Positions 1-64,000 of a stretch of 64,000 bases of DNA are shown piece after piece. Positions within the stretch are counted from its first letter, which is position 1, and every line of letters begins with the position of its first letter. The position numbers and the translations under genes are program-made. The notes under the pieces were generated by a model, which did no database searches, was not told where the DNA came from, and worked only from the letters and a program-made list of their open reading frames with translations. Origin of the DNA: Sphingobium yanoikuyae (GTDB lineage Bacteria > Pseudomonadota > Alphaproteobacteria > Sphingomonadales > Sphingomonadaceae); assembly GCF_034424525.1 (NCBI RefSeq), contig NZ_CP139980.1, forward strand, positions 172,892 to 236,891. Reading direction: 5' to 3'.

Positions 1-1062
1 CAGATCGGAAAGGCCGCCGATCTGGTGGGGCGGACGACCGGAGCGATTCGCGAGGCCGAGAGCGATGGCCGTCTTGTGCCACCTCCGCGGACAGAAAGCG
101 GTCGGCGCATGGGATACACGCTTGCTCAGTTGAATGACATGCGTGGCGCCTTTGGCACGCGCCCATGGCGCGATCCAAGCGACCCGTGTTCTGTCATCGC
201 GGTCCAGAACTTCAAGGGTGGTGTCGGCAAGTCGACGGTGTCGGTCCATCTGGCGCAATATCTGGCGATCCGCGGCTATCGTGTCCTCCTGATTGATTGC
301 GACAGCCAGGCGTCTGCTACGACCCTTTTCGGCTATGTGCCGGATCTCGATTTGAACGAGAACGACACGCTCTATCCGTACCTGCGAGAGGGTGAACGCA
401 AGTCCCTCGATTATGCGATCCGCAAGACCCATTTCGATGGTCTTGACCTGATCCCGGCCAACCTGCGTCTCTTCCAGTCGGAATATGAACTCGCGGCGCG
501 TATGGCGCGGGGGCAGGGGGCTCTGCTCGATCGAATGGCGCAGGGTATCGCCTCGGTGCAGGATCTCTACGATGTAGTGATCCTCGATCCGCCGCCAGCC
601 TTGGGAGCAATCTCCCTATCCGTTCTCAGGGCAGCCAACGCACTGGTGGTGCCGGTTCCACCAACCGTGATGGACTTCTCCTCGACGGCTGCCTTTCTCG
701 CCATGCTCGACGAGACCATTCAGGAACTCTCGACGCACGACCTCGCGCCGCAGCTGTCCTTCCTGCGCTTCGTGGCATCGAAGGTGGATGAGGGCAAATC
801 GATGCAGAAGGGCCTGCTCGACCTGATGCGGCAGGTTTACGGAACCGCCATGGTACGCTCGCCGCTCAAGGACTCTGCCGAGATCGACAACGCTACCGCC
901 CGTCTGATGACCGTTTACGAACTGGACGGCCCGATGACGAGCAAGACCGTGCGTGATCGCTGCCTGACCTATCTCGATGGCGTGAATGCCGAGATCGAGC
1001 TTGATATTCGTAAGACCTGGCCCAGCCATCTGAGCCGTTTGCGCAAGGATGGGCATGCGTGA
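1..1062 (+). CDS. parA: ParA-family partition ATPase, 5' end outside the window
   Basis: Deviant Walker ATPase of the ParA/Soj type that would segregate the replicon together with the ParB encoded next. The frame is open from base 1 and no convincing start lies inside the window, so the N-terminus is missing; the first codons seen look like a MerR-type DNA-binding helix (residues resembling IGKAADLVGRTTGAIREAE), as in plasmid ParA proteins with an N-terminal operator-binding domain. Walker A is KGGVGKST near base 220, the switch region is LLIDCDSQAS and Walker B is VVILDPPPALG. ParB follows after 46 bases containing a perfect palindrome. The family call is firm; DNA binding by the N-terminus is inferred from the fragment. 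Confidence 0.93.
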   Translation, partial: QIGKAADLVGRTTGAIREAESDGRLVPPPRTESGRRMGYTLAQLNDMRGAFGTRPWRDPSDPCSVIAVQNFKGGVGKSTVSVHLAQYLAIRGYRVLLIDCDSQASATTLFGYVPDLDLNENDTLYPYLREGERKSLDYAIRKTHFDGLDLIPANLRLFQSEYELAARMARGQGALLDRMAQGIASVQDLYDVVILDPPPALGAISLSVLRAANALVVPVPPTVMDFSSTAAFLAMLDETIQELSTHDLAPQLSFLRFVASKVDEGKSMQKGLLDLMRQVYGTAMVRSPLKDSAEIDNATARLMTVYELDGPMTSKTVRDRCLTYLDGVNAEIELDIRKTWPSHLSRLRKDGHA

Positions 1063-1070
1063 TGGACAAG

Positions 1071-1088
1071 AATTGCAGCCCTGCAATT
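1071..1088. promoter_or_regulatory. Palindrome between parA and parB, candidate parS or operator
   Basis: The arms AATTGCAG and CTGCAATT are perfect and separated by CC. The site sits in the only gap of the parAB pair, just ahead of the parB ribosome-binding site. Centromere sites or autoregulatory operators are commonly placed here; which of the two it is cannot be told from sequence. Confidence 0.45.
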
Positions 1089-1108
1089 TCGGCAAATAGG
1101 GGGGCAAA

Positions 1109-2149
1109 ATGAGTTCGAAGAACAAGAGCTTTCTAGGCGATCTGGCGTCCTCTGTGGAGCCCAGCGCCGAAGGTCAGGAGCGTGGTCCGCGTTTGGGGGT
1201 AGGGGTCCTTGGCGGCCGTAACAATCGCTTGGCCGAACTAGCTTCCGGTGCGGTGGTGAATAACCCGCAGGAACTCGTTGATCCGGCGCGCTGCCGGATT
1301 TGGGAACGGCACAATCGGGACTACGGCGCACTGAGCCGTGAACGGTGTGACGATCTAATCGAGAGTATCCTCGCGCAGGGCAAGCAGGAGGTCCCCGCGA
1401 TCGTTCGGCGCATTCATGAGCCGGACTATGATTTCGAGATCATCTGCGGGGCTCGCCGCCATTGGTCGGTATCTTGGCTACGGGCGAACAATCATCCCGA
1501 GGTGCGCTACCTCGTGGAAGTGCGCGATCTGACGGATGAGCAGGCGTTTCGCATTTCCGATCTGGAGAACCGGGCGCGCGAGGATCTCAGCGATCTGGAG
1601 CGAGCGCGAGACTATCTTAAGGCGCTCGATCTCTATTATGGCGGCAGCCAGAAGGAGATGGCGAGGCGGCTGAACCAGTCCGAGGCGTGGGTCAGCCGTT
1701 ACCTTGATCTAGCCAGATTGCCTGAAGCCGTCGTCGCGGCTTTCCCAGATCCTTTCGAGCTGAAGATCTCGCATATCGGCAGTCTGAAGCCTGTGCTGAA
1801 ATCCGACGATGATCGCTCGCGTGTGCTCGCCGAGGCGCGTCGTCTGTTTGAAGCGCGCGCGGCAGGCAATGAGGGGTTGCCCGCCAATGCTCCTGAGACG
1901 ATTCGCGCCCTGTTAGCGGTGGTCGGGTCGGCCGCGCCGCGCAAGAAGGAGCCCAAGCCGGCAAAAGCCCCCAAGAGGACAGGATCGGATTCCGTGGTCG
2001 TGCATAGCCCCGGCGGCACGGCACTGCTTCGCGTCGACGGAAAGGACAGGCGTGGCGTGACGCTGACGCTCTTCCACAAAGGCGGCGGGAGTCGAGCGGA
2101 GGCCGAAGCAGCATTACGCGACCTTCTCGATTATCACTGGCCTCAATAA
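1109..2149 (+). CDS. parB: ParB-family partition protein
   Basis: Centromere-binding partner of the preceding ParA, 346 aa. The N-terminal ParB/Srx nuclease-like fold carries the CTP-binding motif as CGARRHW (residues 113-119; GARR replaces the usual GERR). It is followed by the conserved stretch ENRAREDLSDLERAR and a helix-turn-helix around residues 170-200 (KEMARRLNQSEAWVSRYL). The C-terminus should dimerise. The ATG is preceded by a G-rich Shine-Dalgarno sequence (TAGGGGGGC). The 3' end overlaps by a few bases the end of a gene on the other strand. RepB/ParB proteins of alphaproteobacterial plasmids share this size and layout. Confidence 0.92.
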   Translation: MSSKNKSFLGDLASSVEPSAEGQERGPRLGVGVLGGRNNRLAELASGAVVNNPQELVDPARCRIWERHNRDYGALSRERCDDLIESILAQGKQEVPAIVRRIHEPDYDFEIICGARRHWSVSWLRANNHPEVRYLVEVRDLTDEQAFRISDLENRAREDLSDLERARDYLKALDLYYGGSQKEMARRLNQSEAWVSRYLDLARLPEAVVAAFPDPFELKISHIGSLKPVLKSDDDRSRVLAEARRLFEARAAGNEGLPANAPETIRALLAVVGSAAPRKKEPKPAKAPKRTGSDSVVVHSPGGTALLRVDGKDRRGVTLTLFHKGGGSRAEAEAALRDLLDYHWPQ

Positions 2150-3072
2150 GGGTGGCCGCGTCTCTCTCTCGCCCGGCTGGCAAGCTTCGCCGCTCCTTGA
2201 GGAGAGATTTTAAGAAGCCGTGCGATCGCAGGGATGCGGATGCCCGGAAAGGCAGCCTCTAAGCGCATGAGGGCAGGGAGCTTACTGCGCCGGGTGACGC
2301 CGAGCTCCTTGGGAAGGTTGGCATCGAGCCTTTCAACGGCATCAAGTTCTTTCAGGCCAGTCAGCGCGGTGTCTCCAAGGCGCTTTTCGAGATCAACGGC
2401 AAGATCGCGCGCAGTGACGCCGAAGAACCTTGGAAGGCACACGAACGACGGGATGATCTGGGAGGTAAATCCTGCGGCGAGCAGCGCCATTGGAAGATGG
2501 CAGGCCAACAGCCAGATCGTGCCGAAGGTTCGGGGATCGACGGTGAGCTGGCGCCCGTCCAGCGTCGCTAGGGACCGACCGCCGACCGGCGCGATCTCGA
2601 GCTCCGCGTGGACCTCCAGGAGGCGCTCTGCGACCGCCAGAAGGGTAGGGGCTGGATATGGTTCGGCCAACCTCCGCTTGGCCGCTCGAAACGCCGATCC
2701 GAATAGAACGAGGTCGTGGCGGCCCCAGGTCTGCGCCTCCTCTCGATCGTCGAGCAGCAGGCGCAGCGCGTTGAGCGTCGCCTTGGCCACGGCATCACCT
2801 TCTGCTTCCTGTGCGAGCAGCACGAAGTGCGCGAGTGCTGCGACCGACATGGGGTCATTCAGGCCTTCACAGTGGCGAGGAGGAGGGCTCCGGCCTGTAA
2901 TCCAGGCAAGCAGGTCGCTTGTGTCGACCGGTAGCCCCGCGAGCGCGGCAACTGTTGAGGTCGCTGACATTCGCGCTCTCCCAAGCCAAATGTCGCGTGC
3001 TGGACTACGAAAAAGACGACCGTCGAGCCGACCGATGAGCAGCAGTGGGGCAGGGGAGGGCGGCCTCGGCAT
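2143..3072 (-). CDS. RHE_PE00001/DUF1612-like protein with C-terminal helix-turn-helix
   Basis: 309 aa protein of unknown role. The N-terminal part (residues 13-50, with RLDGRLFRSPARDIWLGRAR) resembles the family named after Rhizobium etli RHE_PE00001, in which a DUF1612 region precedes a DNA-binding HTH. The C-terminus (IPAIARLLKISPQGAAKLAS) reads as that helix-turn-helix. Because the N-terminal similarity begins before Met35, the long start is preferred over an internal one. The gene converges on parB with a 7-base overlap. Such genes are frequent beside partition or transposition genes on alphaproteobacterial plasmids. A role in replicon maintenance is a guess from location. Confidence 0.62.
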   Translation of the reverse strand: MPRPPSPAPLLLIGRLDGRLFRSPARDIWLGRARMSATSTVAALAGLPVDTSDLLAWITGRSPPPRHCEGLNDPMSVAALAHFVLLAQEAEGDAVAKATLNALRLLLDDREEAQTWGRHDLVLFGSAFRAAKRRLAEPYPAPTLLAVAERLLEVHAELEIAPVGGRSLATLDGRQLTVDPRTFGTIWLLACHLPMALLAAGFTSQIIPSFVCLPRFFGVTARDLAVDLEKRLGDTALTGLKELDAVERLDANLPKELGVTRRSKLPALMRLEAAFPGIRIPAIARLLKISPQGAAKLASRARERRGHPY

Positions 3073-3145
3073 CCGATATGGTTATCGGTGATCTCAACCA
3101 AAGTCACATGTTAGTTGAGGCAGCCGATACTGATGGGAAATCGAC

Positions 3146-3169
3146 ATGTGATAATTGCAGTTATCACAT
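3146..3169. promoter_or_regulatory. Palindromic operator candidate upstream of the recombinase gene
   Basis: Perfect 9-base arms ATGTGATAA and TTATCACAT are separated by TTGCAG, 60-90 bases before the recombinase start. The inner 22-base pattern TGTGATAA-N6-TTATCACA recurs at 56821-56842 upstream of the other tyrosine-recombinase operon, so it is probably bound by a shared repressor or activator. A second, looser inverted repeat (CTCAAC/GTTGAG, 3093-3119) lies just before it. Confidence 0.6.
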
Positions 3170-3231
3170 AAGCGGATTTGACCGTTCTTTATAAGGTGGG
3201 CTACAAGCGCGGCTGAGGAGCGAGGCGCGTC

Positions 3232-4470
3232 GTGAGCACCGAAACCGCCCGGGAAGGGCCAGAAATCCCCGTAGCGCCGCCTGAGGCTGTCCTGCCGGCC
3301 GTCAGGGCGCCGGCCGACCTTGCGTGGACGATCGTGCAGATGCGCGCCGGCGAGCGCATCACCGTCAACGAGGGCCTGATCGCCGCCTATCAGGCCGCTT
3401 CATCGCCCCATAGCATCCGTGCGCTCAAGTCCGACGTCGAGGCGTTCGATGCGTGGTGTAGGCGCAACAACCGGATTGCACTGCCGGCGACGGCCGAGAC
3501 GGTGGCCGACTATCTCGACTCGCGGGCAGGCAAGGGGAGCCGCCCAGCCTCGCTATCCCGCTACAAGGCGTCGATCGCCAAGATCCATCAGTTGCTCGAA
3601 CTCAAGGACCCAACCCCCGCGCCGCTGGTGAAGCTGCGGCTGCAAGCGGTGCGCCGTGAGAAGGGCGCAGCGCAGAAGCAGGCAAGGCCGCTGCGGTTCA
3701 AGGGGCCGGTGCGCGACGTGGAACGCGACAAGGCGCGTGGTCTCAACGTCCGGGCGCTGCTCGAGAGCTGCGGAAACGATCTGCCGGGGCTGCGCGATCG
3801 CGCGCTGCTGTCTGCCGCCTATGACACCGGCCTGCGTGCGTCCGAGTTGGTAGCCGTGGCCATCGAGCATATCGAAGAGGCGATCGATCCCGAGGCGCGG
3901 CTGCTGCAGATCCTGCGGAGCAAGGGCGATCAAGACGGGGAGGGGGCAACCGCCTATCTCAGCCCGCGTACCGTGTCGGCGATCGCGGCCTGGACCGAAG
4001 CGGCCGGGATCACGGCGGGGCCGCTGTTCCGGCGGGTGCAGGTGCGGCGCTACAAGGCGCGCGCCGCCGTGCGCGGTCGGCCGATCGACAGCATCTCGGG
4101 GCGGGAGACCTGGGATCTGCGCAAGACGCTGCCCAGGCCTGCGGTGAAGGCGCGGGTCGAATATGACATCGGCACCGTCGCGCTGCACCCGGGTTCGATC
4201 GGGCCGATCTTCCGCTCGATCATCCAGCGCGCGTTCGATCGTGGCGCTCTGCCCGACCTCACAGCCGAGGATCTGGCGCGGCTGCTCAAGGGCATCAGCG
4301 CGCACTCGACGCGGATCGGGCTGAACCAGGATCTGTTTGCGAGCGGAGAGGATCTGGCTGGGATCATGGATGCATTGCGGTGGAAGTCGCCGCGGATGCC
4401 GCTCGCTTATAATCGCAATCTCGCGGCAGAGCAGGGGGCGGCGGGGCGCCTTATGGCGAAGATTGGCTAG
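3232..4470 (+). CDS. Tyrosine recombinase (phage-integrase family)
   Basis: 412 aa site-specific recombinase. Residues about 50-125 form a SAM-like core-binding domain, followed by a catalytic domain with Arg202 (TGLRASEL), the box H-S-T-R (His358, Arg361), Trp384 in the second histidine position and the nucleophile Tyr393 (PLAYNR). The set is complete, so the enzyme should be active. Translation starts at a GTG. The gene follows parAB on the other side of a short regulatory gap with a palindrome shared with the second recombinase operon. It might resolve plasmid multimers or integrate an element; no attachment site could be identified. Confidence 0.9.
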   Translation: MSTETAREGPEIPVAPPEAVLPAVRAPADLAWTIVQMRAGERITVNEGLIAAYQAASSPHSIRALKSDVEAFDAWCRRNNRIALPATAETVADYLDSRAGKGSRPASLSRYKASIAKIHQLLELKDPTPAPLVKLRLQAVRREKGAAQKQARPLRFKGPVRDVERDKARGLNVRALLESCGNDLPGLRDRALLSAAYDTGLRASELVAVAIEHIEEAIDPEARLLQILRSKGDQDGEGATAYLSPRTVSAIAAWTEAAGITAGPLFRRVQVRRYKARAAVRGRPIDSISGRETWDLRKTLPRPAVKARVEYDIGTVALHPGSIGPIFRSIIQRAFDRGALPDLTAEDLARLLKGISAHSTRIGLNQDLFASGEDLAGIMDALRWKSPRMPLAYNRNLAAEQGAAGRLMAKIG

Positions 4471-4738
4471 TCATGACGGCCTAAATAGGTCTTTGGATGA
4501 TGCCGTGCGACCACACGACGGCGGCAGGTAGATCGAGGGATTTGCGCAGCGGCAAGAACCGGAGAAGGGAGGCTGAGCCCCCGGGGTCTTGAGCTACAAC
4601 GTTAAGCCTAAGAAACGGGCAGGGGCCTGGTAGCGCGTAGTGTATGAGCGAAGCCACCATCGCTCAAACTCATCAGCACAGTCCAATTTCGAAGAGGAAA
4701 CAAGAAAGTGGTTCCGGAAACGGTATGGATCTTATCCT

Positions 4739-4786
4739 GTGTAAACGCTCGCGCTAAATGGCGGCGTTCTGATCGCGCTATTTGTC
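4739..4786 (+). repeat. Left inverted end of the TniA/TniB-type transposon
   Basis: Matches the reverse complement of 7766-7813 at 46 of 48 positions. The ATPase stop codon overlaps its inner edge. Confidence 0.9.
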
Positions 4787-5663
4787 AGTTGCCGGGTCCG
4801 ATGACGAGGCAATCGCGCGCGGCCTGAACGATGTCAGCGGTGACCTCCTCGACGCGGTTGAGGGTCATGATCCGCCGCATCTGCGCGAACAGGCGCTCCA
4901 TGAGCCGGAAGTTGCCGCGCGTGATGCGGATCACGGCTGCCTGCGCTTCGATCGCGTCGAGTTGGGCCGGGTCGAAGCTGATCCCGAAATCGCCGGCGTG
5001 GGTCGCGAGCAGCAGCCGCATTTCGGTCTCGGTAAGCGGTTTGAACTCGTGGACGAAGCCGATCCGCGAGTAGAGCTGGGCATAGCGGGCGAGGCGCTTC
5101 TCCAAGCCCGGCATACCCATCAGGATCAGCCCGAAGCCGTGGCGATCGGCCATGTCGCGGAGATGTTCGAGCGACTTTATGGTCAGGCGGTCGGCCTCGT
5201 CGACGATGACGAGGGGGCAGGCGATGCGGGCGGCGTCATGGGTGATTTCGTCCTGCGAGCCGCCCGCGACCGTCAGCCGGGCATAGCCCAGCTTAATGAG
5301 GTTGAGGCCCAACACCGCGTCGATCGTCTTGGGCGTGTTGCTGACCGACACGGTGTAGAAGACGGCGCGGCAGCGAGCGACCTTTTCGCCAAGGAGCGCG
5401 GCAATGGGACGGAGCGCGGCATATTCCCCCAGGTCGGGGAAGCTGGAAAACTCGCGCGCCGATCGCGTCTTTCCGACGCCCGGCCGGCCATGACACACGC
5501 CGATATAGCGGTAGTGCGCGCAGGCTTCGGCAAACTCGACGAACTGGGCATGTTCGCGGGTCGCCAGGAACGGCTGCTCGACCAGGAACTCAATCGTCAG
5601 CGGCGTAGAGCCGGAGCCCTCGGTAGGTGGTGGGCCGGGAAGCCGTATCCTCTTGGTCGCCAT
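4785..5663 (-). CDS. tniB: TniB-like AAA ATPase transposition protein
   Basis: 292 aa ATPase that in this family selects target DNA and activates the DDE transposase. Walker A is GRPGVGKT (residues 59-66) and Walker B LVIVDEADR (151-159), followed by a sensor-like segment. The chosen start, MATKRIRLPG, overlaps the end of the transposase gene by 74 bases, suggesting translational coupling; a longer frame upstream is only the transposase read in another frame. It is the second gene of the operon. A Tn402-type TniQ gene is absent. Tn7 TnsC and IS21 IstB are more distant relatives; TniB fits best because of the transposase partner. Confidence 0.85.
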   Translation of the reverse strand: MATKRIRLPGPPPTEGSGSTPLTIEFLVEQPFLATREHAQFVEFAEACAHYRYIGVCHGRPGVGKTRSAREFSSFPDLGEYAALRPIAALLGEKVARCRAVFYTVSVSNTPKTIDAVLGLNLIKLGYARLTVAGGSQDEITHDAARIACPLVIVDEADRLTIKSLEHLRDMADRHGFGLILMGMPGLEKRLARYAQLYSRIGFVHEFKPLTETEMRLLLATHAGDFGISFDPAQLDAIEAQAAVIRITRGNFRLMERLFAQMRRIMTLNRVEEVTADIVQAARDCLVIGPGN

Positions 5664-7068
5664 CGAAGGTCTCCGTGGGGGCAGGCACCTGCTTGTCGCG
5701 CTCCTTCGCGCCGCGCCGGGCGCGCTGGATCGCGCGCAACGACGGGTGCCCAGCGTGCTCGGAGCTGAGCGCACGGCAGACGAACCGGCCCTGGTGGTAG
5801 ACGTGGATCTCGGTCAGGTCGCGGGGGTCATAGACCGCCTCGACCTGCTCGCCGACGAAGGCCGCGAGCGTGGGTTCGACATAGCGCCTGCCCATCAGAC
5901 GGATGCCGTCGCGCAGCACTTTACGGGGCTTGGGCACGTGCACGAGCAGCATGTCGAGCTGTTCAAGGCTGTCGGGCATTGCGGGCAGGAACCCGCCCTT
6001 CTGCCAGCGCGTGATCGGCGGTTCGCCGGTGCTGCCATGCGGGCGACGATGATAGACGCCGCACACGAACGCCTCGAAGCGGGCGCGCAGCTCGTCGAGC
6101 GTGAGCACTGGCGCCGACAGCGGCTTGCCCGCGATCAGGTGGCCGGGCAGGTCGGGCAGGAACATGTCGTTGATGGTGCGGAACAGCCGCTCGATCTTGC
6201 CGCGCCCGCGAGGACGCCCCGGCAGCGAATGGATGAGGCGGATTTTGAGGGCGATGCACGCCTGCTCGATATGCTCGGAGATGAAATCCGAGCCGTTGTC
6301 GACGTAAAGCTGTTCGGGAATGCCGCTGACGATCCATTCGGGATTGGGCTTGCGCCAGATCGCCTGCCGCAAGGCGAGCGCCGTGTTGAGGGCACTGGGG
6401 GCATCGAGGCTGAGGAAGTAACCGGCGATGGCTCGGCTGTGATCGTCAACGATGACGGTCAGCCAAGGACGCACCGGGGTTCCGGCATCATCGAGCACGA
6501 GAATGTCGAGAACGGTATGATCGGCCTGCCACATCTCGTTCGAGGTCGCGGCTTCGCGCCGATGCACTAGCTCGTGCTGGTCGCGGTAGACGGCCGGATC
6601 GGAGGCTGCGGCGATCTGGCTTGCCGGTATCGCCCTGACGACACGCGCGACGGCCGCATAGCTGGGGGTTCGGTGTCCATGCGCGATGGCGAGTTCCTGC
6701 ACCTTTCGGTGAATGGCGGCGACCGGGGGTCGCGGGCGCTTGGTGGCGAGAGTGCGGGTCAGTTCGACCAGATGTTCCGGCAGGTGCAGCCTGCCCCGAT
6801 CGTTGCGCGGCAGACGCGCGAGACCGGCAAGTCCTTCGGCACGGTAGCGCCCGAGCCAGCGCTGCAACGTCCGCTCGCTCAGCGTGCCGGTGCGGGCGAG
6901 GTCCGCGAGCGGGATGCCATCGGCGAGGTGCGGTTCAAGGACGCGGTAGCGCTCGATCGCCAGCGGCGGGACAAGCGCCGGATGCGTCACCGCCGACGGT
7001 CCGTGTCGCAGGTAAGGAAAACGGAGATTTGCCTGCCCATCGCCATGCGAGTCCGCTCGCGTTGCCAA
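5590..7068 (-). CDS. tniA: TniA-like DDE transposase
   Basis: 492 aa integrase-core transposase. The N-terminus has a helix-turn-helix region (about 52-75, IPLADLARTGTLSERTLQRW). The rve core carries Asp183 (WQADHT), Asp257 (VDNGSDF) and Glu293 (GRGKIERLF) with 35 residues between the last two, as in TniA and TnsB. A Mu-type C-terminal beta-barrel region follows near 370-430. The length is a little below Tn402 TniA. It is transcribed toward the left end and overlaps the ATPase gene. A resolvase diverges from it across a 113-base gap that should hold promoters and the res site. Confidence 0.9.
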   Translation of the reverse strand: MATRADSHGDGQANLRFPYLRHGPSAVTHPALVPPLAIERYRVLEPHLADGIPLADLARTGTLSERTLQRWLGRYRAEGLAGLARLPRNDRGRLHLPEHLVELTRTLATKRPRPPVAAIHRKVQELAIAHGHRTPSYAAVARVVRAIPASQIAAASDPAVYRDQHELVHRREAATSNEMWQADHTVLDILVLDDAGTPVRPWLTVIVDDHSRAIAGYFLSLDAPSALNTALALRQAIWRKPNPEWIVSGIPEQLYVDNGSDFISEHIEQACIALKIRLIHSLPGRPRGRGKIERLFRTINDMFLPDLPGHLIAGKPLSAPVLTLDELRARFEAFVCGVYHRRPHGSTGEPPITRWQKGGFLPAMPDSLEQLDMLLVHVPKPRKVLRDGIRLMGRRYVEPTLAAFVGEQVEAVYDPRDLTEIHVYHQGRFVCRALSSEHAGHPSLRAIQRARRGAKERDKQVPAPTETFDGDQEDTASRPTTYRGLRLYAADD

Positions 7069-7181
7069 ACCGGCCTGTTCGACGTAAATCTACCCGGTAA
7101 AGAAAACTAGGGCAACATAGACCTGCCGATGACGACTTTCTTCCCAAACCGCGCCCGATCGGGGCGCCACCGGCCCTACGC

Positions 7182-7754
7182 ATGAAAATCGGTTACGCCC
7201 GCGTATCGACCGCCGAGCAGAACCTGGACCTCCAGCGTGATGCGCTGAAGGCTGCCGGCTGCGAGAAGGTCATCACCGACAAGGCCTCCGGGGCGACTGC
7301 CGCTCGCCCTGGATTGGAAAAGGTGAAGGAGCTGCTTCGCGCCGGCGACACACTGGTGGTCTGGCGCCTCGACAGGCTCGGCCGCTCGCTCCGTGATCTG
7401 ATCGGATGGATGACCTACCTCGACGAGGAAAAGGTCGGGCTGCTGAGCCTGCACGAGGCGATCGACACGACCACCACGTCGGGCAAGCTTACCTTCCACC
7501 TGTTCGGGGCATTGGCGGAGTTCGAGCGCAACCTGATCCGCGAGCGGACCCAGGCCGGTCTCACCGCAGCCCGCGCTCGCGGCAAGAAGGGTGGCCGGCC
7601 GGCCGCACTCGGCAAGGAAAAGCGCGACCTGCCCGTCAGGCTCTACCACGAGAACACGATGCCGATCGCCAAGATTTGCTCGATGCTCGGCATCTCCCAG
7701 CCAAAACTCTACGCCTATGTGCGATCGGCCGAGACCAAGCCGGTAGCCGCGTAG
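7182..7754 (+). CDS. tniR: Serine resolvase of the TniA/TniB-type transposon
   Basis: 190 aa resolvase/invertase. The catalytic serine lies in the N-terminal motif IGYARVST (Ser9), followed by the conserved arginine segment WRLDRLGRS and the long E-helix EFERNLIRERT. The last 45 residues form a DNA-binding helix-turn-helix (MPIAKICSMLGISQPKLYAY). Cointegrate resolution is the expected role. It diverges from the transposase and ends 12 bases before the right inverted end. It clearly differs from the two other serine recombinases in this window. Confidence 0.92.
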   Translation: MKIGYARVSTAEQNLDLQRDALKAAGCEKVITDKASGATAARPGLEKVKELLRAGDTLVVWRLDRLGRSLRDLIGWMTYLDEEKVGLLSLHEAIDTTTTSGKLTFHLFGALAEFERNLIRERTQAGLTAARARGKKGGRPAALGKEKRDLPVRLYHENTMPIAKICSMLGISQPKLYAYVRSAETKPVAA

Positions 7755-7765
7755 CGACGCTCGCC

Positions 7766-7813
7766 GACAAATAGCGCGATCAGAATGCCGCCACTTAGCG
7801 CGAGCGTTTACAC
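7766..7813 (-). repeat. Right inverted end of the TniA/TniB-type transposon
   Basis: Inverted copy of 4739-4786 with two mismatches in 48 bases. Confidence 0.9.
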
Positions 7814-8043
7814 CGTTCGCGGTCCCGATCGGCCCAGCGTCCCCCGGAACCGTTCGTTATCGGGAAGGCATCTAAGCGGTCTGCACCATCCTTCATCTAA
7901 AGTTCTCCAAGCGCTTCTGAGGATTTTCGGGCGCACCAAAAGCACTTGCTCCTCCAGTGGCTGGAGCATGTAACCGCAATTTGCTCTCCTGCGGACGGGG
8001 GGCTGGAGGTGGCTTTTTGACGGCCCGTGTTGAAGCAATCGGT

Positions 8044-9246
8044 ATGTCTCGACGCTCATTAGTGGCGCGGCTGGTGGCCTGTGGAACCGGCTTGGTGCTC
8101 GGTTCTCCAACGCTCGCGCGACAGACTTCCCGGTCTGCGGGCTCGTGGAACTTCGGTGCGGCTCACCTCGAATGGGAGCCGCTGGAAGTCGGCACGGGTG
8201 ATACCCTCCTTGTTTCGGCACAAGTGCGCGGAGTGCCGGTGCGGGCGGTGCTCGACAGTGGCAGCGGCGCGTCGATCATGAGCACGGCGCTCGCGGCGAA
8301 GCTCGGCTTGAACGATGGTGAGCGGCGCATGATTAGCGGGCTGAGCGCCAAGGCCCCGGTGCTGCTGGTCCGCGACATCGACGTACAGCTCGCCCGCGAA
8401 ACCCGTCGCTTACCCTTTGCCGTCGTTGGTGATCTGAGTTCAGTGTCGGCGGCCTTCGGACGACCGATCGATATCCTCCTCGGTGCCGATATGTTCACGG
8501 GTAGCTGCATCGCGCTCGATTTCGCGAAAAGGCGTATGGCGGTCGTCAAGTCAGGCACGTTTCTCGCCGGTCCCGACTGGCGCGCTGTCGCGCTCGGGCG
8601 CGGTGCCAAGCAGGAGCTGTTCATTCGAGCTTCCGTCTCGGGTTTGCCTCCCGTGCCCTTGATGATCGATCTTGGCAGCTCGGCCGCGCTGATGCTCTCG
8701 TCGGCCTATGCCCGCGATCAAGGGCTGTTGAACGGGAAGCTCGTCTCGACCGCGGCGATCGGCGGCGTCGATGGTGTGCGTATCAACGATGCTTTCACGA
8801 TCCAGAACATCAACATCGAAGGGCTTGGCGTCTCGAACGTCCCCACACTCGGGATGAGAGCTTGGCTCTCCACCAGCACGGTTGGCAATGTCGGCCTACC
8901 GCTGATCGCTCAATTCGACGTGGTGTTCGACGTGACCGCCGGATTCGTGTGGCTCCGGCCACTCGGTCCTCGTCGTCGCCTGCCGATGCTGAAGGACCGT
9001 AGCGGCCTTGGCCTCGCAGCCTCACCAACGGCGCTCACCGTTGTTCATGTGGCGGCGAACAGTCCCGCGGAAAAGGCTGGCTGGGCGGTCGGCGACCGGA
9101 TCGTGGCGGTGAACGGCCATTCGATCGATGCGAACTATACGCGTGGGGAGCTCTGGCAAGTGCGCTCCCGGCCTGCTGGCACCCTCGTAAAGCTGACGAT
9201 GGCCTCGGGTGATGTGCGCGAGCTCAGGCTGGCCGATTATTATTGA
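8044..9246 (+). CDS. Retropepsin-like aspartic protease with PDZ domain, exported
   Basis: 400 aa predicted periplasmic protease. A signal peptide covers roughly residues 1-26 (two arginines, hydrophobic stretch, cleavage near ARQ). Two pepsin-like half domains follow: the first has the active-site-type motif DSGSGAS (Asp71), the second MIDLGSSA (Asp209), where glycine/threonine of the canonical DTG is altered. A PDZ domain (about 320-395, with NSPAEKAGWAVGDRI) closes the protein. The start at Met 8044 is chosen because it begins the signal peptide. It converges with the merR gene, overlapping by 7 bases. Substrate unknown; proteins of this build are common in sphingomonads and caulobacters. 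Confidence 0.75.
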   Translation: MSRRSLVARLVACGTGLVLGSPTLARQTSRSAGSWNFGAAHLEWEPLEVGTGDTLLVSAQVRGVPVRAVLDSGSGASIMSTALAAKLGLNDGERRMISGLSAKAPVLLVRDIDVQLARETRRLPFAVVGDLSSVSAAFGRPIDILLGADMFTGSCIALDFAKRRMAVVKSGTFLAGPDWRAVALGRGAKQELFIRASVSGLPPVPLMIDLGSSAALMLSSAYARDQGLLNGKLVSTAAIGGVDGVRINDAFTIQNINIEGLGVSNVPTLGMRAWLSTSTVGNVGLPLIAQFDVVFDVTAGFVWLRPLGPRRRLPMLKDRSGLGLAASPTALTVVHVAANSPAEKAGWAVGDRIVAVNGHSIDANYTRGELWQVRSRPAGTLVKLTMASGDVRELRLADYY

Positions 9247-9659
9247 TCGGCTTGAGGGTGGCCTTTGCCGATCGCCTTCATGATCCGACAATCGGCCATG
9301 CGCGCCTTGGTGCAGCTCTGGCTGAGCATTGCCAACTCATCCCGCAACACCGCGAGTTGCGCCAGTCTCTCCTCCACATCCTTGAGGTGCTGAGCAGCGA
9401 TAGCTGAGGCGGCACCACAATCCTGGTCCGGGTTCTGCGCCAGCCCCATCAACGAACGGATCTCGTCGACGGAGAAGCCAAGCCGGCGACCGTTGCGGAT
9501 GAAGTGCAAACGCTCAATGTCACTGGCATCGTAGGTTCTGCGACCCGACGCCGTGCGAGGGGCGGATCGGAGCAACCCGATCGACTCATAAAAGCGGATC
9601 GTCGTCACCTTCGTCGAGGTCTCGCTGGCGAGCTGCCCAATCATCACCGGCTTCATCAT
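9240..9659 (-). CDS. MerR-family divalent-metal regulator
   Basis: 139 aa metal-responsive regulator. The winged helix is at residues 7-72 (TIRFYESIGLL, SGRRTY). The dimerisation helix is followed by the metal loop, with Cys81, Cys116 and Cys124. A cysteine at the position equivalent to MerR Cys82 marks sensors of divalent ions (Zn, Cd, Pb, Hg); CueR-type copper sensors have serine there. The gene is divergent from the CDF carrier, and the 75-base gap contains a MerR-type promoter. Control of the CDF, FTR1 and czc genes is therefore likely. The exact metal cannot be read from sequence. Confidence 0.85.
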   Translation of the reverse strand: MMKPVMIGQLASETSTKVTTIRFYESIGLLRSAPRTASGRRTYDASDIERLHFIRNGRRLGFSVDEIRSLMGLAQNPDQDCGAASAIAAQHLKDVEERLAQLAVLRDELAMLSQSCTKARMADCRIMKAIGKGHPQADQ

Positions 9660-9696
9660 GCCATCCTTGCTTATGCGAACGTGTCGCACATTTCGC

Positions 9697-9726
9697 TTGC
9701 TTCTACAGCGACTGGAGGTGGTAAGG
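9697..9726 (+). promoter_or_regulatory. MerR-type promoter/operator of the CDF-FTR1-czc genes
   Basis: A -35-like TTGCTT is followed by the imperfect dyad CTTCTACAGCGACTGGAG and a -10-like GTAAGG, giving the elongated spacing of about 18-19 bases typical of MerR-activated promoters. The dyad resembles the one at 27718-27738 before merC. Confidence 0.65.
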
Positions 9727-9734
9727 AAGGCCGC

Positions 9735-10361
9735 ATGAATGCTTCTACCGAAAGCTGCGGGTGCCACGGGGAGCCCGCGCGCGCGCAAACCGATCCGGCC
9801 TATCGCCGTGCGCTGCTGACCGTCGTGGTGCTCAACCTCGGCTTCGGAGTCGCCGAGCTGTTCGGCGGGTTCATCGCCGATAGCCAAGCGCTGAAAGCGG
9901 ATTCCCTCGATTTTCTCGGGGACGGGTCGATCAGCCTTATCGGTCTTCTCGCGCTTGCCTGGTCCGCACGGGCGAGGGCAAAGGTCGCGCTGACGCAGGG
10001 GTTGTTTCTCGGTGCGCTTGGCGTGGGCGTAATCGGTTTCGCGATTTGGCGCGCCCTGAACGCAACCGCGCCCGATGCCGAACTGATGGGCACAATCGGC
10101 GTTGTCGCGCTCGCGATCAATGTCGTGTCCGCCTTGGTGCTTGCGCGTTTCCGGGAAGGGGACGCCAATGTTCGCGCGATCTGGCTGTTCAGCCGCAACG
10201 ACGCGCTCGCCAACGTGGCGGTGATCGCCGCGGCCGGTCTGGTGGCGTGGACAGGAAGCGCCTGGCCGGACCTCGCCGTCGCCGGCCTCATCGCCCTCCT
10301 GTTCCTCCACTCCGCTTATGAAATCGTCACTGGCGCTCGGCGCGAATTGGGAGAGCGGTAG
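9735..10361 (+). CDS. Cation diffusion facilitator carrier, short form
   Basis: 208 aa inner-membrane metal exporter with six predicted helices and no cytoplasmic C-terminal domain. The N-terminus has CGCH. Metal-site residues sit in helix 2 (DSLDFLGDG) and helix 5 (SRNDALANV), with Asp/Asn replacing the histidines of classical zinc carriers. A good ribosome-binding site (AAGGAAGG) precedes the ATG at 9735. The stop overlaps the next start by one base. The divergent MerR gene probably controls it. Substrate is likely a divalent ion, unspecified. Confidence 0.82.
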   Translation: MNASTESCGCHGEPARAQTDPAYRRALLTVVVLNLGFGVAELFGGFIADSQALKADSLDFLGDGSISLIGLLALAWSARARAKVALTQGLFLGALGVGVIGFAIWRALNATAPDAELMGTIGVVALAINVVSALVLARFREGDANVRAIWLFSRNDALANVAVIAAAGLVAWTGSAWPDLAVAGLIALLFLHSAYEIVTGARRELGER

Positions 10362-12328
10362 TGCGTCTGCTCGCGTTGATCCGGGCAATGCTCTCGTTGC
10401 GGCTGCTCTCCGCGCTCGCGGCGCTGCTGATCCCTGCTGCGGCAATCGCCGAACCCGGCGACGTGCAAACCGCATGGCGGCTGCTCGACTATATGGCCGT
10501 CGATTATGGCGGCGCGGTCGCCAACGGTCGGATCAAGAGCACGTCGGAATATGCCGAGATGACGGAGTTCGCCGCGTCGGTCTCGACACGGCTTCAGGGC
10601 CTGCCGGCGAAGCCGGAGCGTCAAGCCCTCATCCAGCGGGCTGCCAACCTCCAGGCGGTGATCGCGGAAAAGGGACCGACTGAACAGGTGGCAACATTGG
10701 CGCACGGGCTCGCGGCCGATCTGTTGCGCGCCTACCCGGTGCCGCTCGCGCCCGATAAGGCTCCGAACCTCGTCTCCAGCGATGCCCTGTTCCGACAATC
10801 CTGCGCGTCCTGCCACGGGATGACGGGCAACGGCCGTGGCCCTGACGCCGCCAAGCTCGCTACGCCCCCGATTGCTTTCACCGATGCCGAGCGCGCGCGC
10901 CAGCGCAGCGTGTTCGCGCTCTATCAGGTGGTGACGCAAGGCATCGACGGGACCGCGATGCAGAGCTTCGCCGATCTGCCCAACGATCAGCGCTGGGCGT
11001 TAGCATTCCGAGCCGGGAGCTTCGCCTTCACGGATGCGCAGGCGCGCGAAGGCGAGCGGCTTTGGAAATCCGACCCGACCCTTCGCCGGCGCATTCCGGA
11101 CCTGAAAACCCTGGTCGCGCTCACCCCGGCCGCGCTCGGCGCGGCGATCGGCGACGCCAAGGCTGACCCAGTGCTCGCGTTCCTGCGTCGTCATCCCGAA
11201 CAGGTGATACAACAGGCTCCCGGCTCGCTCGCGGTCGCCCGCGCCAAACTCGCCGAAAGCGTGGCGGCTGCGCGGCGCGGCGATGCGCGCATGGCGAAAG
11301 AGCTGGCGCTGTCGGCCTATCTCGATGGGTTCGAGCCGATCGAGCCAACACTCACCGCGCGCGACGCGACGCTGATGGGTCGAATCGAGGGCGCGATGGG
11401 GGAGTTCCGCGCCTCGATCGACCGGGGCGCGTCGCCCGATGATCTCGCGGAGAAGGTCGCAGTACTGGGCGGCCTTTTCGACGATGCGGAAGCGGCGCTC
11501 GCGCCTGATGCCGCCACCGAAGCGTCCACGTTCCTGGGCGCGTTCACGATCCTGCTGCGTGAAGGGCTCGAAGCCCTGCTCATCGTTGTCGCCATGATCG
11601 CGTTCCTGCGTAAAGCCGAGCGCGGCGAGGCGCTGCGGTACGTGCATGGCGGCTGGGTCAGCGCGATCATCGCGGGCGGGATCACCTGGGCGGTCGCCAC
11701 CTATGCGATCGGGATCAGCGGTGCGAGCCGGGAGCTGACGGAAGGGTTTGGCTCGCTGTTCGCCGCGGTCGTGCTGCTCTCGGTCGGGATTTGGATGCAC
11801 GGCAAGGCGCAGGCCGATCAGTGGCAGCGCTATATTCGCGAGAAGATGTCGCGGGCGCTCTCGGGCGGGTCGGGCTGGTTCCTGTTCGGGCTGGCGTTCG
11901 TCGTAGTTTATCGCGAGGTCTTCGAGACGATCCTGTTCTATGCCGCGCTTTCGGCGCAAGGTGACAACGGGATGCTTCTCGCGGGGGCCGGGTCGGCGAT
12001 TGGACTGCTCAGCCTGATCGCTTGGGCCATGCTTCGCTACAGTCGCAAGCTGCCGATCGCGCAGTTCTTCCGCTATAGCTCCTGGCTCATGGCGGTCCTG
12101 ACCGTCGTGCTGGCGGGTAAAGGCGTCGCCGCGCTCCAGGAAGCCGGCCTTATCAACATCGCACCGCTCGCGGACGTGCCACGGCTGTCGATGCTCGGCG
12201 TGTTTCCCACTTGGCAATCGGTGCTGGCGCAACTCCTGATGGCGGTCGCCATTGCGGTCGGGTTCGCCTGGAACGGGCGCGACCGATCCCGCTCGGGTTC
12301 CGGCTCAGTGACCCTTGGTTCGAATTAG
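10361..12328 (+). CDS. FTR1-family iron permease fused to a cytochrome c domain
   Basis: 655 aa membrane protein. A signal peptide (1-30) leads to a periplasmic region with one haem-c site, CASCH (148-152), then a coiled linker. From about residue 390 follows an FTR1/EfeU-type permease with both iron motifs, REGLE (400-404) and REVFE (518-522). The cytochrome part may oxidise or accept electrons from iron during uptake, in place of a separate multicopper oxidase. It starts with GTG overlapping the CDF stop, so both are co-transcribed. Iron uptake inside a divalent-metal efflux operon is unusual. The domains are certain, the redox role inferred. Confidence 0.85.
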   Translation: MRLLALIRAMLSLRLLSALAALLIPAAAIAEPGDVQTAWRLLDYMAVDYGGAVANGRIKSTSEYAEMTEFAASVSTRLQGLPAKPERQALIQRAANLQAVIAEKGPTEQVATLAHGLAADLLRAYPVPLAPDKAPNLVSSDALFRQSCASCHGMTGNGRGPDAAKLATPPIAFTDAERARQRSVFALYQVVTQGIDGTAMQSFADLPNDQRWALAFRAGSFAFTDAQAREGERLWKSDPTLRRRIPDLKTLVALTPAALGAAIGDAKADPVLAFLRRHPEQVIQQAPGSLAVARAKLAESVAAARRGDARMAKELALSAYLDGFEPIEPTLTARDATLMGRIEGAMGEFRASIDRGASPDDLAEKVAVLGGLFDDAEAALAPDAATEASTFLGAFTILLREGLEALLIVVAMIAFLRKAERGEALRYVHGGWVSAIIAGGITWAVATYAIGISGASRELTEGFGSLFAAVVLLSVGIWMHGKAQADQWQRYIREKMSRALSGGSGWFLFGLAFVVVYREVFETILFYAALSAQGDNGMLLAGAGSAIGLLSLIAWAMLRYSRKLPIAQFFRYSSWLMAVLTVVLAGKGVAALQEAGLINIAPLADVPRLSMLGVFPTWQSVLAQLLMAVAIAVGFAWNGRDRSRSGSGSVTLGSN

Positions 12329-12368
12329 TGCAATGACATGAAAACCCTTCCGTGATAGAGGCAAGCTA

Positions 12369-12698
12369 GTGCGAGCCTTTTTGCCTTTCCTGACATGCCT
12401 GATGCTGGTCCTGACCAGCTTCTCCGGCATGGCCCATGCCGCCGATCTGGCGGGGGGAAGCATCGCGGGCGTTGAGTTCACGGTCCATACCGCCGGTGAC
12501 ATCGATCAGGTGCCATCGGACTCGGACAAGAATGTCCCGCATCATCACAATTATTGTCACGGACACGACGTCGGCGCGCCTGCGCGCACGACGATGGAAT
12601 ATACCCCCGTCCTCACAGTGCCCAAGCCGACAATCTCCGCCTCTGCGTCGCTCGACGGCCGCACCGGCATGGTCCATTTGAGGCCCCCCCAAGCCTGA
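12369..12698 (+). CDS. Small exported histidine-rich protein, CzcI-like
   Basis: 109 aa with an N-terminal signal peptide ending near AHAAD. A cluster HHHNYCHGHD (about residues 59-68) could bind metal. It lies directly before czcC, where other czc operons have czcI or a similar small periplasmic regulator. Sequence similarity to CzcI is not demonstrated here; the call rests on size, export signal, histidines and position. The start is a GTG 40 bases after the iron permease. Confidence 0.55.
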   Translation: MRAFLPFLTCLMLVLTSFSGMAHAADLAGGSIAGVEFTVHTAGDIDQVPSDSDKNVPHHHNYCHGHDVGAPARTTMEYTPVLTVPKPTISASASLDGRTGMVHLRPPQA

Positions 12699-12758
12699 CG
12701 TCCGATTTGGGCGTGCGTTGGCGCGCCCCTGTCGATCATCGTCAGGAGTCCTATTTTC

Positions 12759-14036
12759 ATGAATCGTATCCTCGCGGCCATGCTGGCCGCAGCGTCTTGC
12801 GCCACGATGGCGCAGGCGCAGGTCGGACCGTCCGCGCCTGTTGCGCAGGATGCGCCGGTCTACACGCTTGACCAAGCGGTCAGTGCAGCGGGCGGTTCGG
12901 CCCCTGCTGCGGAAGCGGCGACAGCTGGAATCGACGCGGCCCGTGCAGGTCGCACAGTCGCCGGCTTGCGGCCCAATCCGGTGGTTCAAGGCCAAGTCGA
13001 GAATGTCATCGGCTCCGGGCCGTATCGGGGGGTCCGCAGCGCGGAAACCACGGTCGGCTTTGCGATCCCGATCGAGCTAGGCGGCAAGCGCGGCGCCCGC
13101 GTCGCGGTCGCCAATGCGCAATTGTCCCGGGCCGAGATCCAGGCCGCGATCATCGCGGCGGATGTCCGGCTTCAGGTAACGCAGCTCTATGTCGAAGCGG
13201 TCGCGGCCGATCGCCGGGTAATGACAGCCCGCGATCAGGCCCGGATCGCCAGCGATGCGCTGCGGGCCGCGAGCGTTCGCGTGCAGGCAGGGCGGGCATC
13301 GCCACTCGAGCAACAGCGCGCGGATGTCGCGCGTATCAATGCCGACGCCAATGTGGAGCGGCAGCTTCGCTTGGCCGAGGCGGCCCGCGCCAATCTGGCG
13401 CGTCGGATCGGACGGCCGATCGACGGCCTGCTCGATGACACGCTGCTCGATCGCCTTCCCGGTGTGAACGTCTATGGGCCGTTGGCACCGGTCAACACGA
13501 CCGGCACACTCGCGCTGGCGGCAGCCAACGCGGATTTCTCCATTGCCGAAGCCGGCGTGCGGCTCGCGCGCGCCAATCGCGTGCCTGACCTGAACGTCGG
13601 GCCGTCGATCCGCCGCCTGGAAGCGACCAACGACATGGCGGCGGTGTTCAGCGTGTCGATCCCGATCCCGGTGTTCAACAATGGTCGCGCCGCGATTGCG
13701 CAGGCGACCGCGCAGCGGACCCAGGCGGATGCGCAGCGCCGCGTGACCGCGCTCGACATCGAACAGGCGATCACGGACGCGCAGGCGCAGGCGGCCAATG
13801 CCGCAACGACGGCTCGTGCGGCGTCGGGGCCGGCGCTGGCGGCTGCACAGGAGGCCGCCCGCATCGCGCGGATCGGCTATCGCGAGGGCAAGTTCGGCCA
13901 GCTCGAATTGCTCGATGCTGAACGCACGCTCGCCGAAACGCGGGTCGCCGCGATCGACGCGCTTGCCAATTACCAGAATGCCCGCGCGCAAGTGGAGCGA
14001 CTGACCGCTCGTGCGCCCAATGGGGGGAATCAGTGA
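12759..14036 (+). CDS. czcC: CzcC-type outer-membrane efflux protein
   Basis: 425 aa member of the TolC/OEP family, the outer-membrane channel of a three-part metal exporter. A signal peptide (1-21, MAQAQ cleavage region) precedes two OEP repeats rich in Ala, Gln and Arg helices. AGGAG lies seven bases before the ATG. The stop overlaps the czcB start (ATGA). Together with CzcB and CzcA it should export divalent ions from the periplasm. Length is normal for the family. Confidence 0.9.
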   Translation: MNRILAAMLAAASCATMAQAQVGPSAPVAQDAPVYTLDQAVSAAGGSAPAAEAATAGIDAARAGRTVAGLRPNPVVQGQVENVIGSGPYRGVRSAETTVGFAIPIELGGKRGARVAVANAQLSRAEIQAAIIAADVRLQVTQLYVEAVAADRRVMTARDQARIASDALRAASVRVQAGRASPLEQQRADVARINADANVERQLRLAEAARANLARRIGRPIDGLLDDTLLDRLPGVNVYGPLAPVNTTGTLALAAANADFSIAEAGVRLARANRVPDLNVGPSIRRLEATNDMAAVFSVSIPIPVFNNGRAAIAQATAQRTQADAQRRVTALDIEQAITDAQAQAANAATTARAASGPALAAAQEAARIARIGYREGKFGQLELLDAERTLAETRVAAIDALANYQNARAQVERLTARAPNGGNQ

Positions 14037-15214
14037 TGAAGAGCTTTTATCTCGCGGGCGCGGCGTCGCTCGCCCTGCTCTTGGCTGCCTGCGGCGGCAA
14101 GGATGGCGGAAACGAGGCAACTGCCGAAGGCGCAGCTGCCAATGAGACGGCAGCGGGCACGGAAAAGGGCGGTGCTGAAGGCGGTCATGCCGGTGAAGGC
14201 GTCGTCACATTGGGTGCCGACCAGATCGCCACAGCGGGCGTCCAGGTCGGACGGCCGATCATCGGCGGGGCCGGGACGATCGAGCTGCCCGCGATCATCG
14301 AGGGCGACCCACAGGGAACGCAGGTCGTCTCGGCCGCAATTGCGGGACGCGTGGTCGCGCTCACCCGTAACCTCGGCCAATCGGTCGGACGCGGCCAGAC
14401 CATTGCGGTCATCGAAAGCCGCGAGGCGGCGCAGATCAAGGGCGAGGTCGAGGCGGCGCGGGCGCGGCTTCAGCTCGCTAATTCGAACCTCGCGCGCGAA
14501 CAGCGGCTGTTCGCGCAGAGAGTCTCCCCTGAACAGGATCTGATCGCCGCCCGCACAGCGGCGACGGAGGCGCGGATCGCCCTGACGCAGGCGCAGAGCA
14601 TGGTTTCGGCGGCGGGTGTCGGCGGCGGCGGGCTCAACCGGCTCGGCATTGCCGCGCCGATCTCGGGCCAGATCATTGCGCGCCCCGTGACGCTGGGACA
14701 AACGGTCGCGGCGGATGCCGAACTCTATCGCATCGCCAACCTGAGCCAGGTGTCGATCGCGCTTAATCTCAAGCCCGAGGATGCGGGCCGGGTGCGTCCC
14801 GGCAATACGGTGCTGGTGAAGGCGGCAGGCCGTCAGGCGACCGCCCGCGTGACCTTCGTGTCGCCGGCGCTTGATCCGCAGACGCGGCTCGTGCCTGCGC
14901 TCGCCACCCTCGACAATCGCGGTGGCGAATGGCGGGTCGGCGAGCCTGTGACGGCAGCCGTGCAGCTCACGGGCAGCGGCGGGAGCGGGGCGGTCCGCGT
15001 GCCGACGACGGCGGTCCAGAGTTTCGAGGGCAAGTCGGTCGTGTTCGTGCGCACGCCCACCGGCTTCAAGGCGACCCCGGTCCAGCTCGGCGATGCGTCG
15101 GGCGACACGGTGATCGTCCGGTCGGGCCTGACCGGCAACGAACAGATCGCCACCACCGGAAGTTTCACGCTCAAGGCCGAGATCGGCAAGGGCGAAGCGA
15201 GCCACGAGGATTAA
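14033..15214 (+). CDS. czcB: CzcB-type periplasmic adaptor, lipoprotein
   Basis: 393 aa membrane-fusion protein. The signal ends in a lipobox (LLLAAC), so it is anchored in the inner membrane by lipid. Biotinyl-lipoyl-like halves flank an alpha-helical hairpin (about 140-180, AARARLQLANSNLAREQ). The C-terminal beta-barrel and membrane-proximal domains follow. Unlike CzcB of Cupriavidus it has no long His-rich N-terminal metal-binding region, only a short acidic/Gly linker. It overlaps czcC and is three bases from czcA. Confidence 0.9.
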   Translation: MMKSFYLAGAASLALLLAACGGKDGGNEATAEGAAANETAAGTEKGGAEGGHAGEGVVTLGADQIATAGVQVGRPIIGGAGTIELPAIIEGDPQGTQVVSAAIAGRVVALTRNLGQSVGRGQTIAVIESREAAQIKGEVEAARARLQLANSNLAREQRLFAQRVSPEQDLIAARTAATEARIALTQAQSMVSAAGVGGGGLNRLGIAAPISGQIIARPVTLGQTVAADAELYRIANLSQVSIALNLKPEDAGRVRPGNTVLVKAAGRQATARVTFVSPALDPQTRLVPALATLDNRGGEWRVGEPVTAAVQLTGSGGSGAVRVPTTAVQSFEGKSVVFVRTPTGFKATPVQLGDASGDTVIVRSGLTGNEQIATTGSFTLKAEIGKGEASHED

Positions 15215-15217
15215 GCC

Positions 15218-18200
15218 ATGATCGCCCGTATCGTAACCTGGGCGGTCGAGAAGCGCTGGCTAGTCCTGCTCCTCACCGTCATCGTCGCCGCCATCGGCGC
15301 CTTTTCCCTCTACCGGCTACCGATCGACGCGGTGCCGGACATCACCAACAATCAGGTCCAGATCAACGTCCGCGCGCCTGCCCTCTCGCCCGAGCTGGTC
15401 GAGAAGCAGGTGTCGTTTCCAATCGAAACCGCGCTCGCCGGCACCCCCGGCCTGGAATATACGCGCTCGTTGAGCCGCAACGGCTTCGCGCAGATCACGG
15501 CGGTCTTTTCGGACGCGACGGACATCTATTTCGCCCGCCAGCAGGTGGGCGAGCGTCTGCGGGGCGTGCAAGAGAATCTGCCCGACGGCGTGAACCCTGA
15601 AATGGGTCCGATCGCGACAGGCCTGGGCGAGGTGTACATGTACACCGTTCGTCTCGATCATCGCGAGGACGACAAGCACAAGCCCGGTGAACCGGGCCAA
15701 CAGCCCGATGGCAGCTACATCACGCCAGAGGGCGAGCGACTGACGACCGAAGAGGACAAGGCGACCTACCTGCGCACCGCGCAGGACTGGATCGTGACGC
15801 CGCTTCTGAAGACCACACCGGGCCTCGCCGGTGTCGACTCGATTGGCGGTTACGCCAAGCAGTTCCTCGTCGTGCCCGACGTGCAGAAGCTGGCCTCGCT
15901 CGGCATCACGCTGACGGACCTGGGAAATGCGCTGGAGCGCAATAACACCAGCGTCGGCGGTGGCTTCGTCAATCGCAATGGCGAAGGTCTGGCTGTTCGC
16001 TCGGATGCGCTCGTTCGCAATGCCAGCGAGTTGGCCAGGACCGTGATCGCGACACGTAACGGCGTGCCGATCACGGTCGAACAAGTTGCGACTGTGAAGA
16101 CGGGTCAGGCGATCCGCATGGGTTCGGCATCGGAGAACGGTACCGAAGTCGTCGTCGGCACGGCGATCATGCGGATCGGCGAGAACAGCCGCATCGTGTC
16201 GACCGCGGTCGCTGAGAAACTGAAGACGATCAACGCTTCGCTGCCTCCTGACGTCGTAATTCAGCCGGTGCTGAACCGCACCGAGCTGGTCAATTCGACG
16301 ATCAAGACGGTCGCGAAAAACCTGTCCGAAGGCGCGGTGCTGGTCATCGTCGTGCTCTTCCTGCTGCTCGGCAACTTCCGTGCGGCCCTGATCGCGGCGT
16401 TGGTCATCCCGATCACCATGATGCTGACAGGCTTTGGTATGCTGCGCGCTGGGGTCTCGGCCAATCTGATGAGCCTTGGGGCTTTGGACTTCGGTCTGAT
16501 CGTCGACGGCGCCGTCATCATTGTCGAAAACGCGCTGCGCCGGCTTGCCGAGCAACAGCATCATGAAGGCCGATTGCTCAGCGTCAAGGAACGGCTCGCG
16601 ACCGTGGCAGCCGCTGCGCGTGAGATGATCCGTCCCTCTGTGTACGGGCAGGCAATCATCATCCTCGTCTACGTACCGCTGCTCACGCTGACCGGCGTGG
16701 AGGGTAAAACGTTCGGACCGATGGCGCTGACCGTCATCATCGCGCTCGCCTTCGCCTTCATCCTCTCTCTCACCTTCGTGCCGGCGATGATTGCGATCTG
16801 GCTGTCGAAGAAGGTCGAGGAGAAGGACGGCCGCATCATCACGTGGCTGAAGAAGCGCTACGAACCCGGTCTCGACCGGGCCATGAAGCGCCCGACGCTG
16901 ACGATCGGTGCGGGTGTGGGAAGCCTTGTGGTGGCGGCGCTTGCTTTCACTACGCTCGGCTCGGTGTTCCTGCCGCAGCTCGACGAAGGCGATTTGCTGA
17001 TCCAGTCGCTCCGCATTCCGGCAACGTCGGTCCAGCAGAGCCAGGCGATGCAGGTGCCGATCGAGCGGATGATGTCGAAGCAGCCGGAGGTGCAATTCGT
17101 CTATTCCAAAACGGGCACCGCCGAGCTGGCGGCCGACCCGATGCCGCCGAACGCGACCGACATGTTCGTCATCCTGAAGCCGCGCAAGGATTGGCCGGAT
17201 CCTGAGCTTCCCAAGGAGGAGCTGGTCAGCCGGATCGAGGGTAATCTCGCGAAGATTCCGGGAAATGCCTACGAGATCACCCAGCCCATCCAGATGCGCT
17301 TCAACGAGCTGATCGCCGGCGTGCGCGGCGACATCGCGGTGAAGGTGTTCGGGGACGACTTCAACCAGATGAACCGGACGGCCGAGCAAATCGCGGCGGT
17401 GCTGCGCAGAACGCAAGGCGCAGCGGACGTGAAGGTGGAGCAGACGACCGGTCTTCCCATGCTCGACATTCGCGTCAACCGCGACGCGATGGCGCGGTTG
17501 GGCGTTACGGCTCAGGATGTGCAGGACACCGTGACTGCGACGATCGGCGGGCGAACATCGGGCCAGATCTTCGAGGGCGACCGTCGCTTCCCCGTGGTGA
17601 TCCGCCTGTCGGAGGCGCAGCGTGCCGACATCGGCCTGCTCCAACAGGTGCAGGTGCCGGTGGCAGGCGGCGGCTATGTACCGCTGTCCAGCGTCGCCGA
17701 GATCAAGGTGGTCGATGGTCCGAACCAGATCAGCCGCGAGAACGGCAAGCGGCGCGTGGTGGTGCAAGCCAACGTGCGTGGCCGCGACGTCGGATCCGTC
17801 GTGGCGGATGCGCAGGCGGCGATCGGCAGCCAACTCCGGCTGCCTGCCGGCACCTATCTCGAATGGGGCGGCCAGTTCGAGAACCTCCAATCGGCAAGCG
17901 AACGGCTGAAGCTGGTCATTCCGGCTTGCTTCATCTTGATCCTGCTGCTCCTCTACGGGGCGTTGGGATCGGTCCGCGACGCCGCGATCGTGTTCACCGG
18001 CGTGCCTTTCGCGCTGGTGGGCGGCGTCCTGTTGCTGTTCCTGCGGGGCATGGACTTCTCGATCTCGGCGGCAGTGGGCTTCATCGCCCTCTCGGGCATC
18101 GCGGTCCTCAACGGCCTCGTCATGGTCAGCTCGATCCAAGATCTGATCCGATCAGGGATGAGCCGCGAGGAAGCCGCGCATGTTGGCGCGATGCAGCGTC

Positions 18201-18463
18201 TGCGACCCGTCATCATGACCGCGCTAGTCGCCAGCCTCGGCTTCGTGCCGATGGCGCTGGGCGAAGGCGCCGGCGCAGAGGTTCAAAAGCCTTTGGCGAC
18301 GGTCGTCATCGGCGGTCTGATCTCGGCGACGCTTCTTACGCTGTTCGTGCTGCCGACACTCTATGCCCGGTTCGGGCAGAAAGTGATCGAGAAACCCGAG
18401 CACTACAATGAGGAGCATGAAGGGGACGACCACGGTCAGACCTTCGTGAACAACTTGGCCTGA
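15218..18463 (+). CDS. czcA: CzcA-type heavy-metal RND efflux pump
   Basis: 1081 aa inner-membrane proton/metal antiporter with twelve predicted helices and two large periplasmic loops. Helix 4 contains DFGLIVDGAVIIVEN with Asp424, Asp430 and Glu437. This D...D...E pattern belongs to CzcA/CnrA-type (Zn, Co, Cd, Ni) pumps rather than CusA-type monovalent pumps. The C-terminal tail is acidic and contains several histidines. The family length is about 1060 aa. A 16-bp perfect hairpin follows its stop codon. Confidence 0.93.
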   Translation: MIARIVTWAVEKRWLVLLLTVIVAAIGAFSLYRLPIDAVPDITNNQVQINVRAPALSPELVEKQVSFPIETALAGTPGLEYTRSLSRNGFAQITAVFSDATDIYFARQQVGERLRGVQENLPDGVNPEMGPIATGLGEVYMYTVRLDHREDDKHKPGEPGQQPDGSYITPEGERLTTEEDKATYLRTAQDWIVTPLLKTTPGLAGVDSIGGYAKQFLVVPDVQKLASLGITLTDLGNALERNNTSVGGGFVNRNGEGLAVRSDALVRNASELARTVIATRNGVPITVEQVATVKTGQAIRMGSASENGTEVVVGTAIMRIGENSRIVSTAVAEKLKTINASLPPDVVIQPVLNRTELVNSTIKTVAKNLSEGAVLVIVVLFLLLGNFRAALIAALVIPITMMLTGFGMLRAGVSANLMSLGALDFGLIVDGAVIIVENALRRLAEQQHHEGRLLSVKERLATVAAAAREMIRPSVYGQAIIILVYVPLLTLTGVEGKTFGPMALTVIIALAFAFILSLTFVPAMIAIWLSKKVEEKDGRIITWLKKRYEPGLDRAMKRPTLTIGAGVGSLVVAALAFTTLGSVFLPQLDEGDLLIQSLRIPATSVQQSQAMQVPIERMMSKQPEVQFVYSKTGTAELAADPMPPNATDMFVILKPRKDWPDPELPKEELVSRIEGNLAKIPGNAYEITQPIQMRFNELIAGVRGDIAVKVFGDDFNQMNRTAEQIAAVLRRTQGAADVKVEQTTGLPMLDIRVNRDAMARLGVTAQDVQDTVTATIGGRTSGQIFEGDRRFPVVIRLSEAQRADIGLLQQVQVPVAGGGYVPLSSVAEIKVVDGPNQISRENGKRRVVVQANVRGRDVGSVVADAQAAIGSQLRLPAGTYLEWGGQFENLQSASERLKLVIPACFILILLLLYGALGSVRDAAIVFTGVPFALVGGVLLLFLRGMDFSISAAVGFIALSGIAVLNGLVMVSSIQDLIRSGMSREEAAHVGAMQRLRPVIMTALVASLGFVPMALGEGAGAEVQKPLATVVIGGLISATLLTLFVLPTLYARFGQKVIEKPEHYNEEHEGDDHGQTFVNNLA

Positions 18464-18465
18464 TG

Positions 18466-18500
18466 GATGGGCGGGGCGATCCGCGATCGCCCCGCCCATC
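18466..18500 (+). terminator. Strong hairpin after czcA
   Basis: Perfect 16-bp stem (GATGGGCGGGGCGATC pairing with its complement) with loop CGC. There is no U tract, and the next gene's ribosome-binding site follows within ten bases. It may therefore act as a partial terminator or protect the upstream mRNA end. Confidence 0.6.
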
Positions 18501-18516
18501 TCTGGGAGATGGGGAT

Positions 18517-19005
18517 ATGCCTCGCACCATAACCAGCTCGATGCTTCACGGCGGGCCACTGCGCATCTGGTCGGCACTCACCGATCCGGATCATCGCCGG
18601 GCGTGGAGTCCGCTCGTATTTCTCGATGATCCGTCCCGGCTCGGCGACACAGAATGCACCTTTGCGATCCAGGGCATCACCCGGCCAATTCGGACGCCAG
18701 CACGGATTGATCGATTCGATAAACCGCACGCCTTCGCTTGGTCCTGCGGCATCCCCTATCTGTTCACGCTCGAAGAGCGGTACGAGCTGGCGGGGGACGA
18801 TGGCGGCACCAGGCTAACGCATAGCTGCACGCTGCGCGGGGCGCTCTCCCTGCCGTTCGCGGCGATGATGTTGCGCCGCCTGCGATCCCTGATGGTCGAA
18901 TCTGACGATCGCCTCGCAACCTATCTCCGCTGGCGGGTAGGTCAGCCTGCCCGGGCTATCAATCGTCAGCGCGTCCCCTTCCGCTACAGGAGGAAGGCGC
19001 GATGA
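18517..19005 (+). CDS. SRPBCC-fold protein
   Basis: 162 aa protein of the polyketide-cyclase/START-like fold, recognised by the N-terminal pattern with RIWSALTDPDHRRAW and the late beta-strand/helix ending LRRLRSLMVESDDRL. Such proteins bind hydrophobic ligands; the ligand here is unknown. A Shine-Dalgarno (GGGAGATGGGG) points to Met 18517 rather than an earlier start overlapping the hairpin. The stop overlaps the next start by four bases, placing it in the metal operon. Confidence 0.65.
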   Translation: MPRTITSSMLHGGPLRIWSALTDPDHRRAWSPLVFLDDPSRLGDTECTFAIQGITRPIRTPARIDRFDKPHAFAWSCGIPYLFTLEERYELAGDDGGTRLTHSCTLRGALSLPFAAMMLRRLRSLMVESDDRLATYLRWRVGQPARAINRQRVPFRYRRKAR

Positions 19006-19379
19006 TGATGCACTGTAAGCGGGTGCTGCCCGCCGTCATCCTCGTTGTCGGGCTCGCGGCGTGCTCGGAAAGAAAGCCGCCAGCCCCGCCAACGGAGCAG
19101 CAGATCCATTCGTCCGACAGCGCCGTGGCGACCGGGGAAATGGGGCGGCATAGATATCGCTGTTCCGACGGGGAACCGCTGTTCGTCGATTACAAGGACA
19201 ACGGCCTGCAGATCGATTTGCGGCGCTCCAACGGGGGACCGCCGATGATGCTGACCGCGCCAGCGCAGGGCCTGCAATATGTCGGCGAAACAGCCACCGC
19301 GACCTTCAAGGGGTCGCAGCTCACCATCGTGGAAGGCGATGGCCGTACCCGGATCTGCGAGCGGGAAGGCACGCGATGA
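19002..19379 (+). CDS. MliC-like lipoprotein 1
   Basis: 125 aa putative lipoprotein: signal peptide with lipobox LAAC (Cys near residue 21), proline-rich linker, then a small beta domain. The domain begins YRCSDGEPLFVDYKDNG and ends with a paired cysteine (RICERE). This layout resembles the lysozyme-inhibitor MliC/PliC fold. AGGAGGAAGG precedes the start. In the metal operon it may have an envelope role; lysozyme inhibition itself is unproven. Confidence 0.6.
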   Translation: MMMHCKRVLPAVILVVGLAACSERKPPAPPTEQQIHSSDSAVATGEMGRHRYRCSDGEPLFVDYKDNGLQIDLRRSNGGPPMMLTAPAQGLQYVGETATATFKGSQLTIVEGDGRTRICEREGTR

Positions 19380-19840
19380 ACTGCCCTGCCTTCGAACGCC
19401 ACAGGGCGCTTCGTCGGAAGAGACCGATGTCTGACACGTCGATTTCAAATGTGACAACCTTGTGCGGCCTGAATCGGGCCGGTCTGGCGATCGCGCGCCT
19501 CGGCGTCGTTCTCGTCTCCGGGGCGGTTATAGGGGCGTGTAATCCAGCGCCGACCCAGCCTACCGAGCCGGCGCATGAAAAGCATCTGACGTCGAAACTA
19601 ATCGCGCAGCGCATCATGTACTGCGACGACGGCACACGCGCCGATGTCGACTTCATCGATGACGGCTTGAAAATGGCCGTCACCTGGCTGCCGAAGGGCA
19701 GGACCGAGATCCTGCGCGCGCAGCGAACCGGTGACGAGTTTCGCGGCGACCATTCGCGGGCTGTCGTGGCGGGCGGATCGATCGCGTTCACGCGACGCGG
19801 GAAGATCCGCGTCTGCCACCGAACCCCGGAGGAGTCCTAG
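19376..19840 (+). CDS. MliC-like lipoprotein 2
   Basis: 154 aa protein that repeats the design of its neighbour: hydrophobic signal, lipobox VIGAC, proline-rich linker, then a short beta domain from IMYCDDGTRADVDFIDDG to a closing cysteine (IRVCHR). It overlaps the first copy by four bases, so the pair looks like an old, diverged tandem duplication. A later start at MSDTS would give a more usual signal peptide, but the long n-region cannot be excluded. Confidence 0.58.
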   Translation: MNCPAFERHRALRRKRPMSDTSISNVTTLCGLNRAGLAIARLGVVLVSGAVIGACNPAPTQPTEPAHEKHLTSKLIAQRIMYCDDGTRADVDFIDDGLKMAVTWLPKGRTEILRAQRTGDEFRGDHSRAVVAGGSIAFTRRGKIRVCHRTPEES

Positions 19841-19843
19841 GAA

Positions 19844-20530
19844 ATGCAGGCACTGCTCTATACGCTTGCGCCTGTGCTGGCGGTCGTGCTCGGCGCGATT
19901 GTCGCGAGCCGCACCAAGTTGAAACCTGGCCTCGTGGCGGGCCTACAGCATCTCGCTGCCGGCGTCGTGTTCGCGGCGGCAGCGACCGAAATCCTGCCGC
20001 AGGTCAAGCATGAGGCATCGCCCAGCGCGACGTTGATCGGCGGGGCGGCGGGCGTCGCGACCATGCTGGGGCTCAAGGCTCTTGAGGCCCGCTTCAAGGG
20101 GCCGATGGCGCTACTCGCCGCGATCGGCATCGACATTCTGGTCGACGGCCTGGTGCTCGGCCTCGCTTTCGTGGCGGGCGAGAAGGCAGGTCTCCTGCTG
20201 ACGATCGCGCTCACTCTGGAAGTGTTATTTCTGGGACTGACGCTGACCGACGAGCTGGCGGAAACCTATCGCTCGCGCTTGCGCATCATCGTGATCGTCT
20301 CGGCATTGGCCCTGCTGCTGCCGATCGGCGCGCTCGCTGCCGTGCCGGTCGCCGCGCTGTCGCCGGTGATGATCGCCGGCTTCCTCAGCTTCGGGCTGAT
20401 GGCGCTGCTCTACCTCGTCACGGAGGAGTTGCTGGTCGAGGCGCACGAGAAACCCGACACCCCGCTCATCAGCTCGATGTTTTTCGTCGGCTTCCTGGCC
20501 CTGCTGACACTTGAGGAGATGATGGGATGA
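19844..20530 (+). CDS. ZIP-family metal transporter
   Basis: 228 aa inner-membrane protein with about eight predicted helices. Candidate metal ligands are QHLAAG in helix 2, DILVDGLVLG in helix 4 (the position of the HNxPEG motif) and EVLFLGLTLTDE in helix 5; several histidines of well-studied ZIPs are acidic or absent. GGAGGAGT lies before the ATG and the stop overlaps the next CDF gene. ZIP proteins normally import zinc or similar ions, which contrasts with the exporters around it; direction of transport is uncertain. Confidence 0.72.
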   Translation: MQALLYTLAPVLAVVLGAIVASRTKLKPGLVAGLQHLAAGVVFAAAATEILPQVKHEASPSATLIGGAAGVATMLGLKALEARFKGPMALLAAIGIDILVDGLVLGLAFVAGEKAGLLLTIALTLEVLFLGLTLTDELAETYRSRLRIIVIVSALALLLPIGALAAVPVAALSPVMIAGFLSFGLMALLYLVTEELLVEAHEKPDTPLISSMFFVGFLALLTLEEMMG

Positions 20531-21135
20531 TCCCGGGCAACGACAACAATGGCGGGCAGGAGCGCCGCACACTGTGGATCGTCCTGCTGCTGAACGCGGC
20601 GATCGCTGCGGGCTTCTTCGTTTCCGGCTTCTTCGCGGACTCGAGCGCGCTGATCGCCAACGGCGTCGACAACCTGTCCGATACGGCTGTGTATGCGCTG
20701 AGCCTTGTGGCGCTCACCCGGGGCCAGACATGGAAGACACGCGCCGCGGTCGCTTCGGGCGTCATGCTGCTGATCTTCGCGGGCGGCATCTTGATCGATG
20801 TCGGACGGCGCTACGTGCAGGGCAGCGAGCCCATCGGACCTACCATGATGGTCATGTCCGCGATCGCCGGCGTCGTGAATTACCTCTGCCTGCGGCTGCT
20901 CCAGCGCCTCAAGGATCCGGACGTCAATCTCCGGGCCGCAACCACCTTCAGCTTCAACGACTTCATTTCCAACGGCGGCATCCTGATCGCCGGCGTGCTG
21001 GTGCTGTGGTTGGGTACCAATTGGCCGGACCTGCTGGTCGGCTTCGCCACCGCCATCATCGCCATCAAGGGCGGTGTCGAAATCCTGCGCGACGCGCGCG
21101 CCGAAACCAAGAAAAGCGAAAGGAGGTCGTCATGA
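20527..21135 (+). CDS. Cation diffusion facilitator carrier, second short form
   Basis: 202 aa, six predicted helices, no cytoplasmic C-terminal domain. Helix 2 has NGVDNLSDT and helix 5 FSFNDFISNGG, the two halves of the metal site. It is a diverged relative of the CDF carrier at 9735-10361, sharing its short build. Both ends overlap neighbours by four bases (ATGA), so it is translated with the ZIP carrier and the P1B ATPase. Confidence 0.8.
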   Translation: MIPGNDNNGGQERRTLWIVLLLNAAIAAGFFVSGFFADSSALIANGVDNLSDTAVYALSLVALTRGQTWKTRAAVASGVMLLIFAGGILIDVGRRYVQGSEPIGPTMMVMSAIAGVVNYLCLRLLQRLKDPDVNLRAATTFSFNDFISNGGILIAGVLVLWLGTNWPDLLVGFATAIIAIKGGVEILRDARAETKKSERRSS

Positions 21136-23633
21136 ACGACAAGCTCGAACTCGACATTCCAGTGTTGTTGCCGGACCTTCCTGACGCGGCCGATGCCTGC
21201 CTGGACCGTCTCGTATCAACCCTGTCAAAGCGCGAAGGTGTCGAGCGGGCGCATGTGATCTGTCTCGACGGCAACACGCCAGCGGCGCTGTGCATCCATT
21301 TCGATGCCGCCAAGCTGCCGCTGCCACGGTTGCGCGAAATGGTGCGCGCCGCAGGTGCCGAAATCACCGAGCGCTACGGCCATGCGATCTGGCAGGTGAC
21401 GGGGATCAACCACGAACGTCGGGCGCGCACGGTCAGCGATGCGCTGTGCGCCTTGCCCGGCGTGGTCCAGGCAAGCGCCAGCACCAGCGGGTCTGTCCGG
21501 GTCGAATATGATCGCCGCGAAACCACCGAAGAGGAGGTGCGCGCTGCGCTTCGCAAGCTGAAGGTGAGGGTGGGCAAGCGGGTCGCTGCCGATGAACATG
21601 CCGGCCACGACCACGGCCCCGGGGGCCACGGCGCGGGCGAAGAGAAGCACGGCCCCGGCGATGGCCACGACCATAGCCACGCCGAATTTCTCGGCCCCAA
21701 TACCGAGCTGATCTTCGCGCTCGCCTGTGGCGCGCTGCTGGGGATCGGCTACGCGATCGAGAGGCTGGTCGCTGGCGCGCCCGAATGGCTGCCGACCGCC
21801 TGCTATATCGCAGCCTATTTCTTCGGCGGATTCTTCACGCTGCGCGAGGCGATCGACAACCTCCGGATGAAGAAGTTCGAGATCGACACGCTGATGTTGG
21901 TCGCTGCGGCCGGCGCCGCTGCGCTGGGCGCATGGGCCGAAGGTGCGCTGCTGCTGTTCCTGTTCAGCCTCGGCCATGCGCTTGAGCATTATGCAATGGG
22001 CCGCGCCAAGAAGGCGATCGAGGCGCTGGCGAAGCTCGCGCCCGAAACCGCGACCGTGCGACGCGGCGGGCAGACCAGCGAAATCCCGGTCGAGCAGATG
22101 GTCGTCGGGGACATTGCCATCGTCCGCCCGAACGAGCGCCTGCCTGCCGACGGCTTCGTCATCAAGGGCACCAGCGCGATCAACCAGGCCCCGGTCACGG
22201 GTGAAAGCATCCCGGTCGACAAGGTGCCGGTCGCAGATGCCGCAGCGGCACGCGCCAAGCCCGATGCAGTCGACGCGGAAAGCCGGGTTTTTGCTGGTAC
22301 GATCAACGGCGGCGGCGCGATCGAGATCGAGGTGACACGCCGTTCCAATGAAAGCGCGCTTGCCAAGGTCGTGAAGATGGTGAGCGAAGCGGAGACGCAG
22401 AAGTCGCCGACGCAGCGCTTCACCGACCGGTTCGAACGGATCTTCGTGCCCGCCGTCCTGGTCCTGTCAGTGCTCCTGCTGTTCGCATGGGTGGTCGTCG
22501 ACGAGCCGTTCCGCGACAGCTTCTATCGCGCGATGGCGGTGCTGGTGGCGGCAAGCCCGTGCGCGCTCGCGATCGCAACGCCGAGCGCGGTCCTGTCGGG
22601 CGTTGCCCGTGCAGCGCGGGGCGGCGTGCTCGTGAAGGGCGGTGCACCGCTCGAAAACCTCGGGTCGCTCAAAGCGATCGCTTTCGACAAGACGGGCACG
22701 CTGACCGAAGGTCGTCCGCGCATCACTGATGTCGTGCCCGTCGATGGCGCCGATGAAGGCGAGTTGCTGGCGCTGGCTGTCGCCGTCGAAGCGTTGAGCG
22801 ACCATCCCCTGGCCCAAGCGATCGTCAAGGACGGCCGCGAACGTCTGAACGATCGTGCGGTGCCGACTGCCGGCGACCTCAAGAGCCTGACCGGTCGGGG
22901 CGTCACCGCGAGCGTGGATGGCGAGACGGTGTGGATCGGCAAGGCCGAGATGTTCGGAAGTGAGGGCATTCCGGCGCTGGGGCAGGGCGCGCAGGACGCA
23001 ATCGCGAAGCTGCGCGAGAACGGCCGCACGACAATGGTGGTCCGCAAGGGGGACCGCGACCTGGGCGCGATCGGCCTGATGGACACGCCTCGCGAAGCTG
23101 CCAAGACCGCGTTGCGTCGGCTGCACGAGATGGGCGTGTCGCGGATGATAATGATCTCCGGCGATCACCAGAAAGTCGCCGAAGCGATCGCCGACGAAGT
23201 CGGGATCGACGAAGCGTGGGGCGACCTCATGCCCGAAGACAAGGTTGCCGCGATCAAGAAGCTCGCCGGCGAAGACAAGGTCGCGATGGTGGGCGACGGC
23301 GTGAACGATGCGCCGGCGATGGCAAGCGCCACGGTCGGCATCGCGATGGGCGCGGCGGGGTCGGACGTTGCGCTGGAGACAGCCGACGTGGCGCTGATGG
23401 CCGACGATCTGGCGCACCTGCCATTCGCAGTCGGTCTTAGCCGCCATACCCGTGGAATCATCCGGCAGAACGTCTTCGTCAGCCTGGGTGTCGTCGCCTT
23501 CCTGGTGCCTGCTACCATCCTCGGCCTCGGCATTGGGCCAGCGGTGGCGGTTCATGAGGGATCGACGCTGCTCGTCGTCATCAATGCGCTCAGGCTGCTC
23601 GCCTACCGCGATCCGGCAGGGAAGGCGGCATGA
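21132..23633 (+). CDS. P1B-4-type metal-transporting ATPase (Co/Zn/Fe class)
   Basis: 833 aa heavy-metal P-type ATPase. The N-terminus holds two HMA-like folds without CxxC, then a His/Gly-rich loop (about residues 155-180). The phosphorylation motif is DKTGTLTEGRP (Asp519) and the hinge GDGVNDAP. Helix 6 has SPC (about residue 475) instead of CPC, and the last helix has HEGST (about residue 808). SPC with HEGST defines class P1B-4, seen in CoaT, CtpD and CzcP, rather than the ZntA class. Export of cobalt, zinc or iron is expected. It overlaps its upstream and downstream genes. Confidence 0.9.
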   Translation: MNDKLELDIPVLLPDLPDAADACLDRLVSTLSKREGVERAHVICLDGNTPAALCIHFDAAKLPLPRLREMVRAAGAEITERYGHAIWQVTGINHERRARTVSDALCALPGVVQASASTSGSVRVEYDRRETTEEEVRAALRKLKVRVGKRVAADEHAGHDHGPGGHGAGEEKHGPGDGHDHSHAEFLGPNTELIFALACGALLGIGYAIERLVAGAPEWLPTACYIAAYFFGGFFTLREAIDNLRMKKFEIDTLMLVAAAGAAALGAWAEGALLLFLFSLGHALEHYAMGRAKKAIEALAKLAPETATVRRGGQTSEIPVEQMVVGDIAIVRPNERLPADGFVIKGTSAINQAPVTGESIPVDKVPVADAAAARAKPDAVDAESRVFAGTINGGGAIEIEVTRRSNESALAKVVKMVSEAETQKSPTQRFTDRFERIFVPAVLVLSVLLLFAWVVVDEPFRDSFYRAMAVLVAASPCALAIATPSAVLSGVARAARGGVLVKGGAPLENLGSLKAIAFDKTGTLTEGRPRITDVVPVDGADEGELLALAVAVEALSDHPLAQAIVKDGRERLNDRAVPTAGDLKSLTGRGVTASVDGETVWIGKAEMFGSEGIPALGQGAQDAIAKLRENGRTTMVVRKGDRDLGAIGLMDTPREAAKTALRRLHEMGVSRMIMISGDHQKVAEAIADEVGIDEAWGDLMPEDKVAAIKKLAGEDKVAMVGDGVNDAPAMASATVGIAMGAAGSDVALETADVALMADDLAHLPFAVGLSRHTRGIIRQNVFVSLGVVAFLVPATILGLGIGPAVAVHEGSTLLVVINALRLLAYRDPAGKAA

Positions 23634-24379
23634 AGTGGCTGATCGCCTTCGACCTCGACGGCACGCTTGCCGAGAGCAAGCGGCCGTTATCGGAGGATAT
23701 GGCCGCAATCCTCGCCCGATTGCTCGCCATCACGGATGTGGCGGTGATCTCGGGCGGGGACTGGCCGCAGTTCGAAAAGCAGATCGCCTCGCGCCTTCCT
23801 GCCGGCGTCGCGCTCGACCGTCTCTGGTTGATGCCGACCACAGGCACGAAACTCTATCGGTTCATCAATGGCGCTTGGCGCGCGGTCTATGCCGAACTGT
23901 TCGACGACGCGGAGAAGGCGAAGATCCGCACGGCCTTCGATCAGGCGCTGACCGATGCCGGTCTCGCCGACGAACGTATCTGGGGCGAACGGATCGAGGA
24001 CCGGGGCAGCCAGATCACCTTTTCGGGCCTGGGGCAGGCAGCGCCGCTGAAGGAAAAGGAAGCGTGGGATCCTGACCGAAAGAAGAGGACCGCGTTGCAG
24101 GCCACGTTGCGCGCGAAGCTGCCGGAGCTCTCGATCAATCTCGGTGGCACGACATCGATCGACGTGACCAGAGCAGGGATCGACAAGGGCTATGGCCTGA
24201 AGCGCCTGAGTGCCGAGAGCGGTGTCCCGCTCGACGGGATGCTGTTCATTGGGGATGCGATATTCCCCGGTGGGAATGACTATCCCGCTGCTGAAATCGG
24301 CCTCGACACAGTGAGGGTGCGCGACGTCGCGGAAACCACCGCCGTCGTGACCGCCATCATCGCGTGTCTGCACCGATAG
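23630..24379 (+). CDS. HAD-superfamily phosphatase resembling eukaryotic-type phosphomannomutase
   Basis: 249 aa HAD hydrolase of class IIB. Motif I is DLDGT (Asp8, Asp10) and motif IV is GDAIFPGGNDYPA; a cap domain lies between. The GDxxFPGGND motif and size match the PMM/SPP phosphatase group. It overlaps the ATPase stop by four bases and ends the operon. A sugar-phosphate phosphatase in a metal operon is unexpected. Its substrate and its link to metals are unknown. Confidence 0.75.
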   Translation: MKWLIAFDLDGTLAESKRPLSEDMAAILARLLAITDVAVISGGDWPQFEKQIASRLPAGVALDRLWLMPTTGTKLYRFINGAWRAVYAELFDDAEKAKIRTAFDQALTDAGLADERIWGERIEDRGSQITFSGLGQAAPLKEKEAWDPDRKKRTALQATLRAKLPELSINLGGTTSIDVTRAGIDKGYGLKRLSAESGVPLDGMLFIGDAIFPGGNDYPAAEIGLDTVRVRDVAETTAVVTAIIACLHR

Positions 24380-24547
24380 GATCAAGATACATGGTCGGCT
24401 CCATCGCGGAATGCCGCATTGTCAAAGCTCTGGCTTCTGTCGCTTAGGACAGCGCTTCCTAAAACGAAAAGAAGGCAATGTGCGCGTCTCCGCGAACAAA
24501 GCCTCCAGCGATCAATCTAAGAGATTCCGCCGCGCTTCTCAATCGTA

Positions 24548-24585
24548 GGGGGCGTTTGCGGGAGGGGGCGGAATCCTACGCTAAG
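24548..24585 (+). repeat. Left 38-bp inverted repeat of the Tn3-family element
   Basis: Identical to the reverse complement of 51151-51188 except at one base (TAAG against CAAG at the inner end). Confidence 0.92.
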
Positions 24586-27212
24586 GATTTGGGCCAGCGA
24601 TATTCCCCGGTTGGATTGATGTGTTCCCATCCCAACGGCGAGACGTGGGCGAGTAGATCAGGCGCGATATGGGTACCGCTGGCGGCCCGGGTATTGACGA
24701 CCTCGCCGAGCTTCATGGTGTTCCAGAATATGATGATGGCGGCGAGCAGGTTCATTCCGGCGATGCGATAGTGCTGGCCTTCGCCGGATCGATCCCGGAT
24801 TTCACCTCGGCGGTGGAAGCTGATGGCGCGCTTTAGGGCGTGGTGGGCCTCACCCTTGTTGAGGCCGATCTGAGCCTGGCGCTGGAGGCCGGCATCAAGA
24901 ATCCAGTCGATCATGAACAGGGTTCGCTCGATGCGGCCCACCTCTCGCAATGCGAGGGCCAGCTCATTCTGGCGCGGGTAAGAGGCGAGCTTGCGAAGAA
25001 TCTGGCTGGGGGCGACGATCCCCGCTGCGATCGTCGCCATGATGCGCAGGATGTCGGGCCAGTTGCGCTCGATGAGCGGTTCATTGATCTTACCTCCGAC
25101 CAGCGCTCGCACATTGGCCGGCGTCGCGTTGGGCGTGAAGGCATAGAGTCTTTTCTGAGGGAGATCGCGGATACGGGGGGCGAACCTGTAGCCGAGCAAG
25201 GCGCAGGCGGCGAACACATGATCGGTGAAGCCGCCCGTGTCGGCAAAATGCTGGCGAACGCGGCGGCCCGCGTCATTCATGAGCAGCCCGTCCAGGATAT
25301 AGGGAGCCTCGCTGACCGTTGCCGGGATCACCTGGGTTGCGAACGGCGCATATTGATCGGACACATGGCTGTATCCCTTGAGGCCCGGGACGTTGCCATA
25401 TTTCGCGTTGATCAGATTCATCGCCTCGCCCTGCTCGGTAGCAAGGAAGAACTGCCCGTCGCTGGATGCCGATTGCCCTTGTCCCCAGAAGGCGGCCATG
25501 GGCAGGGCGGCGTGGGCCTCCACGATCATGGCGAGCGCCCGATCATAGGCGCTGCCTTCGACATGCCAGCGCGCGATCCGCAGCAATTCCCAGAAGCTGT
25601 GCGTGTTGGTCGCCGCCGCCATCTTGCGCAAACCGAGATTGACGCCTTCCGCCAGCAACACGTTCATCAGGCCGATCCGGTCGCTGCAGGGCGCGCCGGT
25701 GCGCAGATGCGTGAACGCCTCGGAAAATCCGGTTCGCTCATCGACTTCCAGCAACAGATCGGTGATCCTCGCGGGCGGGAGCTGTTGATAGAGATCGAGC
25801 ACGAGATCCTCGGCCCCTTCGGGCGTGTCGGCCCTCAGCTTGTCGATGTGCAGCTTGCCGTTCTCGATGATGCCGCCTGGGATCGTGCCGGTTCGCGCCG
25901 CGCGGCCAAACTCCTTCAGCCGTGTATCCAGTCGAGCCCTGCGCTCGGCCAGCCATTCGCCGGGTCGCAGCGGCACGGCGAGCCGCGCGGTCTGCTCTAT
26001 CGCCTGTGGCGGGACCAGAAGCTGCTTGAGGTCGCCATAGCGGCGCGATCCCGCCAACCATATGTCACCGGACCGGAAGGCGTCGCGGATGTGGAACAGC
26101 ACCGCGATTTCCCAAAGCCGGTGGTCGCCGCTGGGCTCAGCGCGAAGATGACGATGCCATTTCGAGTTGGGACGTAGAAAATCCACCGGCGGATCGACCT
26201 TGATCCCGTTACGCAGCATCGCAACGGCCGCCAGAAGAGGCGTGGCGATCGGCGCCGCCTGCATGTCGAGCAGGCGCAGCATCCTGGGCGCGTAGAGGCG
26301 GAAACGGTGATAGCCGTCCAGCACACGGCTGAGCGGGTCGGCCGCGAGCACGTTGGTCAGCGCGGAGGCCGTGGCGACAAGGGTTCTGAACCGTTCCCAG
26401 CCAGGCCCGGTGGCGATTATCCCGTCCAGGGCCGTGCCATCGTCCTGCGCTCCAAGCAAAGCACCACCGATTTCGGCAAAGGACTTCAGCGTGTCCCGAA
26501 CGGCCGCCTTTTCGTCGGCGATCCTGGTGTTGCAAAGGCGTTCGGAGGCCCGATAGAGACGGCCTACGATGCGATCGTGGGTCTCCACGATGACATCGGC
26601 CAGCGATGACCGCCATTCCAGGGTGCAGACAGCGAGGATCGCAAGCCGCCTGTCTTCGGGCAGATCACGCATGCCGTCGGCGTAATAGCGCTCGCCCTGC
26701 CGGCGAAGCCGGGTCACACGATGCGCCGGCACGCCGTCCAGCAAATCCGCCGGAAGATCGAACCTTTGAAGATATTCCAGTCGATCCATCAGCCGGTTAG
26801 CGGCTGCTGAATTTGCGCCAACCTCGAACTGTCGCAGCCATACGAAGCGCGTGACGCGACCATCCACCGTATCCTCCAACAGGTGAGCCAAATTCTCGCT
26901 CAGGGTTGGCGTGATGCGATGGGCGATAAGATCCTCGATCCGGCGCTCGGCCTCAACCAGCGCATCGGCGCAAAGGCGCTCGATCGTCGAGGAGCCGGGA
27001 AGGATCGTGCGGGTGCGGCGACACTCCGCAACGAAGCGACGGGCAAGATCCTCATTCGATGTCGCTGCCTCGGCTTCCCGAGCGATCCATTCGCGCAAAT
27101 CCCGTGCGCCCCGCCCCGAAAAGGAGCGGGGCTGTTGAAAAATGCGCCGCTGGTGGCCGGGTCCGGTTGGGGGCGGAATGACACCCCAACGCATAGCGAT
27201 CCCGTCTCGCAT
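24576..27212 (-). pseudogene. tnpA: Tn3-family transposase lacking its N-terminus
   Basis: 878 codons are open, against about 980-1000 aa for intact Tn3 transposases. Family similarity runs from about GARDLREWIAREAE (near base 27110) to the end; the preceding codons translate an IS1182-type inverted repeat, so roughly 110 N-terminal residues including DNA-binding parts are lost. The catalytic core is intact: aspartate in SSDGQFF, aspartate in TGGFTDHVFA and glutamate in RRGEIRDR, with the GMNLLAAIIIFWNT tail. The stop codon lies within the left repeat, as is normal for the family. Transposition in cis is doubtful without the N-terminus. Confidence 0.85.
27128..27142 (+). repeat. IS1182-type inverted end, left
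   Basis: Fifteen bases identical to the reverse complement of 31174-31188. Interrupts the tnpA reading frame. Confidence 0.7.
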
Positions 27213-27314
27213 GGGATCGAGTTTCGGGAATGTCCGCGCCGGGGAGGAAAGCAGTCAGGCGGCTTTCTCGCCAGGAATCGATTTCAGGATAGCGGGTGCC
27301 TTTCCGAATTGAAT

Positions 27315-27710
27315 TTAGGCGGGAGATAAAGCTTCAAGAATGCCGCACTCGGCAACGGTGCCGTGACCGCATCGCTCGATAATGCGTGCCAACTCCACAT
27401 CTAGGGCTGACAGGTCGGCGATCTTGCGCTCGATCGCCGCCCGGTGCTCGCGCGCGATCGTCTCGACCGCGTTGCAGGACCAATCGCTATGGTCTGCCAA
27501 AGCTAGCAGCTCGCGCACCCGGTCGAGGCTGAATCCGAGGTCGCGCGAGCGGCGAATGAACGACAGCCGGCGCAGCGTGCCTGCATCATAGGTTCGGTAG
27601 TTTCCCTCCGTGCGCGCCGGCGCGGGCAGCATACCGATTTCTTCATAATAGCGGATCGTCTGCACCTTGGTGCCTGTCGCCTTGGCAAGATCGCCGATTT
27701 TCAGAGCCAT
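27315..27710 (-). CDS. merR: MerR mercury-responsive regulator
   Basis: 131 aa. The winged helix has TIRYYEEIGML and GNYRTYD. Cys80, Cys115 and Cys123 (pattern C-x34-C-x7-C) form the metal site across the dimer, with the first cysteine diagnostic of divalent-metal MerR members. Divergent merC and merT and a classical mer operator in the gap support a mercury specificity. It differs clearly from the other MerR protein at 9240-9659. It should repress and, with Hg(II), activate the remnant mer operon. Confidence 0.88.
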   Translation of the reverse strand: MALKIGDLAKATGTKVQTIRYYEEIGMLPAPARTEGNYRTYDAGTLRRLSFIRRSRDLGFSLDRVRELLALADHSDWSCNAVETIAREHRAAIERKIADLSALDVELARIIERCGHGTVAECGILEALSPA

Positions 27711-27714
27711 GCCC

Positions 27715-27745
27715 TTGACCCTACAGTTACTGGAGGGTGCATATG
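27715..27745 (+). promoter_or_regulatory. mer promoter and MerR operator
   Basis: TTGACC (-35) is followed by the dyad ACCCTACAGTTACTGGAGGG and then CATATG/GCATAT as -10 with 18-19 bases between. The dyad is nearly perfect and overlaps the spacer, the hallmark of MerR-controlled promoters. Confidence 0.82.
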
Positions 27746-27809
27746 GCGCAGTGACAACAAGCTTGTCGAGAAGCCAAGGCGAGCGCGGTGAGTTGCTTCG
27801 GCGGAATGG

Positions 27810-28250
27810 GTGAAAGGAACGGCTGTGCCTACAGGAGACTCTCTAGCGCGAACGGCTGATAAAACCGGCGTAGTCGGCGCGATCATCGCATCCCTTGGCT
27901 GTGCGGCGTGCTTTCCGGCTCTTGGCAGCCTCGGTGCCGGAATCGGTTTAAGCTTCCTGACCCGGTATGAAGGCCCCTTCATTCGATACATACTGCCGCT
28001 TTCCGCTCTCATCGTGTTGGCGGCGAACCTCAGTAGCGGACTTCGTCACAAAGCTTGGCCTCGCCTGTTTCTGGGTATTACTGGACCGGTCCTTGTCCTC
28101 ATTGCCGCCCTGCTAATGTCGCTTCACGGCATTCGAGCGGAGTGGGTGCTCTATGCAGGACTGGTGCTCATGATCGGAGTTTCGATCCTTGATCTGGTTT
28201 CCCCACCAGGGCGACGGTTTAGCAATCCGGCCCCGTCGAGAAACGGATAA
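27810..28250 (+). CDS. merC: MerC mercuric transport protein
   Basis: 146 aa inner-membrane protein with four predicted helices. The first helix has the cysteine pair in SLGCAACFPALGSLGAGIG, followed by LTRYEG and IRYILPL, matching MerC, which moves Hg(II) into the cytoplasm for reduction. The start is a GTG; a second GTG five codons later is possible. The gene is 99 bases from merR and overlaps merT by one base. Confidence 0.85.
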   Translation: MKGTAVPTGDSLARTADKTGVVGAIIASLGCAACFPALGSLGAGIGLSFLTRYEGPFIRYILPLSALIVLAANLSSGLRHKAWPRLFLGITGPVLVLIAALLMSLHGIRAEWVLYAGLVLMIGVSILDLVSPPGRRFSNPAPSRNG

Positions 28251-28660
28251 TGACGGATACCGCCACCACAAGGCGAGCCTCAACACCGGGTAAGCCGCCC
28301 GTCAAAGGAGCCGCATCAATCGCGGCTGCGTTGGGTCTAGGCGCGGTTACGGCAGCAGCGGCCTGCTGCGTCCTGCCGCTCGCGCTTGCCTCGATCGGCG
28401 TGGGGGCTGGGCTTGCCGGAAGCCTCGCCGAACTGGCAAGCATCCGCACGCCGCTTCTGGTGCTTAGCGTCGTCGCGCTCGTGGTCGCGTGGATCATGTG
28501 GTGGCGTAAGCGCGAGACAGCTTGCGCGCCGGGGGAGACCTGCACGACGGACGCCAGCCCGCCCCGCGCTGTTGGCCTTCTCATCGCGGCAACAGTGCTG
28601 GTCGGATTGACCGTTATCTGGGACTCGATCGAACCAACTCTGATGGATTGGATTTTGTGA
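28250..28660 (+). CDS. merT: MerT-like mercuric transport protein
   Basis: 136 aa with three predicted helices. The vicinal cysteines AACCVLPLALASIGVGAGL in helix 1 and ACAPGETC in the loop correspond to the Hg-handing sites of MerT. An N-terminal 35-residue extension is unusual. No merP is present. It overlaps merC and the following gene by one base each (TGATG). Confidence 0.82.
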   Translation: MTDTATTRRASTPGKPPVKGAASIAAALGLGAVTAAAACCVLPLALASIGVGAGLAGSLAELASIRTPLLVLSVVALVVAWIMWWRKRETACAPGETCTTDASPPRAVGLLIAATVLVGLTVIWDSIEPTLMDWIL

Positions 28661-28881
28661 TGTTGCTTTCTTCCACTTTGACGTGCCCCAAGTGTGGTCA
28701 TCAATCGACCGACGTAATGCCGACCGATGCATGCCAGTTCTTTTACGACTGTAAGGGCTGCGCTGCGGTGCTACGCCCCAATGCCGGCGATTGCTGCGTT
28801 TATTGCTCGTTCGGAGACGTGCCTTGTCCTCCGATTCAGGAAGCACGCGCATCTGGATCAACGGCAAGCTGCTGCGCTTGA
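28660..28881 (+). CDS. GDCCVxC-domain protein
   Basis: 73 aa cysteine-rich protein. It has CPKCGHQS, CKGC and the naming motif GDCCVYC, plus CxxC pairs at both ends that could bind mercury or zinc. Genes of this type lie between merT and merA in many alphaproteobacterial mer operons, so a role in Hg handling is likely. The ATG overlaps the merT stop. Confidence 0.82.
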   Translation: MLLSSTLTCPKCGHQSTDVMPTDACQFFYDCKGCAAVLRPNAGDCCVYCSFGDVPCPPIQEARASGSTASCCA

Positions 28882-28930
28882 GAGCACCCCTCGAAGGGCA
28901 ACTACCTGACACTGGACAGAAGAGAAGCTC

Positions 28931-28987
28931 ATGCCCGAAAGCTATGACCTAGTCATCGGTTGTGCGCCTGAGCGCTTTCCCGATTAG
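28931..28987 (+). pseudogene. merA: merA start, cut after about ten codons
   Basis: The peptide MPESYDLVIG matches the very beginning of mercuric reductase (which continues with the GGGSAG flavin-binding loop), then the frame runs into unrelated sequence and stops at TAG. An AGAGAAG ribosome-binding site is intact. The reductase, hence Hg detoxification, is lost at this break. Confidence 0.72.
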
Positions 28988-29056
28988 GAACCTCCAACGG
29001 GAAGACCGGCACCGGCACAAAAACACGCCCTATCCCCGCTGGGGCTTTCCCAAAAT

Positions 29057-29112
29057 ATGTTCCCGAAATATAAGTCCCGAAATTCGCTGTTTGAGATGGG
29101 ATAACGGGACTC
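29057..29112 (+). promoter_or_regulatory. Repeats upstream of a serine recombinase, candidate crossover site
   Basis: TCCCGAAAT occurs twice, 15 bases apart, and an inverted ACGGGACT sits next to the ATG. Serine recombinases often bind such repeats next to their own gene. Confidence 0.4.
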
Positions 29113-29679
29113 ATGCTGGTTGGTTATGCGCGTGTCTCGACTTCCGATCAGGACCTGACGCTACAAACCGATGCGCTGACCAAGGCTGGCTGTGAAAAGC
29201 TGTTCACCGACAAGGTGAGCGGCGCGAAGCTGAACCGTCCCGGCCTGACCGAAGCTCTCAATTTCGTGCGGGCGGGCGATACGCTGGTGATATGGAAGCT
29301 CGATCGCCTTGGCCGTTCGATTGGGGGCCTGATCGAACTGGCGGCGGACCTGTCCGCTCGCAAGATTGATTTCCGATCCCTGACGGACGGGTTCGACACG
29401 GCCACCCCATCGGGCCGGCTGCTGTTCCATATCCTCGCTTCCGTCGCGGAGATGGAGCGAGAACTGATAAAGGAACGGACGATTGCTGGTTTGGCAGCGG
29501 CACGGGCCAAGGGCGGCACGGGCGGGGGCCGCAAGTCCGTCATGACGCCCGACATGCTCGATACCGCCCGCAAGCTGCTCAAGGCCGGCGATAAACCAGC
29601 GAAGGTCGCGAAGCTGCTACAGGTCGGCCGTTCCACCTTCTATCGCCACTTCCCTGCGGCCGAGCGCGAACCTGGCTAA
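29113..29679 (+). CDS. Serine recombinase (resolvase/invertase family)
   Basis: 188 aa. Motifs are VGYARVSTSDQ with the catalytic serine at residue 9, WKLDRLGRS, and the E-helix EMERELIKERT. The C-terminal helix-turn-helix is KPAKVAKLLQVGRSTFYRHF. It abuts the IS1182 transposase stop tail to tail with six bases between and follows the merA break, so it marks a junction between two unrelated segments. It probably came from another transposon whose transposase is gone. Confidence 0.88.
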   Translation: MLVGYARVSTSDQDLTLQTDALTKAGCEKLFTDKVSGAKLNRPGLTEALNFVRAGDTLVIWKLDRLGRSIGGLIELAADLSARKIDFRSLTDGFDTATPSGRLLFHILASVAEMERELIKERTIAGLAAARAKGGTGGGRKSVMTPDMLDTARKLLKAGDKPAKVAKLLQVGRSTFYRHFPAAEREPG

Positions 29680-29685
29680 TTGGTG

Positions 29686-31110
29686 TCAGAAGATCGTCGC
29701 GTAGTAAGATTGCTCGAACCGGCCCCGGCTGATCCGGGCCATGTGATCGATCCGTTCCGGCACCGGGGGCGGGCGGCGGGTCCGTGCCGGTCGTGCGGCG
29801 GGGCGGGCCAGCAGTACGAGATTGGCAATGGCCGCGCCCAACAGAAACTCTTCCTCGGCACCGCGCAGGCCGCGAAGGTGCAAACGGGTTAGCCCCCGCT
29901 TACCCTTGGCATCGGCAAACACCCGCTCGACGCCCCGACGCAGTCGCATCGACCGCTTGAATAGGGGCGTCTGCATCTCGCCGCGCACCAGCTCGCGCAC
30001 GTCCTCATGTTCGCTGTGCGTCACCGACCTGTTGCTGCCTGCGGTGCATTTCCGTTTGAGGTGACAGGCGCGGCAGTCGGAGGGACTGGCGCTGTATCGG
30101 AGAAAGCCCGCCCGACGATCGGCACCACGAAAGGGCAGTATCTTGCCAGCAGGACAGACATAGCGGTCCTGCTCCCGTTCATAGCGGAAGGCTTCGCGGG
30201 GGAATTTGCCCTTGGTCTGTTCGGATCGTTCCAGCACCGGGATATGCGGGATGGTGCCGCGATCGGTGACAAACGCCAGGAACGCGGCGCTGCCGTAGGC
30301 GGTGTCAGCCGCGACGCGCTTTGGCCGGTAGCCGAACCGATCATCGGCCCGTGCCAGCATGGTCCGCCCCGCATCGACTTCCGCCGCGAAGCGGGCGGGA
30401 CTGGCCTCCACGTCGATCGTCACCCCTCCCGGCGTGTCGATCAGGATATTCAGGGCATAGCCGAACCGGCCCCGCGCCGTGCGCGCAGACCAAGCCGACG
30501 CCGGATCGGTGCGTGACACCTCGGCCGGCTTGCCACGCGGCACGCCATGTTCCTGCGGTGGAGCATTGGCCTGATCCGCCAGCCATTCGCAAACCGGGCG
30601 GGGAAGCCGGGGCGCGGCTATGTCGGCGTCCCGCATCTTGCGCTGCCAGCTTGCGTCGGCCGCGACAAACGATGCGTCGATTGCGGCATCCTTGTGGGCG
30701 ATCAGCCGCGCGTCGGCGCAGCGCCGAACAGTCTGCTCGAACAGGATGCGGAAGATGCCGGCATCGCGGAAGCGGCCATGCCGGTTCTTGCTAAACGTCG
30801 AGTGGTGCGGCACCCGCGCGTCGGGCGGCAATCGGCAGAACCAGCGATAAGCGAGATTGAAGCGGACTTCCTCGCACAGCCGGCGTTCCGACGTGATGCC
30901 ATAGAGGCGAGCGATAAGCGCCATGCGGACCAGCAATTCAGGCGCTATCGAGGGACGCCCACGGCGACTATAATGCGGCGCGAGCGCATCGCGCAGTTCA
31001 CCCAGGTCGATCAGTCCGTCTATCCTGCGTAGGATGTGATCGGCGGGGATCATCGCTCCTAGCGCCCGCCAACTTGCGCCCTTGCCGCCTCGCTGTTGCT
31101 CACCCATCAT
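29686..31110 (-). CDS. IS1182-family transposase
   Basis: 474 aa DDE transposase. The N-terminal part has MIPADHILRRID and GRPSIAPELLVRMALI; the core contains AIDASFVAADAS, VAADTAYGSA and, late, RRGVERVFADAKGKRGL, the expected acidic positions. A cysteine cluster (CRACHLKRKC) is typical of the family. Length is normal. About 80 bases upstream lies the IS end at 31174-31188. The left end is missing, because a recombinase gene begins right after the stop. Confidence 0.85.
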   Translation of the reverse strand: MMGEQQRGGKGASWRALGAMIPADHILRRIDGLIDLGELRDALAPHYSRRGRPSIAPELLVRMALIARLYGITSERRLCEEVRFNLAYRWFCRLPPDARVPHHSTFSKNRHGRFRDAGIFRILFEQTVRRCADARLIAHKDAAIDASFVAADASWQRKMRDADIAAPRLPRPVCEWLADQANAPPQEHGVPRGKPAEVSRTDPASAWSARTARGRFGYALNILIDTPGGVTIDVEASPARFAAEVDAGRTMLARADDRFGYRPKRVAADTAYGSAAFLAFVTDRGTIPHIPVLERSEQTKGKFPREAFRYEREQDRYVCPAGKILPFRGADRRAGFLRYSASPSDCRACHLKRKCTAGSNRSVTHSEHEDVRELVRGEMQTPLFKRSMRLRRGVERVFADAKGKRGLTRLHLRGLRGAEEEFLLGAAIANLVLLARPAARPARTRRPPPVPERIDHMARISRGRFEQSYYATIF

Positions 31111-31173
31111 GGCCGCTGCTCCCGATGTGTCGAAGCAGGGAACCCGTTAGGAACGCGATCGGCTCACCCGGCC

Positions 31174-31188
31174 TTTTTCAACAGCCCC
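31174..31188 (-). repeat. IS1182-type inverted end, right
   Basis: Reverse complement of the 15 bases at 27128-27142; 64 bases before the transposase start. Confidence 0.75.
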
Positions 31189-31203
31189 GGTGGGTTTGCG
31201 CTC

Positions 31204-31242
31204 AATGTGACGATACACTGCAAGAGCCACCCTAATGTGACG
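31204..31242 (+). promoter_or_regulatory. Candidate res site of the Tn3-type resolvase
   Basis: AATGTGACG occurs twice, 30 bases apart, immediately before the resolvase gene. Resolvase subsites in this position are standard for divergent tnpA/tnpR transposons. Only part of the site may remain, because the IS1182 end is 16 bases away. Confidence 0.4.
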
Positions 31243-31246
31243 GATT

Positions 31247-32119
31247 TTGCACTTGGCTCGTATCGGATATGCCCGCGTCAGCACCACGGACCAGGATCTG
31301 GATATCCAGATTGGCCGCCTCAAGAATGCAGGTTGCGAAATTATCCGTTCCGAGACCGGATCGGGGGCCTCGCGGAGCGGGCGCACGGAACTGGAAACGA
31401 TCATGCAGTTTATGCACACCGGCGACGAGCTGGTCGTGCTGCGGCTCGACCGGCTCGGCCGCTCCACGCGCGATGTCCTGAACCTGGTGCATGAGCTTGA
31501 TGAAAAGGGAGCTTCGCTGCGCATCCTTGAGCCAGAGGTGACGACGGCGGGCGACATGGGGCGAATGGTCATCACCATACTCGGCATGGTCGCCGATATG
31601 GAGCTGAAGTTCATCAAGGATCGTCAGCGCGCCGGGATCGAAGCGGCGCGCGCCGAAGGCGTTTACAAAGGCCGGAAGAAGAACGTCGATGACGATGAAA
31701 TCCGCCGTCGCCTTGCCGCCGGCGCCAGCAAGGCCCGCGTTGCCCGCGACCTGAAGGTCTCACGAATGACCGTCTATCGGGCGCTCGACATTATTCCGTC
31801 AAAGACCAAACTGCCGGAAAAGCCGCCCACTGCCAGCATCGCCCTGCATCTGATTATCGAGAACTTCAACAAGCGTGGAAGAGGTAGAAAACCCGCTCGG
31901 GAGCGGATTGAGGCGATGCTGGAACGCGACTACGCCATGGTAAAAAACGGCAATTGTGATTACAAACTGACCGTCGCCTATGACCCCGATCCGGATGGCA
32001 TTTCCCTTGATGAGGAAATCCAAAGCCTCCTCTCCGAGATGTTCAACATCGCAGAGAGCTACAATTGCTCCATGGAAGCCGATATCTACGAGGTCGGTGG
32101 TCAGCAACGGTCCTGGTAG
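31247..32119 (+). CDS. tnpR: Serine resolvase with C-terminal extension, probably the Tn3 element's TnpR
   Basis: 290 aa. The catalytic domain has IGYARVSTTDQ, LRLDRLGRS and MELKFIKDRQ; the helix-turn-helix is ASKARVARDLKVSRMTVYRAL (about 160-185). A further 100 residues of unknown fold follow, ending in an acidic segment. Resolvases with such tails accompany some Tn3-family transposases. It would have been divergent from tnpA before the mer/IS1182 segment came between. The start is TTG; a TTG two codons later is equally possible. Confidence 0.82.
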   Translation: MHLARIGYARVSTTDQDLDIQIGRLKNAGCEIIRSETGSGASRSGRTELETIMQFMHTGDELVVLRLDRLGRSTRDVLNLVHELDEKGASLRILEPEVTTAGDMGRMVITILGMVADMELKFIKDRQRAGIEAARAEGVYKGRKKNVDDDEIRRRLAAGASKARVARDLKVSRMTVYRALDIIPSKTKLPEKPPTASIALHLIIENFNKRGRGRKPARERIEAMLERDYAMVKNGNCDYKLTVAYDPDPDGISLDEEIQSLLSEMFNIAESYNCSMEADIYEVGGQQRSW

Positions 32120-32159
32120 AATCAATCAAGCGTTCAGTGTTCGTTCTTCAACCTGGCCA

Positions 32160-33560
32160 AAATCGCAGCTTCGGGCCGACTGGGCCAAGTTCCACTGGAA
32201 GCCCCGACTTGGGATTCAGTCTACCATTTGGGACGAAGCGCTGAAGCTCCAGGCGGCGGACAATGACTATCAGCGCCGCGACCTGTTCGAGGCGATCGAC
32301 GCCGGCGATTTCCCGCAATGGGATCTGGGTATCCAATTGTTCGACGAGGCGTTTGCCGAGGCGCAACCCTATGACGTGCTCGACGCGACCAAGCTCATCC
32401 CGGAAGAGGATGTGCCCGTGCGCCTGATCGGCACACTGACGCTCAACCGCAATGTCGACAATTTCTTCGCCGAAACCGAGCAGGTCGCATTCCTGCCCTC
32501 GAATGTTCCGCCAGGCATCGATTTTTCGAATGATCCGCTGCTTCAGGGCCGGCTCTTCTCCTATCTGGATACGCAAAATTCACGTCTCGGCACCACCAAC
32601 TTCCATCAGATCCCGGTAAACGCACCGCGCTGTCCGTTCGGCAATTTCCAGCGGGACGGAAAAATGCAGACGATGGTGCCCAAGGGCCGTGCCAATTATG
32701 AACCCAACAGCCTGGCGGCGCATGGCGAGGAAGGTGGACCGCGCGAAAGCCCGGACGTCGGCTTTGTAACGGCAAACGCCGCCACTGGCCCTGAAGAGAG
32801 CGGCGACAAGCTGCGCGTGCGGGCGGAAACCTTCGCCGATCATTACAGTCAGGCGCGTTTATTCTACCGTTCACAGACGATCAGTGAACAAGCCCATATC
32901 GCCTCGTCCTTCGTGTTCGAACTCTCGAAGGTGGCACAGCTCGATCAGGTGCCCGGCCGGATGGTGGCCAATCTACGCAATGTGGACGAAGACCTGGCGA
33001 GCCGGGTTGCGGACGGCTTAGCGATCGATCTGCCGAAAAAGACGCCCGCCGCCAAGGAGCCGATCGACATGCCGCCTTCGGACGCACTTTCGATCCATAA
33101 GAATATGCTGGCGACGCTTGAGGGGCGCAAAGTCGGCATTCTGATCGCGGACGGCAGCGATGCGGACGAACTGGCAGCAATCGTCACGGCAGTAGAAAAA
33201 GCCAAGGGCAAGGCTGTGATCGTCGCGCCCAAAGTCGGTGGCGCAAAGCTCTCCAACGGCAAGCAGCAGAAGGCCGATGGTCAGCTGGCAGGATCGCCGA
33301 GTCAGATTTTCGATGCCGTGGCGATCATAGTGTCGCAGGAGGGCTGCGCGACGCTGCTGAACGAAGGCGCGGCGGTCGAATTTGTGATGAACGCCTTTGG
33401 CCATCTCAAGGCGATTGGCGCGAATGAGACAGCGCAGCCCTTGCTCGACAAGGCCGGCGTGGTGCCCGACGCGGGCGTCACGGGGGTCGATGCAGCGTTC
33501 GTCAAGGCGGCGGCTCTCCGCTTCTATGACCGCGAACCATCGCTGCGTATGCTGGCTTGA
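32160..33560 (+). pseudogene. katE: Large-subunit catalase KatE, 5'-truncated
   Basis: About 465 codons remain of a catalase that normally has about 700. Similarity starts near KFHWKPRLG and includes the haem-tyrosine motif RLFSYLDTQ, the PVNAPRC segment and the C-terminal flavodoxin-like domain of HPII-type enzymes. The N-terminal arm and the distal His/Asn haem residues are absent. No start codon or ribosome-binding site fits. The break is within about 50 bases of the resolvase stop. The remaining frame is intact, suggesting a recent truncation. Confidence 0.88.
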
Positions 33561-33634
33561 GAGAAGACATGATGAGCGATCAGTTTAACGCCTGGTCGCT
33601 CATGTCTTTTAGCCGGGCTAAATGCAGTTGTCGC

Positions 33635-35131
33635 CTACCTGATATCCTGTTCCACCTGTTGCAGGATCTTGGGCTTTGCCCGGGCCGATTTCAGATTCAG
33701 TGCACGAAATTGTGCCACTAGTCGCGTCGGTTCGATCTCGATGCGGACGTAGCCGCTATGGTTCAGGTCATGAAAGCGGATGTGGGGGTTATTTGCGCGA
33801 ACCTCGCCGAAGCGGCCGGCTGGCGGCGATTGGGCAGCAAGGGCGGAGGTGACGATTTCGGTCGCCACTGGCGGGGTGCCATCCGCCCGATGCAGATCAT
33901 TCAGCCAAAAACTGTGGACGTCGCCGCTTAGAATTAGGGGATTGCGGACATTGGGGCGGGCGAGCTGATCCAGCAGCCGTGAGCGGCCTGCGACATAGCC
34001 GTCCCACTGGTCGCTATAGACAGCGTCACCCCCGCCATCGAGCGCCAGCGGCGCAAAAAACACGCCCTGCGCCAATAAAGTCCAAGGGCGCCGCTCTTGG
34101 GAAAGGCGCTGAGCCAGCCATGCCTCCTGCGCCTGTCCCAGCATGGTCCGATCGGGCGCCAACCGTTCGGCGCAATGATCGAGCCGGACGTTGCGGGCTA
34201 CCGACGGCGCCGCGCATGGCGGGTTGGACCGGAATTGGCGCGTGTCGAGCATGGAAAGCGATGCCAGTTCGCCCCAGTCCACCCCACGATAGAGGCGCGG
34301 GCTGGCCATGGAGCGCCACAGGCTGGGGCGGATCGGCATATGTTCGAAATAGGCCTGATAGGCCGCCGCTCGCCGCGCCGCGAAAATTTCGGGAGGTAGC
34401 CCCTCTCGATTGGCGAGCGCGGCATAATCGTTCAGCACCTCATGATCGTCCCATGTGACGAGCCAGGGCACGCGCCGGTGCGCTTCCTGCAAATCCGGAT
34501 CGGTGCGATAGAGGGCGTAGCGGGCGCGGTACCCATCCAGATCGCGTGGTTCGGGCGCGCCGAAATCGCGGACCTTGGGCTGGTCGGGATAGGATGTTTC
34601 GTAAATATAGTCGCCGACCTGCACGATCAGGTCGGGATCGCCCGCCAGCATGTCGCGATAGGCGCCGAACCATCCCAATTCCCAATGCTGGCAGGATGTG
34701 AGCGCCAGCCGCAACCGGTTGGTGCGGTCCGGCACGGTTGCGGTACGCCCGACCGGGCTGGTCGCGCCAAGCGCATGGAAGCGATAATGATAGGGGCGCC
34801 CCGGTCGTAGTCCGGTCAGTTCGAGATGGATGCTGTGCGCCGCCTCGGGATGCGCGTTCAATGCGCCGGTCCGGACGATGTTGCGAAATCCTTCATCCTC
34901 GGCGACCTCGTAACGGACCGGGATCGATCCGGCCCGAACAGGGTGGGCGTCGGGGCCGACGAGGCGCGTCCACAAAACGAAGCCGTCGCGGGATGGATCG
35001 CCGCTGGCGACGCCGAGCGCAAAGGGGTCGGCCTGCGCAGTGAAGGGTGCGGCGAGCACCCGGAGCGGCGTGGCGCCAAGCGCGACCATGGCGCCCAGCA
35101 CGGCGCGGCGATGCCAGGGAGAGGCTTGCAT
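33635..35131 (-). CDS. phoD: PhoD-family alkaline phosphatase 1
   Basis: 498 aa exported phosphatase. The N-terminus is Tat-like (HRRAVLGAMVALGA) and is followed by a fibronectin-like domain and a metallophosphatase core. Metal ligands appear in VQVGDYIYET, VTWDDHEVLNDYA and LSGDVHSFWL. PhoD enzymes use calcium/iron and cleave phosphomono- and diesters. A Pho box 24 bases upstream of the start suggests control by PhoB under phosphate limitation. It is divergent from an ECF sigma gene. Confidence 0.9.
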   Translation of the reverse strand: MQASPWHRRAVLGAMVALGATPLRVLAAPFTAQADPFALGVASGDPSRDGFVLWTRLVGPDAHPVRAGSIPVRYEVAEDEGFRNIVRTGALNAHPEAAHSIHLELTGLRPGRPYHYRFHALGATSPVGRTATVPDRTNRLRLALTSCQHWELGWFGAYRDMLAGDPDLIVQVGDYIYETSYPDQPKVRDFGAPEPRDLDGYRARYALYRTDPDLQEAHRRVPWLVTWDDHEVLNDYAALANREGLPPEIFAARRAAAYQAYFEHMPIRPSLWRSMASPRLYRGVDWGELASLSMLDTRQFRSNPPCAAPSVARNVRLDHCAERLAPDRTMLGQAQEAWLAQRLSQERRPWTLLAQGVFFAPLALDGGGDAVYSDQWDGYVAGRSRLLDQLARPNVRNPLILSGDVHSFWLNDLHRADGTPPVATEIVTSALAAQSPPAGRFGEVRANNPHIRFHDLNHSGYVRIEIEPTRLVAQFRALNLKSARAKPKILQQVEQDIR

Positions 35132-35154
35132 CGGGCGGCCCTATCGGCGGCGTT

Positions 35155-35171
35155 TGACAGTAATGCGACAG
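35155..35171 (-). promoter_or_regulatory. Pho box upstream of phoD 1
   Basis: On the minus strand the sequence is CTGTCGCATTACTGTCA: two CTGTC half-sites 11 bases apart, as in PhoB sites (consensus CTGTCAT-N4-CTGTCAT). It lies between the divergent phosphatase and sigma-factor genes and could serve both. Confidence 0.7.
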
Positions 35172-35255
35172 CGACCCCCGACGAATGTGGATATTGTCCC
35201 GATATTGTCATGCCGACTGACTAACCGCCCCGCTCATCTGAAGGGGGAAGCCGCC

Positions 35256-35831
35256 GTGACCTGGTTGAGGGATGTAGACCGCTGGTTCATTGATGAGATA
35301 TTGCCGCACCGGGTCGCTTTCCGGCGGCAGGCGGCTCGGCTGGTCCCCACGGCCGAGGCCGAGGATCTGGTGCAGGAGGCCTATGCCCGCGCGATCAATG
35401 CGTCGCATCATCGCGAGATCGTCAATCCCCGCAGCTTCGTCCTCACCATCATCCGCAATCTGGCGCATGAACGTCATCGTCGCGCCACCGTCGTGCGGTT
35501 CGAGCATCTGGCCGATATGGAAGCGATGGAAATTGCCGATAGCGCGCCGGATCAATTTGCAGTGCTATCGGGCAATATGGAGCTGGCACGGCTGATCGCG
35601 CTGATGGAGCAATTGCCGCCACAGGCGCGCGCGGTGGTGAAGATGCGGCGGATCGAAGGATTATTGCCGGGCGATATAGCGGTGCGGATGGGTTTGTCGG
35701 TCTCTACTGTAGAGAAGCATCTTGCCAAAGGGCTGGCCATTCTTGCCTATGCGATGCAGGAAGCGCCACCGCAGGAAGAAAGGGCCCCGTTTTCGCGCTT
35801 ATGGCAACGCCACCGACACCAGAGAAAATGA
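35256..35831 (+). CDS. ECF sigma factor, FecI-like
   Basis: 191 aa. Region 2 has AEDLVQEAYARAI and FVLTIIRNLAHERHR; region 4 has LPPQARAVVKMRRIEGLLPGD and VSTVEKHLAKGL. A FecR-like gene and a TonB receptor with a signalling domain follow, so this is a cell-surface signalling sigma that switches on the receptor when its ligand binds. The GTG start is chosen because GGGGGAAG precedes it and region 2 begins soon after. Confidence 0.88.
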   Translation: MTWLRDVDRWFIDEILPHRVAFRRQAARLVPTAEAEDLVQEAYARAINASHHREIVNPRSFVLTIIRNLAHERHRRATVVRFEHLADMEAMEIADSAPDQFAVLSGNMELARLIALMEQLPPQARAVVKMRRIEGLLPGDIAVRMGLSVSTVEKHLAKGLAILAYAMQEAPPQEERAPFSRLWQRHRHQRK

Positions 35832-36727
35832 TGGAGGAAGCCGCCGGCTGGCTGGCGGCGCTCGATGCAGGCTCGGTCACGCCGCAGGCTTTCGAACAAT
35901 GGCGTGCGGCCGATCCCCGCCATGCCATCGCCTTTGCCCAGGTGGCTCATGCCTTCGAGCAGGTGGAGCGTCTACGCGCGGTCGAGGACCGTCCGGCCGA
36001 ACCGGCGCCCACCGCCATCAACCGCCGTGGGATGTTGCGTGCCGGCGTCTTGGCCGGTGGTGCGTCGGTCGCCGGCGCGCTGCTGGCGGTACGCGCCACT
36101 GCGCGCGAACATGCCAAAACGGCGATAGGTGAACGGCGCGCGCTGGTGCTGGACGATGGCACCCGGATCGAACTTAATACAGGCACGCGGATCAGTTGGC
36201 GGATCGACAAGGGGGAAAGCCGCATCTGGTTGGAGCGTGGCGAGATCGGCCTTACGGTTCCGGCTTCGCTGCGCGGCAAGCTGACATTGGAGGCAGGAAG
36301 CGCACGATTCACACTCGGCACCGGCAGCTTCAATGCGCGACAGCAACCTGAATCCTTCGACTTTCTCGTGCTGAATGGCATGGCCGATAGCGTACGGGGC
36401 GATGGGCTTACAGCAGGGGCGATGGCGCGCGTGATCGGCCAGAACGTGGCTATCGGACCGGCCGACCCGGTAACGCTGGACCGGGCGCGCAGCTGGAAAG
36501 ATGGTCAACTGGTGTTCGAAGGCGAGAGCCTCGACTTCGTCGTGGCCGAATTTAATCGCTATCTCGACCCCAGGATCGTCATCGCCGATCCGGCGCTGTC
36601 GCGCATTCGGCTGGGGGGGCGTTTTACGACCACCAACCCCAATGATCTGCTGACCGCATTGCATGCGTCGTTCGGCATCCGATCGCAGCGCAGCGAAAAT
36701 GGAGCCATTACCCTCACGGCCGGCTGA
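35828..36727 (+). CDS. FecR-like transmembrane anti-sigma regulator
   Basis: 299 aa. A cytoplasmic DUF4880-type N-terminus (AAGWLAALDAGSVTPQAFEQW) is followed by one membrane helix (about 72-92), the FecR domain (RRALVLDDGTRIELNTGT) and a C-terminal domain that contacts the receptor. Met 35828 overlaps the sigma stop as ATGA and is preferred; Met 35801 gives nine more residues. It should hold the sigma factor inactive until the receptor signals. Confidence 0.87.
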   Translation: MMEEAAGWLAALDAGSVTPQAFEQWRAADPRHAIAFAQVAHAFEQVERLRAVEDRPAEPAPTAINRRGMLRAGVLAGGASVAGALLAVRATAREHAKTAIGERRALVLDDGTRIELNTGTRISWRIDKGESRIWLERGEIGLTVPASLRGKLTLEAGSARFTLGTGSFNARQQPESFDFLVLNGMADSVRGDGLTAGAMARVIGQNVAIGPADPVTLDRARSWKDGQLVFEGESLDFVVAEFNRYLDPRIVIADPALSRIRLGGRFTTTNPNDLLTALHASFGIRSQRSENGAITLTAG

Positions 36728-36809
36728 TAATTTTTTTGCAGCTGCGATAGAGGTCGTGCCGCGCCCACCCATCCCATCCTCCGAGAGACGCTTCCATCGG
36801 AGGGCAATA

Positions 36810-39293
36810 ATGAGTTTTCATGTCGTCGCACTACCCTTGATCCTCGCCGCGGCGCCCGCCAGTGCCGCGAGCGATCGCGCTATCGCCTTCAACATCCCGG
36901 CGCAGAATATGGCGACGTCGCTGAACGAGTTCGGTCGGCAGGCCGGCGTGCAGATGGTCTTCCCCTATGACGCCATCGCCGGTCGCCGCTCGATCGCGCT
37001 CAAGGGGCGCTTTTCCCGTGCCGAGGCGCTGCGCCGCCTGATCGCCGGACGAGGCGTGGCCATTTCCTACGAGGGCGCGGCGATGATCTCGCTCGCCGTC
37101 GCCAAGGCGCCGACCGAATTGTCGGCTGCCGAAGCGGGGGCGGGCGTTGCGGGTGGCGGTGACATCATCGTCACCGCGCAAAAGCGGGTCGAAGACCTGT
37201 CGAAAGTACCGCAGGCGATCACCGTCGTTTCGGGCGTGGAAGCGGCAGAACGCAAGATTACCGATTTCGCCAGTCTGGTCGATGAAGTACCGGGCCTGTC
37301 GATCAACTACAGCACGGGCGGCGAAAGCTATGGCCTGCTGACCATCCGCGGGATCGGCGGCGCCGACGACTACAAGCCCAATGGCAGCCCGTCGGTCGCC
37401 CTTCATGTGGACGGCGTCTATCAAAGCTCCAACGCCTATCTCGGCATGCCTCTGTTCGATCTGGAGCGGATCGAGGTGCTGCGTGGGCCGCAGGGCACTC
37501 TCTATGGCCGCAACACCACGGCCGGCGTCGTCAACGCGATCACGCGCGGCGGCCGCGACACGTTCGACGGCTATGCCGATGTGCGTTATGGCAGCTATGA
37601 CAGCCTGCGCGCGGAAGCGGCGATCGGCGGTCCGGTCAGCGACAATATGCGCGTGCGACTGGCAGTGATGACCGATCAGGGCGGCGGCTTCATGAACGGG
37701 AAGGGCGCGGGCGATCTGGCGGGCGCGCAACTGAGCGTCGGCGGCGTGGTCCAGAGACAGGTGCCTGCGATCAACGATCCGGGCGCACGCAAGGGCTTTG
37801 GCGACAAGGATCTGTTTGCCGCGCGCGGTACGGTGGATATCGATTTCGGTCCAGATACCAGTCTGACGCTGAAGGCCTTTGCCAGTCGCGACCGTGGCGA
37901 TGCCCGTCAATATGACCGCATCAGCGCAGCGGAGGACAGCAGTGTTCTCAATGCCGGCGAAGATAAAGACCCCTACAGCTTCTATTCGCGGGCCTATTTT
38001 CAGCAACGGATCGACATCAAAGGCGCGTCCGCACAATTTTCGCACCTGCTGAACGATGCCACCCGCTTCGACATGGTCGCCGGCTGGCAGTCGAGCCAGC
38101 GCAATATCGGCGGCAATGGCGATGGCACGCCCTATCCCCAATATGAATATCTGTTCGATGAAGATCTGAGCCAGGCATCGCTCGAAATGCGCCTGCGCAA
38201 CGAGCAGCAGGGGCGTTTCAACTGGTTGATCGGCGGCTTCTACATGAGCGACAAGATCGACTATCAGAGCCAATGGACCAGCTGGGCCGCGCGGACCATA
38301 TATCATAATGTCCATAATCAGCGCCGCCGTAGCGCCGCGCTGTTCGGTCAGGCTGATTATGAGTTGTTGCCCAAGATCAAGCTGACGCTGGGCCTGCGCT
38401 ATACCAAGGACGATGTGGATTCGCAGGGCCGCAACATCGACGATAACCCTTGGGGCATATCCAATTACGCCACATTTTTCGCGACGACGCCCAATTTTCA
38501 GTGGGACAAGCAGTTCAAGGATGACGACCTGTCCGGCCGTGCTGCCGCGCAGTGGTTCATCACCGACGATTTGAATGTCTTCGCGTCGGTCGCGCGCGGC
38601 TATCGTTCGGGCGGCTTTGATGGCACGTCGATCATGACGCTGGCCGAGACGGAGCCGTTCCAGTCCGAGACGGTCTGGGCTTATGAAGCGGGCGTGCGTT
38701 ATTATAAAGGGCCGATCCGTCTGTCGCTTGACGCCTTCGCCAATGATTTCGACAATCTTCAGGCGACGACGCGCCTCGACAATGACACCAACGGCCGCAC
38801 TAATGTCGGTAAGGCCAAGACCCGCGGCTTCGAAGCCGCACTGGACGTCAACCTGCTGAACAGCGGCGGGCACAAACTCGATTTCGACGCATCGGGCACC
38901 TATCTCTATTCGAAGATCACCGAGTTTAATTCCAACCGCATCGCCGATGTGACCGCGACTGTCGGCGATCCGCTGCCCGGTGCGCCGAAATGGACCGGTC
39001 GGGTCGGCCTCGTCCACAGCTACAGATTCGGTGATGGCTGGGTGCTAAAGAGCCGCGCCAACATCTTCCATCATGGCAAGGAATCGAACCGCCTGAACGC
39101 GGTCGTCGGCAACACCTCGCCGGCTTACACGCTGCTCAATGCCCGGATCGAGCTGGAATCGCCGCATGGCTGGTCGATCTATGCCATGGGCCGAAACATC
39201 ACGGACGAAGTCTATTATCCCGAAATGAACGGCGCGTCGCGTATGGTCGGTGCGCCCGCCACCTATGCGATGGGCGTTCGCATGAGCTTCTAA
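36810..39293 (+). CDS. TonB-dependent receptor with STN signalling domain
   Basis: 827 aa outer-membrane receptor. A signal peptide (1-20) is followed by a secretin/TonB short N-terminal domain (FNIPAQNMATSLNEFGRQAG), a plug (about 130-240, IIVTAQKR and RIEVLRGPQGTLYGRN) and a 22-strand barrel ending in MSF. The STN domain fits the FecI/FecR pair just upstream. GGAGGG precedes the ATG. Substrate is not iron by default: the genes around it encode phosphoesterases, so an organic phosphate or other carbon source is plausible. Confidence 0.88.
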   Translation: MSFHVVALPLILAAAPASAASDRAIAFNIPAQNMATSLNEFGRQAGVQMVFPYDAIAGRRSIALKGRFSRAEALRRLIAGRGVAISYEGAAMISLAVAKAPTELSAAEAGAGVAGGGDIIVTAQKRVEDLSKVPQAITVVSGVEAAERKITDFASLVDEVPGLSINYSTGGESYGLLTIRGIGGADDYKPNGSPSVALHVDGVYQSSNAYLGMPLFDLERIEVLRGPQGTLYGRNTTAGVVNAITRGGRDTFDGYADVRYGSYDSLRAEAAIGGPVSDNMRVRLAVMTDQGGGFMNGKGAGDLAGAQLSVGGVVQRQVPAINDPGARKGFGDKDLFAARGTVDIDFGPDTSLTLKAFASRDRGDARQYDRISAAEDSSVLNAGEDKDPYSFYSRAYFQQRIDIKGASAQFSHLLNDATRFDMVAGWQSSQRNIGGNGDGTPYPQYEYLFDEDLSQASLEMRLRNEQQGRFNWLIGGFYMSDKIDYQSQWTSWAARTIYHNVHNQRRRSAALFGQADYELLPKIKLTLGLRYTKDDVDSQGRNIDDNPWGISNYATFFATTPNFQWDKQFKDDDLSGRAAAQWFITDDLNVFASVARGYRSGGFDGTSIMTLAETEPFQSETVWAYEAGVRYYKGPIRLSLDAFANDFDNLQATTRLDNDTNGRTNVGKAKTRGFEAALDVNLLNSGGHKLDFDASGTYLYSKITEFNSNRIADVTATVGDPLPGAPKWTGRVGLVHSYRFGDGWVLKSRANIFHHGKESNRLNAVVGNTSPAYTLLNARIELESPHGWSIYAMGRNITDEVYYPEMNGASRMVGAPATYAMGVRMSF

Positions 39294-39300
39294 AAACCGG

Positions 39301-39388
39301 CCGAAGGTGGCTCCGCTTATGCGGGGCCTCCAGCCTTCGGGTCGCCCGGTGAGGCGCCATCTGCCAATGCCTTGGCAGGTGGCGCCTT
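39301..39388 (+). terminator. Double hairpin after the signalling receptor gene
   Basis: The first hairpin pairs CCGAAGG (39301-39307) with CCTTCGG (39334-39340). The second pairs AGGCGCCATCTGCCAA (39352-39367) with 39372-39388, one G-T pair, loop TGCC, followed by TTGTCATT. It should end the sigma-fecR-receptor transcript. Confidence 0.7.
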
Positions 39389-40020
39389 GTCATTATGGCG
39401 CATTTGTCCTGACGGGTAGAAGAGATCGGTCGATATCGGCAGCCAAACGGGCCGGAGGTAGCGCTAGGTGACGAGGCGGCTTCATTGCCGACGCCTATCC
39501 ATCACCGTGGCAGCTTCAGATGGCATGGATCACCGCAGGCTGAAAGCGACGAGGATCGTCAGCTCGACGACATCAGGCTCTCGGCGGGAATTGCCGGCAG
39601 GGGCTGGGCACGTATGAGCATATCGAGTGCGGCCTGATCCAGGTCGAAAGATCACGATTCCCCGACGATAGCAGAGGATGGCACCATGCGGACGCGGTTC
39701 ACGCCGAAGCATATATGGGCGGTGCCCTGCTGACGAATTGCACGGGCGCGGGCCGGGTTCCAGATGCACTAGGATCAGGCTTTCCCAATCAGGCCTGACG
39801 TGACTGGAAAGCCGATCGACGTTGGGAGCAACTGCGCGCGCCGGCTCGGGTGGCGCAACCAACGGCTGCAATTCGACCACAAGCGGCGCGAAGATCCGAA
39901 ACTGCGATCGGGCTTGCAGATGGTCAAGAGAAGTGGACTTGCTGTGGCTGGCCAGTCCAGATGGCGATCAAATGACCGGTAGAGGTGAATTTGGAATAGG
40001 CAGTTTTTATTCTCTCTATC
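39389..40020. other. Non-coding stretch, 630 bases
   Basis: Short frames on both strands look like chance openings in GC-rich DNA; codon use and composition are not coding-like and nothing was recognised. It separates two convergent transcription units. Confidence 0.5.
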
Positions 40021-41139
40021 CTAGGAAATCGCACGCCGTCCCAAAGCCGGATCGTCTGTGAAGATCGCATCGACACCCGTTGCAAGATAGCGCTGCATCT
40101 CTGCAATGCTGCCTTCTTCGTTGCGCGCGGAAACGCCTTTGTCGCTGCGAAAATCGGCGGCCAGGAACTGATTTTCCGGGCGGAAGGTCCAGATGCTGAC
40201 GAGAAGGCCCGCCGCATGTGCGGCATCGACGAGCCCCGTGGGTTTTGTCAGGCGCTGATCCTCGTCCACAGGAATGATCATCCGGACATGGGGCGCAAGA
40301 TAATCTGCATAGCTGGCGATTTCGGAAAGACCTGCGGGCGTCAGCATATCGCGATAGAAGCGCTTGTTGCCCGCCGCCTGCACATCGGCCGGCATCTGGG
40401 CCGGGTCGCCGATCAACTGGGCCAGCTGGATGTTGGGATAGGCGCCGATCCTGCCGCGCAACGCGCGTAGATTAGCGACCTCGAACGACTGGATGGCGAA
40501 CGGCGCGCGTTGCAGATAGGCGCTCTTGCCGATGATATCGATCAGCCGCTGCTCCTGTTGCAGGCCGATGCCTGCGAAATAGGTGGAATGCTTGATCTCC
40601 GGGATCAGGCCGATGGTCCGGCCGCGCGCGGCGGATTCGGCCGCCACGAAATCGGCGATTTCCTCCATCGACACGATCTGGAATGCGCCGTCATAGGATT
40701 GGCTTTCGGGCCGTATGGCGCCCAGCCGCTCTTTCGCGCGTAACGTCTTGAGTTCCGCGAAGGTGAAATCCTCCGTGAACCAACCTTCCTGTCGCTCGCC
40801 GTCGATCGTTTTGACCGTCTTGCGCGCGGCAAAATCGGCCCGGGCGGCAACGTCGCTGGTTTCCGCGATATTATTCTCGTGCCGCGCGACCAGCACGCCG
40901 TCCTTCGTAGCGACCAGGTCAGGCTCGACATAGTCGGCCCCGTCTTGGATCGCCTTGGCATAGGCGGCAAGCGTATGTTCTGGGCGCAGCGCCGATGCGC
41001 CGCGATGGGCGATGAGCAGCGGCGGACCCTTGCGACGGGCAGGGGCGGCGATCGCTGCCCCCACATCCGTCGCAAATGCGGCGGTCAGGCCGGCACCCGC
41101 CTGAAGCAGCGAACGGCGGGATACCGACCTGTCCTGCAT
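40021..41139 (-). CDS. glpQ: Glycerophosphodiester phosphodiesterase, Tat-exported
   Basis: 372 aa periplasmic GDPD. The twin-arginine signal (SRRSLLQAGAGL) runs to about residue 35. Active-site motifs are IAHRGASALRPEHTL and VEPDLVATKDGVLVARHE, with later glutamate in LIPEIKHS, the standard triad of the TIM-barrel family. It would release glycerol-3-phosphate from phospholipid head groups. The ATG overlaps the stop of the TonB receptor (TGATG), so the two form a transport-and-hydrolysis pair. Confidence 0.9.
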   Translation of the reverse strand: MQDRSVSRRSLLQAGAGLTAAFATDVGAAIAAPARRKGPPLLIAHRGASALRPEHTLAAYAKAIQDGADYVEPDLVATKDGVLVARHENNIAETSDVAARADFAARKTVKTIDGERQEGWFTEDFTFAELKTLRAKERLGAIRPESQSYDGAFQIVSMEEIADFVAAESAARGRTIGLIPEIKHSTYFAGIGLQQEQRLIDIIGKSAYLQRAPFAIQSFEVANLRALRGRIGAYPNIQLAQLIGDPAQMPADVQAAGNKRFYRDMLTPAGLSEIASYADYLAPHVRMIIPVDEDQRLTKPTGLVDAAHAAGLLVSIWTFRPENQFLAADFRSDKGVSARNEEGSIAEMQRYLATGVDAIFTDDPALGRRAIS

Positions 41140-43595
41140 CAGTAGTTCACCGACAATGTGGCGAACCACTGGCGCGGCGGGATTGGGTAGACATTGTAAT
41201 TGTTGGTGTTCGCACTCGCCTGCACCGTCGATGCACCCGTCGTGTCGAACAGGTTGGTGACGTTCAGGCTGATCTCCGCCTTTTGCAGGCCGACCATGCT
41301 GGCGGGCAGGCGATAAGCGATCCGGGCGCTGGCCTGGAACACCGACTTGACCGATGCATCGTTGGTGAAGGTGGTGACACGGCGGCCGACATAGTCGCCG
41401 ATCATCTGGGCATCGAAATCGCCGAGCGTCAGCGTCGCAACCGTCTTGTTCATCCACTTCGGGCTGACAGGGATCAGCTTGCCGCCGGTGGGCACGACGC
41501 CGCCCACGGTCGCGATGCCGCCGATCCGCGTGCCAGTCGCGGCGCCAGTGATAGTGCTATAGTCGCTGTCGTAGATGGAGCGGTTGTAGGACACGGCGTT
41601 GTAGAGCGAGAAGACCTGCCCGAAGCGCAGCGTCAGCGCCGCGTCGATACCGTCCGTCTTCACGCCGCCGACGTTGAACACGGCGGGTGTGCCGCCGCTG
41701 ATGCCACTGCCGCCGATGCCGCCGATCGCGCCGGGAGGCGTGATGCCAAGCAGGCGATCGCTGAAATCGACATGATAATAGTTCACCTGCGCTTCGATCC
41801 CGGTCAGGAACGAACTGTCGATGGTCCGGCGGCTGCGTAGGCCGATTTCATAGACCCAGGAGGTTTCGGGGCGGCCATTGAACTTCAGATTGTCGAATGC
41901 CGCCTGGCTGCCGCTGCTCCACGGCGTGACGCCGCCGCCGCCATAAGGCTGGAAGTGGCGCAGGTTCTTCTGCACGTTGACATAGACCTGCTCGCTGTCG
42001 GTGAAGTCCCACTTCGCGCCGATCGCGGGCAGGAACCAGCGCTTGGTGTTGATCTCGCCTTCGGGCAGGGCGCTTGCCGAACCAGGCAGCGATCCGATGA
42101 TCGGCTGGACCGGGAAGGTGCCGCTGGCAAATTGCAGGCTGGACTTGAAACCGCCCTGGACCAGCAGGCTGGGCGTGACCTGCCAGCTGTCCTGCACATG
42201 AAGTTGCAGAACATTGGTGCGCATCTCGCTGGCATATTGGGTGAACAGCGGATCATGCGGCGGCAGCGAATAGGGGTTGTAGTCCTGCGGCCGGGTCACA
42301 TTGAGCGCATACCAGTTCCGATAGGCGGCCGAGCTGTTATATTCGTACCACGCACCAAGCTGAATCTGATGGTTGCCCAACGTCGCGTCGATCGAGGACA
42401 GGATGCCGCCGCGATCGATGCGATATTCGGTGGTACGGATCGCATAGCCCGAATTGCCGGTGGCCGTCTTCAGATTCTGGCCGGGGAAATAGAGCGAGAA
42501 CAGGTTGGGCAGGCCCGCGACCGTGATCGGTCCGGCGACGATGCCCGCGCCGTCATTATTATGATAATATACCTGGTTCGACCAGTCGACTTGGTCGGAC
42601 AGATGGGCCTGATATTTGATGTAGCCCAGATAATCGGTCCGGATCGCGGCGCTGTAATAGTTGCGATAATTCTGCGCCTCGGCGGCCGGCACATTGCCGC
42701 TGGCGTTCAGATAAGCGACCGCGCCGGCGAAATCGGGGTAGAAGAAGGGGCGGGTATAGGGCTGATAGGCCTGCGCCGCATTGGTAGGGTTCTTGAAGAC
42801 GGTGGTCGCGTCCTCATTGGGTTCCTGCTTGTCGGAATAGCTGAAATAGGCGGTCAGCTTGCCATTGCTGTCGTCATGGACGAATTTGGCGTTGGCGGCC
42901 CAGCCCTTCTGCTTGCCGCGGAAATCCCAGGCGCGCGCACGATGGCGCAGGACCGAGACATAGCCGCTATTGCCGTCGCCAAACTCGCCGCTGTCGAGGC
43001 GAACGAATGTGCGGGCCGTCCCGTAGCTGCCGAAAGTGTGGTTCAACTGTGCGCCCATCTGCTGGCGCGGATCGCTGGAGAAATTCTCGATCCCGCCGCC
43101 CAGGTTGCTGGTCGACGCGATGCCCAGTTCCGCGGTGCCGGTGGCGACAACGACGCTGCCGACATTTTCGGAGATGATAGCGCGCTGCGGAGAGAGGCCG
43201 TTGAAATTGCCGTAGCTCTGATCGCCCAGCGGCACGCCGTCCAGGGTATGGCCCAACTGCTGAGCGCTGAAGCCATGGATGAAGAGCGAGGCGTTCTGCT
43301 CGTTGTTGCCCCACGGATCGGCAGTCACATACATGACACCCGGCAGGGTCTGGATCGCCTTGAACGGCGCAACGCCCGGCAGGATCTTCTGGATTTCGGT
43401 TGTGGTAATGGCGGTCGCAGAGCGTGTAGCCTTAACACCGGTCACGACGATGGACGTTGCCTCGCCATCGACCTGCGCCGCTTGGTCTGCTGCGGGCGTG
43501 GGCGTCTGCGAAAAAGCGGGCGCGCTTACTACCAGAGCGAGCAGGCCGGCACTGCCTAGCAGGCAGGCGCGCGAACGCGTGTGCAAAATATTCAT
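41139..43595 (-). CDS. TonB-dependent receptor paired with the phosphodiesterase
   Basis: 818 aa. A signal peptide (about 1-29, ending AFSQ) is followed by a TonB box-like segment (TSIVVTGVKATR), a plug (about 60-170) and a barrel ending SVNY. No STN domain. The start at 43595 is chosen because it begins the signal peptide. Translational coupling to the GDPD gene suggests that it imports glycerophosphodiesters or related organophosphates; that is inference from context. Confidence 0.85.
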   Translation of the reverse strand: MNILHTRSRACLLGSAGLLALVVSAPAFSQTPTPAADQAAQVDGEATSIVVTGVKATRSATAITTTEIQKILPGVAPFKAIQTLPGVMYVTADPWGNNEQNASLFIHGFSAQQLGHTLDGVPLGDQSYGNFNGLSPQRAIISENVGSVVVATGTAELGIASTSNLGGGIENFSSDPRQQMGAQLNHTFGSYGTARTFVRLDSGEFGDGNSGYVSVLRHRARAWDFRGKQKGWAANAKFVHDDSNGKLTAYFSYSDKQEPNEDATTVFKNPTNAAQAYQPYTRPFFYPDFAGAVAYLNASGNVPAAEAQNYRNYYSAAIRTDYLGYIKYQAHLSDQVDWSNQVYYHNNDGAGIVAGPITVAGLPNLFSLYFPGQNLKTATGNSGYAIRTTEYRIDRGGILSSIDATLGNHQIQLGAWYEYNSSAAYRNWYALNVTRPQDYNPYSLPPHDPLFTQYASEMRTNVLQLHVQDSWQVTPSLLVQGGFKSSLQFASGTFPVQPIIGSLPGSASALPEGEINTKRWFLPAIGAKWDFTDSEQVYVNVQKNLRHFQPYGGGGVTPWSSGSQAAFDNLKFNGRPETSWVYEIGLRSRRTIDSSFLTGIEAQVNYYHVDFSDRLLGITPPGAIGGIGGSGISGGTPAVFNVGGVKTDGIDAALTLRFGQVFSLYNAVSYNRSIYDSDYSTITGAATGTRIGGIATVGGVVPTGGKLIPVSPKWMNKTVATLTLGDFDAQMIGDYVGRRVTTFTNDASVKSVFQASARIAYRLPASMVGLQKAEISLNVTNLFDTTGASTVQASANTNNYNVYPIPPRQWFATLSVNY

Positions 43596-44204
43596 GACCC
43601 AATATCCCCAAAGCAGCGCGCAATTTCGCACTTGCAGCATCGCGTTAAATGGAGCGAGTTGCGATTTCCGGTCCGTTTCGGGTCGATTTGATGACATTTG
43701 GGCGGCGGACATGTTGCATTGCGTCCTGACGCTTATGATGCGGTCAAGGTGCGGTGTAGGTCCGAATTTCGGCGAGAGATATCAGGCGTGGCTGTGTATT
43801 GGTCCGTCTGCGCTCAGTAAGTAGCCCAAGCTTTTCGGTAAGGGGAAAGTTCGCAGGCGAGCATCGGGCATTGTGCAGCAAATGACGATAGTGGGTTGGG
43901 CTCAGAGACTATTTTCTCCCGAGCCGATAGTTGTTGTGCCCGGTTGCTATGCCGTGAGTCAGTTTTACGGATAGAATCTCTCGTACAAAAAAGTCCGCGT
44001 CGTAATTTGTAACTCAATCATCATCAGATCCTGCAAGGCGGTCGTTCCATGTCAGCGACAAGCCGTTCATGAAAGGAGCAAGAAAAGCGCCTTTGAGCGC
44101 CAGCGACCTCGCGGTCTTTTCCTCGTCGATGTGGATGTACCAAGGCAATCGAGACTCCTTGGTCCCGATACTGCTGCGCCGGGAACTGGTGCTCATCCTG
44201 TTGC
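43596..44204. other. Upstream region and decayed DNA, about 600 bases
   Basis: Promoter region of the receptor, then sequence with poor coding character. A 60-codon frame on the minus strand (44014-44196) was not recognised. A Pho box with the correct 11-base spacing was not found here. Confidence 0.4.
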
Positions 44205-44637
44205 TCTATGCGGGCGCTCGGCGCCGCCGACGCGGCAGAAGGGGCGGTGACGCTCTTCTTCATAGAGGAGGCACTGGGGATTCACGGGTGGACCGGGGCG
44301 CTGCTGCTGGCCCATCTGCTCATCCGCAGTTTCGCATGGGGTGCGGACTATATAGCTGCTGCGGGCGATGGTGTCGGATCTGGTGCGATCGGGCGGCAAT
44401 GGCTTTGCTGCCACGCACTATGCGCCGTTCAATGTCGCGAACAAGCTCGCCGCCGCGCTGGGCGTTTTCGGGGCGCTCACGGCGCTCGCCTTTATCGGCT
44501 TCCTGCCGGGTGCCGCGCATGGGCTAGGCGAAACCACCTTGCGGGCGATCTACGCGCTGCCCTCATGCCTGGCTGGCCTCATCGGCCTGCTGGCACTGCG
44601 CCGGATCGCTCCGACGCAGTGCCGTTCGGTCAGCTGA
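44205..44637 (+). pseudogene. Frameshifted MFS (GPH-like sugar) transporter remnant
   Basis: Two overlapping frames carry consecutive pieces of one membrane transporter: LFFIEEALGIHGWTGALLLA (frame of 44208) and MVSDLVRSGGNGFAATHYAP, then NVANKLAAALG (frame of 44368). The second piece resembles the C-terminal half of glycoside-pentoside-hexuronide carriers. The N-terminal half is missing or unrecognisable. Its 3' end overlaps the convergent phoD 2 gene by 8 bases. Confidence 0.6.
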
Positions 44638-46330
44638 TCTCCCAGCCGCTCAACCCATCTTCGGCGATCCGTGCGCTGGCATGGCGCGCGATGTCGAGCT
44701 TTCCGATCGCCTGGCGCGGCGTTAGGACGCGGACGAAGTCGGCCTCCACCCGGTCGCGTGTCAGCGATACCGTTACGAAACCAACGGCATTGGTGTCGCA
44801 CCAGCGTATATCGCGATTGTCGTGGACAAAGGCGTCGCCGACCGGCCCCGACGGCAGGAGCAGTTCCCCGATCGAAGGACCGGTCAGCGTGGAGGCGGAA
44901 AGCTCGAGACCAATCCGGCGGTCCCCGCGATGGGGTTCGTTGATCCAGGCCATGTGACTGTCGCCCGACAGCACGAGCAGGTTCGCGCCGCTTTTCTCGA
45001 ACTGGTCGTACAGCTTGTCCCGCTCGCCGGCATAGCCGTCCCAGGAATCGACATTGAGAAGCGGCAGGCCATAGCGCGTCAGGGCGTACATCGGCGCCAG
45101 CGCTACCTTGCCATCGGGAAACTTCGTCAGATCGGGATAGACGTAGCTGGACAGGATGGTCGCGCTGCCGAACAGGAACCACGGGCGGCGAGCATCCTTA
45201 TGGGCCTTCAGTTCGTCCGCCAGCCATGCGCATTGTTCCGCGCCGATCATTTCGCGCGCGGGATCGGCAAGTTTCTCGCGGAAGGCTGCGACATCGGGTT
45301 CGCGCGTGACGCCTTGCGGCAGGGCCTTGAGGTCGAGTGTCTTGAGTTCCGCCGGGTCGGATATCACCCGCTCCCCACTGCCGCGCCGGTCGACAACATG
45401 CCAGTCGAGATCCTTGGCCAGCGACAATTGCTGCTGGCGGGCCTTGAGCCGGGTTTCGGGCAGGGCCAGCGTCGCGAGATCGCCGAACGCGAAGCTGCGG
45501 GTGATGCCATAGGGATCGGAAGTGACAGGATCGCGGATCGGCATCCATTCCAGATAGGCATGAACCGCCGCAGCCTTGCGCTCCTCCCAGTCGCCGTTGG
45601 CCGCCGGATCGTGATGCTGGGCACCATGCATCCAGTCGTCGTTCGCGATTTCATGGTCGTCCCACATGCAAATCCACGACGCGCGGGCATGGGCGTCGCG
45701 CAGGGCCGGATCACGACGCCACTGTGCATAGCGTGCGCGATAGTCGGCGAGCGTGACCGTGTCGTGCGTTGGCTCGATCGCCCGAACATCCATGAGTGCG
45801 GGCATCGAGTTGGCGCCATATTCGTAAATATAGTCGCCCACGAAGAGGATGAGGTCCACCGCTTCCCGATCGGCAATGGCCCGGTAGGCGTGAAATTCGC
45901 CGAACATATACATGGCGCAGCAGGCGAGCACGATATCGAGACGATCGATGCGTCCCGTTGGCAGGGTTTTTGCCCGCCCGATCGCCGATACCGTGTCCAT
46001 GGCACGGAAGCGGTAGAAATATTCGCGGCCCGCCTTCAGGCCGGAGGCGATCACCTTGACCGTATGGTCCCGCGCCGCCGATGTGCTGAACGATCCGCGC
46101 GCAGCGATGCGCGTGAACAGTTCATCCTCGGCCATTTCCCATGTGCCGCTGACCGGCCCATGGGCAGGATCGGTCACGCGGGTCCACAGCAGGACGCTGT
46201 CGGCATGCGGATCGCCGCTCGCCACGCCATGCGCGAAGACCATGTTCGTTTTTGCCCCGGCGGGACCGGCGGCGAGCAAAAGCCCGCCCGCCGCCGATCC
46301 CGCAAGAACGCCGCGCCGCGTCAGCGCCAT
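44630..46330 (-). CDS. phoD: PhoD-family alkaline phosphatase 2
   Basis: 566 aa, longer than phoD 1 and only distantly similar. The Tat-type signal is LTRRGVLAGSAAGG. Metal-site motifs are LFVGDYIYEYGAN, CMWDDHEIANDDWMHG and LVLSGDSHMAWIN. An insert between the motifs explains the extra length. Its ATG overlaps the stop of the upstream receptor remnant, the same arrangement as the receptor/GDPD pair. Expected role: release of phosphate from esters in the periplasm or outside the cell. Confidence 0.88.
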   Translation of the reverse strand: MALTRRGVLAGSAAGGLLLAAGPAGAKTNMVFAHGVASGDPHADSVLLWTRVTDPAHGPVSGTWEMAEDELFTRIAARGSFSTSAARDHTVKVIASGLKAGREYFYRFRAMDTVSAIGRAKTLPTGRIDRLDIVLACCAMYMFGEFHAYRAIADREAVDLILFVGDYIYEYGANSMPALMDVRAIEPTHDTVTLADYRARYAQWRRDPALRDAHARASWICMWDDHEIANDDWMHGAQHHDPAANGDWEERKAAAVHAYLEWMPIRDPVTSDPYGITRSFAFGDLATLALPETRLKARQQQLSLAKDLDWHVVDRRGSGERVISDPAELKTLDLKALPQGVTREPDVAAFREKLADPAREMIGAEQCAWLADELKAHKDARRPWFLFGSATILSSYVYPDLTKFPDGKVALAPMYALTRYGLPLLNVDSWDGYAGERDKLYDQFEKSGANLLVLSGDSHMAWINEPHRGDRRIGLELSASTLTGPSIGELLLPSGPVGDAFVHDNRDIRWCDTNAVGFVTVSLTRDRVEADFVRVLTPRQAIGKLDIARHASARIAEDGLSGWEIS

Positions 46331-47486
46331 CAGAAACGCGCCCCGAGCGAAACGCCCCAGGTGCGCGGCGTGCCGCTGAATGCCTGCGTCGCCGATCCGC
46401 CGGTCGTGTAATCGACATCGGCGATGTTGCGCACGAAGCCGGCCACGGTCCAGCGCTGGTCGATCTTGAGATCGATGCGCGCATTGACGAGCGCGAAGTC
46501 CCCGACCGGCGCCGTATTGTCGAGATCGCCATAATAGGCATCGACGTAGCGGGCATCGACCTGAGGCGTCAGCGTCATGCGATCGTTCAGCGCGAACTCG
46601 TAGCGGATCGAGCCGTTCAGCGTCATGTTCGGCGCGAACGGCAAGTCGTTGCCCAGGCGCGCCTTTTCGGCAGCGGTGATCGCCTCGATCGCGGTGACCT
46701 TCGTGTCGAGCAGCGCGACGCCGAAATTGATGGTCATCGGGCGCACCGGGCGGATCGTGAAGCTGGCCTCGCCGCCATAGCTGCGCGCCTTGCCCACATT
46801 GGTGCGTACGCTGGTGGTGGCGCCATCATAGGTGCGGAAGGAACCGGCCTGAATGTTCGAGAAATCATAATAGAAGCCCGCAACTTCGAACTGCACAGGG
46901 CCGCGCGCAGGCATGAACTTCACCCCGCCTTCATAGGCCCATACGCTTTCCGACTTGAATGCATCGGCTTCGGGGGTCGACCAGATCGTGCTGCCGTCGA
47001 AACCGCCGGCACGGAAGCCGCGTCCGACCGAGCCATAGACCCGTGCATCCTCGCTCAGTTCATACGTGACCGTGGCGCGACCCGAAGGGCTCGTCTCACT
47101 GAGCTTGTTGTCGAATTCGGCGGGCAGGGCGAACACCAGCGATCCGATCGACACGCCATAGGGGTTGAGATCATGCGTGTAGCCGCTGAAGCGGTTCTTT
47201 TCGTTGCTGATGCGCACGCCCAGATCGGCACGAAGGCGCGGCGCGACCTTGAAATCGACGTCTGCGAAGGCCGCGAGGCTTTCGCGCCGCTGCAGATAGT
47301 TCGCTTCGAACACGGTACGGAAGGTGTCGGCGCCGTCCAGCGTGCTGAACAGGCTGATCTTGTCCTTGAACCAGGCACCGCCGACCGTCCAGTTGATGTT
47401 GCCCTTGTCGCGATTCTGCAGCCGTGCCTCGATTGTCAACGGCGGAGCAAAAGTCGGCCATTCGGCGGCGTAAAACCAGGCCATCG
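46330..47486 (-). pseudogene. TonB-dependent receptor, barrel only, cut by an IS21 end
   Basis: About 380 codons of a receptor barrel ending GVSLGARF remain; signal peptide and plug are missing. The frame enters the IS21-type end at 47487, which interrupted the gene. The downstream phoD 2 may have lost its natural promoter as a result. Strand motifs SVGRGFRAGGFDGS and SVWAYEGGVKF are typical of the family. Confidence 0.85.
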
Positions 47487-47896
47487 TGTTACATGCCGGG
47501 GGGAGTGGCGTGAGGGCGTAGCCCGAGGGCCACTCCCCCCGGCATTGGTGTAATTTTCAGGGTCTGGTTTTGGCCTTGCGGGCCCGGCTGTGCGCGAGGC
47601 GATAGCTTTCGCCGTTCATCTCGAGGATGCTGACGTGATGGGTCAGGCGATCGAGGAGCGCGCCTGTGAGACGCTCAGATCCGAAGGTTTCGGTCCATTC
47701 GTCGAAGGGCAGGTTGCTGGTGATGAAGGTGGAGCCGCGTTCGTAACGCTGGGAGATCAGCTCGAACAACAGTTCGGCGCCGGTCTTGGAGAGCGGCACA
47801 AAGCCCAGTTCGTCGATGATGAGCAGCTTGTATCCGGCCATCTGCTTCTGGAAGCGCAGAAGACGGCGCTCGTCGCGGGCCTCCATCATTTCGCTG
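47487..47896. mobile_element. IS21-family remnant
   Basis: Starts with TGTTACATGCCGGGG, followed by a hairpin (GGGGGGAGTGGC with its complement near 47525-47545), then the 3' part of istB. The other end and istA are missing; the sequence passes straight into a receptor gene fragment near 47890. Confidence 0.75.
47557..47889 (-). pseudogene. istB: istB helper ATPase, 3' part
   Basis: 110 codons. IIDELGFVPLSKTGAELLFEL is Walker B and what follows in IstB, then TSNLPFDEW and LTGALLDRLTHH. Walker A and about 135 N-terminal residues are lost at the junction. It cannot support transposition. Confidence 0.85.
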
Positions 47897-48529
47897 CAGT
47901 CGGGGGATCAATTCTCATCGCTCGATGTCACCAGCGCCGCGCTGGAGCCGGAGAGGTTCGACAATTACGAGCTTGGCCTCAAATGGGATATCCGCCCGAC
48001 GCTGAACCTGACCGCCGCCATCTACCAGCTTGACCGCACCAACACCCGCGCGGCCGACCCCAATGACCCCGCACGGACGGTGCTCACGGGCGCGCAGCGC
48101 AGCAAAGGGCTCGAACTCGGCCTTAGCGGCGCGATCACACCCCAGTGGCAGATCAGCGCGGGCTATGCGCTGCAGGACGCGACAATTCGCAAAACGACGA
48201 GTGCCGCCCCGGCCGGGCGCGAGGTTCCGCTGGTTCCAAAACAACAGGCTTCGCTCTGGACGCGTTACGACCTCACCCCACGCTTGGGGGCCGGCGCCGG
48301 TGTCTACCACCAGTCGAAAAGCTTCACGTCCATCAGCAACACCGCCATCCTGCCCGCCTTCACCCGCGTCGATGCCGCCGCATTCTTCAAGCTCACCCCC
48401 CAGATCGAGGCGCAAATCAACGTCGAGAATCTGCTTAACAGCGATTATTTCTCGTCCGCCTACAACGACAACAACATCATGCCCGGCGCGCCGACGACGG
48501 TGCGCGCAACGGTTAGAATGAGATTATAA
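47890..48529 (+). pseudogene. C-terminal fragment of a Fiu-like siderophore receptor
   Basis: About 210 codons from QSGDQFSSLDV to the final RMRL. The sequence is a diverged paralogue of the last part of the receptor at 57094-59238, roughly 85 percent identical in the stretches compared by eye. The join with the IS21 remnant falls at CTGCAGTCGG. It has no start, signal or plug and cannot make a functional receptor. Confidence 0.88.
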
Positions 48530-48601
48530 CGGTGTTGGCCAACTTGGTCGGGTGCGGATCAAGCCGCCCTCGCAAAAGTCGGTGAGACGCCGCTGGCCGG
48601 T

Positions 48602-49057
48602 TTAGAAACCAGTCTTCGCCGATGGATCACAGGACTGGCGCATGAACTCCAGGGCATCACCGACGCGGCGCACCGCGTCGTTGTCCCCGACGAATATATC
48701 GAGACCCTCGTAGGGCTGCGCGCCCCCTTTGATCTCCACCGACGCCTGGGGCGCGTTGGCCGAGTAAAGCGGTCGGATCGCAACCACCTGATCTAGTTTC
48801 ACGCTGAGGGCGCTTTTGTCGGCGAGCGTGAGCGTAACGAGGCAACCACCTTTCACTCCTACGCTCGTGATCCTGCTGTTCCGCACGAAACCCGGCCAAG
48901 GCTTTGCGACGGCTGTGCCGCGGGTCAGCATGTCCTGGACGAACTTCGACGCACCCGCGGCGGTTCGTGGTTTGGCGGGCACCACCTGCTGAGCCGCCAC
49001 GGGCGCTGCGCTTCCGAGCGAAAGTGCGTAGATCAATAGGTCAGGACGATGGGGCAT
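48602..49057 (-). CDS. Exported hypothetical protein
   Basis: 151 aa. A signal peptide (about 1-22, ending VAAQQ) is followed by a soluble domain with two cysteines (GGCLVTL and RQSCDPS) that may form a disulfide. No family was recognised. It lies downstream of the receptor fragment on the other strand. Confidence 0.55.
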   Translation of the reverse strand: MPHRPDLLIYALSLGSAAPVAAQQVVPAKPRTAAGASKFVQDMLTRGTAVAKPWPGFVRNSRITSVGVKGGCLVTLTLADKSALSVKLDQVVAIRPLYSANAPQASVEIKGGAQPYEGLDIFVGDNDAVRRVGDALEFMRQSCDPSAKTGF

Positions 49058-49076
49058 CAGTGAACTTTAGCCGACC

Positions 49077-49340
49077 TTAGTCCTGCGTGGCGATAGGCGG
49101 AGGCGGCGCGGGCGCCTGATGCCGGGCGGGAAACAACGGCACGCCACCCCTATGATGGCCGTAGCCGTAATCACCTACGTCGAGCTGGAGAAGGCAATTC
49201 GCATAGCTCTCCGTTCCAGGCTGGAAGCCGTAGCTCGCACACGCCGCCCGATGGCGAGCGGCCATTTCTCGCGGACTGACGCAGCCAGAAAGCACGAGCG
49301 ACGTCGAGATGGCGAGAAGCTTGAAAGCGTCACGCACCAT
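49077..49340 (-). CDS. Small lipoprotein, hypothetical
   Basis: 87 aa starting MVRDAFKLL, with lipobox VLSGC and a tail rich in Gly, His and Pro. The cysteines in RHRAACASYGFQPGTESYANC recall small sphingomonad lipoproteins with this spacing. The later Met is chosen because it starts the signal peptide directly. Function unknown. Confidence 0.55.
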   Translation of the reverse strand: MVRDAFKLLAISTSLVLSGCVSPREMAARHRAACASYGFQPGTESYANCLLQLDVGDYGYGHHRGGVPLFPARHQAPAPPPPIATQD

Positions 49341-49528
49341 TGTCCTGGTCCAAACAAGGGCGGAACCCAAGGGGAAGAGCGCCGCGCTGGACGCAGAATG
49401 AACCAGTCCTCGTCAAAAGCCAAATGCCATTGTGGCCGGGACTCGCGATGGGAAAGCGGTCGACGACAACGCCACATTAACCTTCTTCCTTCACGGTGGA
49501 AGCCGGACCAACCCCGACGCGAGCGTGC

Positions 49529-50203
49529 ATGTCGCTTTTCCTCGATCAAACGTTTGCGAGCACCGGGTTAGCTGCGATCCTATTCGGGGCTGTTGGTCTC
49601 GGCTGCGTGGTGAGCTGGCCGCTCCTACCCTCGCGCCGGGGAGCGCTCATGGTGCAGGGCGCGGGCGCGGGCGCATTCGCGCTTCACTTCGCGCTGATCG
49701 GCGCGCCTACCGCTTCGGCCGCATGCCTTCTTTCCCTGATGCAGCTCACCGTCGCGCTGGTGGTTCGTGACCGGGTTGCCAAGCTCGCGCTCGACGGCGC
49801 GACGTTGCTCGCGCTGCTGTTGCTCACCGTGGCGACCTGGCATGGAATCCTGTCCGGCCTTGCCGCTTGCGGCGGTGCATCTTCTTTCATTGCGCGGACC
49901 CAGCGATCAACGACGCGGATGAAGATCGTCTTTCTCGTGGCCGCGCCCTTCTGGCTGGCCCACAATCTTCTCATTGGCGCACCGTTCGCCTTGGCCGTTG
50001 ATCTTGTATCGGTCGCGGGGAATCTGCTCGGGCTTTTTGCCTTTTGGAAGCGGGAACAGCGTCAAGCGGACGGGCCGCGCAGCCTCAGCTATCCGGCGCG
50101 GCTTTCCCCACGTCACGCTTTCCGCTCTGGTCACCTTTCCCTCGGCAAACTCGCGATCTCAAAGCGCGCGCGCGCGTTACAGGGAGTCCAGATCCTCACA
50201 TGA
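49529..50203 (+). CDS. YgjV-family inner-membrane protein
   Basis: 224 aa with about five predicted helices. The opening SLFLDQTFASTGLAAILFG and the LSLMQLTVALV segment match the YgjV family of uncharacterised membrane proteins. The tail after residue 180 is basic and unlike the family. The stop overlaps the GNAT start (ATGA). Confidence 0.68.
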   Translation: MSLFLDQTFASTGLAAILFGAVGLGCVVSWPLLPSRRGALMVQGAGAGAFALHFALIGAPTASAACLLSLMQLTVALVVRDRVAKLALDGATLLALLLLTVATWHGILSGLAACGGASSFIARTQRSTTRMKIVFLVAAPFWLAHNLLIGAPFALAVDLVSVAGNLLGLFAFWKREQRQADGPRSLSYPARLSPRHAFRSGHLSLGKLAISKRARALQGVQILT

Positions 50204-50799
50204 CACAGGTAATATACGCGCGCCCACTCCCGCCGGCGCGTTCGATAGCTCAAGTAGGCGGAAAGCAGAGCTGGAGCGAGCTACGGCCGGCGAACCTTGA
50301 CGACGCTAAAGCTTTGGTACGCTTGAAGATCGCCCTCGCTCGCGAAGCGGAACATATGATCTTCGATGTCCGGGATCGAGGGGAACTCCTGCGCCGCACA
50401 ACTGCCGAACTAAACGCCGCCGTAGCCGGCGAGCGAGGCATCTTCGTCCTGCAACGCATAGGCGACCTCGTCGGCTACATAGATGTACGGAGCGTGTGCA
50501 TCGAAGGCGCTGCAGAATTTGCCTCTTTTAATCTGGCTATCCGGACACGGTGGCAGGGACGTGGGCTTGGAGCAAGCCTGGTGAAGTCCGCCGAGGAATG
50601 GGTACGTCGCCGTGGCTTGCTCTTCCTGATCTTCCACGTCGCTGTTCGCAACGACCGGGCGTTCGCATTTTATGAACGGCTTGGCTATACCGTGTGCGGA
50701 GATGTTGTGGCAGCCAATAAAGAATCAGGCGTTATTGGCGATTACTACGCGATGGGCCGAATGCTCGATGCTGATGCTGAGGAGGATGCGTTAGCGTGA
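50200..50799 (+). CDS. GNAT-family N-acetyltransferase
   Basis: 199 aa. The acetyl-CoA loop is RTRWQGRGLGASLVKSAEEW, followed by VAVRNDRAFAFYERLGYTV. The first 30 residues are extra. Acceptor unknown; such genes on plasmids sometimes modify antibiotics or toxins, but nothing specific was seen. It is translationally coupled to the YgjV-like gene. Confidence 0.82.
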   Translation: MTQVIYARPLPPARSIAQVGGKQSWSELRPANLDDAKALVRLKIALAREAEHMIFDVRDRGELLRRTTAELNAAVAGERGIFVLQRIGDLVGYIDVRSVCIEGAAEFASFNLAIRTRWQGRGLGASLVKSAEEWVRRRGLLFLIFHVAVRNDRAFAFYERLGYTVCGDVVAANKESGVIGDYYAMGRMLDADAEEDALA

Positions 50800-50830
50800 T
50801 GCATAACTATCATCCCGCCTTTCCAGACTG

Positions 50831-51124
50831 ACTGGCCCCTGTACATTATCGGGACACGGATTCACGGTAGCGGCTCGACAGCGTGGTCGTGGCGTCGGAC
50901 GCTCAATTTACTCGACGGTCGAAAGCTGGGCCGCTGCGAGAGGTGCCACAGAGATTCGGTTGGCCGTGCTGGAAGCGAATGAAGCGGCAGAGCGATTTTG
51001 GCGTTCTCTCGGCTTCATTGAGTATCGGCGCGTTGGGCCAGACACCTTCAAAATGCGTAGCCATCGCCGGATAGAACTGAGCCGTCGCCTTTCTGGCGCG
51101 ACCGTAGAAGGCAGCAACAAGTAA
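50831..51124 (+). pseudogene. GNAT acetyltransferase C-terminal fragment
   Basis: No start codon; the frame gives RQRGRGVGRSIYSTVESWAA, then RLAVLEANEAAERFWRSLGF, the acetyl-CoA loop and the last strand of the fold. It ends 26 bases before the right Tn3-type repeat. The 5' half is missing. Only distantly similar to the adjacent intact GNAT gene. Confidence 0.72.
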
Positions 51125-51150
51125 GATCTCGCGCCGGCTATCTGGGCGAG

Positions 51151-51188
51151 CTTGGCGTAGGATTCCGCCCCCTCCCGCAAACGCCCCC
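51151..51188 (-). repeat. Right 38-bp inverted repeat of the Tn3-family element
   Basis: Inverted copy of 24548-24585 with one mismatch. Next to it outside is a CATG-ladder site of the partition region. Confidence 0.92.
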
Positions 51189-51208
51189 AGTGTCGTGGCG
51201 TTAACTGC

Positions 51209-51228
51209 CATGTTTGCATGTGAACATG
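51209..51228 (+). promoter_or_regulatory. CATG-ladder site 1
   Basis: CATGTTTGCATGTGAACATG: three CATG steps at 8-base intervals. Part of a set of four around the ParA/ribbon-helix-helix operon. Confidence 0.6.
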
Positions 51229-51240
51229 ACGACATTGAGT

Positions 51241-51459
51241 TTAACTTCGGCCCAGGCTCCTTCCGATCAACCAAAGCTGGAAAACATGGGCCGCCACGAA
51301 CGCGCCTCCAATAAAGATCGGGGACGGTAACAGCATCCCCTCCTGCCCTGGCCTCGGCGTTAGGGTCATCGCGGTAACATTGAACAGCCCCAGCACACAG
51401 ATCGCAAGGAAGGGCGTGAAGCTGAGAGCTAGAACGCGAGGTGCGGACCAATTCACCAA
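51241..51459 (-). CDS. Small membrane protein, uncertain
   Basis: 72 aa with two predicted helices (LALSFTPFLAICVLGLF and FIGGAFVAAHVFQLWLI). The start would be TTG or GTG without a clear ribosome-binding site, so the gene may be a remnant. No family recognised. Confidence 0.35.
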   Translation of the reverse strand: MVNWSAPRVLALSFTPFLAICVLGLFNVTAMTLTPRPGQEGMLLPSPIFIGGAFVAAHVFQLWLIGRSLGRS

Positions 51460-51480
51460 ATTGGAAAGCGGCTCTGATCG

Positions 51481-51640
51481 TGATTGTGTTGAAAAAGTCG
51501 GTGCTGAGGTGCGTCCCGCCGATTTTCGGTAACAATGATGCAGACGGCCCGCGCCCTGCGAATCATTGATGCGCCTGCCACTGCGCCTGAATTCGAATAT
51601 TACCCAAGGAAATGCCTCTGAGAGTTTTTCAACACAATCA
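51481..51640. repeat. MITE-like 160-base element
   Basis: Inverted ends TGATTGTGTTGAAAAA (51481-51496) and its complement (51625-51640), flanked by TCG on both sides as a possible 3-base target duplication. No open frame. Probably mobilised by an IS with the same ends. Confidence 0.5.
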
Positions 51641-51775
51641 TCGTGAAAGCCGCCATTGCATCGGCAGTTTCCTTTCCTGCCGGAAACGGGCGTTTGCCCG
51701 GATGGACAATCCGATCATCACCAGTGCGAAGATGGCGGACACGATTAGCACGGCCATGAGTTTTCCCCTAAGCTA

Positions 51776-51795
51776 TATGTTTGCATGTGAACATG
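51776..51795 (+). promoter_or_regulatory. CATG-ladder site 2
   Basis: TATGTTTGCATGTGAACATG, just after the stop of the ribbon-helix-helix gene. Identical to site 1 in 19 of 20 bases. Confidence 0.6.
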
Positions 51796-51796
51796 C

Positions 51797-52111
51797 TCAC
51801 TTGCCTACAGGACTTTCCCCCATCTTTCGGAGCCAGTCGTTGAACGCCTCGGCCATCGCGTCCTGCAAGCTCATGCCGTGCTTGCGGGCGGTCATGTGCA
51901 TGGCGAACGACATTTCCGGGCTGAAATAGCCCGTCATCGCCTTCTTGCCCTGACGGCTCGGCGCAACCGGGCTGCTGCTCGAACTGCTGCCGGTGCCTAC
52001 GCCAGTGCTGCGGGCGCTCGGCGCGGCCGCCCTTCCCTCCGGCTCGGCCGTCGCCGGCGTCGGCGCTGCGTCCCGATCCCGCAATGCAAGCAATGATCCC
52101 TTCCGGCTCAT
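51797..52111 (-). CDS. Ribbon-helix-helix partner of ParA (centromere-binding type)
   Basis: 104 aa. The first 55 residues are Ala/Ser/Pro-rich and disordered, like the flexible N-terminus of ParG-type proteins that stimulates the ParA ATPase. The rest (KKAMTGYFSPEMSFAMHMTA, then GMSLQDAMAEAFNDWL) reads as a ribbon-helix-helix. The start overlaps the parA stop by four bases. Ladder-like repeats of 8 bases around the operon fit a ribbon-helix-helix protein, since such proteins bind short tandem repeats cooperatively. Confidence 0.75.
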   Translation of the reverse strand: MSRKGSLLALRDRDAAPTPATAEPEGRAAAPSARSTGVGTGSSSSSSPVAPSRQGKKAMTGYFSPEMSFAMHMTARKHGMSLQDAMAEAFNDWLRKMGESPVGK

Positions 52112-52761
52112 GCGCTGGCCCTCCGCTTCCTATCTGCTGGCATGTTTACATGTTCACATGCCCACTTGTAAAGCTGACGCACCTCATCGGCCGCCTTGCC
52201 ATTCGGTTCGATCTCCATCACGGTTTTTCCCTCGGTCGCCGCATGGCGGAACGCGGCGCGATCCGCGACACGCAGCGGGCAGGCGTCCAGCCCGTAACCC
52301 TGCACGAGCTGCGCCGCCTCGTCATACATGCGTGGCGCGGTCGGGCTTCCCGCCGTGAAGATCACGAAAGCGGGCTTGCCGCGCATCTTCACAAGGCTGG
52401 CCGTGGTCTTGATCGCGGCCAGGTCGAACGCGCTCGGCCGACAAGGTATCAACACCAGGTCGGCCGCCTCGACGGCGGCGCTGGCGGCGCTGTCGGCATG
52501 GGGCGGGGTGTCGATCACGATGAACTCCGCGCCCTGCGCCGTCGCTTGCTCGATCTTGGCGGCAAGGCGAGGGGGGGCGCTGTCGATCACGACCGGGGGC
52601 GCGTCCTGCCGCCATGCCGCCCATTGGCTCGCCGTCGCCTGCGGGTCGAGATCGATCACCAGCGCGGTATGCCCGGAATCCTCGGCGGCTGCGGCCAGGT
52701 GCAAGGCGAGGGTGGTCTTGCCCGCGCCCCCCTTCTGGCTGATGATCGCGATTGTTGGCAT
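52108..52761 (-). CDS. parA: ParA-family partition ATPase, second system
   Basis: 217 aa short (type Ib) ParA. Walker A is SQKGGAGKTTLALHL at the very N-terminus; LVIDLDPQATASQW and FIVIDTPPH are the other ATPase motifs. No N-terminal DNA-binding domain, which fits a system where the small partner represses. Met 52761 is chosen because it places the beta-strand MPTIAII directly before Walker A. It belongs to a different class from the parA at 1-1062. Confidence 0.92.
   Translation of the reverse strand: MPTIAIISQKGGAGKTTLALHLAAAAEDSGHTALVIDLDPQATASQWAAWRQDAPPVVIDSAPPRLAAKIEQATAQGAEFIVIDTPPHADSAASAAVEAADLVLIPCRPSAFDLAAIKTTASLVKMRGKPAFVIFTAGSPTAPRMYDEAAQLVQGYGLDACPLRVADRAAFRHAATEGKTVMEIEPNGKAADEVRQLYKWACEHVNMPADRKRRASA
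52141..52160 (-). promoter_or_regulatory. CATG-ladder site 3, inside parA
   Basis: CATGTTTACATGTTCACATG lies in the 3' part of parA, upstream of the partner gene. Three CATG steps every 8 bases. Confidence 0.55.
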
Positions 52762-52800
52762 GTGAATATCCTTACATGAACTCATGTTTGCATGTGGTCA
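52759..52800 (-). promoter_or_regulatory. CATG-ladder site 4, parA promoter region
   Basis: CATG occurs at 52759, 52775, 52783 and 52791, that is, at 16-, 8- and 8-base steps, followed by CAT. The site overlaps the parA start and would let its binding protein repress the operon. Confidence 0.6.
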
Positions 52801-52836
52801 TAGCGCAAGCGGCTATCGGATGAAAGGGCAGGGCGT

Positions 52837-53477
52837 CTAGCCGTCCTCGCCGCCCTCATCCTCGCTGTCATCGTCCAGCGCCTCATGGCTCATCTGGCCG
52901 TGATCCTCGATCGGGCAAAGCGGCGCTCCGGCCTGCTCAAGCCATTTGCGCGCGGTCCTCGCGGTATAGCCGCACGTCGCGCACTCGCATTTCAGCATCC
53001 GGGTTTTCTGCTCCTTGGGCGCGGTCGACTCCCCGTCCGTGTCGAGACGGGCATGGGGGAGGGGGCCAGCGGCATCGAGGATCGGTGCGACGGCCGCAAG
53101 GAACGCCTCGCCGGGGGTGGTGGCGCGCATAGGCCCGACCAACCCCAGCCCCAGCGCGACCCGTTTAAACGCCTTCCCATGCCCTGCCGGGATGCCGACG
53201 GCGGCATGGACCAGCTCATGCGCGAGGATGGCCGCGATCTGCGCCGGCATCGCATCGGGCGCGTGCGCTAGGTCCGGGCGAATGAAGATTTCAAAATGCC
53301 CGTCCGCGCTAAGTCGGTTGTCCCAGCACTCACCGATCGCCTTGCCCTTCGCGCCTCTGCTGGTGAAGCCGATCGCCACGCGTAAGCGGTCGGGCAGGGG
53401 GCGTCCAGCGCCTCGAACAGCAGAGCCATGCCCTGCGCCACGGCATTGAGCCAGCTTTCGCGGGTTTCGTGGGTCAT
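52837..53477 (-). pseudogene. SprT-like zinc metalloprotease gene with a frameshift
   Basis: The protein would start MTHETRESWLNAVAQGM at 53477 and continue, in another frame, from PDRLRVAIGFTSRGAK. The shift is at a run of five C on the coding strand (53397-53401), where six would restore DAPLPDRL. Downstream, HELVHAAVG with a third ligand at GHG forms the zinc site. A C-terminal zinc ribbon (CECATCGYTART, later PLC) is present. GGGAG precedes the ATG. It could be a true mutation or a base-calling error in a homopolymer. Confidence 0.78.
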
Positions 53478-53880
53478 CGTCTTTACTCCCTTCAAATCGC
53501 CTGTCCGGCGATGGCCATGCCATCGGCCGGAACACGGACGCCCAAGAACGCCGGCGAGAGAGGGGGGCAGCGGGAATCTGCGGGAGTGGTGCGCGGCGCA
53601 GGGAGGCGCAGCCGAGTGAGCCACGGTCCCGCTGATTGCCGTTGCGGGGGAGAGGCGGCCGGGACCGCCTTTCCCCCGGCACTGCTGCGCGAGATCCGCG
53701 CAGCGATCTCGCTTCCGCCATGTGGATCGTTACCTTGGGCCAAGACCGCTTGCGGGCTTGGGGAGCGTGAGCGACTAGAGCCACGGTGCCGCGCCAGCGG
53801 CAGGCGCATAATCACCGCACCCATTGCCAAAATCAGATTTTGTGACTACATTGGGACTACGTTTTCAGAAGGAAATCCCA
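53478..53880. other. Non-coding stretch, 400 bases
   Basis: No convincing gene. GAGCCACGGT is present twice (53618-53627 and 53778-53787). The last 60 bases contain the toxin-antitoxin promoter, with GTGACTACA and GGGACTACG as possible antitoxin-binding repeats. Confidence 0.5.
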
Positions 53881-54147
53881 ATGGCTGTTTCCGACACCTA
53901 TGTCCGCGCCAGGATCGACAATACGACGAAGGAACGCGCCACCGCCGCGCTGGGCGCGATGGGCCTTTCGATCTCCGACGCTATCCGGCTGCTGATGCTG
54001 CGTATCGCCGACGAACGGCGCTTGCCTTTCGAGGTCAAGGTTCCGAACGCCGCGACACGCGAGGCAATGGCAGAGCTGGCGGCGGGGAAGGGGACCAAGT
54101 TTGCCAGCGTCGATGCGCTGATGGCGGACCTCCATGCGGACGATTGA
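53881..54147 (+). CDS. RelB/DinJ-family antitoxin
   Basis: 88 aa. The N-terminal ribbon-helix-helix (DTYVRARIDNTTKERATAAL, then MGLSISDAIRLLMLRI) binds its own operator and the C-terminus wraps the toxin. AGAAGG precedes the ATG at 53881. The stop overlaps the toxin start by 14 bases, typical of such pairs. Confidence 0.9.
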   Translation: MAVSDTYVRARIDNTTKERATAALGAMGLSISDAIRLLMLRIADERRLPFEVKVPNAATREAMAELAAGKGTKFASVDALMADLHADD

Positions 54148-54415
54148 TCGTTCGACCCGGTTCAAGCGCGACTACAAGCGGGAATCAAAGGGCCGACATC
54201 GAGCGACCCTCGATGCCGATCTTCTGCCCGTCCTGGCCGCGCTCGCGACCGACACGCCGCTTGATCCCAAATACCGCGACCATGATCTGAGCGGCGATTG
54301 GGCGGGCTACCGCGATTGCCACGTCAAGCCCGATCTGGTGCTGATCTACGCCAAGCCCGACGACGAAACGCTGCGCCTCGCGCGCCTTGGCTCGCATAGC
54401 GAGGTATTCGGATAG
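54134..54415 (+). CDS. yafQ: YafQ-family mRNA interferase toxin
   Basis: 93 aa. Catalytic residues of YafQ are all in place: His50 (RDHDL), His63 (DCHVKPD), Asp67 and His88 (GSHSEVFG). It would cut mRNA on the ribosome when the antitoxin is degraded, so the pair stabilises the plasmid. It overlaps the antitoxin gene and touches the next gene directly. Confidence 0.92.
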   Translation: MRTIDRSTRFKRDYKRESKGRHRATLDADLLPVLAALATDTPLDPKYRDHDLSGDWAGYRDCHVKPDLVLIYAKPDDETLRLARLGSHSEVFG

Positions 54416-55045
54416 ATGACGCATATGCGGGCGATCTTCATCCGCCACGGCGAATCTACAGGCAACGCCGGCGTGCCGTGTCGCGATCTCGCGACGATCG
54501 AGCTGACGGAGCACGGCCACGAACAAGCGCGCCAGGTCGCGGCGAGCTGGACGCAAGCGCCCGCGCTCATCGTCACGTCGCCCTATACCCGCACCCGGCA
54601 GACGGCCGCGCCGACGATCGCGCGCTTCCCCGGCGTCCCGGTCGAAGTCTGGCCGATAGAAGAGTTCACCTATCTGCAACCGGCGCGCTGGAACGGCACG
54701 CGCAGCGCCGAGCGGATGCCGCACCTCGAACGCTATTGGAGCGAGGCCGATCCTGATTATTGCGACGGGGAGGGGGCGGAGAGCTTCGCCAATCTGCTCC
54801 GGCGCTGCGAGTCGGCGCTTGCCCGCCTCGCCGCCATGCCGGCCGCTTCGCTGGTCTATGTGTTCGGGCATGGGCAATTCATCCAGGCCGCGCGCGCGAT
54901 CGTCGCCGACGCTCATCTGGACGATCGGGGCAAGATGCTCGGTTTCTGGCACAAGGGCGAGCCGCCCGCGATCAGCAACGCGCAGCAGGTAGGGTTCCAT
55001 TGGCAGGGCGGGCGCTGGGGATGTGCGCCAGCGATCGCCGCCTAG
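54416..55045 (+). CDS. Histidine phosphatase superfamily protein
   Basis: 209 aa of the phosphoglycerate-mutase-like family. The RHG motif is FIRHGEST (His near residue 11), the second histidine lies in VFGHGQF. PYTRTRQTAAP is the usual arginine element. It starts one base after the toxin gene and may be co-transcribed. The second ATG (MRAIF, three codons later) is an alternative start. Substrate unknown. Confidence 0.85.
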   Translation: MTHMRAIFIRHGESTGNAGVPCRDLATIELTEHGHEQARQVAASWTQAPALIVTSPYTRTRQTAAPTIARFPGVPVEVWPIEEFTYLQPARWNGTRSAERMPHLERYWSEADPDYCDGEGAESFANLLRRCESALARLAAMPAASLVYVFGHGQFIQAARAIVADAHLDDRGKMLGFWHKGEPPAISNAQQVGFHWQGGRWGCAPAIAA

Positions 55046-56004
55046 ATCAACACCCGCTCCACCTCGTCCAGCGTCACGTCATCGGGCCGGCGGTCATAGA
55101 GCTGGGTCGTGCGGGTAGAGCTGTGGTTCGCCATCGTCGCGGCCGTCTCCAACGTGCCGCCGTTTTTCAGATAGGTGGTGATTCCGGTCGCGCGGAACGA
55201 ATGGTTGCCGATCGCCGTCCCGATCTCGGCCGCGCCTGCGCGCCGGCGCACCATCGCGAAGGCATTGGCTTGGGGCAGGGGGGTATCGCTTAGTCGCTTA
55301 GTCCCGCGTGCGATCGTGCGGAACAGCGATCCCTTGCGATCCTCACGCAGCGCGCACCCGTCGATATAGGCGGTCAGATAATCCTCTAGATTGTGATGGC
55401 AGGGCATTTCATGGCGCTTGCCGCCTTTCTCGTGCAGTCGGACCCATAGCCGCCTGTTCTGCATGAACACGTCCTCGACCCGCATCGCTAGCGCCGCGCC
55501 GATCCGCGCGAAACTATAGACCATCAACCCGATCAGGGCGCGGTCGCGCAGGCCCGCATGGGTGGTCACGTCGATGCTGTCGAGCAACCGCCGCGCCTCG
55601 TCCGGGGCCAGCACCGGCGTCTTGCCGCGCCGCTGGCTATGCGCCGGCCCGCGCACCGATCCGGCAGGGTTCACCGGCACGATATGGCCCGTCACCAGCC
55701 AGTCGAACAGGTGGCGCACGCCGGCGAGCTGCTGCTTGACGCTGGGCGCGGCCAGCTCGCGCCCCAGCGCCTCGACCCAGGCCGCGACGTGGAGCGGTTG
55801 CACGGCCTCAAGCGAGGCGACGCCGCGCGCCTCACACCAGGCCAGGAAGTCGCCGGCCGCGCGCATATAGGCGCGGCGCGTATGCGGGTTGCGAATGGTG
55901 ACGGCGAAGAACTCAAGGAAGCGCAGCCGCGTGGCGTCGTCGGCCGCCGCGATCAAGGCCGGCAACGCCAGCGCCGGCGAGGGCAGGGGGGCGAGCTGGT
56001 TCAT
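55042..56004 (-). CDS. Tyrosine recombinase, XerC/D-like size
   Basis: 320 aa. Core-binding domain 25-110, catalytic domain with Arg167 (SFARIGAAL), Lys193, HSFR (His268, Arg271), His294 and Tyr303 (TQLYDRR): a complete set. The start overlaps the preceding gene's stop by four bases. It is the last gene of a three-gene operon headed by the palindrome at 56821. Related only distantly to the 412-aa recombinase at 3232. Resolution of plasmid dimers is likely. Confidence 0.9.
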   Translation of the reverse strand: MNQLAPLPSPALALPALIAAADDATRLRFLEFFAVTIRNPHTRRAYMRAAGDFLAWCEARGVASLEAVQPLHVAAWVEALGRELAAPSVKQQLAGVRHLFDWLVTGHIVPVNPAGSVRGPAHSQRRGKTPVLAPDEARRLLDSIDVTTHAGLRDRALIGLMVYSFARIGAALAMRVEDVFMQNRRLWVRLHEKGGKRHEMPCHHNLEDYLTAYIDGCALREDRKGSLFRTIARGTKRLSDTPLPQANAFAMVRRRAGAAEIGTAIGNHSFRATGITTYLKNGGTLETAATMANHSSTRTTQLYDRRPDDVTLDEVERVLI

Positions 56005-56396
56005 CGTGCGATCTTCTGCCAACGGGCCGGCTCGGGGCGAGGCTTCGCCAGCTCCCGGCGCAATTCGTCAAACATCTCATCAGCGGGACGAACGCGGCCC
56101 GCCTTCACGTCCTCAAGCCCGCGCGCAACCGACTCGTCTAATATCCGGCGTAGCAGCTCGTCGCGCAAATCGCGGTGCGGCTCCATGTCGATAAAGTTCT
56201 TGACGATCGCGAACACCGCCTCGGACGGATCAACGAAATGGCCCCGCTCGACCTGCGCCAACAGCCAATCGGCCATGTCGCCGGGTAGATACGCCTCGAA
56301 ACGCAACCCGCCCGCGTGCGCCTGCTCGCACAGCGCCTTGGCTTGGTCGCGCTCGGCGTAGTTGTCGGCAAAAGCCTCGTCGTCATTTTCGATCAT
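56001..56396 (-). CDS. ParD-like ribbon-helix-helix protein without a toxin partner
   Basis: 131 aa. After 35 acidic and alanine-rich residues comes a segment FEAYLPGDMADWLLAQVERG followed by DPSEAVFAIVKNFI, which fits the ParD/CopG antitoxin fold, then a long charged helix. The gene next to it is a recombinase, not ParE. It might regulate the operon by binding the palindrome. AAAGGGA precedes the ATG at 56396. Confidence 0.6.
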   Translation of the reverse strand: MIENDDEAFADNYAERDQAKALCEQAHAGGLRFEAYLPGDMADWLLAQVERGHFVDPSEAVFAIVKNFIDMEPHRDLRDELLRRILDESVARGLEDVKAGRVRPADEMFDELRRELAKPRPEPARWQKIAR

Positions 56397-56433
56397 GCCG
56401 GCATCCCTTTTTGCGGTGGATCTTCGGAGGCGT

Positions 56434-56799
56434 TTAAACGCTCTCTGCGGGGTCGCCGCGATAGCGCACCCAAAGGTCGCCCATCGCGTCGCGGTAGCCC
56501 CAGGCATCGGCGTAGGTGGTCGACTCCTGCGCCAGATAGGCCATGACCGTAAGCATATCCTCGGCAATGACGGCATCGACGTTGCAAAGGTGGATGATCG
56601 GGAAATGCCCGCACTCGTCGCCGTTCCACCAGGCCAGCAGGAAATCCGCGACCTTGCCGGATGCGCCGGTTTCGGCCGCGCGTGTGGGCGGCCGCGCGAT
56701 CGGCAGCAAGCTGCCGATCGCCGCGCCGGCCTCATCGAAACTGACGGCCCGGATGACGGGGCGACGTTGCGGGGGTGTCGTGGCGGCCGTCCCGGTCAT
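56434..56799 (-). CDS. Plasmid protein of the DUF7673 type
   Basis: 121 aa. The conserved part FLLAWWNGDECGHFPIIHLC continues with NVDAVIAEDMLTVMAYL, recalling DUF7673 proteins of alphaproteobacterial plasmids. No catalytic residues are apparent. It is the first gene of the recombinase operon, starting 22 bases from the palindromic operator. Function unknown; the family call is from memory and moderate. Confidence 0.55.
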   Translation of the reverse strand: MTGTAATTPPQRRPVIRAVSFDEAGAAIGSLLPIARPPTRAAETGASGKVADFLLAWWNGDECGHFPIIHLCNVDAVIAEDMLTVMAYLAQESTTYADAWGYRDAMGDLWVRYRGDPAESV

Positions 56800-56820
56800 G
56801 CGATCATGGTCCCTAGAGTG

Positions 56821-56842
56821 TGTGATAAAGGACATTATCACA
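56821..56842 (-). promoter_or_regulatory. Palindromic operator candidate of the recombinase operon
   Basis: TGTGATAA, six bases, TTATCACA: the same arms and spacing as at 3147-3168. It overlaps the presumed promoter of the three-gene operon. Confidence 0.65.
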
Positions 56843-57068
56843 TATAGAGGCGCGACGCTAGCGAAACGACCACCGCAGGCGCCGAGATCCCGAACTCGCC
56901 CCCTAATCTGGTGAGCGACGGCAGGGCTTGCTCACCGATCTGGCGGCACACCGTTCGGGCGTCTCCAACTTAGGGGGTCGATGCGCACCATTACCTTCAT
57001 CACGCACTTTCAAGTCAGACATCGGCTATTGCGAAGCAGTTGCATATATCATAGGGCGGCGCACAGAT

Positions 57069-57083
57069 TGAGAACGATTCGCA
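57069..57083 (+). promoter_or_regulatory. Candidate Fur box before the siderophore receptor
   Basis: TGAGAACGATTCGCA keeps ten of the fourteen palindromic positions of TGATAAT-N-ATTATCA. It lies 11 bases before the start codon, so bound Fur would block transcription in iron-rich cells. Confidence 0.5.
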
Positions 57084-57093
57084 AGGGGGTAAA

Positions 57094-59238
57094 ATGAAAA
57101 AAAGTACATTAAGCGGCGCGTTAGGCCTTGGATTAATGGCCGTGCCCGCAACGGCCCAGGACCAGCCAGCTCCCCCGGCTACGGACGCACGCCAAACAAT
57201 CATCGTCACCGGCGTCCGGGACGGCTACCAGGTCGATGCGACCAGCACCGCCACCCGCACTCCGACCAGTCTCAAGGACGTTCCACAGGCGGCATCGATC
57301 ATCACCGAGGCGCAGATTGACGATCAAGCTATGCGCTCGATCGCCGACGTGCTTCGCTATGTCCCCGGCGCGGTGATATCTCAGGGTGAGGGTCACCGCG
57401 ATCAGATCATTCTGCGCGGCAACAACAGCACCGCAGACTTCTTTGTCGATGGCCTGCGTGACGACGTGCAATATTACCGCGGCCTCTACAACGCAGAGCG
57501 GATCGAGGTCCTGAAAGGTCCCAACGCAATGATCTTCGGCCGCGGTGGTGGGGGTGGGATCGTCAACCGCGTCACCAAGCGCCCCGGTGCCAACGCCTTC
57601 ATCAGTAGCAGCGGTTCGGCGGATACATATGGCGCATGGTATATCGACACCGACATCAACCAACCGATCAGCCAGTCCGCCTCGGCTCGACTGAACGCCG
57701 TCTATGAGGAGTTCAACAGCAACCGGGACTTCTACGACGGACGCCGGCTCGCGATCAATCCGACCTTTGCCGTATCGCTAGGCGGCACCACACGGATCGA
57801 CCTGGGCTTCGAATACAACAATGACAAGCGCACGATCGATCGAGGCGTTCCCTCGGCTGCCCAAGGCTCTCTGACCAGCCCGTCACGCCCCCTTACCGGT
57901 TTTCGCGATACCTTTTTTGGTGTGCCGGGATTCAACGTCAGCGATTTCGAGGCTAAGGTCCTAAGCGGGCGCATCGAGCATCGGTTTAGCGACAACCTGA
58001 CCGTAACCAGTCGCGTCCTCTACGGAGATTATGAGAAGCTCTATCGAAACACTTTCGCGGTAACCCCGGCCACCCCGCGCGGCGCCGTCCAGAGCGTCGG
58101 CCTCGAGGCATATAGCGATCCCACGACGCGCAAGAACCTGCTCAACCAGAACGATCTCGTCTGGACCGTCACCACCGGCCCCGTCCGCCACGTGCTGCTC
58201 GCCGGCTTCGAATATGGCGATCAGCGCACGCGCAACCAGCGGATCAATGGCTTTTTCGGAAGTGGTGATATCGTCAATGGAGGGCGGCGCGTCTTTGTCG
58301 CGTTGGCTGACCGAATCACGGTGCCGCCAGTCACGCTGCGCACCACCGCCAACACCGGCTACCGGTCTATCCGGACAAATGCCGACGCCACGGCCTTCTA
58401 TGTGCAGGACCAGATCTCGATCGGCGAACATGTCGATGTCATCGGCGGCGTTCGCCGCGACCGCTTCAAGCTCAGCATCGATGATCTCGTCGCCGGGCGG
58501 AGCTATAGCCGGACCGACACCCTCTGGTCTCCCCGCCTTGGGGTAGTGCTGAAGCCGGTGCAACCCGTCTCGATCTACGCCAGCTATAGCCGGTCCTTCC
58601 TGCCGCAATCGGGCGATCAGTTTTCATCGCTCGACATAACAACCGCCGCGCTGGAACCAGAGAAGTTCGACAATTACGAAGTCGGCCTCAAATGGGATGT
58701 TTCCCCAACGCTTAACCTGACCGCTGCCGTCTACCGGCTCGATCGCACCAACACCCGCGCGACCGACCCCAACGACGCCACGCGGACGGTGCTAACGGGC
58801 GCGCAGCGCAGCAAAGGGCTTGAGATCGGCCTCAACGGCGCGATCACACCCCAATGGCAAATCAGCGCCGGCTACACGCTGCAGGACGCAAAAATCCGCA
58901 AGACAACGAGTGCGGCTCCTGCCGGCCGCGAGGTCCCGCTTGTGCCCAAGCAGCAGGCTTCGCTCTGGACCCGCTACGATTTCACCCCTCGCCTCGGGGC
59001 CGGGGCGGGTATCTACCACCAATCGAAAAGTTTCACCTCGGTCAGCAATGCCGCCGTCCTGCCTGCGTTCACCCGCGTCGATGCCGCCGCGTTCTTCAAG
59101 CTCACCCCCCACATCGAGGCGCAAATCAACGTCGAGAACCTCCTTAATAGCGGCTATTTTTCGTCCGCCTACAACGACAACAACATCATGCCCGGTGCGC
59201 CGACAACCGCGCGAGCGACGGTTAGAATGAGCTTTTAG
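57094..59238 (+). CDS. fiu: Fiu-like catecholate siderophore receptor
   Basis: 714 aa TonB-dependent receptor. Signal peptide about 1-21, TonB-box-like TIIVTGVRDGY, plug about 40-160 (IEVLKGPNAMIFGRGGGGG) and a barrel ending RMSF. The GRGGGGGIVNRVTK loop is typical of Fiu/catecholate receptors. AAGGGGG gives a strong ribosome-binding site. A diverged paralogue of its 3' part lies at 47890-48529. No siderophore reductase or PiuC gene accompanies it. Confidence 0.88.
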   Translation: MKKSTLSGALGLGLMAVPATAQDQPAPPATDARQTIIVTGVRDGYQVDATSTATRTPTSLKDVPQAASIITEAQIDDQAMRSIADVLRYVPGAVISQGEGHRDQIILRGNNSTADFFVDGLRDDVQYYRGLYNAERIEVLKGPNAMIFGRGGGGGIVNRVTKRPGANAFISSSGSADTYGAWYIDTDINQPISQSASARLNAVYEEFNSNRDFYDGRRLAINPTFAVSLGGTTRIDLGFEYNNDKRTIDRGVPSAAQGSLTSPSRPLTGFRDTFFGVPGFNVSDFEAKVLSGRIEHRFSDNLTVTSRVLYGDYEKLYRNTFAVTPATPRGAVQSVGLEAYSDPTTRKNLLNQNDLVWTVTTGPVRHVLLAGFEYGDQRTRNQRINGFFGSGDIVNGGRRVFVALADRITVPPVTLRTTANTGYRSIRTNADATAFYVQDQISIGEHVDVIGGVRRDRFKLSIDDLVAGRSYSRTDTLWSPRLGVVLKPVQPVSIYASYSRSFLPQSGDQFSSLDITTAALEPEKFDNYEVGLKWDVSPTLNLTAAVYRLDRTNTRATDPNDATRTVLTGAQRSKGLEIGLNGAITPQWQISAGYTLQDAKIRKTTSAAPAGREVPLVPKQQASLWTRYDFTPRLGAGAGIYHQSKSFTSVSNAAVLPAFTRVDAAAFFKLTPHIEAQINVENLLNSGYFSSAYNDNNIMPGAPTTARATVRMSF

Positions 59239-59815
59239 ACAAAGGCTTTTCCTTTGGTGCTGGATGCTTTCACCGTAGTTGTTCAGCACGCACTAAACCG
59301 CCTCCTCGGCGGGGGGGCAGACACAGACATGGCCCCTCCATTTCCTCCAGAAGACGATAGTGTCGATCTATCGCCGCTGCCCGTTCTTGGACCATTCCGC
59401 TTGCCGTCACCCAACTCCTGCGGACAGCGGAATGGTCATGTGCCGCTGCCCGGCTCACGAGCAATATCGGCGGCTTGTTGCCAATCGCGCTATCTGGTCG
59501 CGACAAACGTCGACATATGCACGGCCATGCCGTTGCCCACAGCCGCCACGCACACATTGTCGCCCCCTCGCTTGACCTGACGAACACCATGGTTGCCGCC
59601 CTAGCTGCGCTCGGCCTGCCAATAGAAGGTGAATCAGGAACTTGAAAACAGCGGGACGCGTGGATCGCCGGCCTGCGTGCGAGCTGTGAACGATTGGATG
59701 CAATGGAAGAGTGCGCCGCGGCGCTCGGGGGCGTTCCCGCTTAGTGACATTCGTTCACGTCGGATTCGAGGGGTGTTCGCCGGCCGTGCGTAAAGGATGT
59801 GAGCACGGCGGAGGA
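59239..59815. other. Intergenic stretch of 577 bases with one unassigned frame
   Basis: Apart from an open frame at 59361-59645 nothing was recognised. The right end includes the promoter of the Cnr-type module. Confidence 0.5.
59361..59645 (+). pseudogene. Unassigned frame, possible 3' fragment
   Basis: Ninety-four codons without a start at the proper place. The translation includes TSNIGGLLPIALSGRDKRR, MHGHAVAHSRHAHIVAP and ends LGLPIEGESGT. The histidine-rich part and codon choice look coding, but no family was recognised. It may be the tail of a gene lost by rearrangement. Confidence 0.3.
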
Positions 59816-60106
59816 ATGAACATGGATATGGATTTAGACAGCGCCTTGCGCCGCCTTGCCGAGCAGCCGCTTCATCCCCGGCTCGCTGAACTGGAAGGCG
59901 ATGTCATGCGGTTGATCGCGGCGGAGCGGCGCGCCGGCGGCGGAGTGACACTGCGGACTGGCATGCTGGCAGCGGTAGGCGCGGTCGCCTTGGGAGTGGT
60001 GGGCGGCGGATTGTCGTCCGCAGCGGCGCCTGCGCAGATGCCGACGCTGACGCCTTTCGGGCCTGCCGCGCCGCTAGCGCCTTCGACCTTGCTGGCGTTC
60101 CAGTGA
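59816..60106 (+). CDS. CnrY-like membrane anti-sigma protein
   Basis: 96 aa. The N-terminal half (DSALRRLAEQPLHPRLAEL, then VMRLIAAER) would bind the sigma factor; a single membrane helix follows (LAAVGAVALGVVGGGL) and a short periplasmic tail. Order and overlaps with the CnrX- and CnrH-like genes are those of cnrYXH. The ATG at 59816 follows GGAGGA. Confidence 0.75.
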   Translation: MNMDMDLDSALRRLAEQPLHPRLAELEGDVMRLIAAERRAGGGVTLRTGMLAAVGAVALGVVGGGLSSAAAPAQMPTLTPFGPAAPLAPSTLLAFQ

Positions 60107-60546
60107 CGGGCAGCGCCCGGAGAACGATGCTGATCGCGGCCATCGCGTTCACAGCGGCGGTCGCAGGCGTGTGGGCTGGACGCGAAGTGTTTCCTTCGTC
60201 GACGACCCCAGGCGTGGAGCTTCACAGATTGCTCCACGACGGGCTTGAGTTGGACGAGGCTCAACGGACCAAACTCCAGACGCTGGAGTCACGCTTCGCC
60301 GTTCGAAGGCGTGCATTGGAGCTGGAACTCAGGGCCGACAACGCGCGGCTCGCCGACGCCATTGAAGTCGAGCATGGCAATGGGCCGCAGGTCGCGGCCG
60401 CCGTCGATCGTTCGCACGGCGCGATGGGTGAGCTCCAGAAGGAGACGTTGAACCATATGTTCGCGATGCGGCAGATCCTGCGGCCCGACCAGGCGAGGAC
60501 GTTTGACCGCGCGGTGGTGAAGGCGCTGACCGCAGACGCGCGGTGA
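60103..60546 (+). CDS. CnrX-like periplasmic metal sensor
   Basis: 147 aa. One N-terminal membrane anchor (9-26) holds a helical-hairpin sensor domain. All five side-chain ligands of CnrX are found one position earlier: His41 and His45 (HRLLH), Glu62, His118 and Met122 (HMFAM). In CnrX these bind Ni, Co or, less effectively, Zn and Cu. Overlaps with both neighbours by four bases. It should pass the metal signal to the CnrY-like protein and free the sigma factor. Confidence 0.87.
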   Translation: MTGSARRTMLIAAIAFTAAVAGVWAGREVFPSSTTPGVELHRLLHDGLELDEAQRTKLQTLESRFAVRRRALELELRADNARLADAIEVEHGNGPQVAAAVDRSHGAMGELQKETLNHMFAMRQILRPDQARTFDRAVVKALTADAR

Positions 60547-61115
60547 GCCTTGATCTCGCGGCCTGCACGGACGGCGAACTCGCCGCCTTGACGCTCGCCG
60601 GACGTCAGGCTGCGTTCGCTGAGATCATGCGGCGGCACCAAAGACCGGTCTACCGCCTGATCCGCTCGCATATCGGCGACGCCGAAGAGGCGCTTGACCT
60701 CACTCAGGAATGCTTCGTGGCCGCCTTTCAGAACTTGCGAAAGTATGACGGAGATCGGCCGCTCGCTGCGTGGCTGACCCGCGTGGCGATCAACAAGAGC
60801 CGCGACTGGCACAGGCGGCGGCGCATACGCCAGATACTATCGTTCGCCTCTTCGCTGCCGCCCGACACCATGGAGAGTGAGCGGGACGAGGCGCCGGGTG
60901 CCGACGCCATCACCTTCGATCGCGCAGAGCTTGCGCGGCTTTCGCGCGCGGTGTCCGAGCTGCCGGCCACGCTCAAGGAGACGCTTTTGCTGCGGACCGT
61001 GGAGGGCTTGTCCCAGGCGGAAACCGCCGCCGCGCTGGGGATCAGCGGAAAGGCCGTGGAGACGCGGCTCCGGCGTGCGCGTGAAAGATTATCGAAAATT
61101 CTCGACTTCGCGTGA
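60543..61115 (+). CDS. CnrH-like ECF sigma factor
   Basis: 190 aa. Region 2: DAEEALDLTQECFVAAFQNL and PLAAWLTRVAINKSRDW. Region 4: LPATLKETLLLRTVEGLSQ and ISGKAVETRLRRARERL. The linker is longer than usual and acidic. Starts with a GTG overlapping the sensor stop. Its target promoter is probably ahead of the module itself and of copA; no -35/-10 pair could be fixed. Confidence 0.87.
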   Translation: MSLDLAACTDGELAALTLAGRQAAFAEIMRRHQRPVYRLIRSHIGDAEEALDLTQECFVAAFQNLRKYDGDRPLAAWLTRVAINKSRDWHRRRRIRQILSFASSLPPDTMESERDEAPGADAITFDRAELARLSRAVSELPATLKETLLLRTVEGLSQAETAAALGISGKAVETRLRRARERLSKILDFA

Positions 61116-61158
61116 GGGGATGGGCCTATTTGCGCGTAATGAAAGATAAGGTCGGCGG

Positions 61159-61171
61159 CCCCCCCCCCCCC
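61159..61171 (+). repeat. Run of thirteen C in the copA leader
   Basis: Lies between GGCGG and GCCGCC, 40 bases before the copA start. Long homopolymers of this kind slip in replication and in sequencing. Confidence 0.85.
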
Positions 61172-61211
61172 GCCGCCGGCCGCAAGCATTGAACTGGAGC
61201 GAAGGAAAGGC

Positions 61212-63227
61212 ATGAGCCGCAATCTAAACCGGCGCGACGTAATGCGCGGAACCGCCATGCTTGGCGGCACGCTGGCCATGTCGGCCTACCTGCCGGCTTG
61301 GGCGCAACCTGTGTCGCGCGGCATCGCCAGGCCCCTGCCGACCGTGTCGGGCACAAACATCGCGCTGACGATCGACAGGATGAAGCTCGTCATGGACGGG
61401 ATCACGACGCCGGCAATCGGCGTCAACGGCACCGTGCCCGCACCGCTCGTCCGCCTCCAGGAGGGCCAGAACGTCCGTCTCGCAGTGACCAACAATCTCG
61501 ACGAGGATAGCTCGATTCACTGGCACGGGCTCATTCTGCCGTTCCAAATGGACGGCGTGCCCGGCATCAGCTTCCCTGGCATCAAGGCGCGTTCGACCTT
61601 CGTATACGAATTCCCGATCTTGCAGTCGGGCACCTACTGGTATCACAGCCATTCGGGCGAACAGGAGCAGGCAGGGCTCTACGGACCCATCGTGATTGAT
61701 CCGGCCGGTGCCGACCCGATCGCGTTCGACCGCGAGCATGTGATCGTCCTCTCCGACCATAGCGAAATGACGGGCGAGGAAATTTTCCGCAAGCTCAAGC
61801 AGATGGGCGGCGCCTATTTCAACTATCAGCGCCCGACGCTGAGCGGGCTGCTCGCCGGCCGCGAGATGCGCCTCAAGGATCGGATGGAATGGGGCAAGAT
61901 GCGCATGGACCCGGCCGATATTGCGGATGTTACGGGGTCGACCTACACCTTCCTCGTCAATGGCTTTGGCCCTTACGACAACTGGACGGGCCTCTTCCGA
62001 CCGGGCGAGCGGGTTCGGCTGCGCATCGTCAATGCTGCGGCGCAAACCAACTTCAACGTGCGCATCCCTGACTTGCCGATGACGGTGGTGCAGGCCGACG
62101 GCCAGAACGTCCGGCCGGTAACCGTGGACGAATTCCAGATCGGCGTCGCGGAAACCTTCGACGTGATCGTGACGCCCGAGGACCGCGCCTACAGCTTCGT
62201 TTCCGAGGCGATCGACCGATCCGGCATGGGGCGCGCGACACTGGCCCCGCGCGAGGGCATGATCGCCCCGGTCCCGCCGCTCCGCCCGCGCACGTTGCTG
62301 ACCATGACCGACATGGGCATGGACATGAGCGGCATGAGCGGGATGGAGGGGATGTCCGGTATGGCGGACGAGAACCCGGTCGCAAAGCGCGGGCCGGATC
62401 CCACGTTGATGCAGAATGCCTCGCGCAACCTGTGGAAGCTCACCGGGTGGAAAGAGCCCACCGATCACGGAACGAAGGCGGTAGGCGCTGCGATGGCCGG
62501 CATGGCTGGGATGGGGGGCGACCAGATGAGCGGCGCTATGCCAGGGATGGACCATAGCCAAATGGCGGCGGGCGCTGCCGGGATGGCGGGCATGGACCAT
62601 GGTCAGATGAGCAGCGGCGGCATGGCCGGGATGGATCATGGGTCAGGCGGCAGCATGGACATGAACATGCGCAACCCCAAGAACGCGCCCGGCGTCAAGA
62701 TGGGGCCGGGAGTGCAGACCATCTCGCCGATGCCGAAGGACCGCACGGGCGAGCCGCCGCAGGGGCTGGAGGACGCGGATCATCGCGTGCTCACTTATCG
62801 CGATCTTGTCGCGCTCGACCGCAACCCGGACGTTCGCGCCCCGTCGCGTCAGTTGGAGATCCACCTGACGGGCAATATGGAGCGCTACATGTGGGGCTTT
62901 GACGGCCAGAAGATGAGCGACCCTGCCGACCCCATCCCGTTCCGCAAGGACGAGCGCGCGCGCGTCACCCTGGTCAATGACACGATGATGCCGCACCCAA
63001 TTCATTTGCACGGCCACTTCTTCGAGCTGGTGACCGGACATGGCGACTTCGCGCCTCGCAAGCACACGGTGAATGTGGCGCCCGGCGGTAAGATGACATT
63101 CGACGTAACGGCCGATGCGCCCGGCGACTGGGCGTTCCACTGCCACAATCTTTATCACATGACCGCGGGGATGATGCGTGTCGTGACGGTTCGCCCGATG
63201 GGCGAGGAGAACCGCGATGCAGCCTAA
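61212..63227 (+). CDS. copA: CopA multicopper oxidase, Tat-exported
   Basis: 671 aa periplasmic copper oxidase. The Tat signal is NRRDVMRGTAMLGG. Copper ligands: HWHG, WYHSHSG, HPIHLHG and HCHNLYHM (types 1-3, complete). Between cupredoxin domains 2 and 3 is a Met-rich insert (about 370-480, repeated GMDHxQM/MAGM units) that binds Cu(I). It should oxidise Cu(I) and store copper. GGAAAGGC precedes the ATG. It overlaps copB by 11 bases. Confidence 0.93.
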   Translation: MSRNLNRRDVMRGTAMLGGTLAMSAYLPAWAQPVSRGIARPLPTVSGTNIALTIDRMKLVMDGITTPAIGVNGTVPAPLVRLQEGQNVRLAVTNNLDEDSSIHWHGLILPFQMDGVPGISFPGIKARSTFVYEFPILQSGTYWYHSHSGEQEQAGLYGPIVIDPAGADPIAFDREHVIVLSDHSEMTGEEIFRKLKQMGGAYFNYQRPTLSGLLAGREMRLKDRMEWGKMRMDPADIADVTGSTYTFLVNGFGPYDNWTGLFRPGERVRLRIVNAAAQTNFNVRIPDLPMTVVQADGQNVRPVTVDEFQIGVAETFDVIVTPEDRAYSFVSEAIDRSGMGRATLAPREGMIAPVPPLRPRTLLTMTDMGMDMSGMSGMEGMSGMADENPVAKRGPDPTLMQNASRNLWKLTGWKEPTDHGTKAVGAAMAGMAGMGGDQMSGAMPGMDHSQMAAGAAGMAGMDHGQMSSGGMAGMDHGSGGSMDMNMRNPKNAPGVKMGPGVQTISPMPKDRTGEPPQGLEDADHRVLTYRDLVALDRNPDVRAPSRQLEIHLTGNMERYMWGFDGQKMSDPADPIPFRKDERARVTLVNDTMMPHPIHLHGHFFELVTGHGDFAPRKHTVNVAPGGKMTFDVTADAPGDWAFHCHNLYHMTAGMMRVVTVRPMGEENRDAA

Positions 63228-64000
63228 GTTCCTCTTGATCGCTGGCGGCGCGGCACTTGGCCTCGCAAGTCCGGTGGCCGCGCAGATGGACCATTCCAAC
63301 ATGCCCGGCATGAAGATGCCGCCGCCAAAGACGCCAGCGGCGAAAAAGCCTGTCGCCAAGAAGCCCGCAGCAACCAAGCCTGCCGCGCGCAAGGAGTCCG
63401 CGAAGCCTGCCGCCAGGTCGACACCGCGCGCGAAGGCGGGATCGGCGGCCAGGCCCGCCGCAAGTCGGTCCGCCAAGCCGCCGGCCCCTGGAGCGGTCGT
63501 TGCCGATCCTCACGCCGGTCATGACATGACGGCCATGCCGGGCATGACTACGCCTGGAGCCAACCCCAATCCTGGTGCCGGGCACGACATGTCGGCGATG
63601 CCAGATACCTCCGGCGGTGCCGCCCCCGGCCAGCCAGGTGCCATGCAGGGCATGGACCATGGTTCGGGCGCTATGCAAGGCATGGCGGGTCATGACATGG
63701 GAAGCATGCCTCCTTCGGCGACCGGCATGACGATGGTCGGGACCAACCTGCCGGCCGGCAACGCTCCGCCGCCGCCGATCCCGACGGATCGGGCCGCGGA
63801 CCAAGTCTACTCTGCCGCCGCCATGGCGCATTCGCAGCAGCATCTGCAGATGCACGGGGGGCAGAATTTCTCGCAGGTCATATTCAACCTGGCTGAAGTC
63901 CAGATCCGGGATGGTCGCGATGCTTATCGTTGGGATGGCAGCGCCTGGTACGGTGGCGACGTTAATCGTCTGGTTCTTAAAACCGAGGGCGAAGGGAACT
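63217..64000 (+). CDS. copB: CopB outer-membrane copper protein, 3' end outside the window
   Basis: The first 261 codons are present. A signal peptide (about 1-22, ending VAAQ) leads to a linker of Ala-Lys-Pro repeats, then Met/His copper-binding units (MDHS, GHDMTAMPGM, MDHGSGAMQGM). The conserved CopB barrel starts near YSAAAMAHSQQHLQMHGG. The ATG lies inside the end of copA. The Lys/Ala/Pro stretch is longer than in Pseudomonas CopB. Confidence 0.9.
   Translation, partial: MQPKFLLIAGGAALGLASPVAAQMDHSNMPGMKMPPPKTPAAKKPVAKKPAATKPAARKESAKPAARSTPRAKAGSAARPAASRSAKPPAPGAVVADPHAGHDMTAMPGMTTPGANPNPGAGHDMSAMPDTSGGAAPGQPGAMQGMDHGSGAMQGMAGHDMGSMPPSATGMTMVGTNLPAGNAPPPPIPTDRAADQVYSAAAMAHSQQHLQMHGGQNFSQVIFNLAEVQIRDGRDAYRWDGSAWYGGDVNRLVLKTEGEGN

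Follow-up and report, generated by a model that had tools for sequence, protein, structure and literature searches.

Cell-surface signalling of the FecIRA type joins an ECF sigma factor, a FecR regulator and a TonB-dependent receptor (TBDR) that carries a signalling domain, and its usual control is by iron (Fur). To our knowledge, the ligands of most sphingomonad TonB receptors are unknown. Genomes of this group may hold more than 100 such receptors, with 153 tabulated for one strain, according to the accessible part of PMC7142613. As described in the portions available of the respective papers, the ECF operon vreAIR of Pseudomonas aeruginosa is driven by PhoB (PMC4971064), the PusCD transporters of Flavobacterium that are induced by Pi depletion lie with phosphoesterases (PMC8115612), and PhoD and GlpQ of Bacillus subtilis are wall-teichoic-acid hydrolases, implicated in degradation under phosphate starvation, that combine endo and exo attack on glycerol-phosphate polymers (PMC7086022).

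Here, we analyzed a stretch of 64,000 nucleotides (the window) from a 237-kb Sphingobium replicon (plasmid), in which three receptor-phosphoesterase sets are located at 33.6–47.5 kb. One of them, called the core below, follows the gene order of FecIRA-type systems (ECF factor, FecR, then a TBDR that probably bears a signalling domain) and differs from these in showing PhoB-type boxes and a linked phosphoesterase. The window shares both enzyme families with B. subtilis PhoD/GlpQ (the activity being predicted in our case), but the latter act on the Gram-positive cell's own wall and, in the part of the source available, without a receptor (PMC7086022). The organophosphate hydrolase of Sphingobium fuliginis and Sphingopyxis wildii is likewise a Tat-exported sphingomonad phosphoesterase tied functionally to TonB, but it is a phosphotriesterase and not a PhoD or GDPD, and the accessible text on it describes no such gene pairing (PMC7142613).

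Gene content of the block

The core consists of PhoD1 (33635..35131, minus strand; Pfam PhoD E = 4.8e-98, plus PhoD_N), which is divergent from three adjacent plus-strand genes in FecIR-type order: the ECF sigma factor (35256..35831; Sigma70 regions 2 and 4, with the GTG at 35256 taken as start by conservation), the FecR-type anti-sigma regulator (35801..36727; Pfam FecR and FecR_C) and TBDR1 (36810..39293; Plug and full barrel in Pfam). This layout, together with a PhoB-type site, had been proposed in the earlier note and was confirmed. PhoD1 matches alkaline phosphatase D (2yeq) with E = 4e-97 and has, as read by eye, a twin-arginine-type N-terminus, while FecI-like NCBIfam models match the ECF factor with scores below their cut-offs. 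The STN domain attributed earlier to TBDR1 stays below the Pfam cut-off (17.5 vs. 28.4 bits); a signalling (STN-like) domain is nevertheless likely at its N-terminus, since in phmmer alignments residues 25–284 match 2iah, a ferripyoverdine receptor, and residues 27–98 match 2a02 (E = 6.1e-7), an isolated domain from a ferric-pseudobactin receptor; we take 2a02 to be a signalling domain. The predicted structure of TBDR1 (pLDDT 27.7) was useless as a model.

The same core was recovered in seven further sequences of Sphingobium, Novosphingobium and Sphingopyxis, so that the four genes occur together in 8/8 sequences compared, with identities to the window of 70–97% (PhoD1), 73–98% (ECF), 59–99% (FecR) and 77–99% (TBDR1). 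All four genes are open in the window, and a single frame break was seen among the relatives (TBDR1 in two frames, in an S. lactosutens draft). More distant TBDR1-like receptors (41–44% identity) were found in two genomes (G027 and G004) with no PhoD or GDPD match near them in the stretches fetched, and membership of the TBDR1 class alone therefore does not imply phosphorus.

In the second set, GDPD (40021..41139, minus strand; Pfam GDPD) matches the glycerophosphoryl diester phosphodiesterase 1ydy (E = 1.4e-27), shows by visual inspection a twin-arginine-type N-terminus like that of PhoD1, and is preceded by TBDR2 (41139..43595, minus strand; only the Plug detected by Pfam). The search for the same pairs elsewhere, suggested previously, was successful in this case, as the pair is kept in another genome with 84% (TBDR2) and 76% (GDPD) identity. 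An adjacent TBDR was present at one of the six GDPD places examined from a survey of 39. No convincing PhoB box precedes TBDR2 in the window (best score just upstream 7.26); a four-unit array is located before TBDR2 in a relative (G002; best pair 10.37).

The third set is degraded. PhoD2 (44630..46330, minus strand; Pfam PhoD E = 2.5e-81) was confirmed; TBDR3 (46330..47484, minus strand) is a 384-aa barrel fragment covering Pfam barrel positions 120–436 with no plug, and the place of its signal peptide and plug is taken by a remnant of ISSsp5 (IS21 family) that includes the 3' part of istB (47434..47896, minus strand). This remnant is 99.4–100% identical to 11 plasmid records among the matches listed, nine of which are annotated as ISSsp5 istB. 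The first ~16 residues of TBDR3 are read from it, receptor homology stops at 47433, and the combination of signal peptide, plug and barrel expected of a functional TBDR is missing, in comparison with a complete open frame of 765 codons in S. limneticum. The three receptor-phosphoesterase sets noted earlier are thus mostly real, but a working third pair in the window is not supported.

Beyond the remnant lies TBDR4 (47909..48529, plus strand), a C-terminal fragment of an unrelated receptor, 89% identical to the corresponding end of the one encoded at 57094–59238; this receptor family occurs beside copper genes. The left edge of the block is a catalase gene (31980..33560, plus strand) truncated N-terminally at a resolvase junction (Pfam catalase from position 183 only); its frame is longer in S. 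limneticum, and collinearity begins at 32187.

The earlier note had read the TGATG overlap shared by the TBDR2-GDPD and TBDR3-PhoD2 junctions as a sign of a mobile cassette. Both overlaps exist, but an unrelated gene pair at 18463, beside an RND efflux gene, has the same one, and TGATG was therefore rejected as a cassette signature linking the pairs and regarded as ordinary. Plasmid carriage itself was corroborated: TBDR1 with the core is present on the five public plasmid records found, the core genes being full or near-full length. The left resolvase-catalase junction is common to the window and three plasmids, whereas the right ends vary, i.e., no fixed ends were found, and no transposase was seen among the genes identified within the block. 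The extra pairs are absent from different plasmids or cut at differing points (TBDR2 or GDPD is cut on two others). A discrete, self-contained mobile cassette or transposon is thus not supported, and GDPD-TBDR2 and PhoD2-TBDR3 are, by these sequence comparisons, poorly retained extras beside a conserved core.

PhoB-type boxes and PhoD-receptor linkage

Two PhoB-type boxes, both direct repeats with 11-bp spacing, lie between the divergent core genes: box 1 (CTGTCGC-N4-CTGTCAA; 35154..35171, minus strand) faces PhoD1 and box 2 (TTGTCCC-N4-TTGTCAT; 35194..35211, plus strand) faces ECF-FecR. Putative promoter elements follow them, namely a -10-like CGATAG 7 nt from box 1 and near the PhoD1 ATG (35141..35146, minus strand) and a -10-like CTAACC 9 nt past box 2 (35221..35226, plus strand). 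In the orthologous intergenic regions (excluding Novosphingobium sp. 18050, L094, whose contig stops close to the TBDR1 start), the strict TGTC-N7-TGTC core is kept in 7/8 for box 1, which is degenerate in a Sphingopyxis MAG (pstS-matrix score 2.66), and in 8/8 for box 2. The PhoD1 element has an identical position in all eight (CGATAG in six, CGATAA and CCATAG in the other two), and the ECF-side element reads CTAAC in 7/8 and GTACC in the Sphingopyxis MAG. Orientation, repeat spacing and distance to the -10-like element are constant for both boxes, and the spacing between the boxes varies.

A plain Pho consensus with up to three mismatches is not significant as sole evidence, as 2.82 sites are expected per window and three were found. 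Support for box 1, and the discovery of box 2, come instead from conservation and from a matrix built exclusively on pstS promoters (19 distinct arrays from 28/30 genomes, this genome included). On both strands of the 64 kb, box 2 ranks second (13.52) and box 1 third (10.78), the top score falling inside the TBDR2 coding sequence, and in single-base shuffles of the intergenic region (n = 3000) a site of at least 10.78 appeared on each strand in 0.03%. The single Pho box noted before at 35171–35154 (minus strand) is therefore present, but it is one of two, and the second is stronger. Among the 14 FecR loci of the genome, the one in the window has the highest PhoB score, with two others also above 10. 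CTGTCGC, the distal half of box 1, resembles chromosomal tandem TGTCGC arrays as well, which are frequent and not evidently Pho sites.

The FecR-TBDR1 gap (36728..36809, plus strand) contains an AAT-T-tract plus GGTNGTGC-like motif, conserved in four species, that may serve as an ECF-dependent promoter; some of the genome's 13 remaining FecR loci also show A/T tracts after FecR. A genome-wide scan with YTGTCRYNNNNYTGTCAY returned 74 places vs. 35 with a reversed control, many of the former being TGTCGC tandem arrays to which no role was assigned.

In a survey of PhoD across Sphingomonadales (67 places), 50 loci were examined, the rest being the window and its orthologues (8) and weak matches or a fragment (9). 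A TBDR is linked to PhoD at 17/50 loci, directly upstream on the same strand in 14 and divergent in three, in four families and with different receptors; the custom profile used to call TBDRs (E < 1e-10) may have overlooked divergent receptors. At L173, classed among the unlinked loci, a TBDR lies 1.3 kb downstream of PhoD, and one linked locus of another genome (L143) has TBDR, PhoD and GDPD in a row. Upstream sites scoring at least 10 were found at 13/17 linked PhoD genes, 4/33 of those with no TBDR detected and 13/297 other ORFs, with the opposite strand also reaching 10 at 6/17 linked loci and 12 at 1/17. Many PhoD loci in this test are orthologues; by clusters of 65% PhoD identity, sites occur in 6/7 linked vs. 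2/15 not linked (p = 0.002). The one linked cluster below the cut is L140 (9.54), L151 and L157 score low within a passing cluster, and the L143 site is at the extreme edge of the scanned stretch. The search for the same pairs elsewhere was thus also successful for PhoD, with PhoB-type sites at most of the linked loci. In the open-access literature, searched mostly by titles and abstract openings, no paper describing such PhoD-TBDR pairs in sphingomonads was found.

A probable phosphate-controlled scavenging module and its alternatives

We consider it probable that the core is a Pho-controlled, TonB-dependent module for scavenging organic phosphate, with a ligand-sensing sigma loop. Gene content, box conservation, the pstS-like box sequences and the recurrent PhoD-TBDR linkage in Sphingomonadales are computational observations, to which we add PhoB binding, ligand sensing, transport and substrate by inference. 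Under Pi limitation, PhoB would activate both divergent promoters through separate boxes, sending PhoD1 to the periplasm and producing ECF, FecR and TBDR1 in low amounts. TBDR1 would import a phosphate ester whose size or scarcity puts it beyond the reach of porins, the signalling domain of ligand-bound TBDR1 would relieve the inhibition of ECF by FecR, and the freed ECF could raise TBDR1 expression from the candidate promoter in the FecR-TBDR1 gap. PhoD1 would then free phosphate from the imported ester for uptake by Pst. GDPD-TBDR2 and PhoD2-TBDR3 may be adjacent units, broadly similar in kind, that were gained in a single Sphingobium lineage, the latter probably having lost its receptor here through the ISSsp5 event. 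The phosphate-ester uptake with dual sensing proposed earlier accordingly retains its basis in the PhoD-TBDR linkage and in PhoB-type boxes on a FecIR-type set, without the self-contained cassette.

A more specific reading, which we regard as doubtful, is that the module acts as an AND gate for a phosphorus polymer: PhoB would license it only in phosphate famine, ligand-bound TBDR1 would then switch the sigma loop high, and glycerol-phosphate oligomers imported by TBDR1 (teichoic-acid-like or deacylated phospholipid polymers) would be degraded in the periplasm by PhoD (endo) and GDPD (exo). FecIR sets with a TBDR are classically iron systems, and among solved structures TBDR1 comes closest to siderophore receptors (best to those for pesticin and ferripyoverdine), with the TonB-siderophor NCBIfam model matching below its cut-off; TBDR1 and ECF-FecR could thus form ordinary iron/siderophore signalling, with PhoD1 as a chance neighbour or, as an Fe-dependent enzyme, the explanation of the iron link. 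The constant company of the four genes (8/8), the boxes on both sides and the recurrence of the linkage with different receptors make this unlikely.

The boxes might also bind another OmpR-family regulator (e.g., ChvI-like), placing the module under envelope-stress control, as a repeat spacing of ~11 bp is not unique to PhoB in this family and one half of box 1 resembles the frequent TGTCGC arrays. Yet both boxes are picked by a matrix made only from pstS promoters, and such sites are common at linked and mostly absent at unlinked PhoD loci, so we rate this as quite improbable. Least probable of all, to a point where we give it little credence, is that the cluster has no function at present and is decaying after being carried along by plasmid rearrangement: truncation of the catalase and TBDR3, and the cuts in TBDR2 or GDPD on other plasmids, would fit, but the core is open in the window, is full or near-full length on all five plasmid records found and persists in other relatives with the one frame break mentioned.

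If the scavenging module is real, receptors tied to PhoD/GDPD and PhoB-type boxes make one group of TonB receptors testable and suggest phosphorus, besides iron and carbon, as a driver of receptor diversity. The AND gate, if true, would give Gram-negative bacteria an equivalent of the polysaccharide utilisation locus that is directed at phosphodiester polymers and recurs in Sphingomonadales.

Comparison with phosphate-responsive receptor loci

The FecIR-type sensing loop of the core, apparently under phosphate control, is a case to set beside the Pseudomonas example. PUMA3/VreAIR is likewise an ECF/anti-sigma set, with PhoB- and pho box-dependent expression that joins phosphate limitation to a sensing pathway (PMC4971064), features that in our locus are predicted from the boxes and inferred, respectively. 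VreA, however, has no beta-barrel and is thought to be non-transporting (PMC4971064), whereas TBDR1 is a full TBDR with a barrel, and, as far as the available part of that paper describes VreAIR, the core differs in its divergently paired PhoD gene with an own box on each side. With the Pus loci it shares the co-location of TonB-dependent transporters with phosphoesterases, there phosphomono- and diesterases (PMC8115612). PusCD belongs to the SusCD type of Bacteroidetes and includes a SusD lipoprotein (PMC8115612); the receptor here is a single-component alphaproteobacterial TBDR, no SusD family being detected among the genes scanned with Pfam. The FecIR/PhoB box arrangement present in the core is not described for Pus loci in the accessible text (PMC8115612). 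Judging from these partial sources, the core appears to combine features of the Pseudomonas VreAIR and Flavobacterium PusCD loci.

Gene content and edges of the block

The window, the final 64 kb of a 236,891-bp contig that is probably a plasmid (the other contig of the genome, C1, measures 5.16 Mb), contains three sets of receptor and phosphoesterase genes: the core module, in which PhoD1 (33635–35131, minus strand) is divergent from ECF-FecR-TBDR1 (35256–39293, plus strand), followed by TBDR2-GDPD (40021–43595, minus) and TBDR3-PhoD2 (44630–47484, minus), TBDR1–3 being TonB-dependent receptors. PhoD1 resembles the solved alkaline phosphatase D structure 2yeq, which we take to be a B. subtilis protein, and GDPD the solved glycerophosphodiester phosphodiesterase 1ydy, presumably E. 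coli GlpQ. TBDR3 is a barrel alone in the window; in S. limneticum an open frame of 765 codons encodes the complete receptor and has an identical TGATG junction to PhoD2. The laboratory strain S. limneticum DSM 25076 has open frames for all three receptors. The TGATG junction is also found between two genes at 18463 of the window.

Among the genomes of this genus are those of S. limneticum, S. scionense, S. lactosutens and Sphingobium sp. WTD-1. Collinearity with S. limneticum extends from 32187 to 47433 (97.2% identity). At the left edge the start of a catalase gene, longer in S. limneticum, was lost at a junction with a resolvase, and this junction is common to the window and three plasmids (WTD-1, A3, SJTF8). 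The match stops within TBDR2 in plasmid A3 and within GDPD in SJTF8, all four core genes being intact in both. The WTD-1 plasmid has an annotated IS5 transposase between TBDR2 and PhoD2. The right edge is a remnant of the IS21-family element ISSsp5. On its far side, a receptor fragment (47909–48526) shares 89% identity with a complete receptor (57094–59238) that lies at a distance of 9 kb, near ECF, metal-resistance and multicopper-oxidase genes; as its family occurs beside copper genes, we consider the fragment unrelated to phosphorus. Elsewhere in the window, an RND-type efflux system and a P-type ATPase form a block at 12759–24379, with Tn3-family and other transposases close by.

The core module was present in the window and seven further sequences, i.e., S. 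limneticum, Sphingobium sp. AP50, S. scionense, S. lactosutens (TBDR1 split over two frames), a plasmid of Sphingobium sp. V4, N. resinovorum pHR1a and a Sphingopyxis MAG; an eighth such sequence, from Novosphingobium sp. 18050, is interrupted by its contig end. Five plasmid records carry TBDR1. In pHR1a a gene annotated as S1/P1 nuclease (L099, the locus taken from it, 3205–4014) adjoins the PhoD of the core module and is a possible further phosphate-releasing partner.

Predicted PhoB-type boxes between PhoD1 and ECF

The pattern TGTC-N7-TGTC occurs twice in the PhoD1-ECF gap, once per strand (box 1, 35171–35154, minus, facing PhoD1; box 2, 35194–35211, plus, facing ECF), and nowhere else in the 64-kb window. 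Among the eight sequences the strict core is kept by box 2 in all and by box 1 in seven. CTAAC follows box 2 by 9 nt in 7/8, and CGATAG lies 7 nt downstream of box 1 in six, with CGATAA and CCATAG in the remaining two. The distance from box 1 to the PhoD1 ATG is constant in all eight orthologues. The box-to-box spacing varies, and the boxes are therefore treated as separate elements. In the window (35129–35171, minus) a predicted -10-like element lies so near the PhoD1 ATG that the transcript would be almost leaderless, and its spacing to the ATG does not differ among the eight orthologues.

The boxes were gauged against the pstS promoters found in 30 genomes, including that of the window; a half-site matrix was built from 19 distinct three-unit arrays (28/30 genomes). 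Box 2 scored 13.52 and box 1 10.78, ranking second and third among all window positions on both strands (the first rank falls within TBDR2). When the gap was shuffled by single bases 3000 times, the score of box 2 was reached on the same strand in 0.13% and that of box 1 in 0.63%, and scores of at least 10.78 on both strands arose in 0.03%. A caveat is that box 1 is similar in its first half to TGTCGC arrays dispersed over the chromosome.

Tandem TGTCGC arrays with 11-bp spacing, often of 2–3 units, are frequent on this chromosome and have varied gene neighbours (e.g., L073, L077–L079, L088). Two chromosomal FecR loci also gave matrix matches: L230 (G000:C1:3231169) has a three-unit PhoB-like array upstream (positions 615–643, scores 11.23 and 11.20), and L220 scored 12.13.

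Linkage and exchange of partners across the order

A PF09423 search gave 67 places in 38/61 genomes, of which 50 loci were examined. A TBDR was directly upstream on the same strand in 14 and divergent in three, these 17 loci spanning four families, and no TBDR was detected beside PhoD in 33/50. Under a stricter automatic rule, linkage was found for 13/50 PhoD ORFs vs. 4/641 other ORFs, the latter denominator being inflated by counting ORFs ≥ 200 aa in all frames. Upstream PhoB-matrix scores ≥ 10 were obtained for 13/17 linked loci (6/17 on the opposite strand), 4/33 not linked and 13/297 other ORFs, and scores ≥ 12 for 8/17 (opposite strand 1/17), 1/33 and 6/297, per-locus counts that are inflated by orthologues. 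Per 65%-identity PhoD cluster, PhoB-type sites were present in 6/7 linked vs. 2/15 not linked (p = 0.002), a linked cluster being positive if the majority of its members passed; for an unlinked cluster a single passing member sufficed. The PhoD2 cluster is positive via S. limneticum, where a 12.17 site lies upstream of the intact TBDR3; the matching region was removed from the window by the ISSsp5 event.

The clade that is sister to PhoD1 in the PhoD tree consists of three loci with a divergent receptor and no ECF-FecR in between; this receptor is of the TBDR2 class (31–32% identity to TBDR2) and had no blastp match to TBDR1. TBDR2-GDPD occurs without PhoD in another genome (84% identity for TBDR2, 76% for GDPD), and TBDR, PhoD and GDPD are consecutive in locus L143. 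From these three arrangements we infer that receptors of two classes recombine with phosphoesterases of two families, for which a common pathway is a better fit than chance neighbours. Upstream of TBDR2-GDPD in another Sphingobium (L212, G002:C48) there is a four-unit array of 11-bp repeats, which is missing from the window copy.

Proposed mechanism and known systems

Judging from the two boxes, PhoB would turn on both divergent promoters. PhoD1, with a Tat-type N-terminus recognized by eye, would work in the periplasm, and the domains of TBDR1 suggest an importer that may also act as sensor. The FecR-TBDR1 gap contains a conserved AT-tract motif, and ECF could boost TBDR1 from a candidate promoter in this gap. 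PhoD together with GlpQ is implicated in the degradation of B. subtilis wall teichoic acid (PMC7086022), which prompts the more speculative and rather improbable reading that the receptor ligand is a polymer.

An ECF loop under PhoB control is already known from VreAIR (PMC4971064), and low-Pi-induced TonB transporters adjoining phosphoesterases from the Flavobacterium Pus loci (PMC8115612). A full TBDR combined with a divergent PhoD and one box per side was not found in the literature searched.
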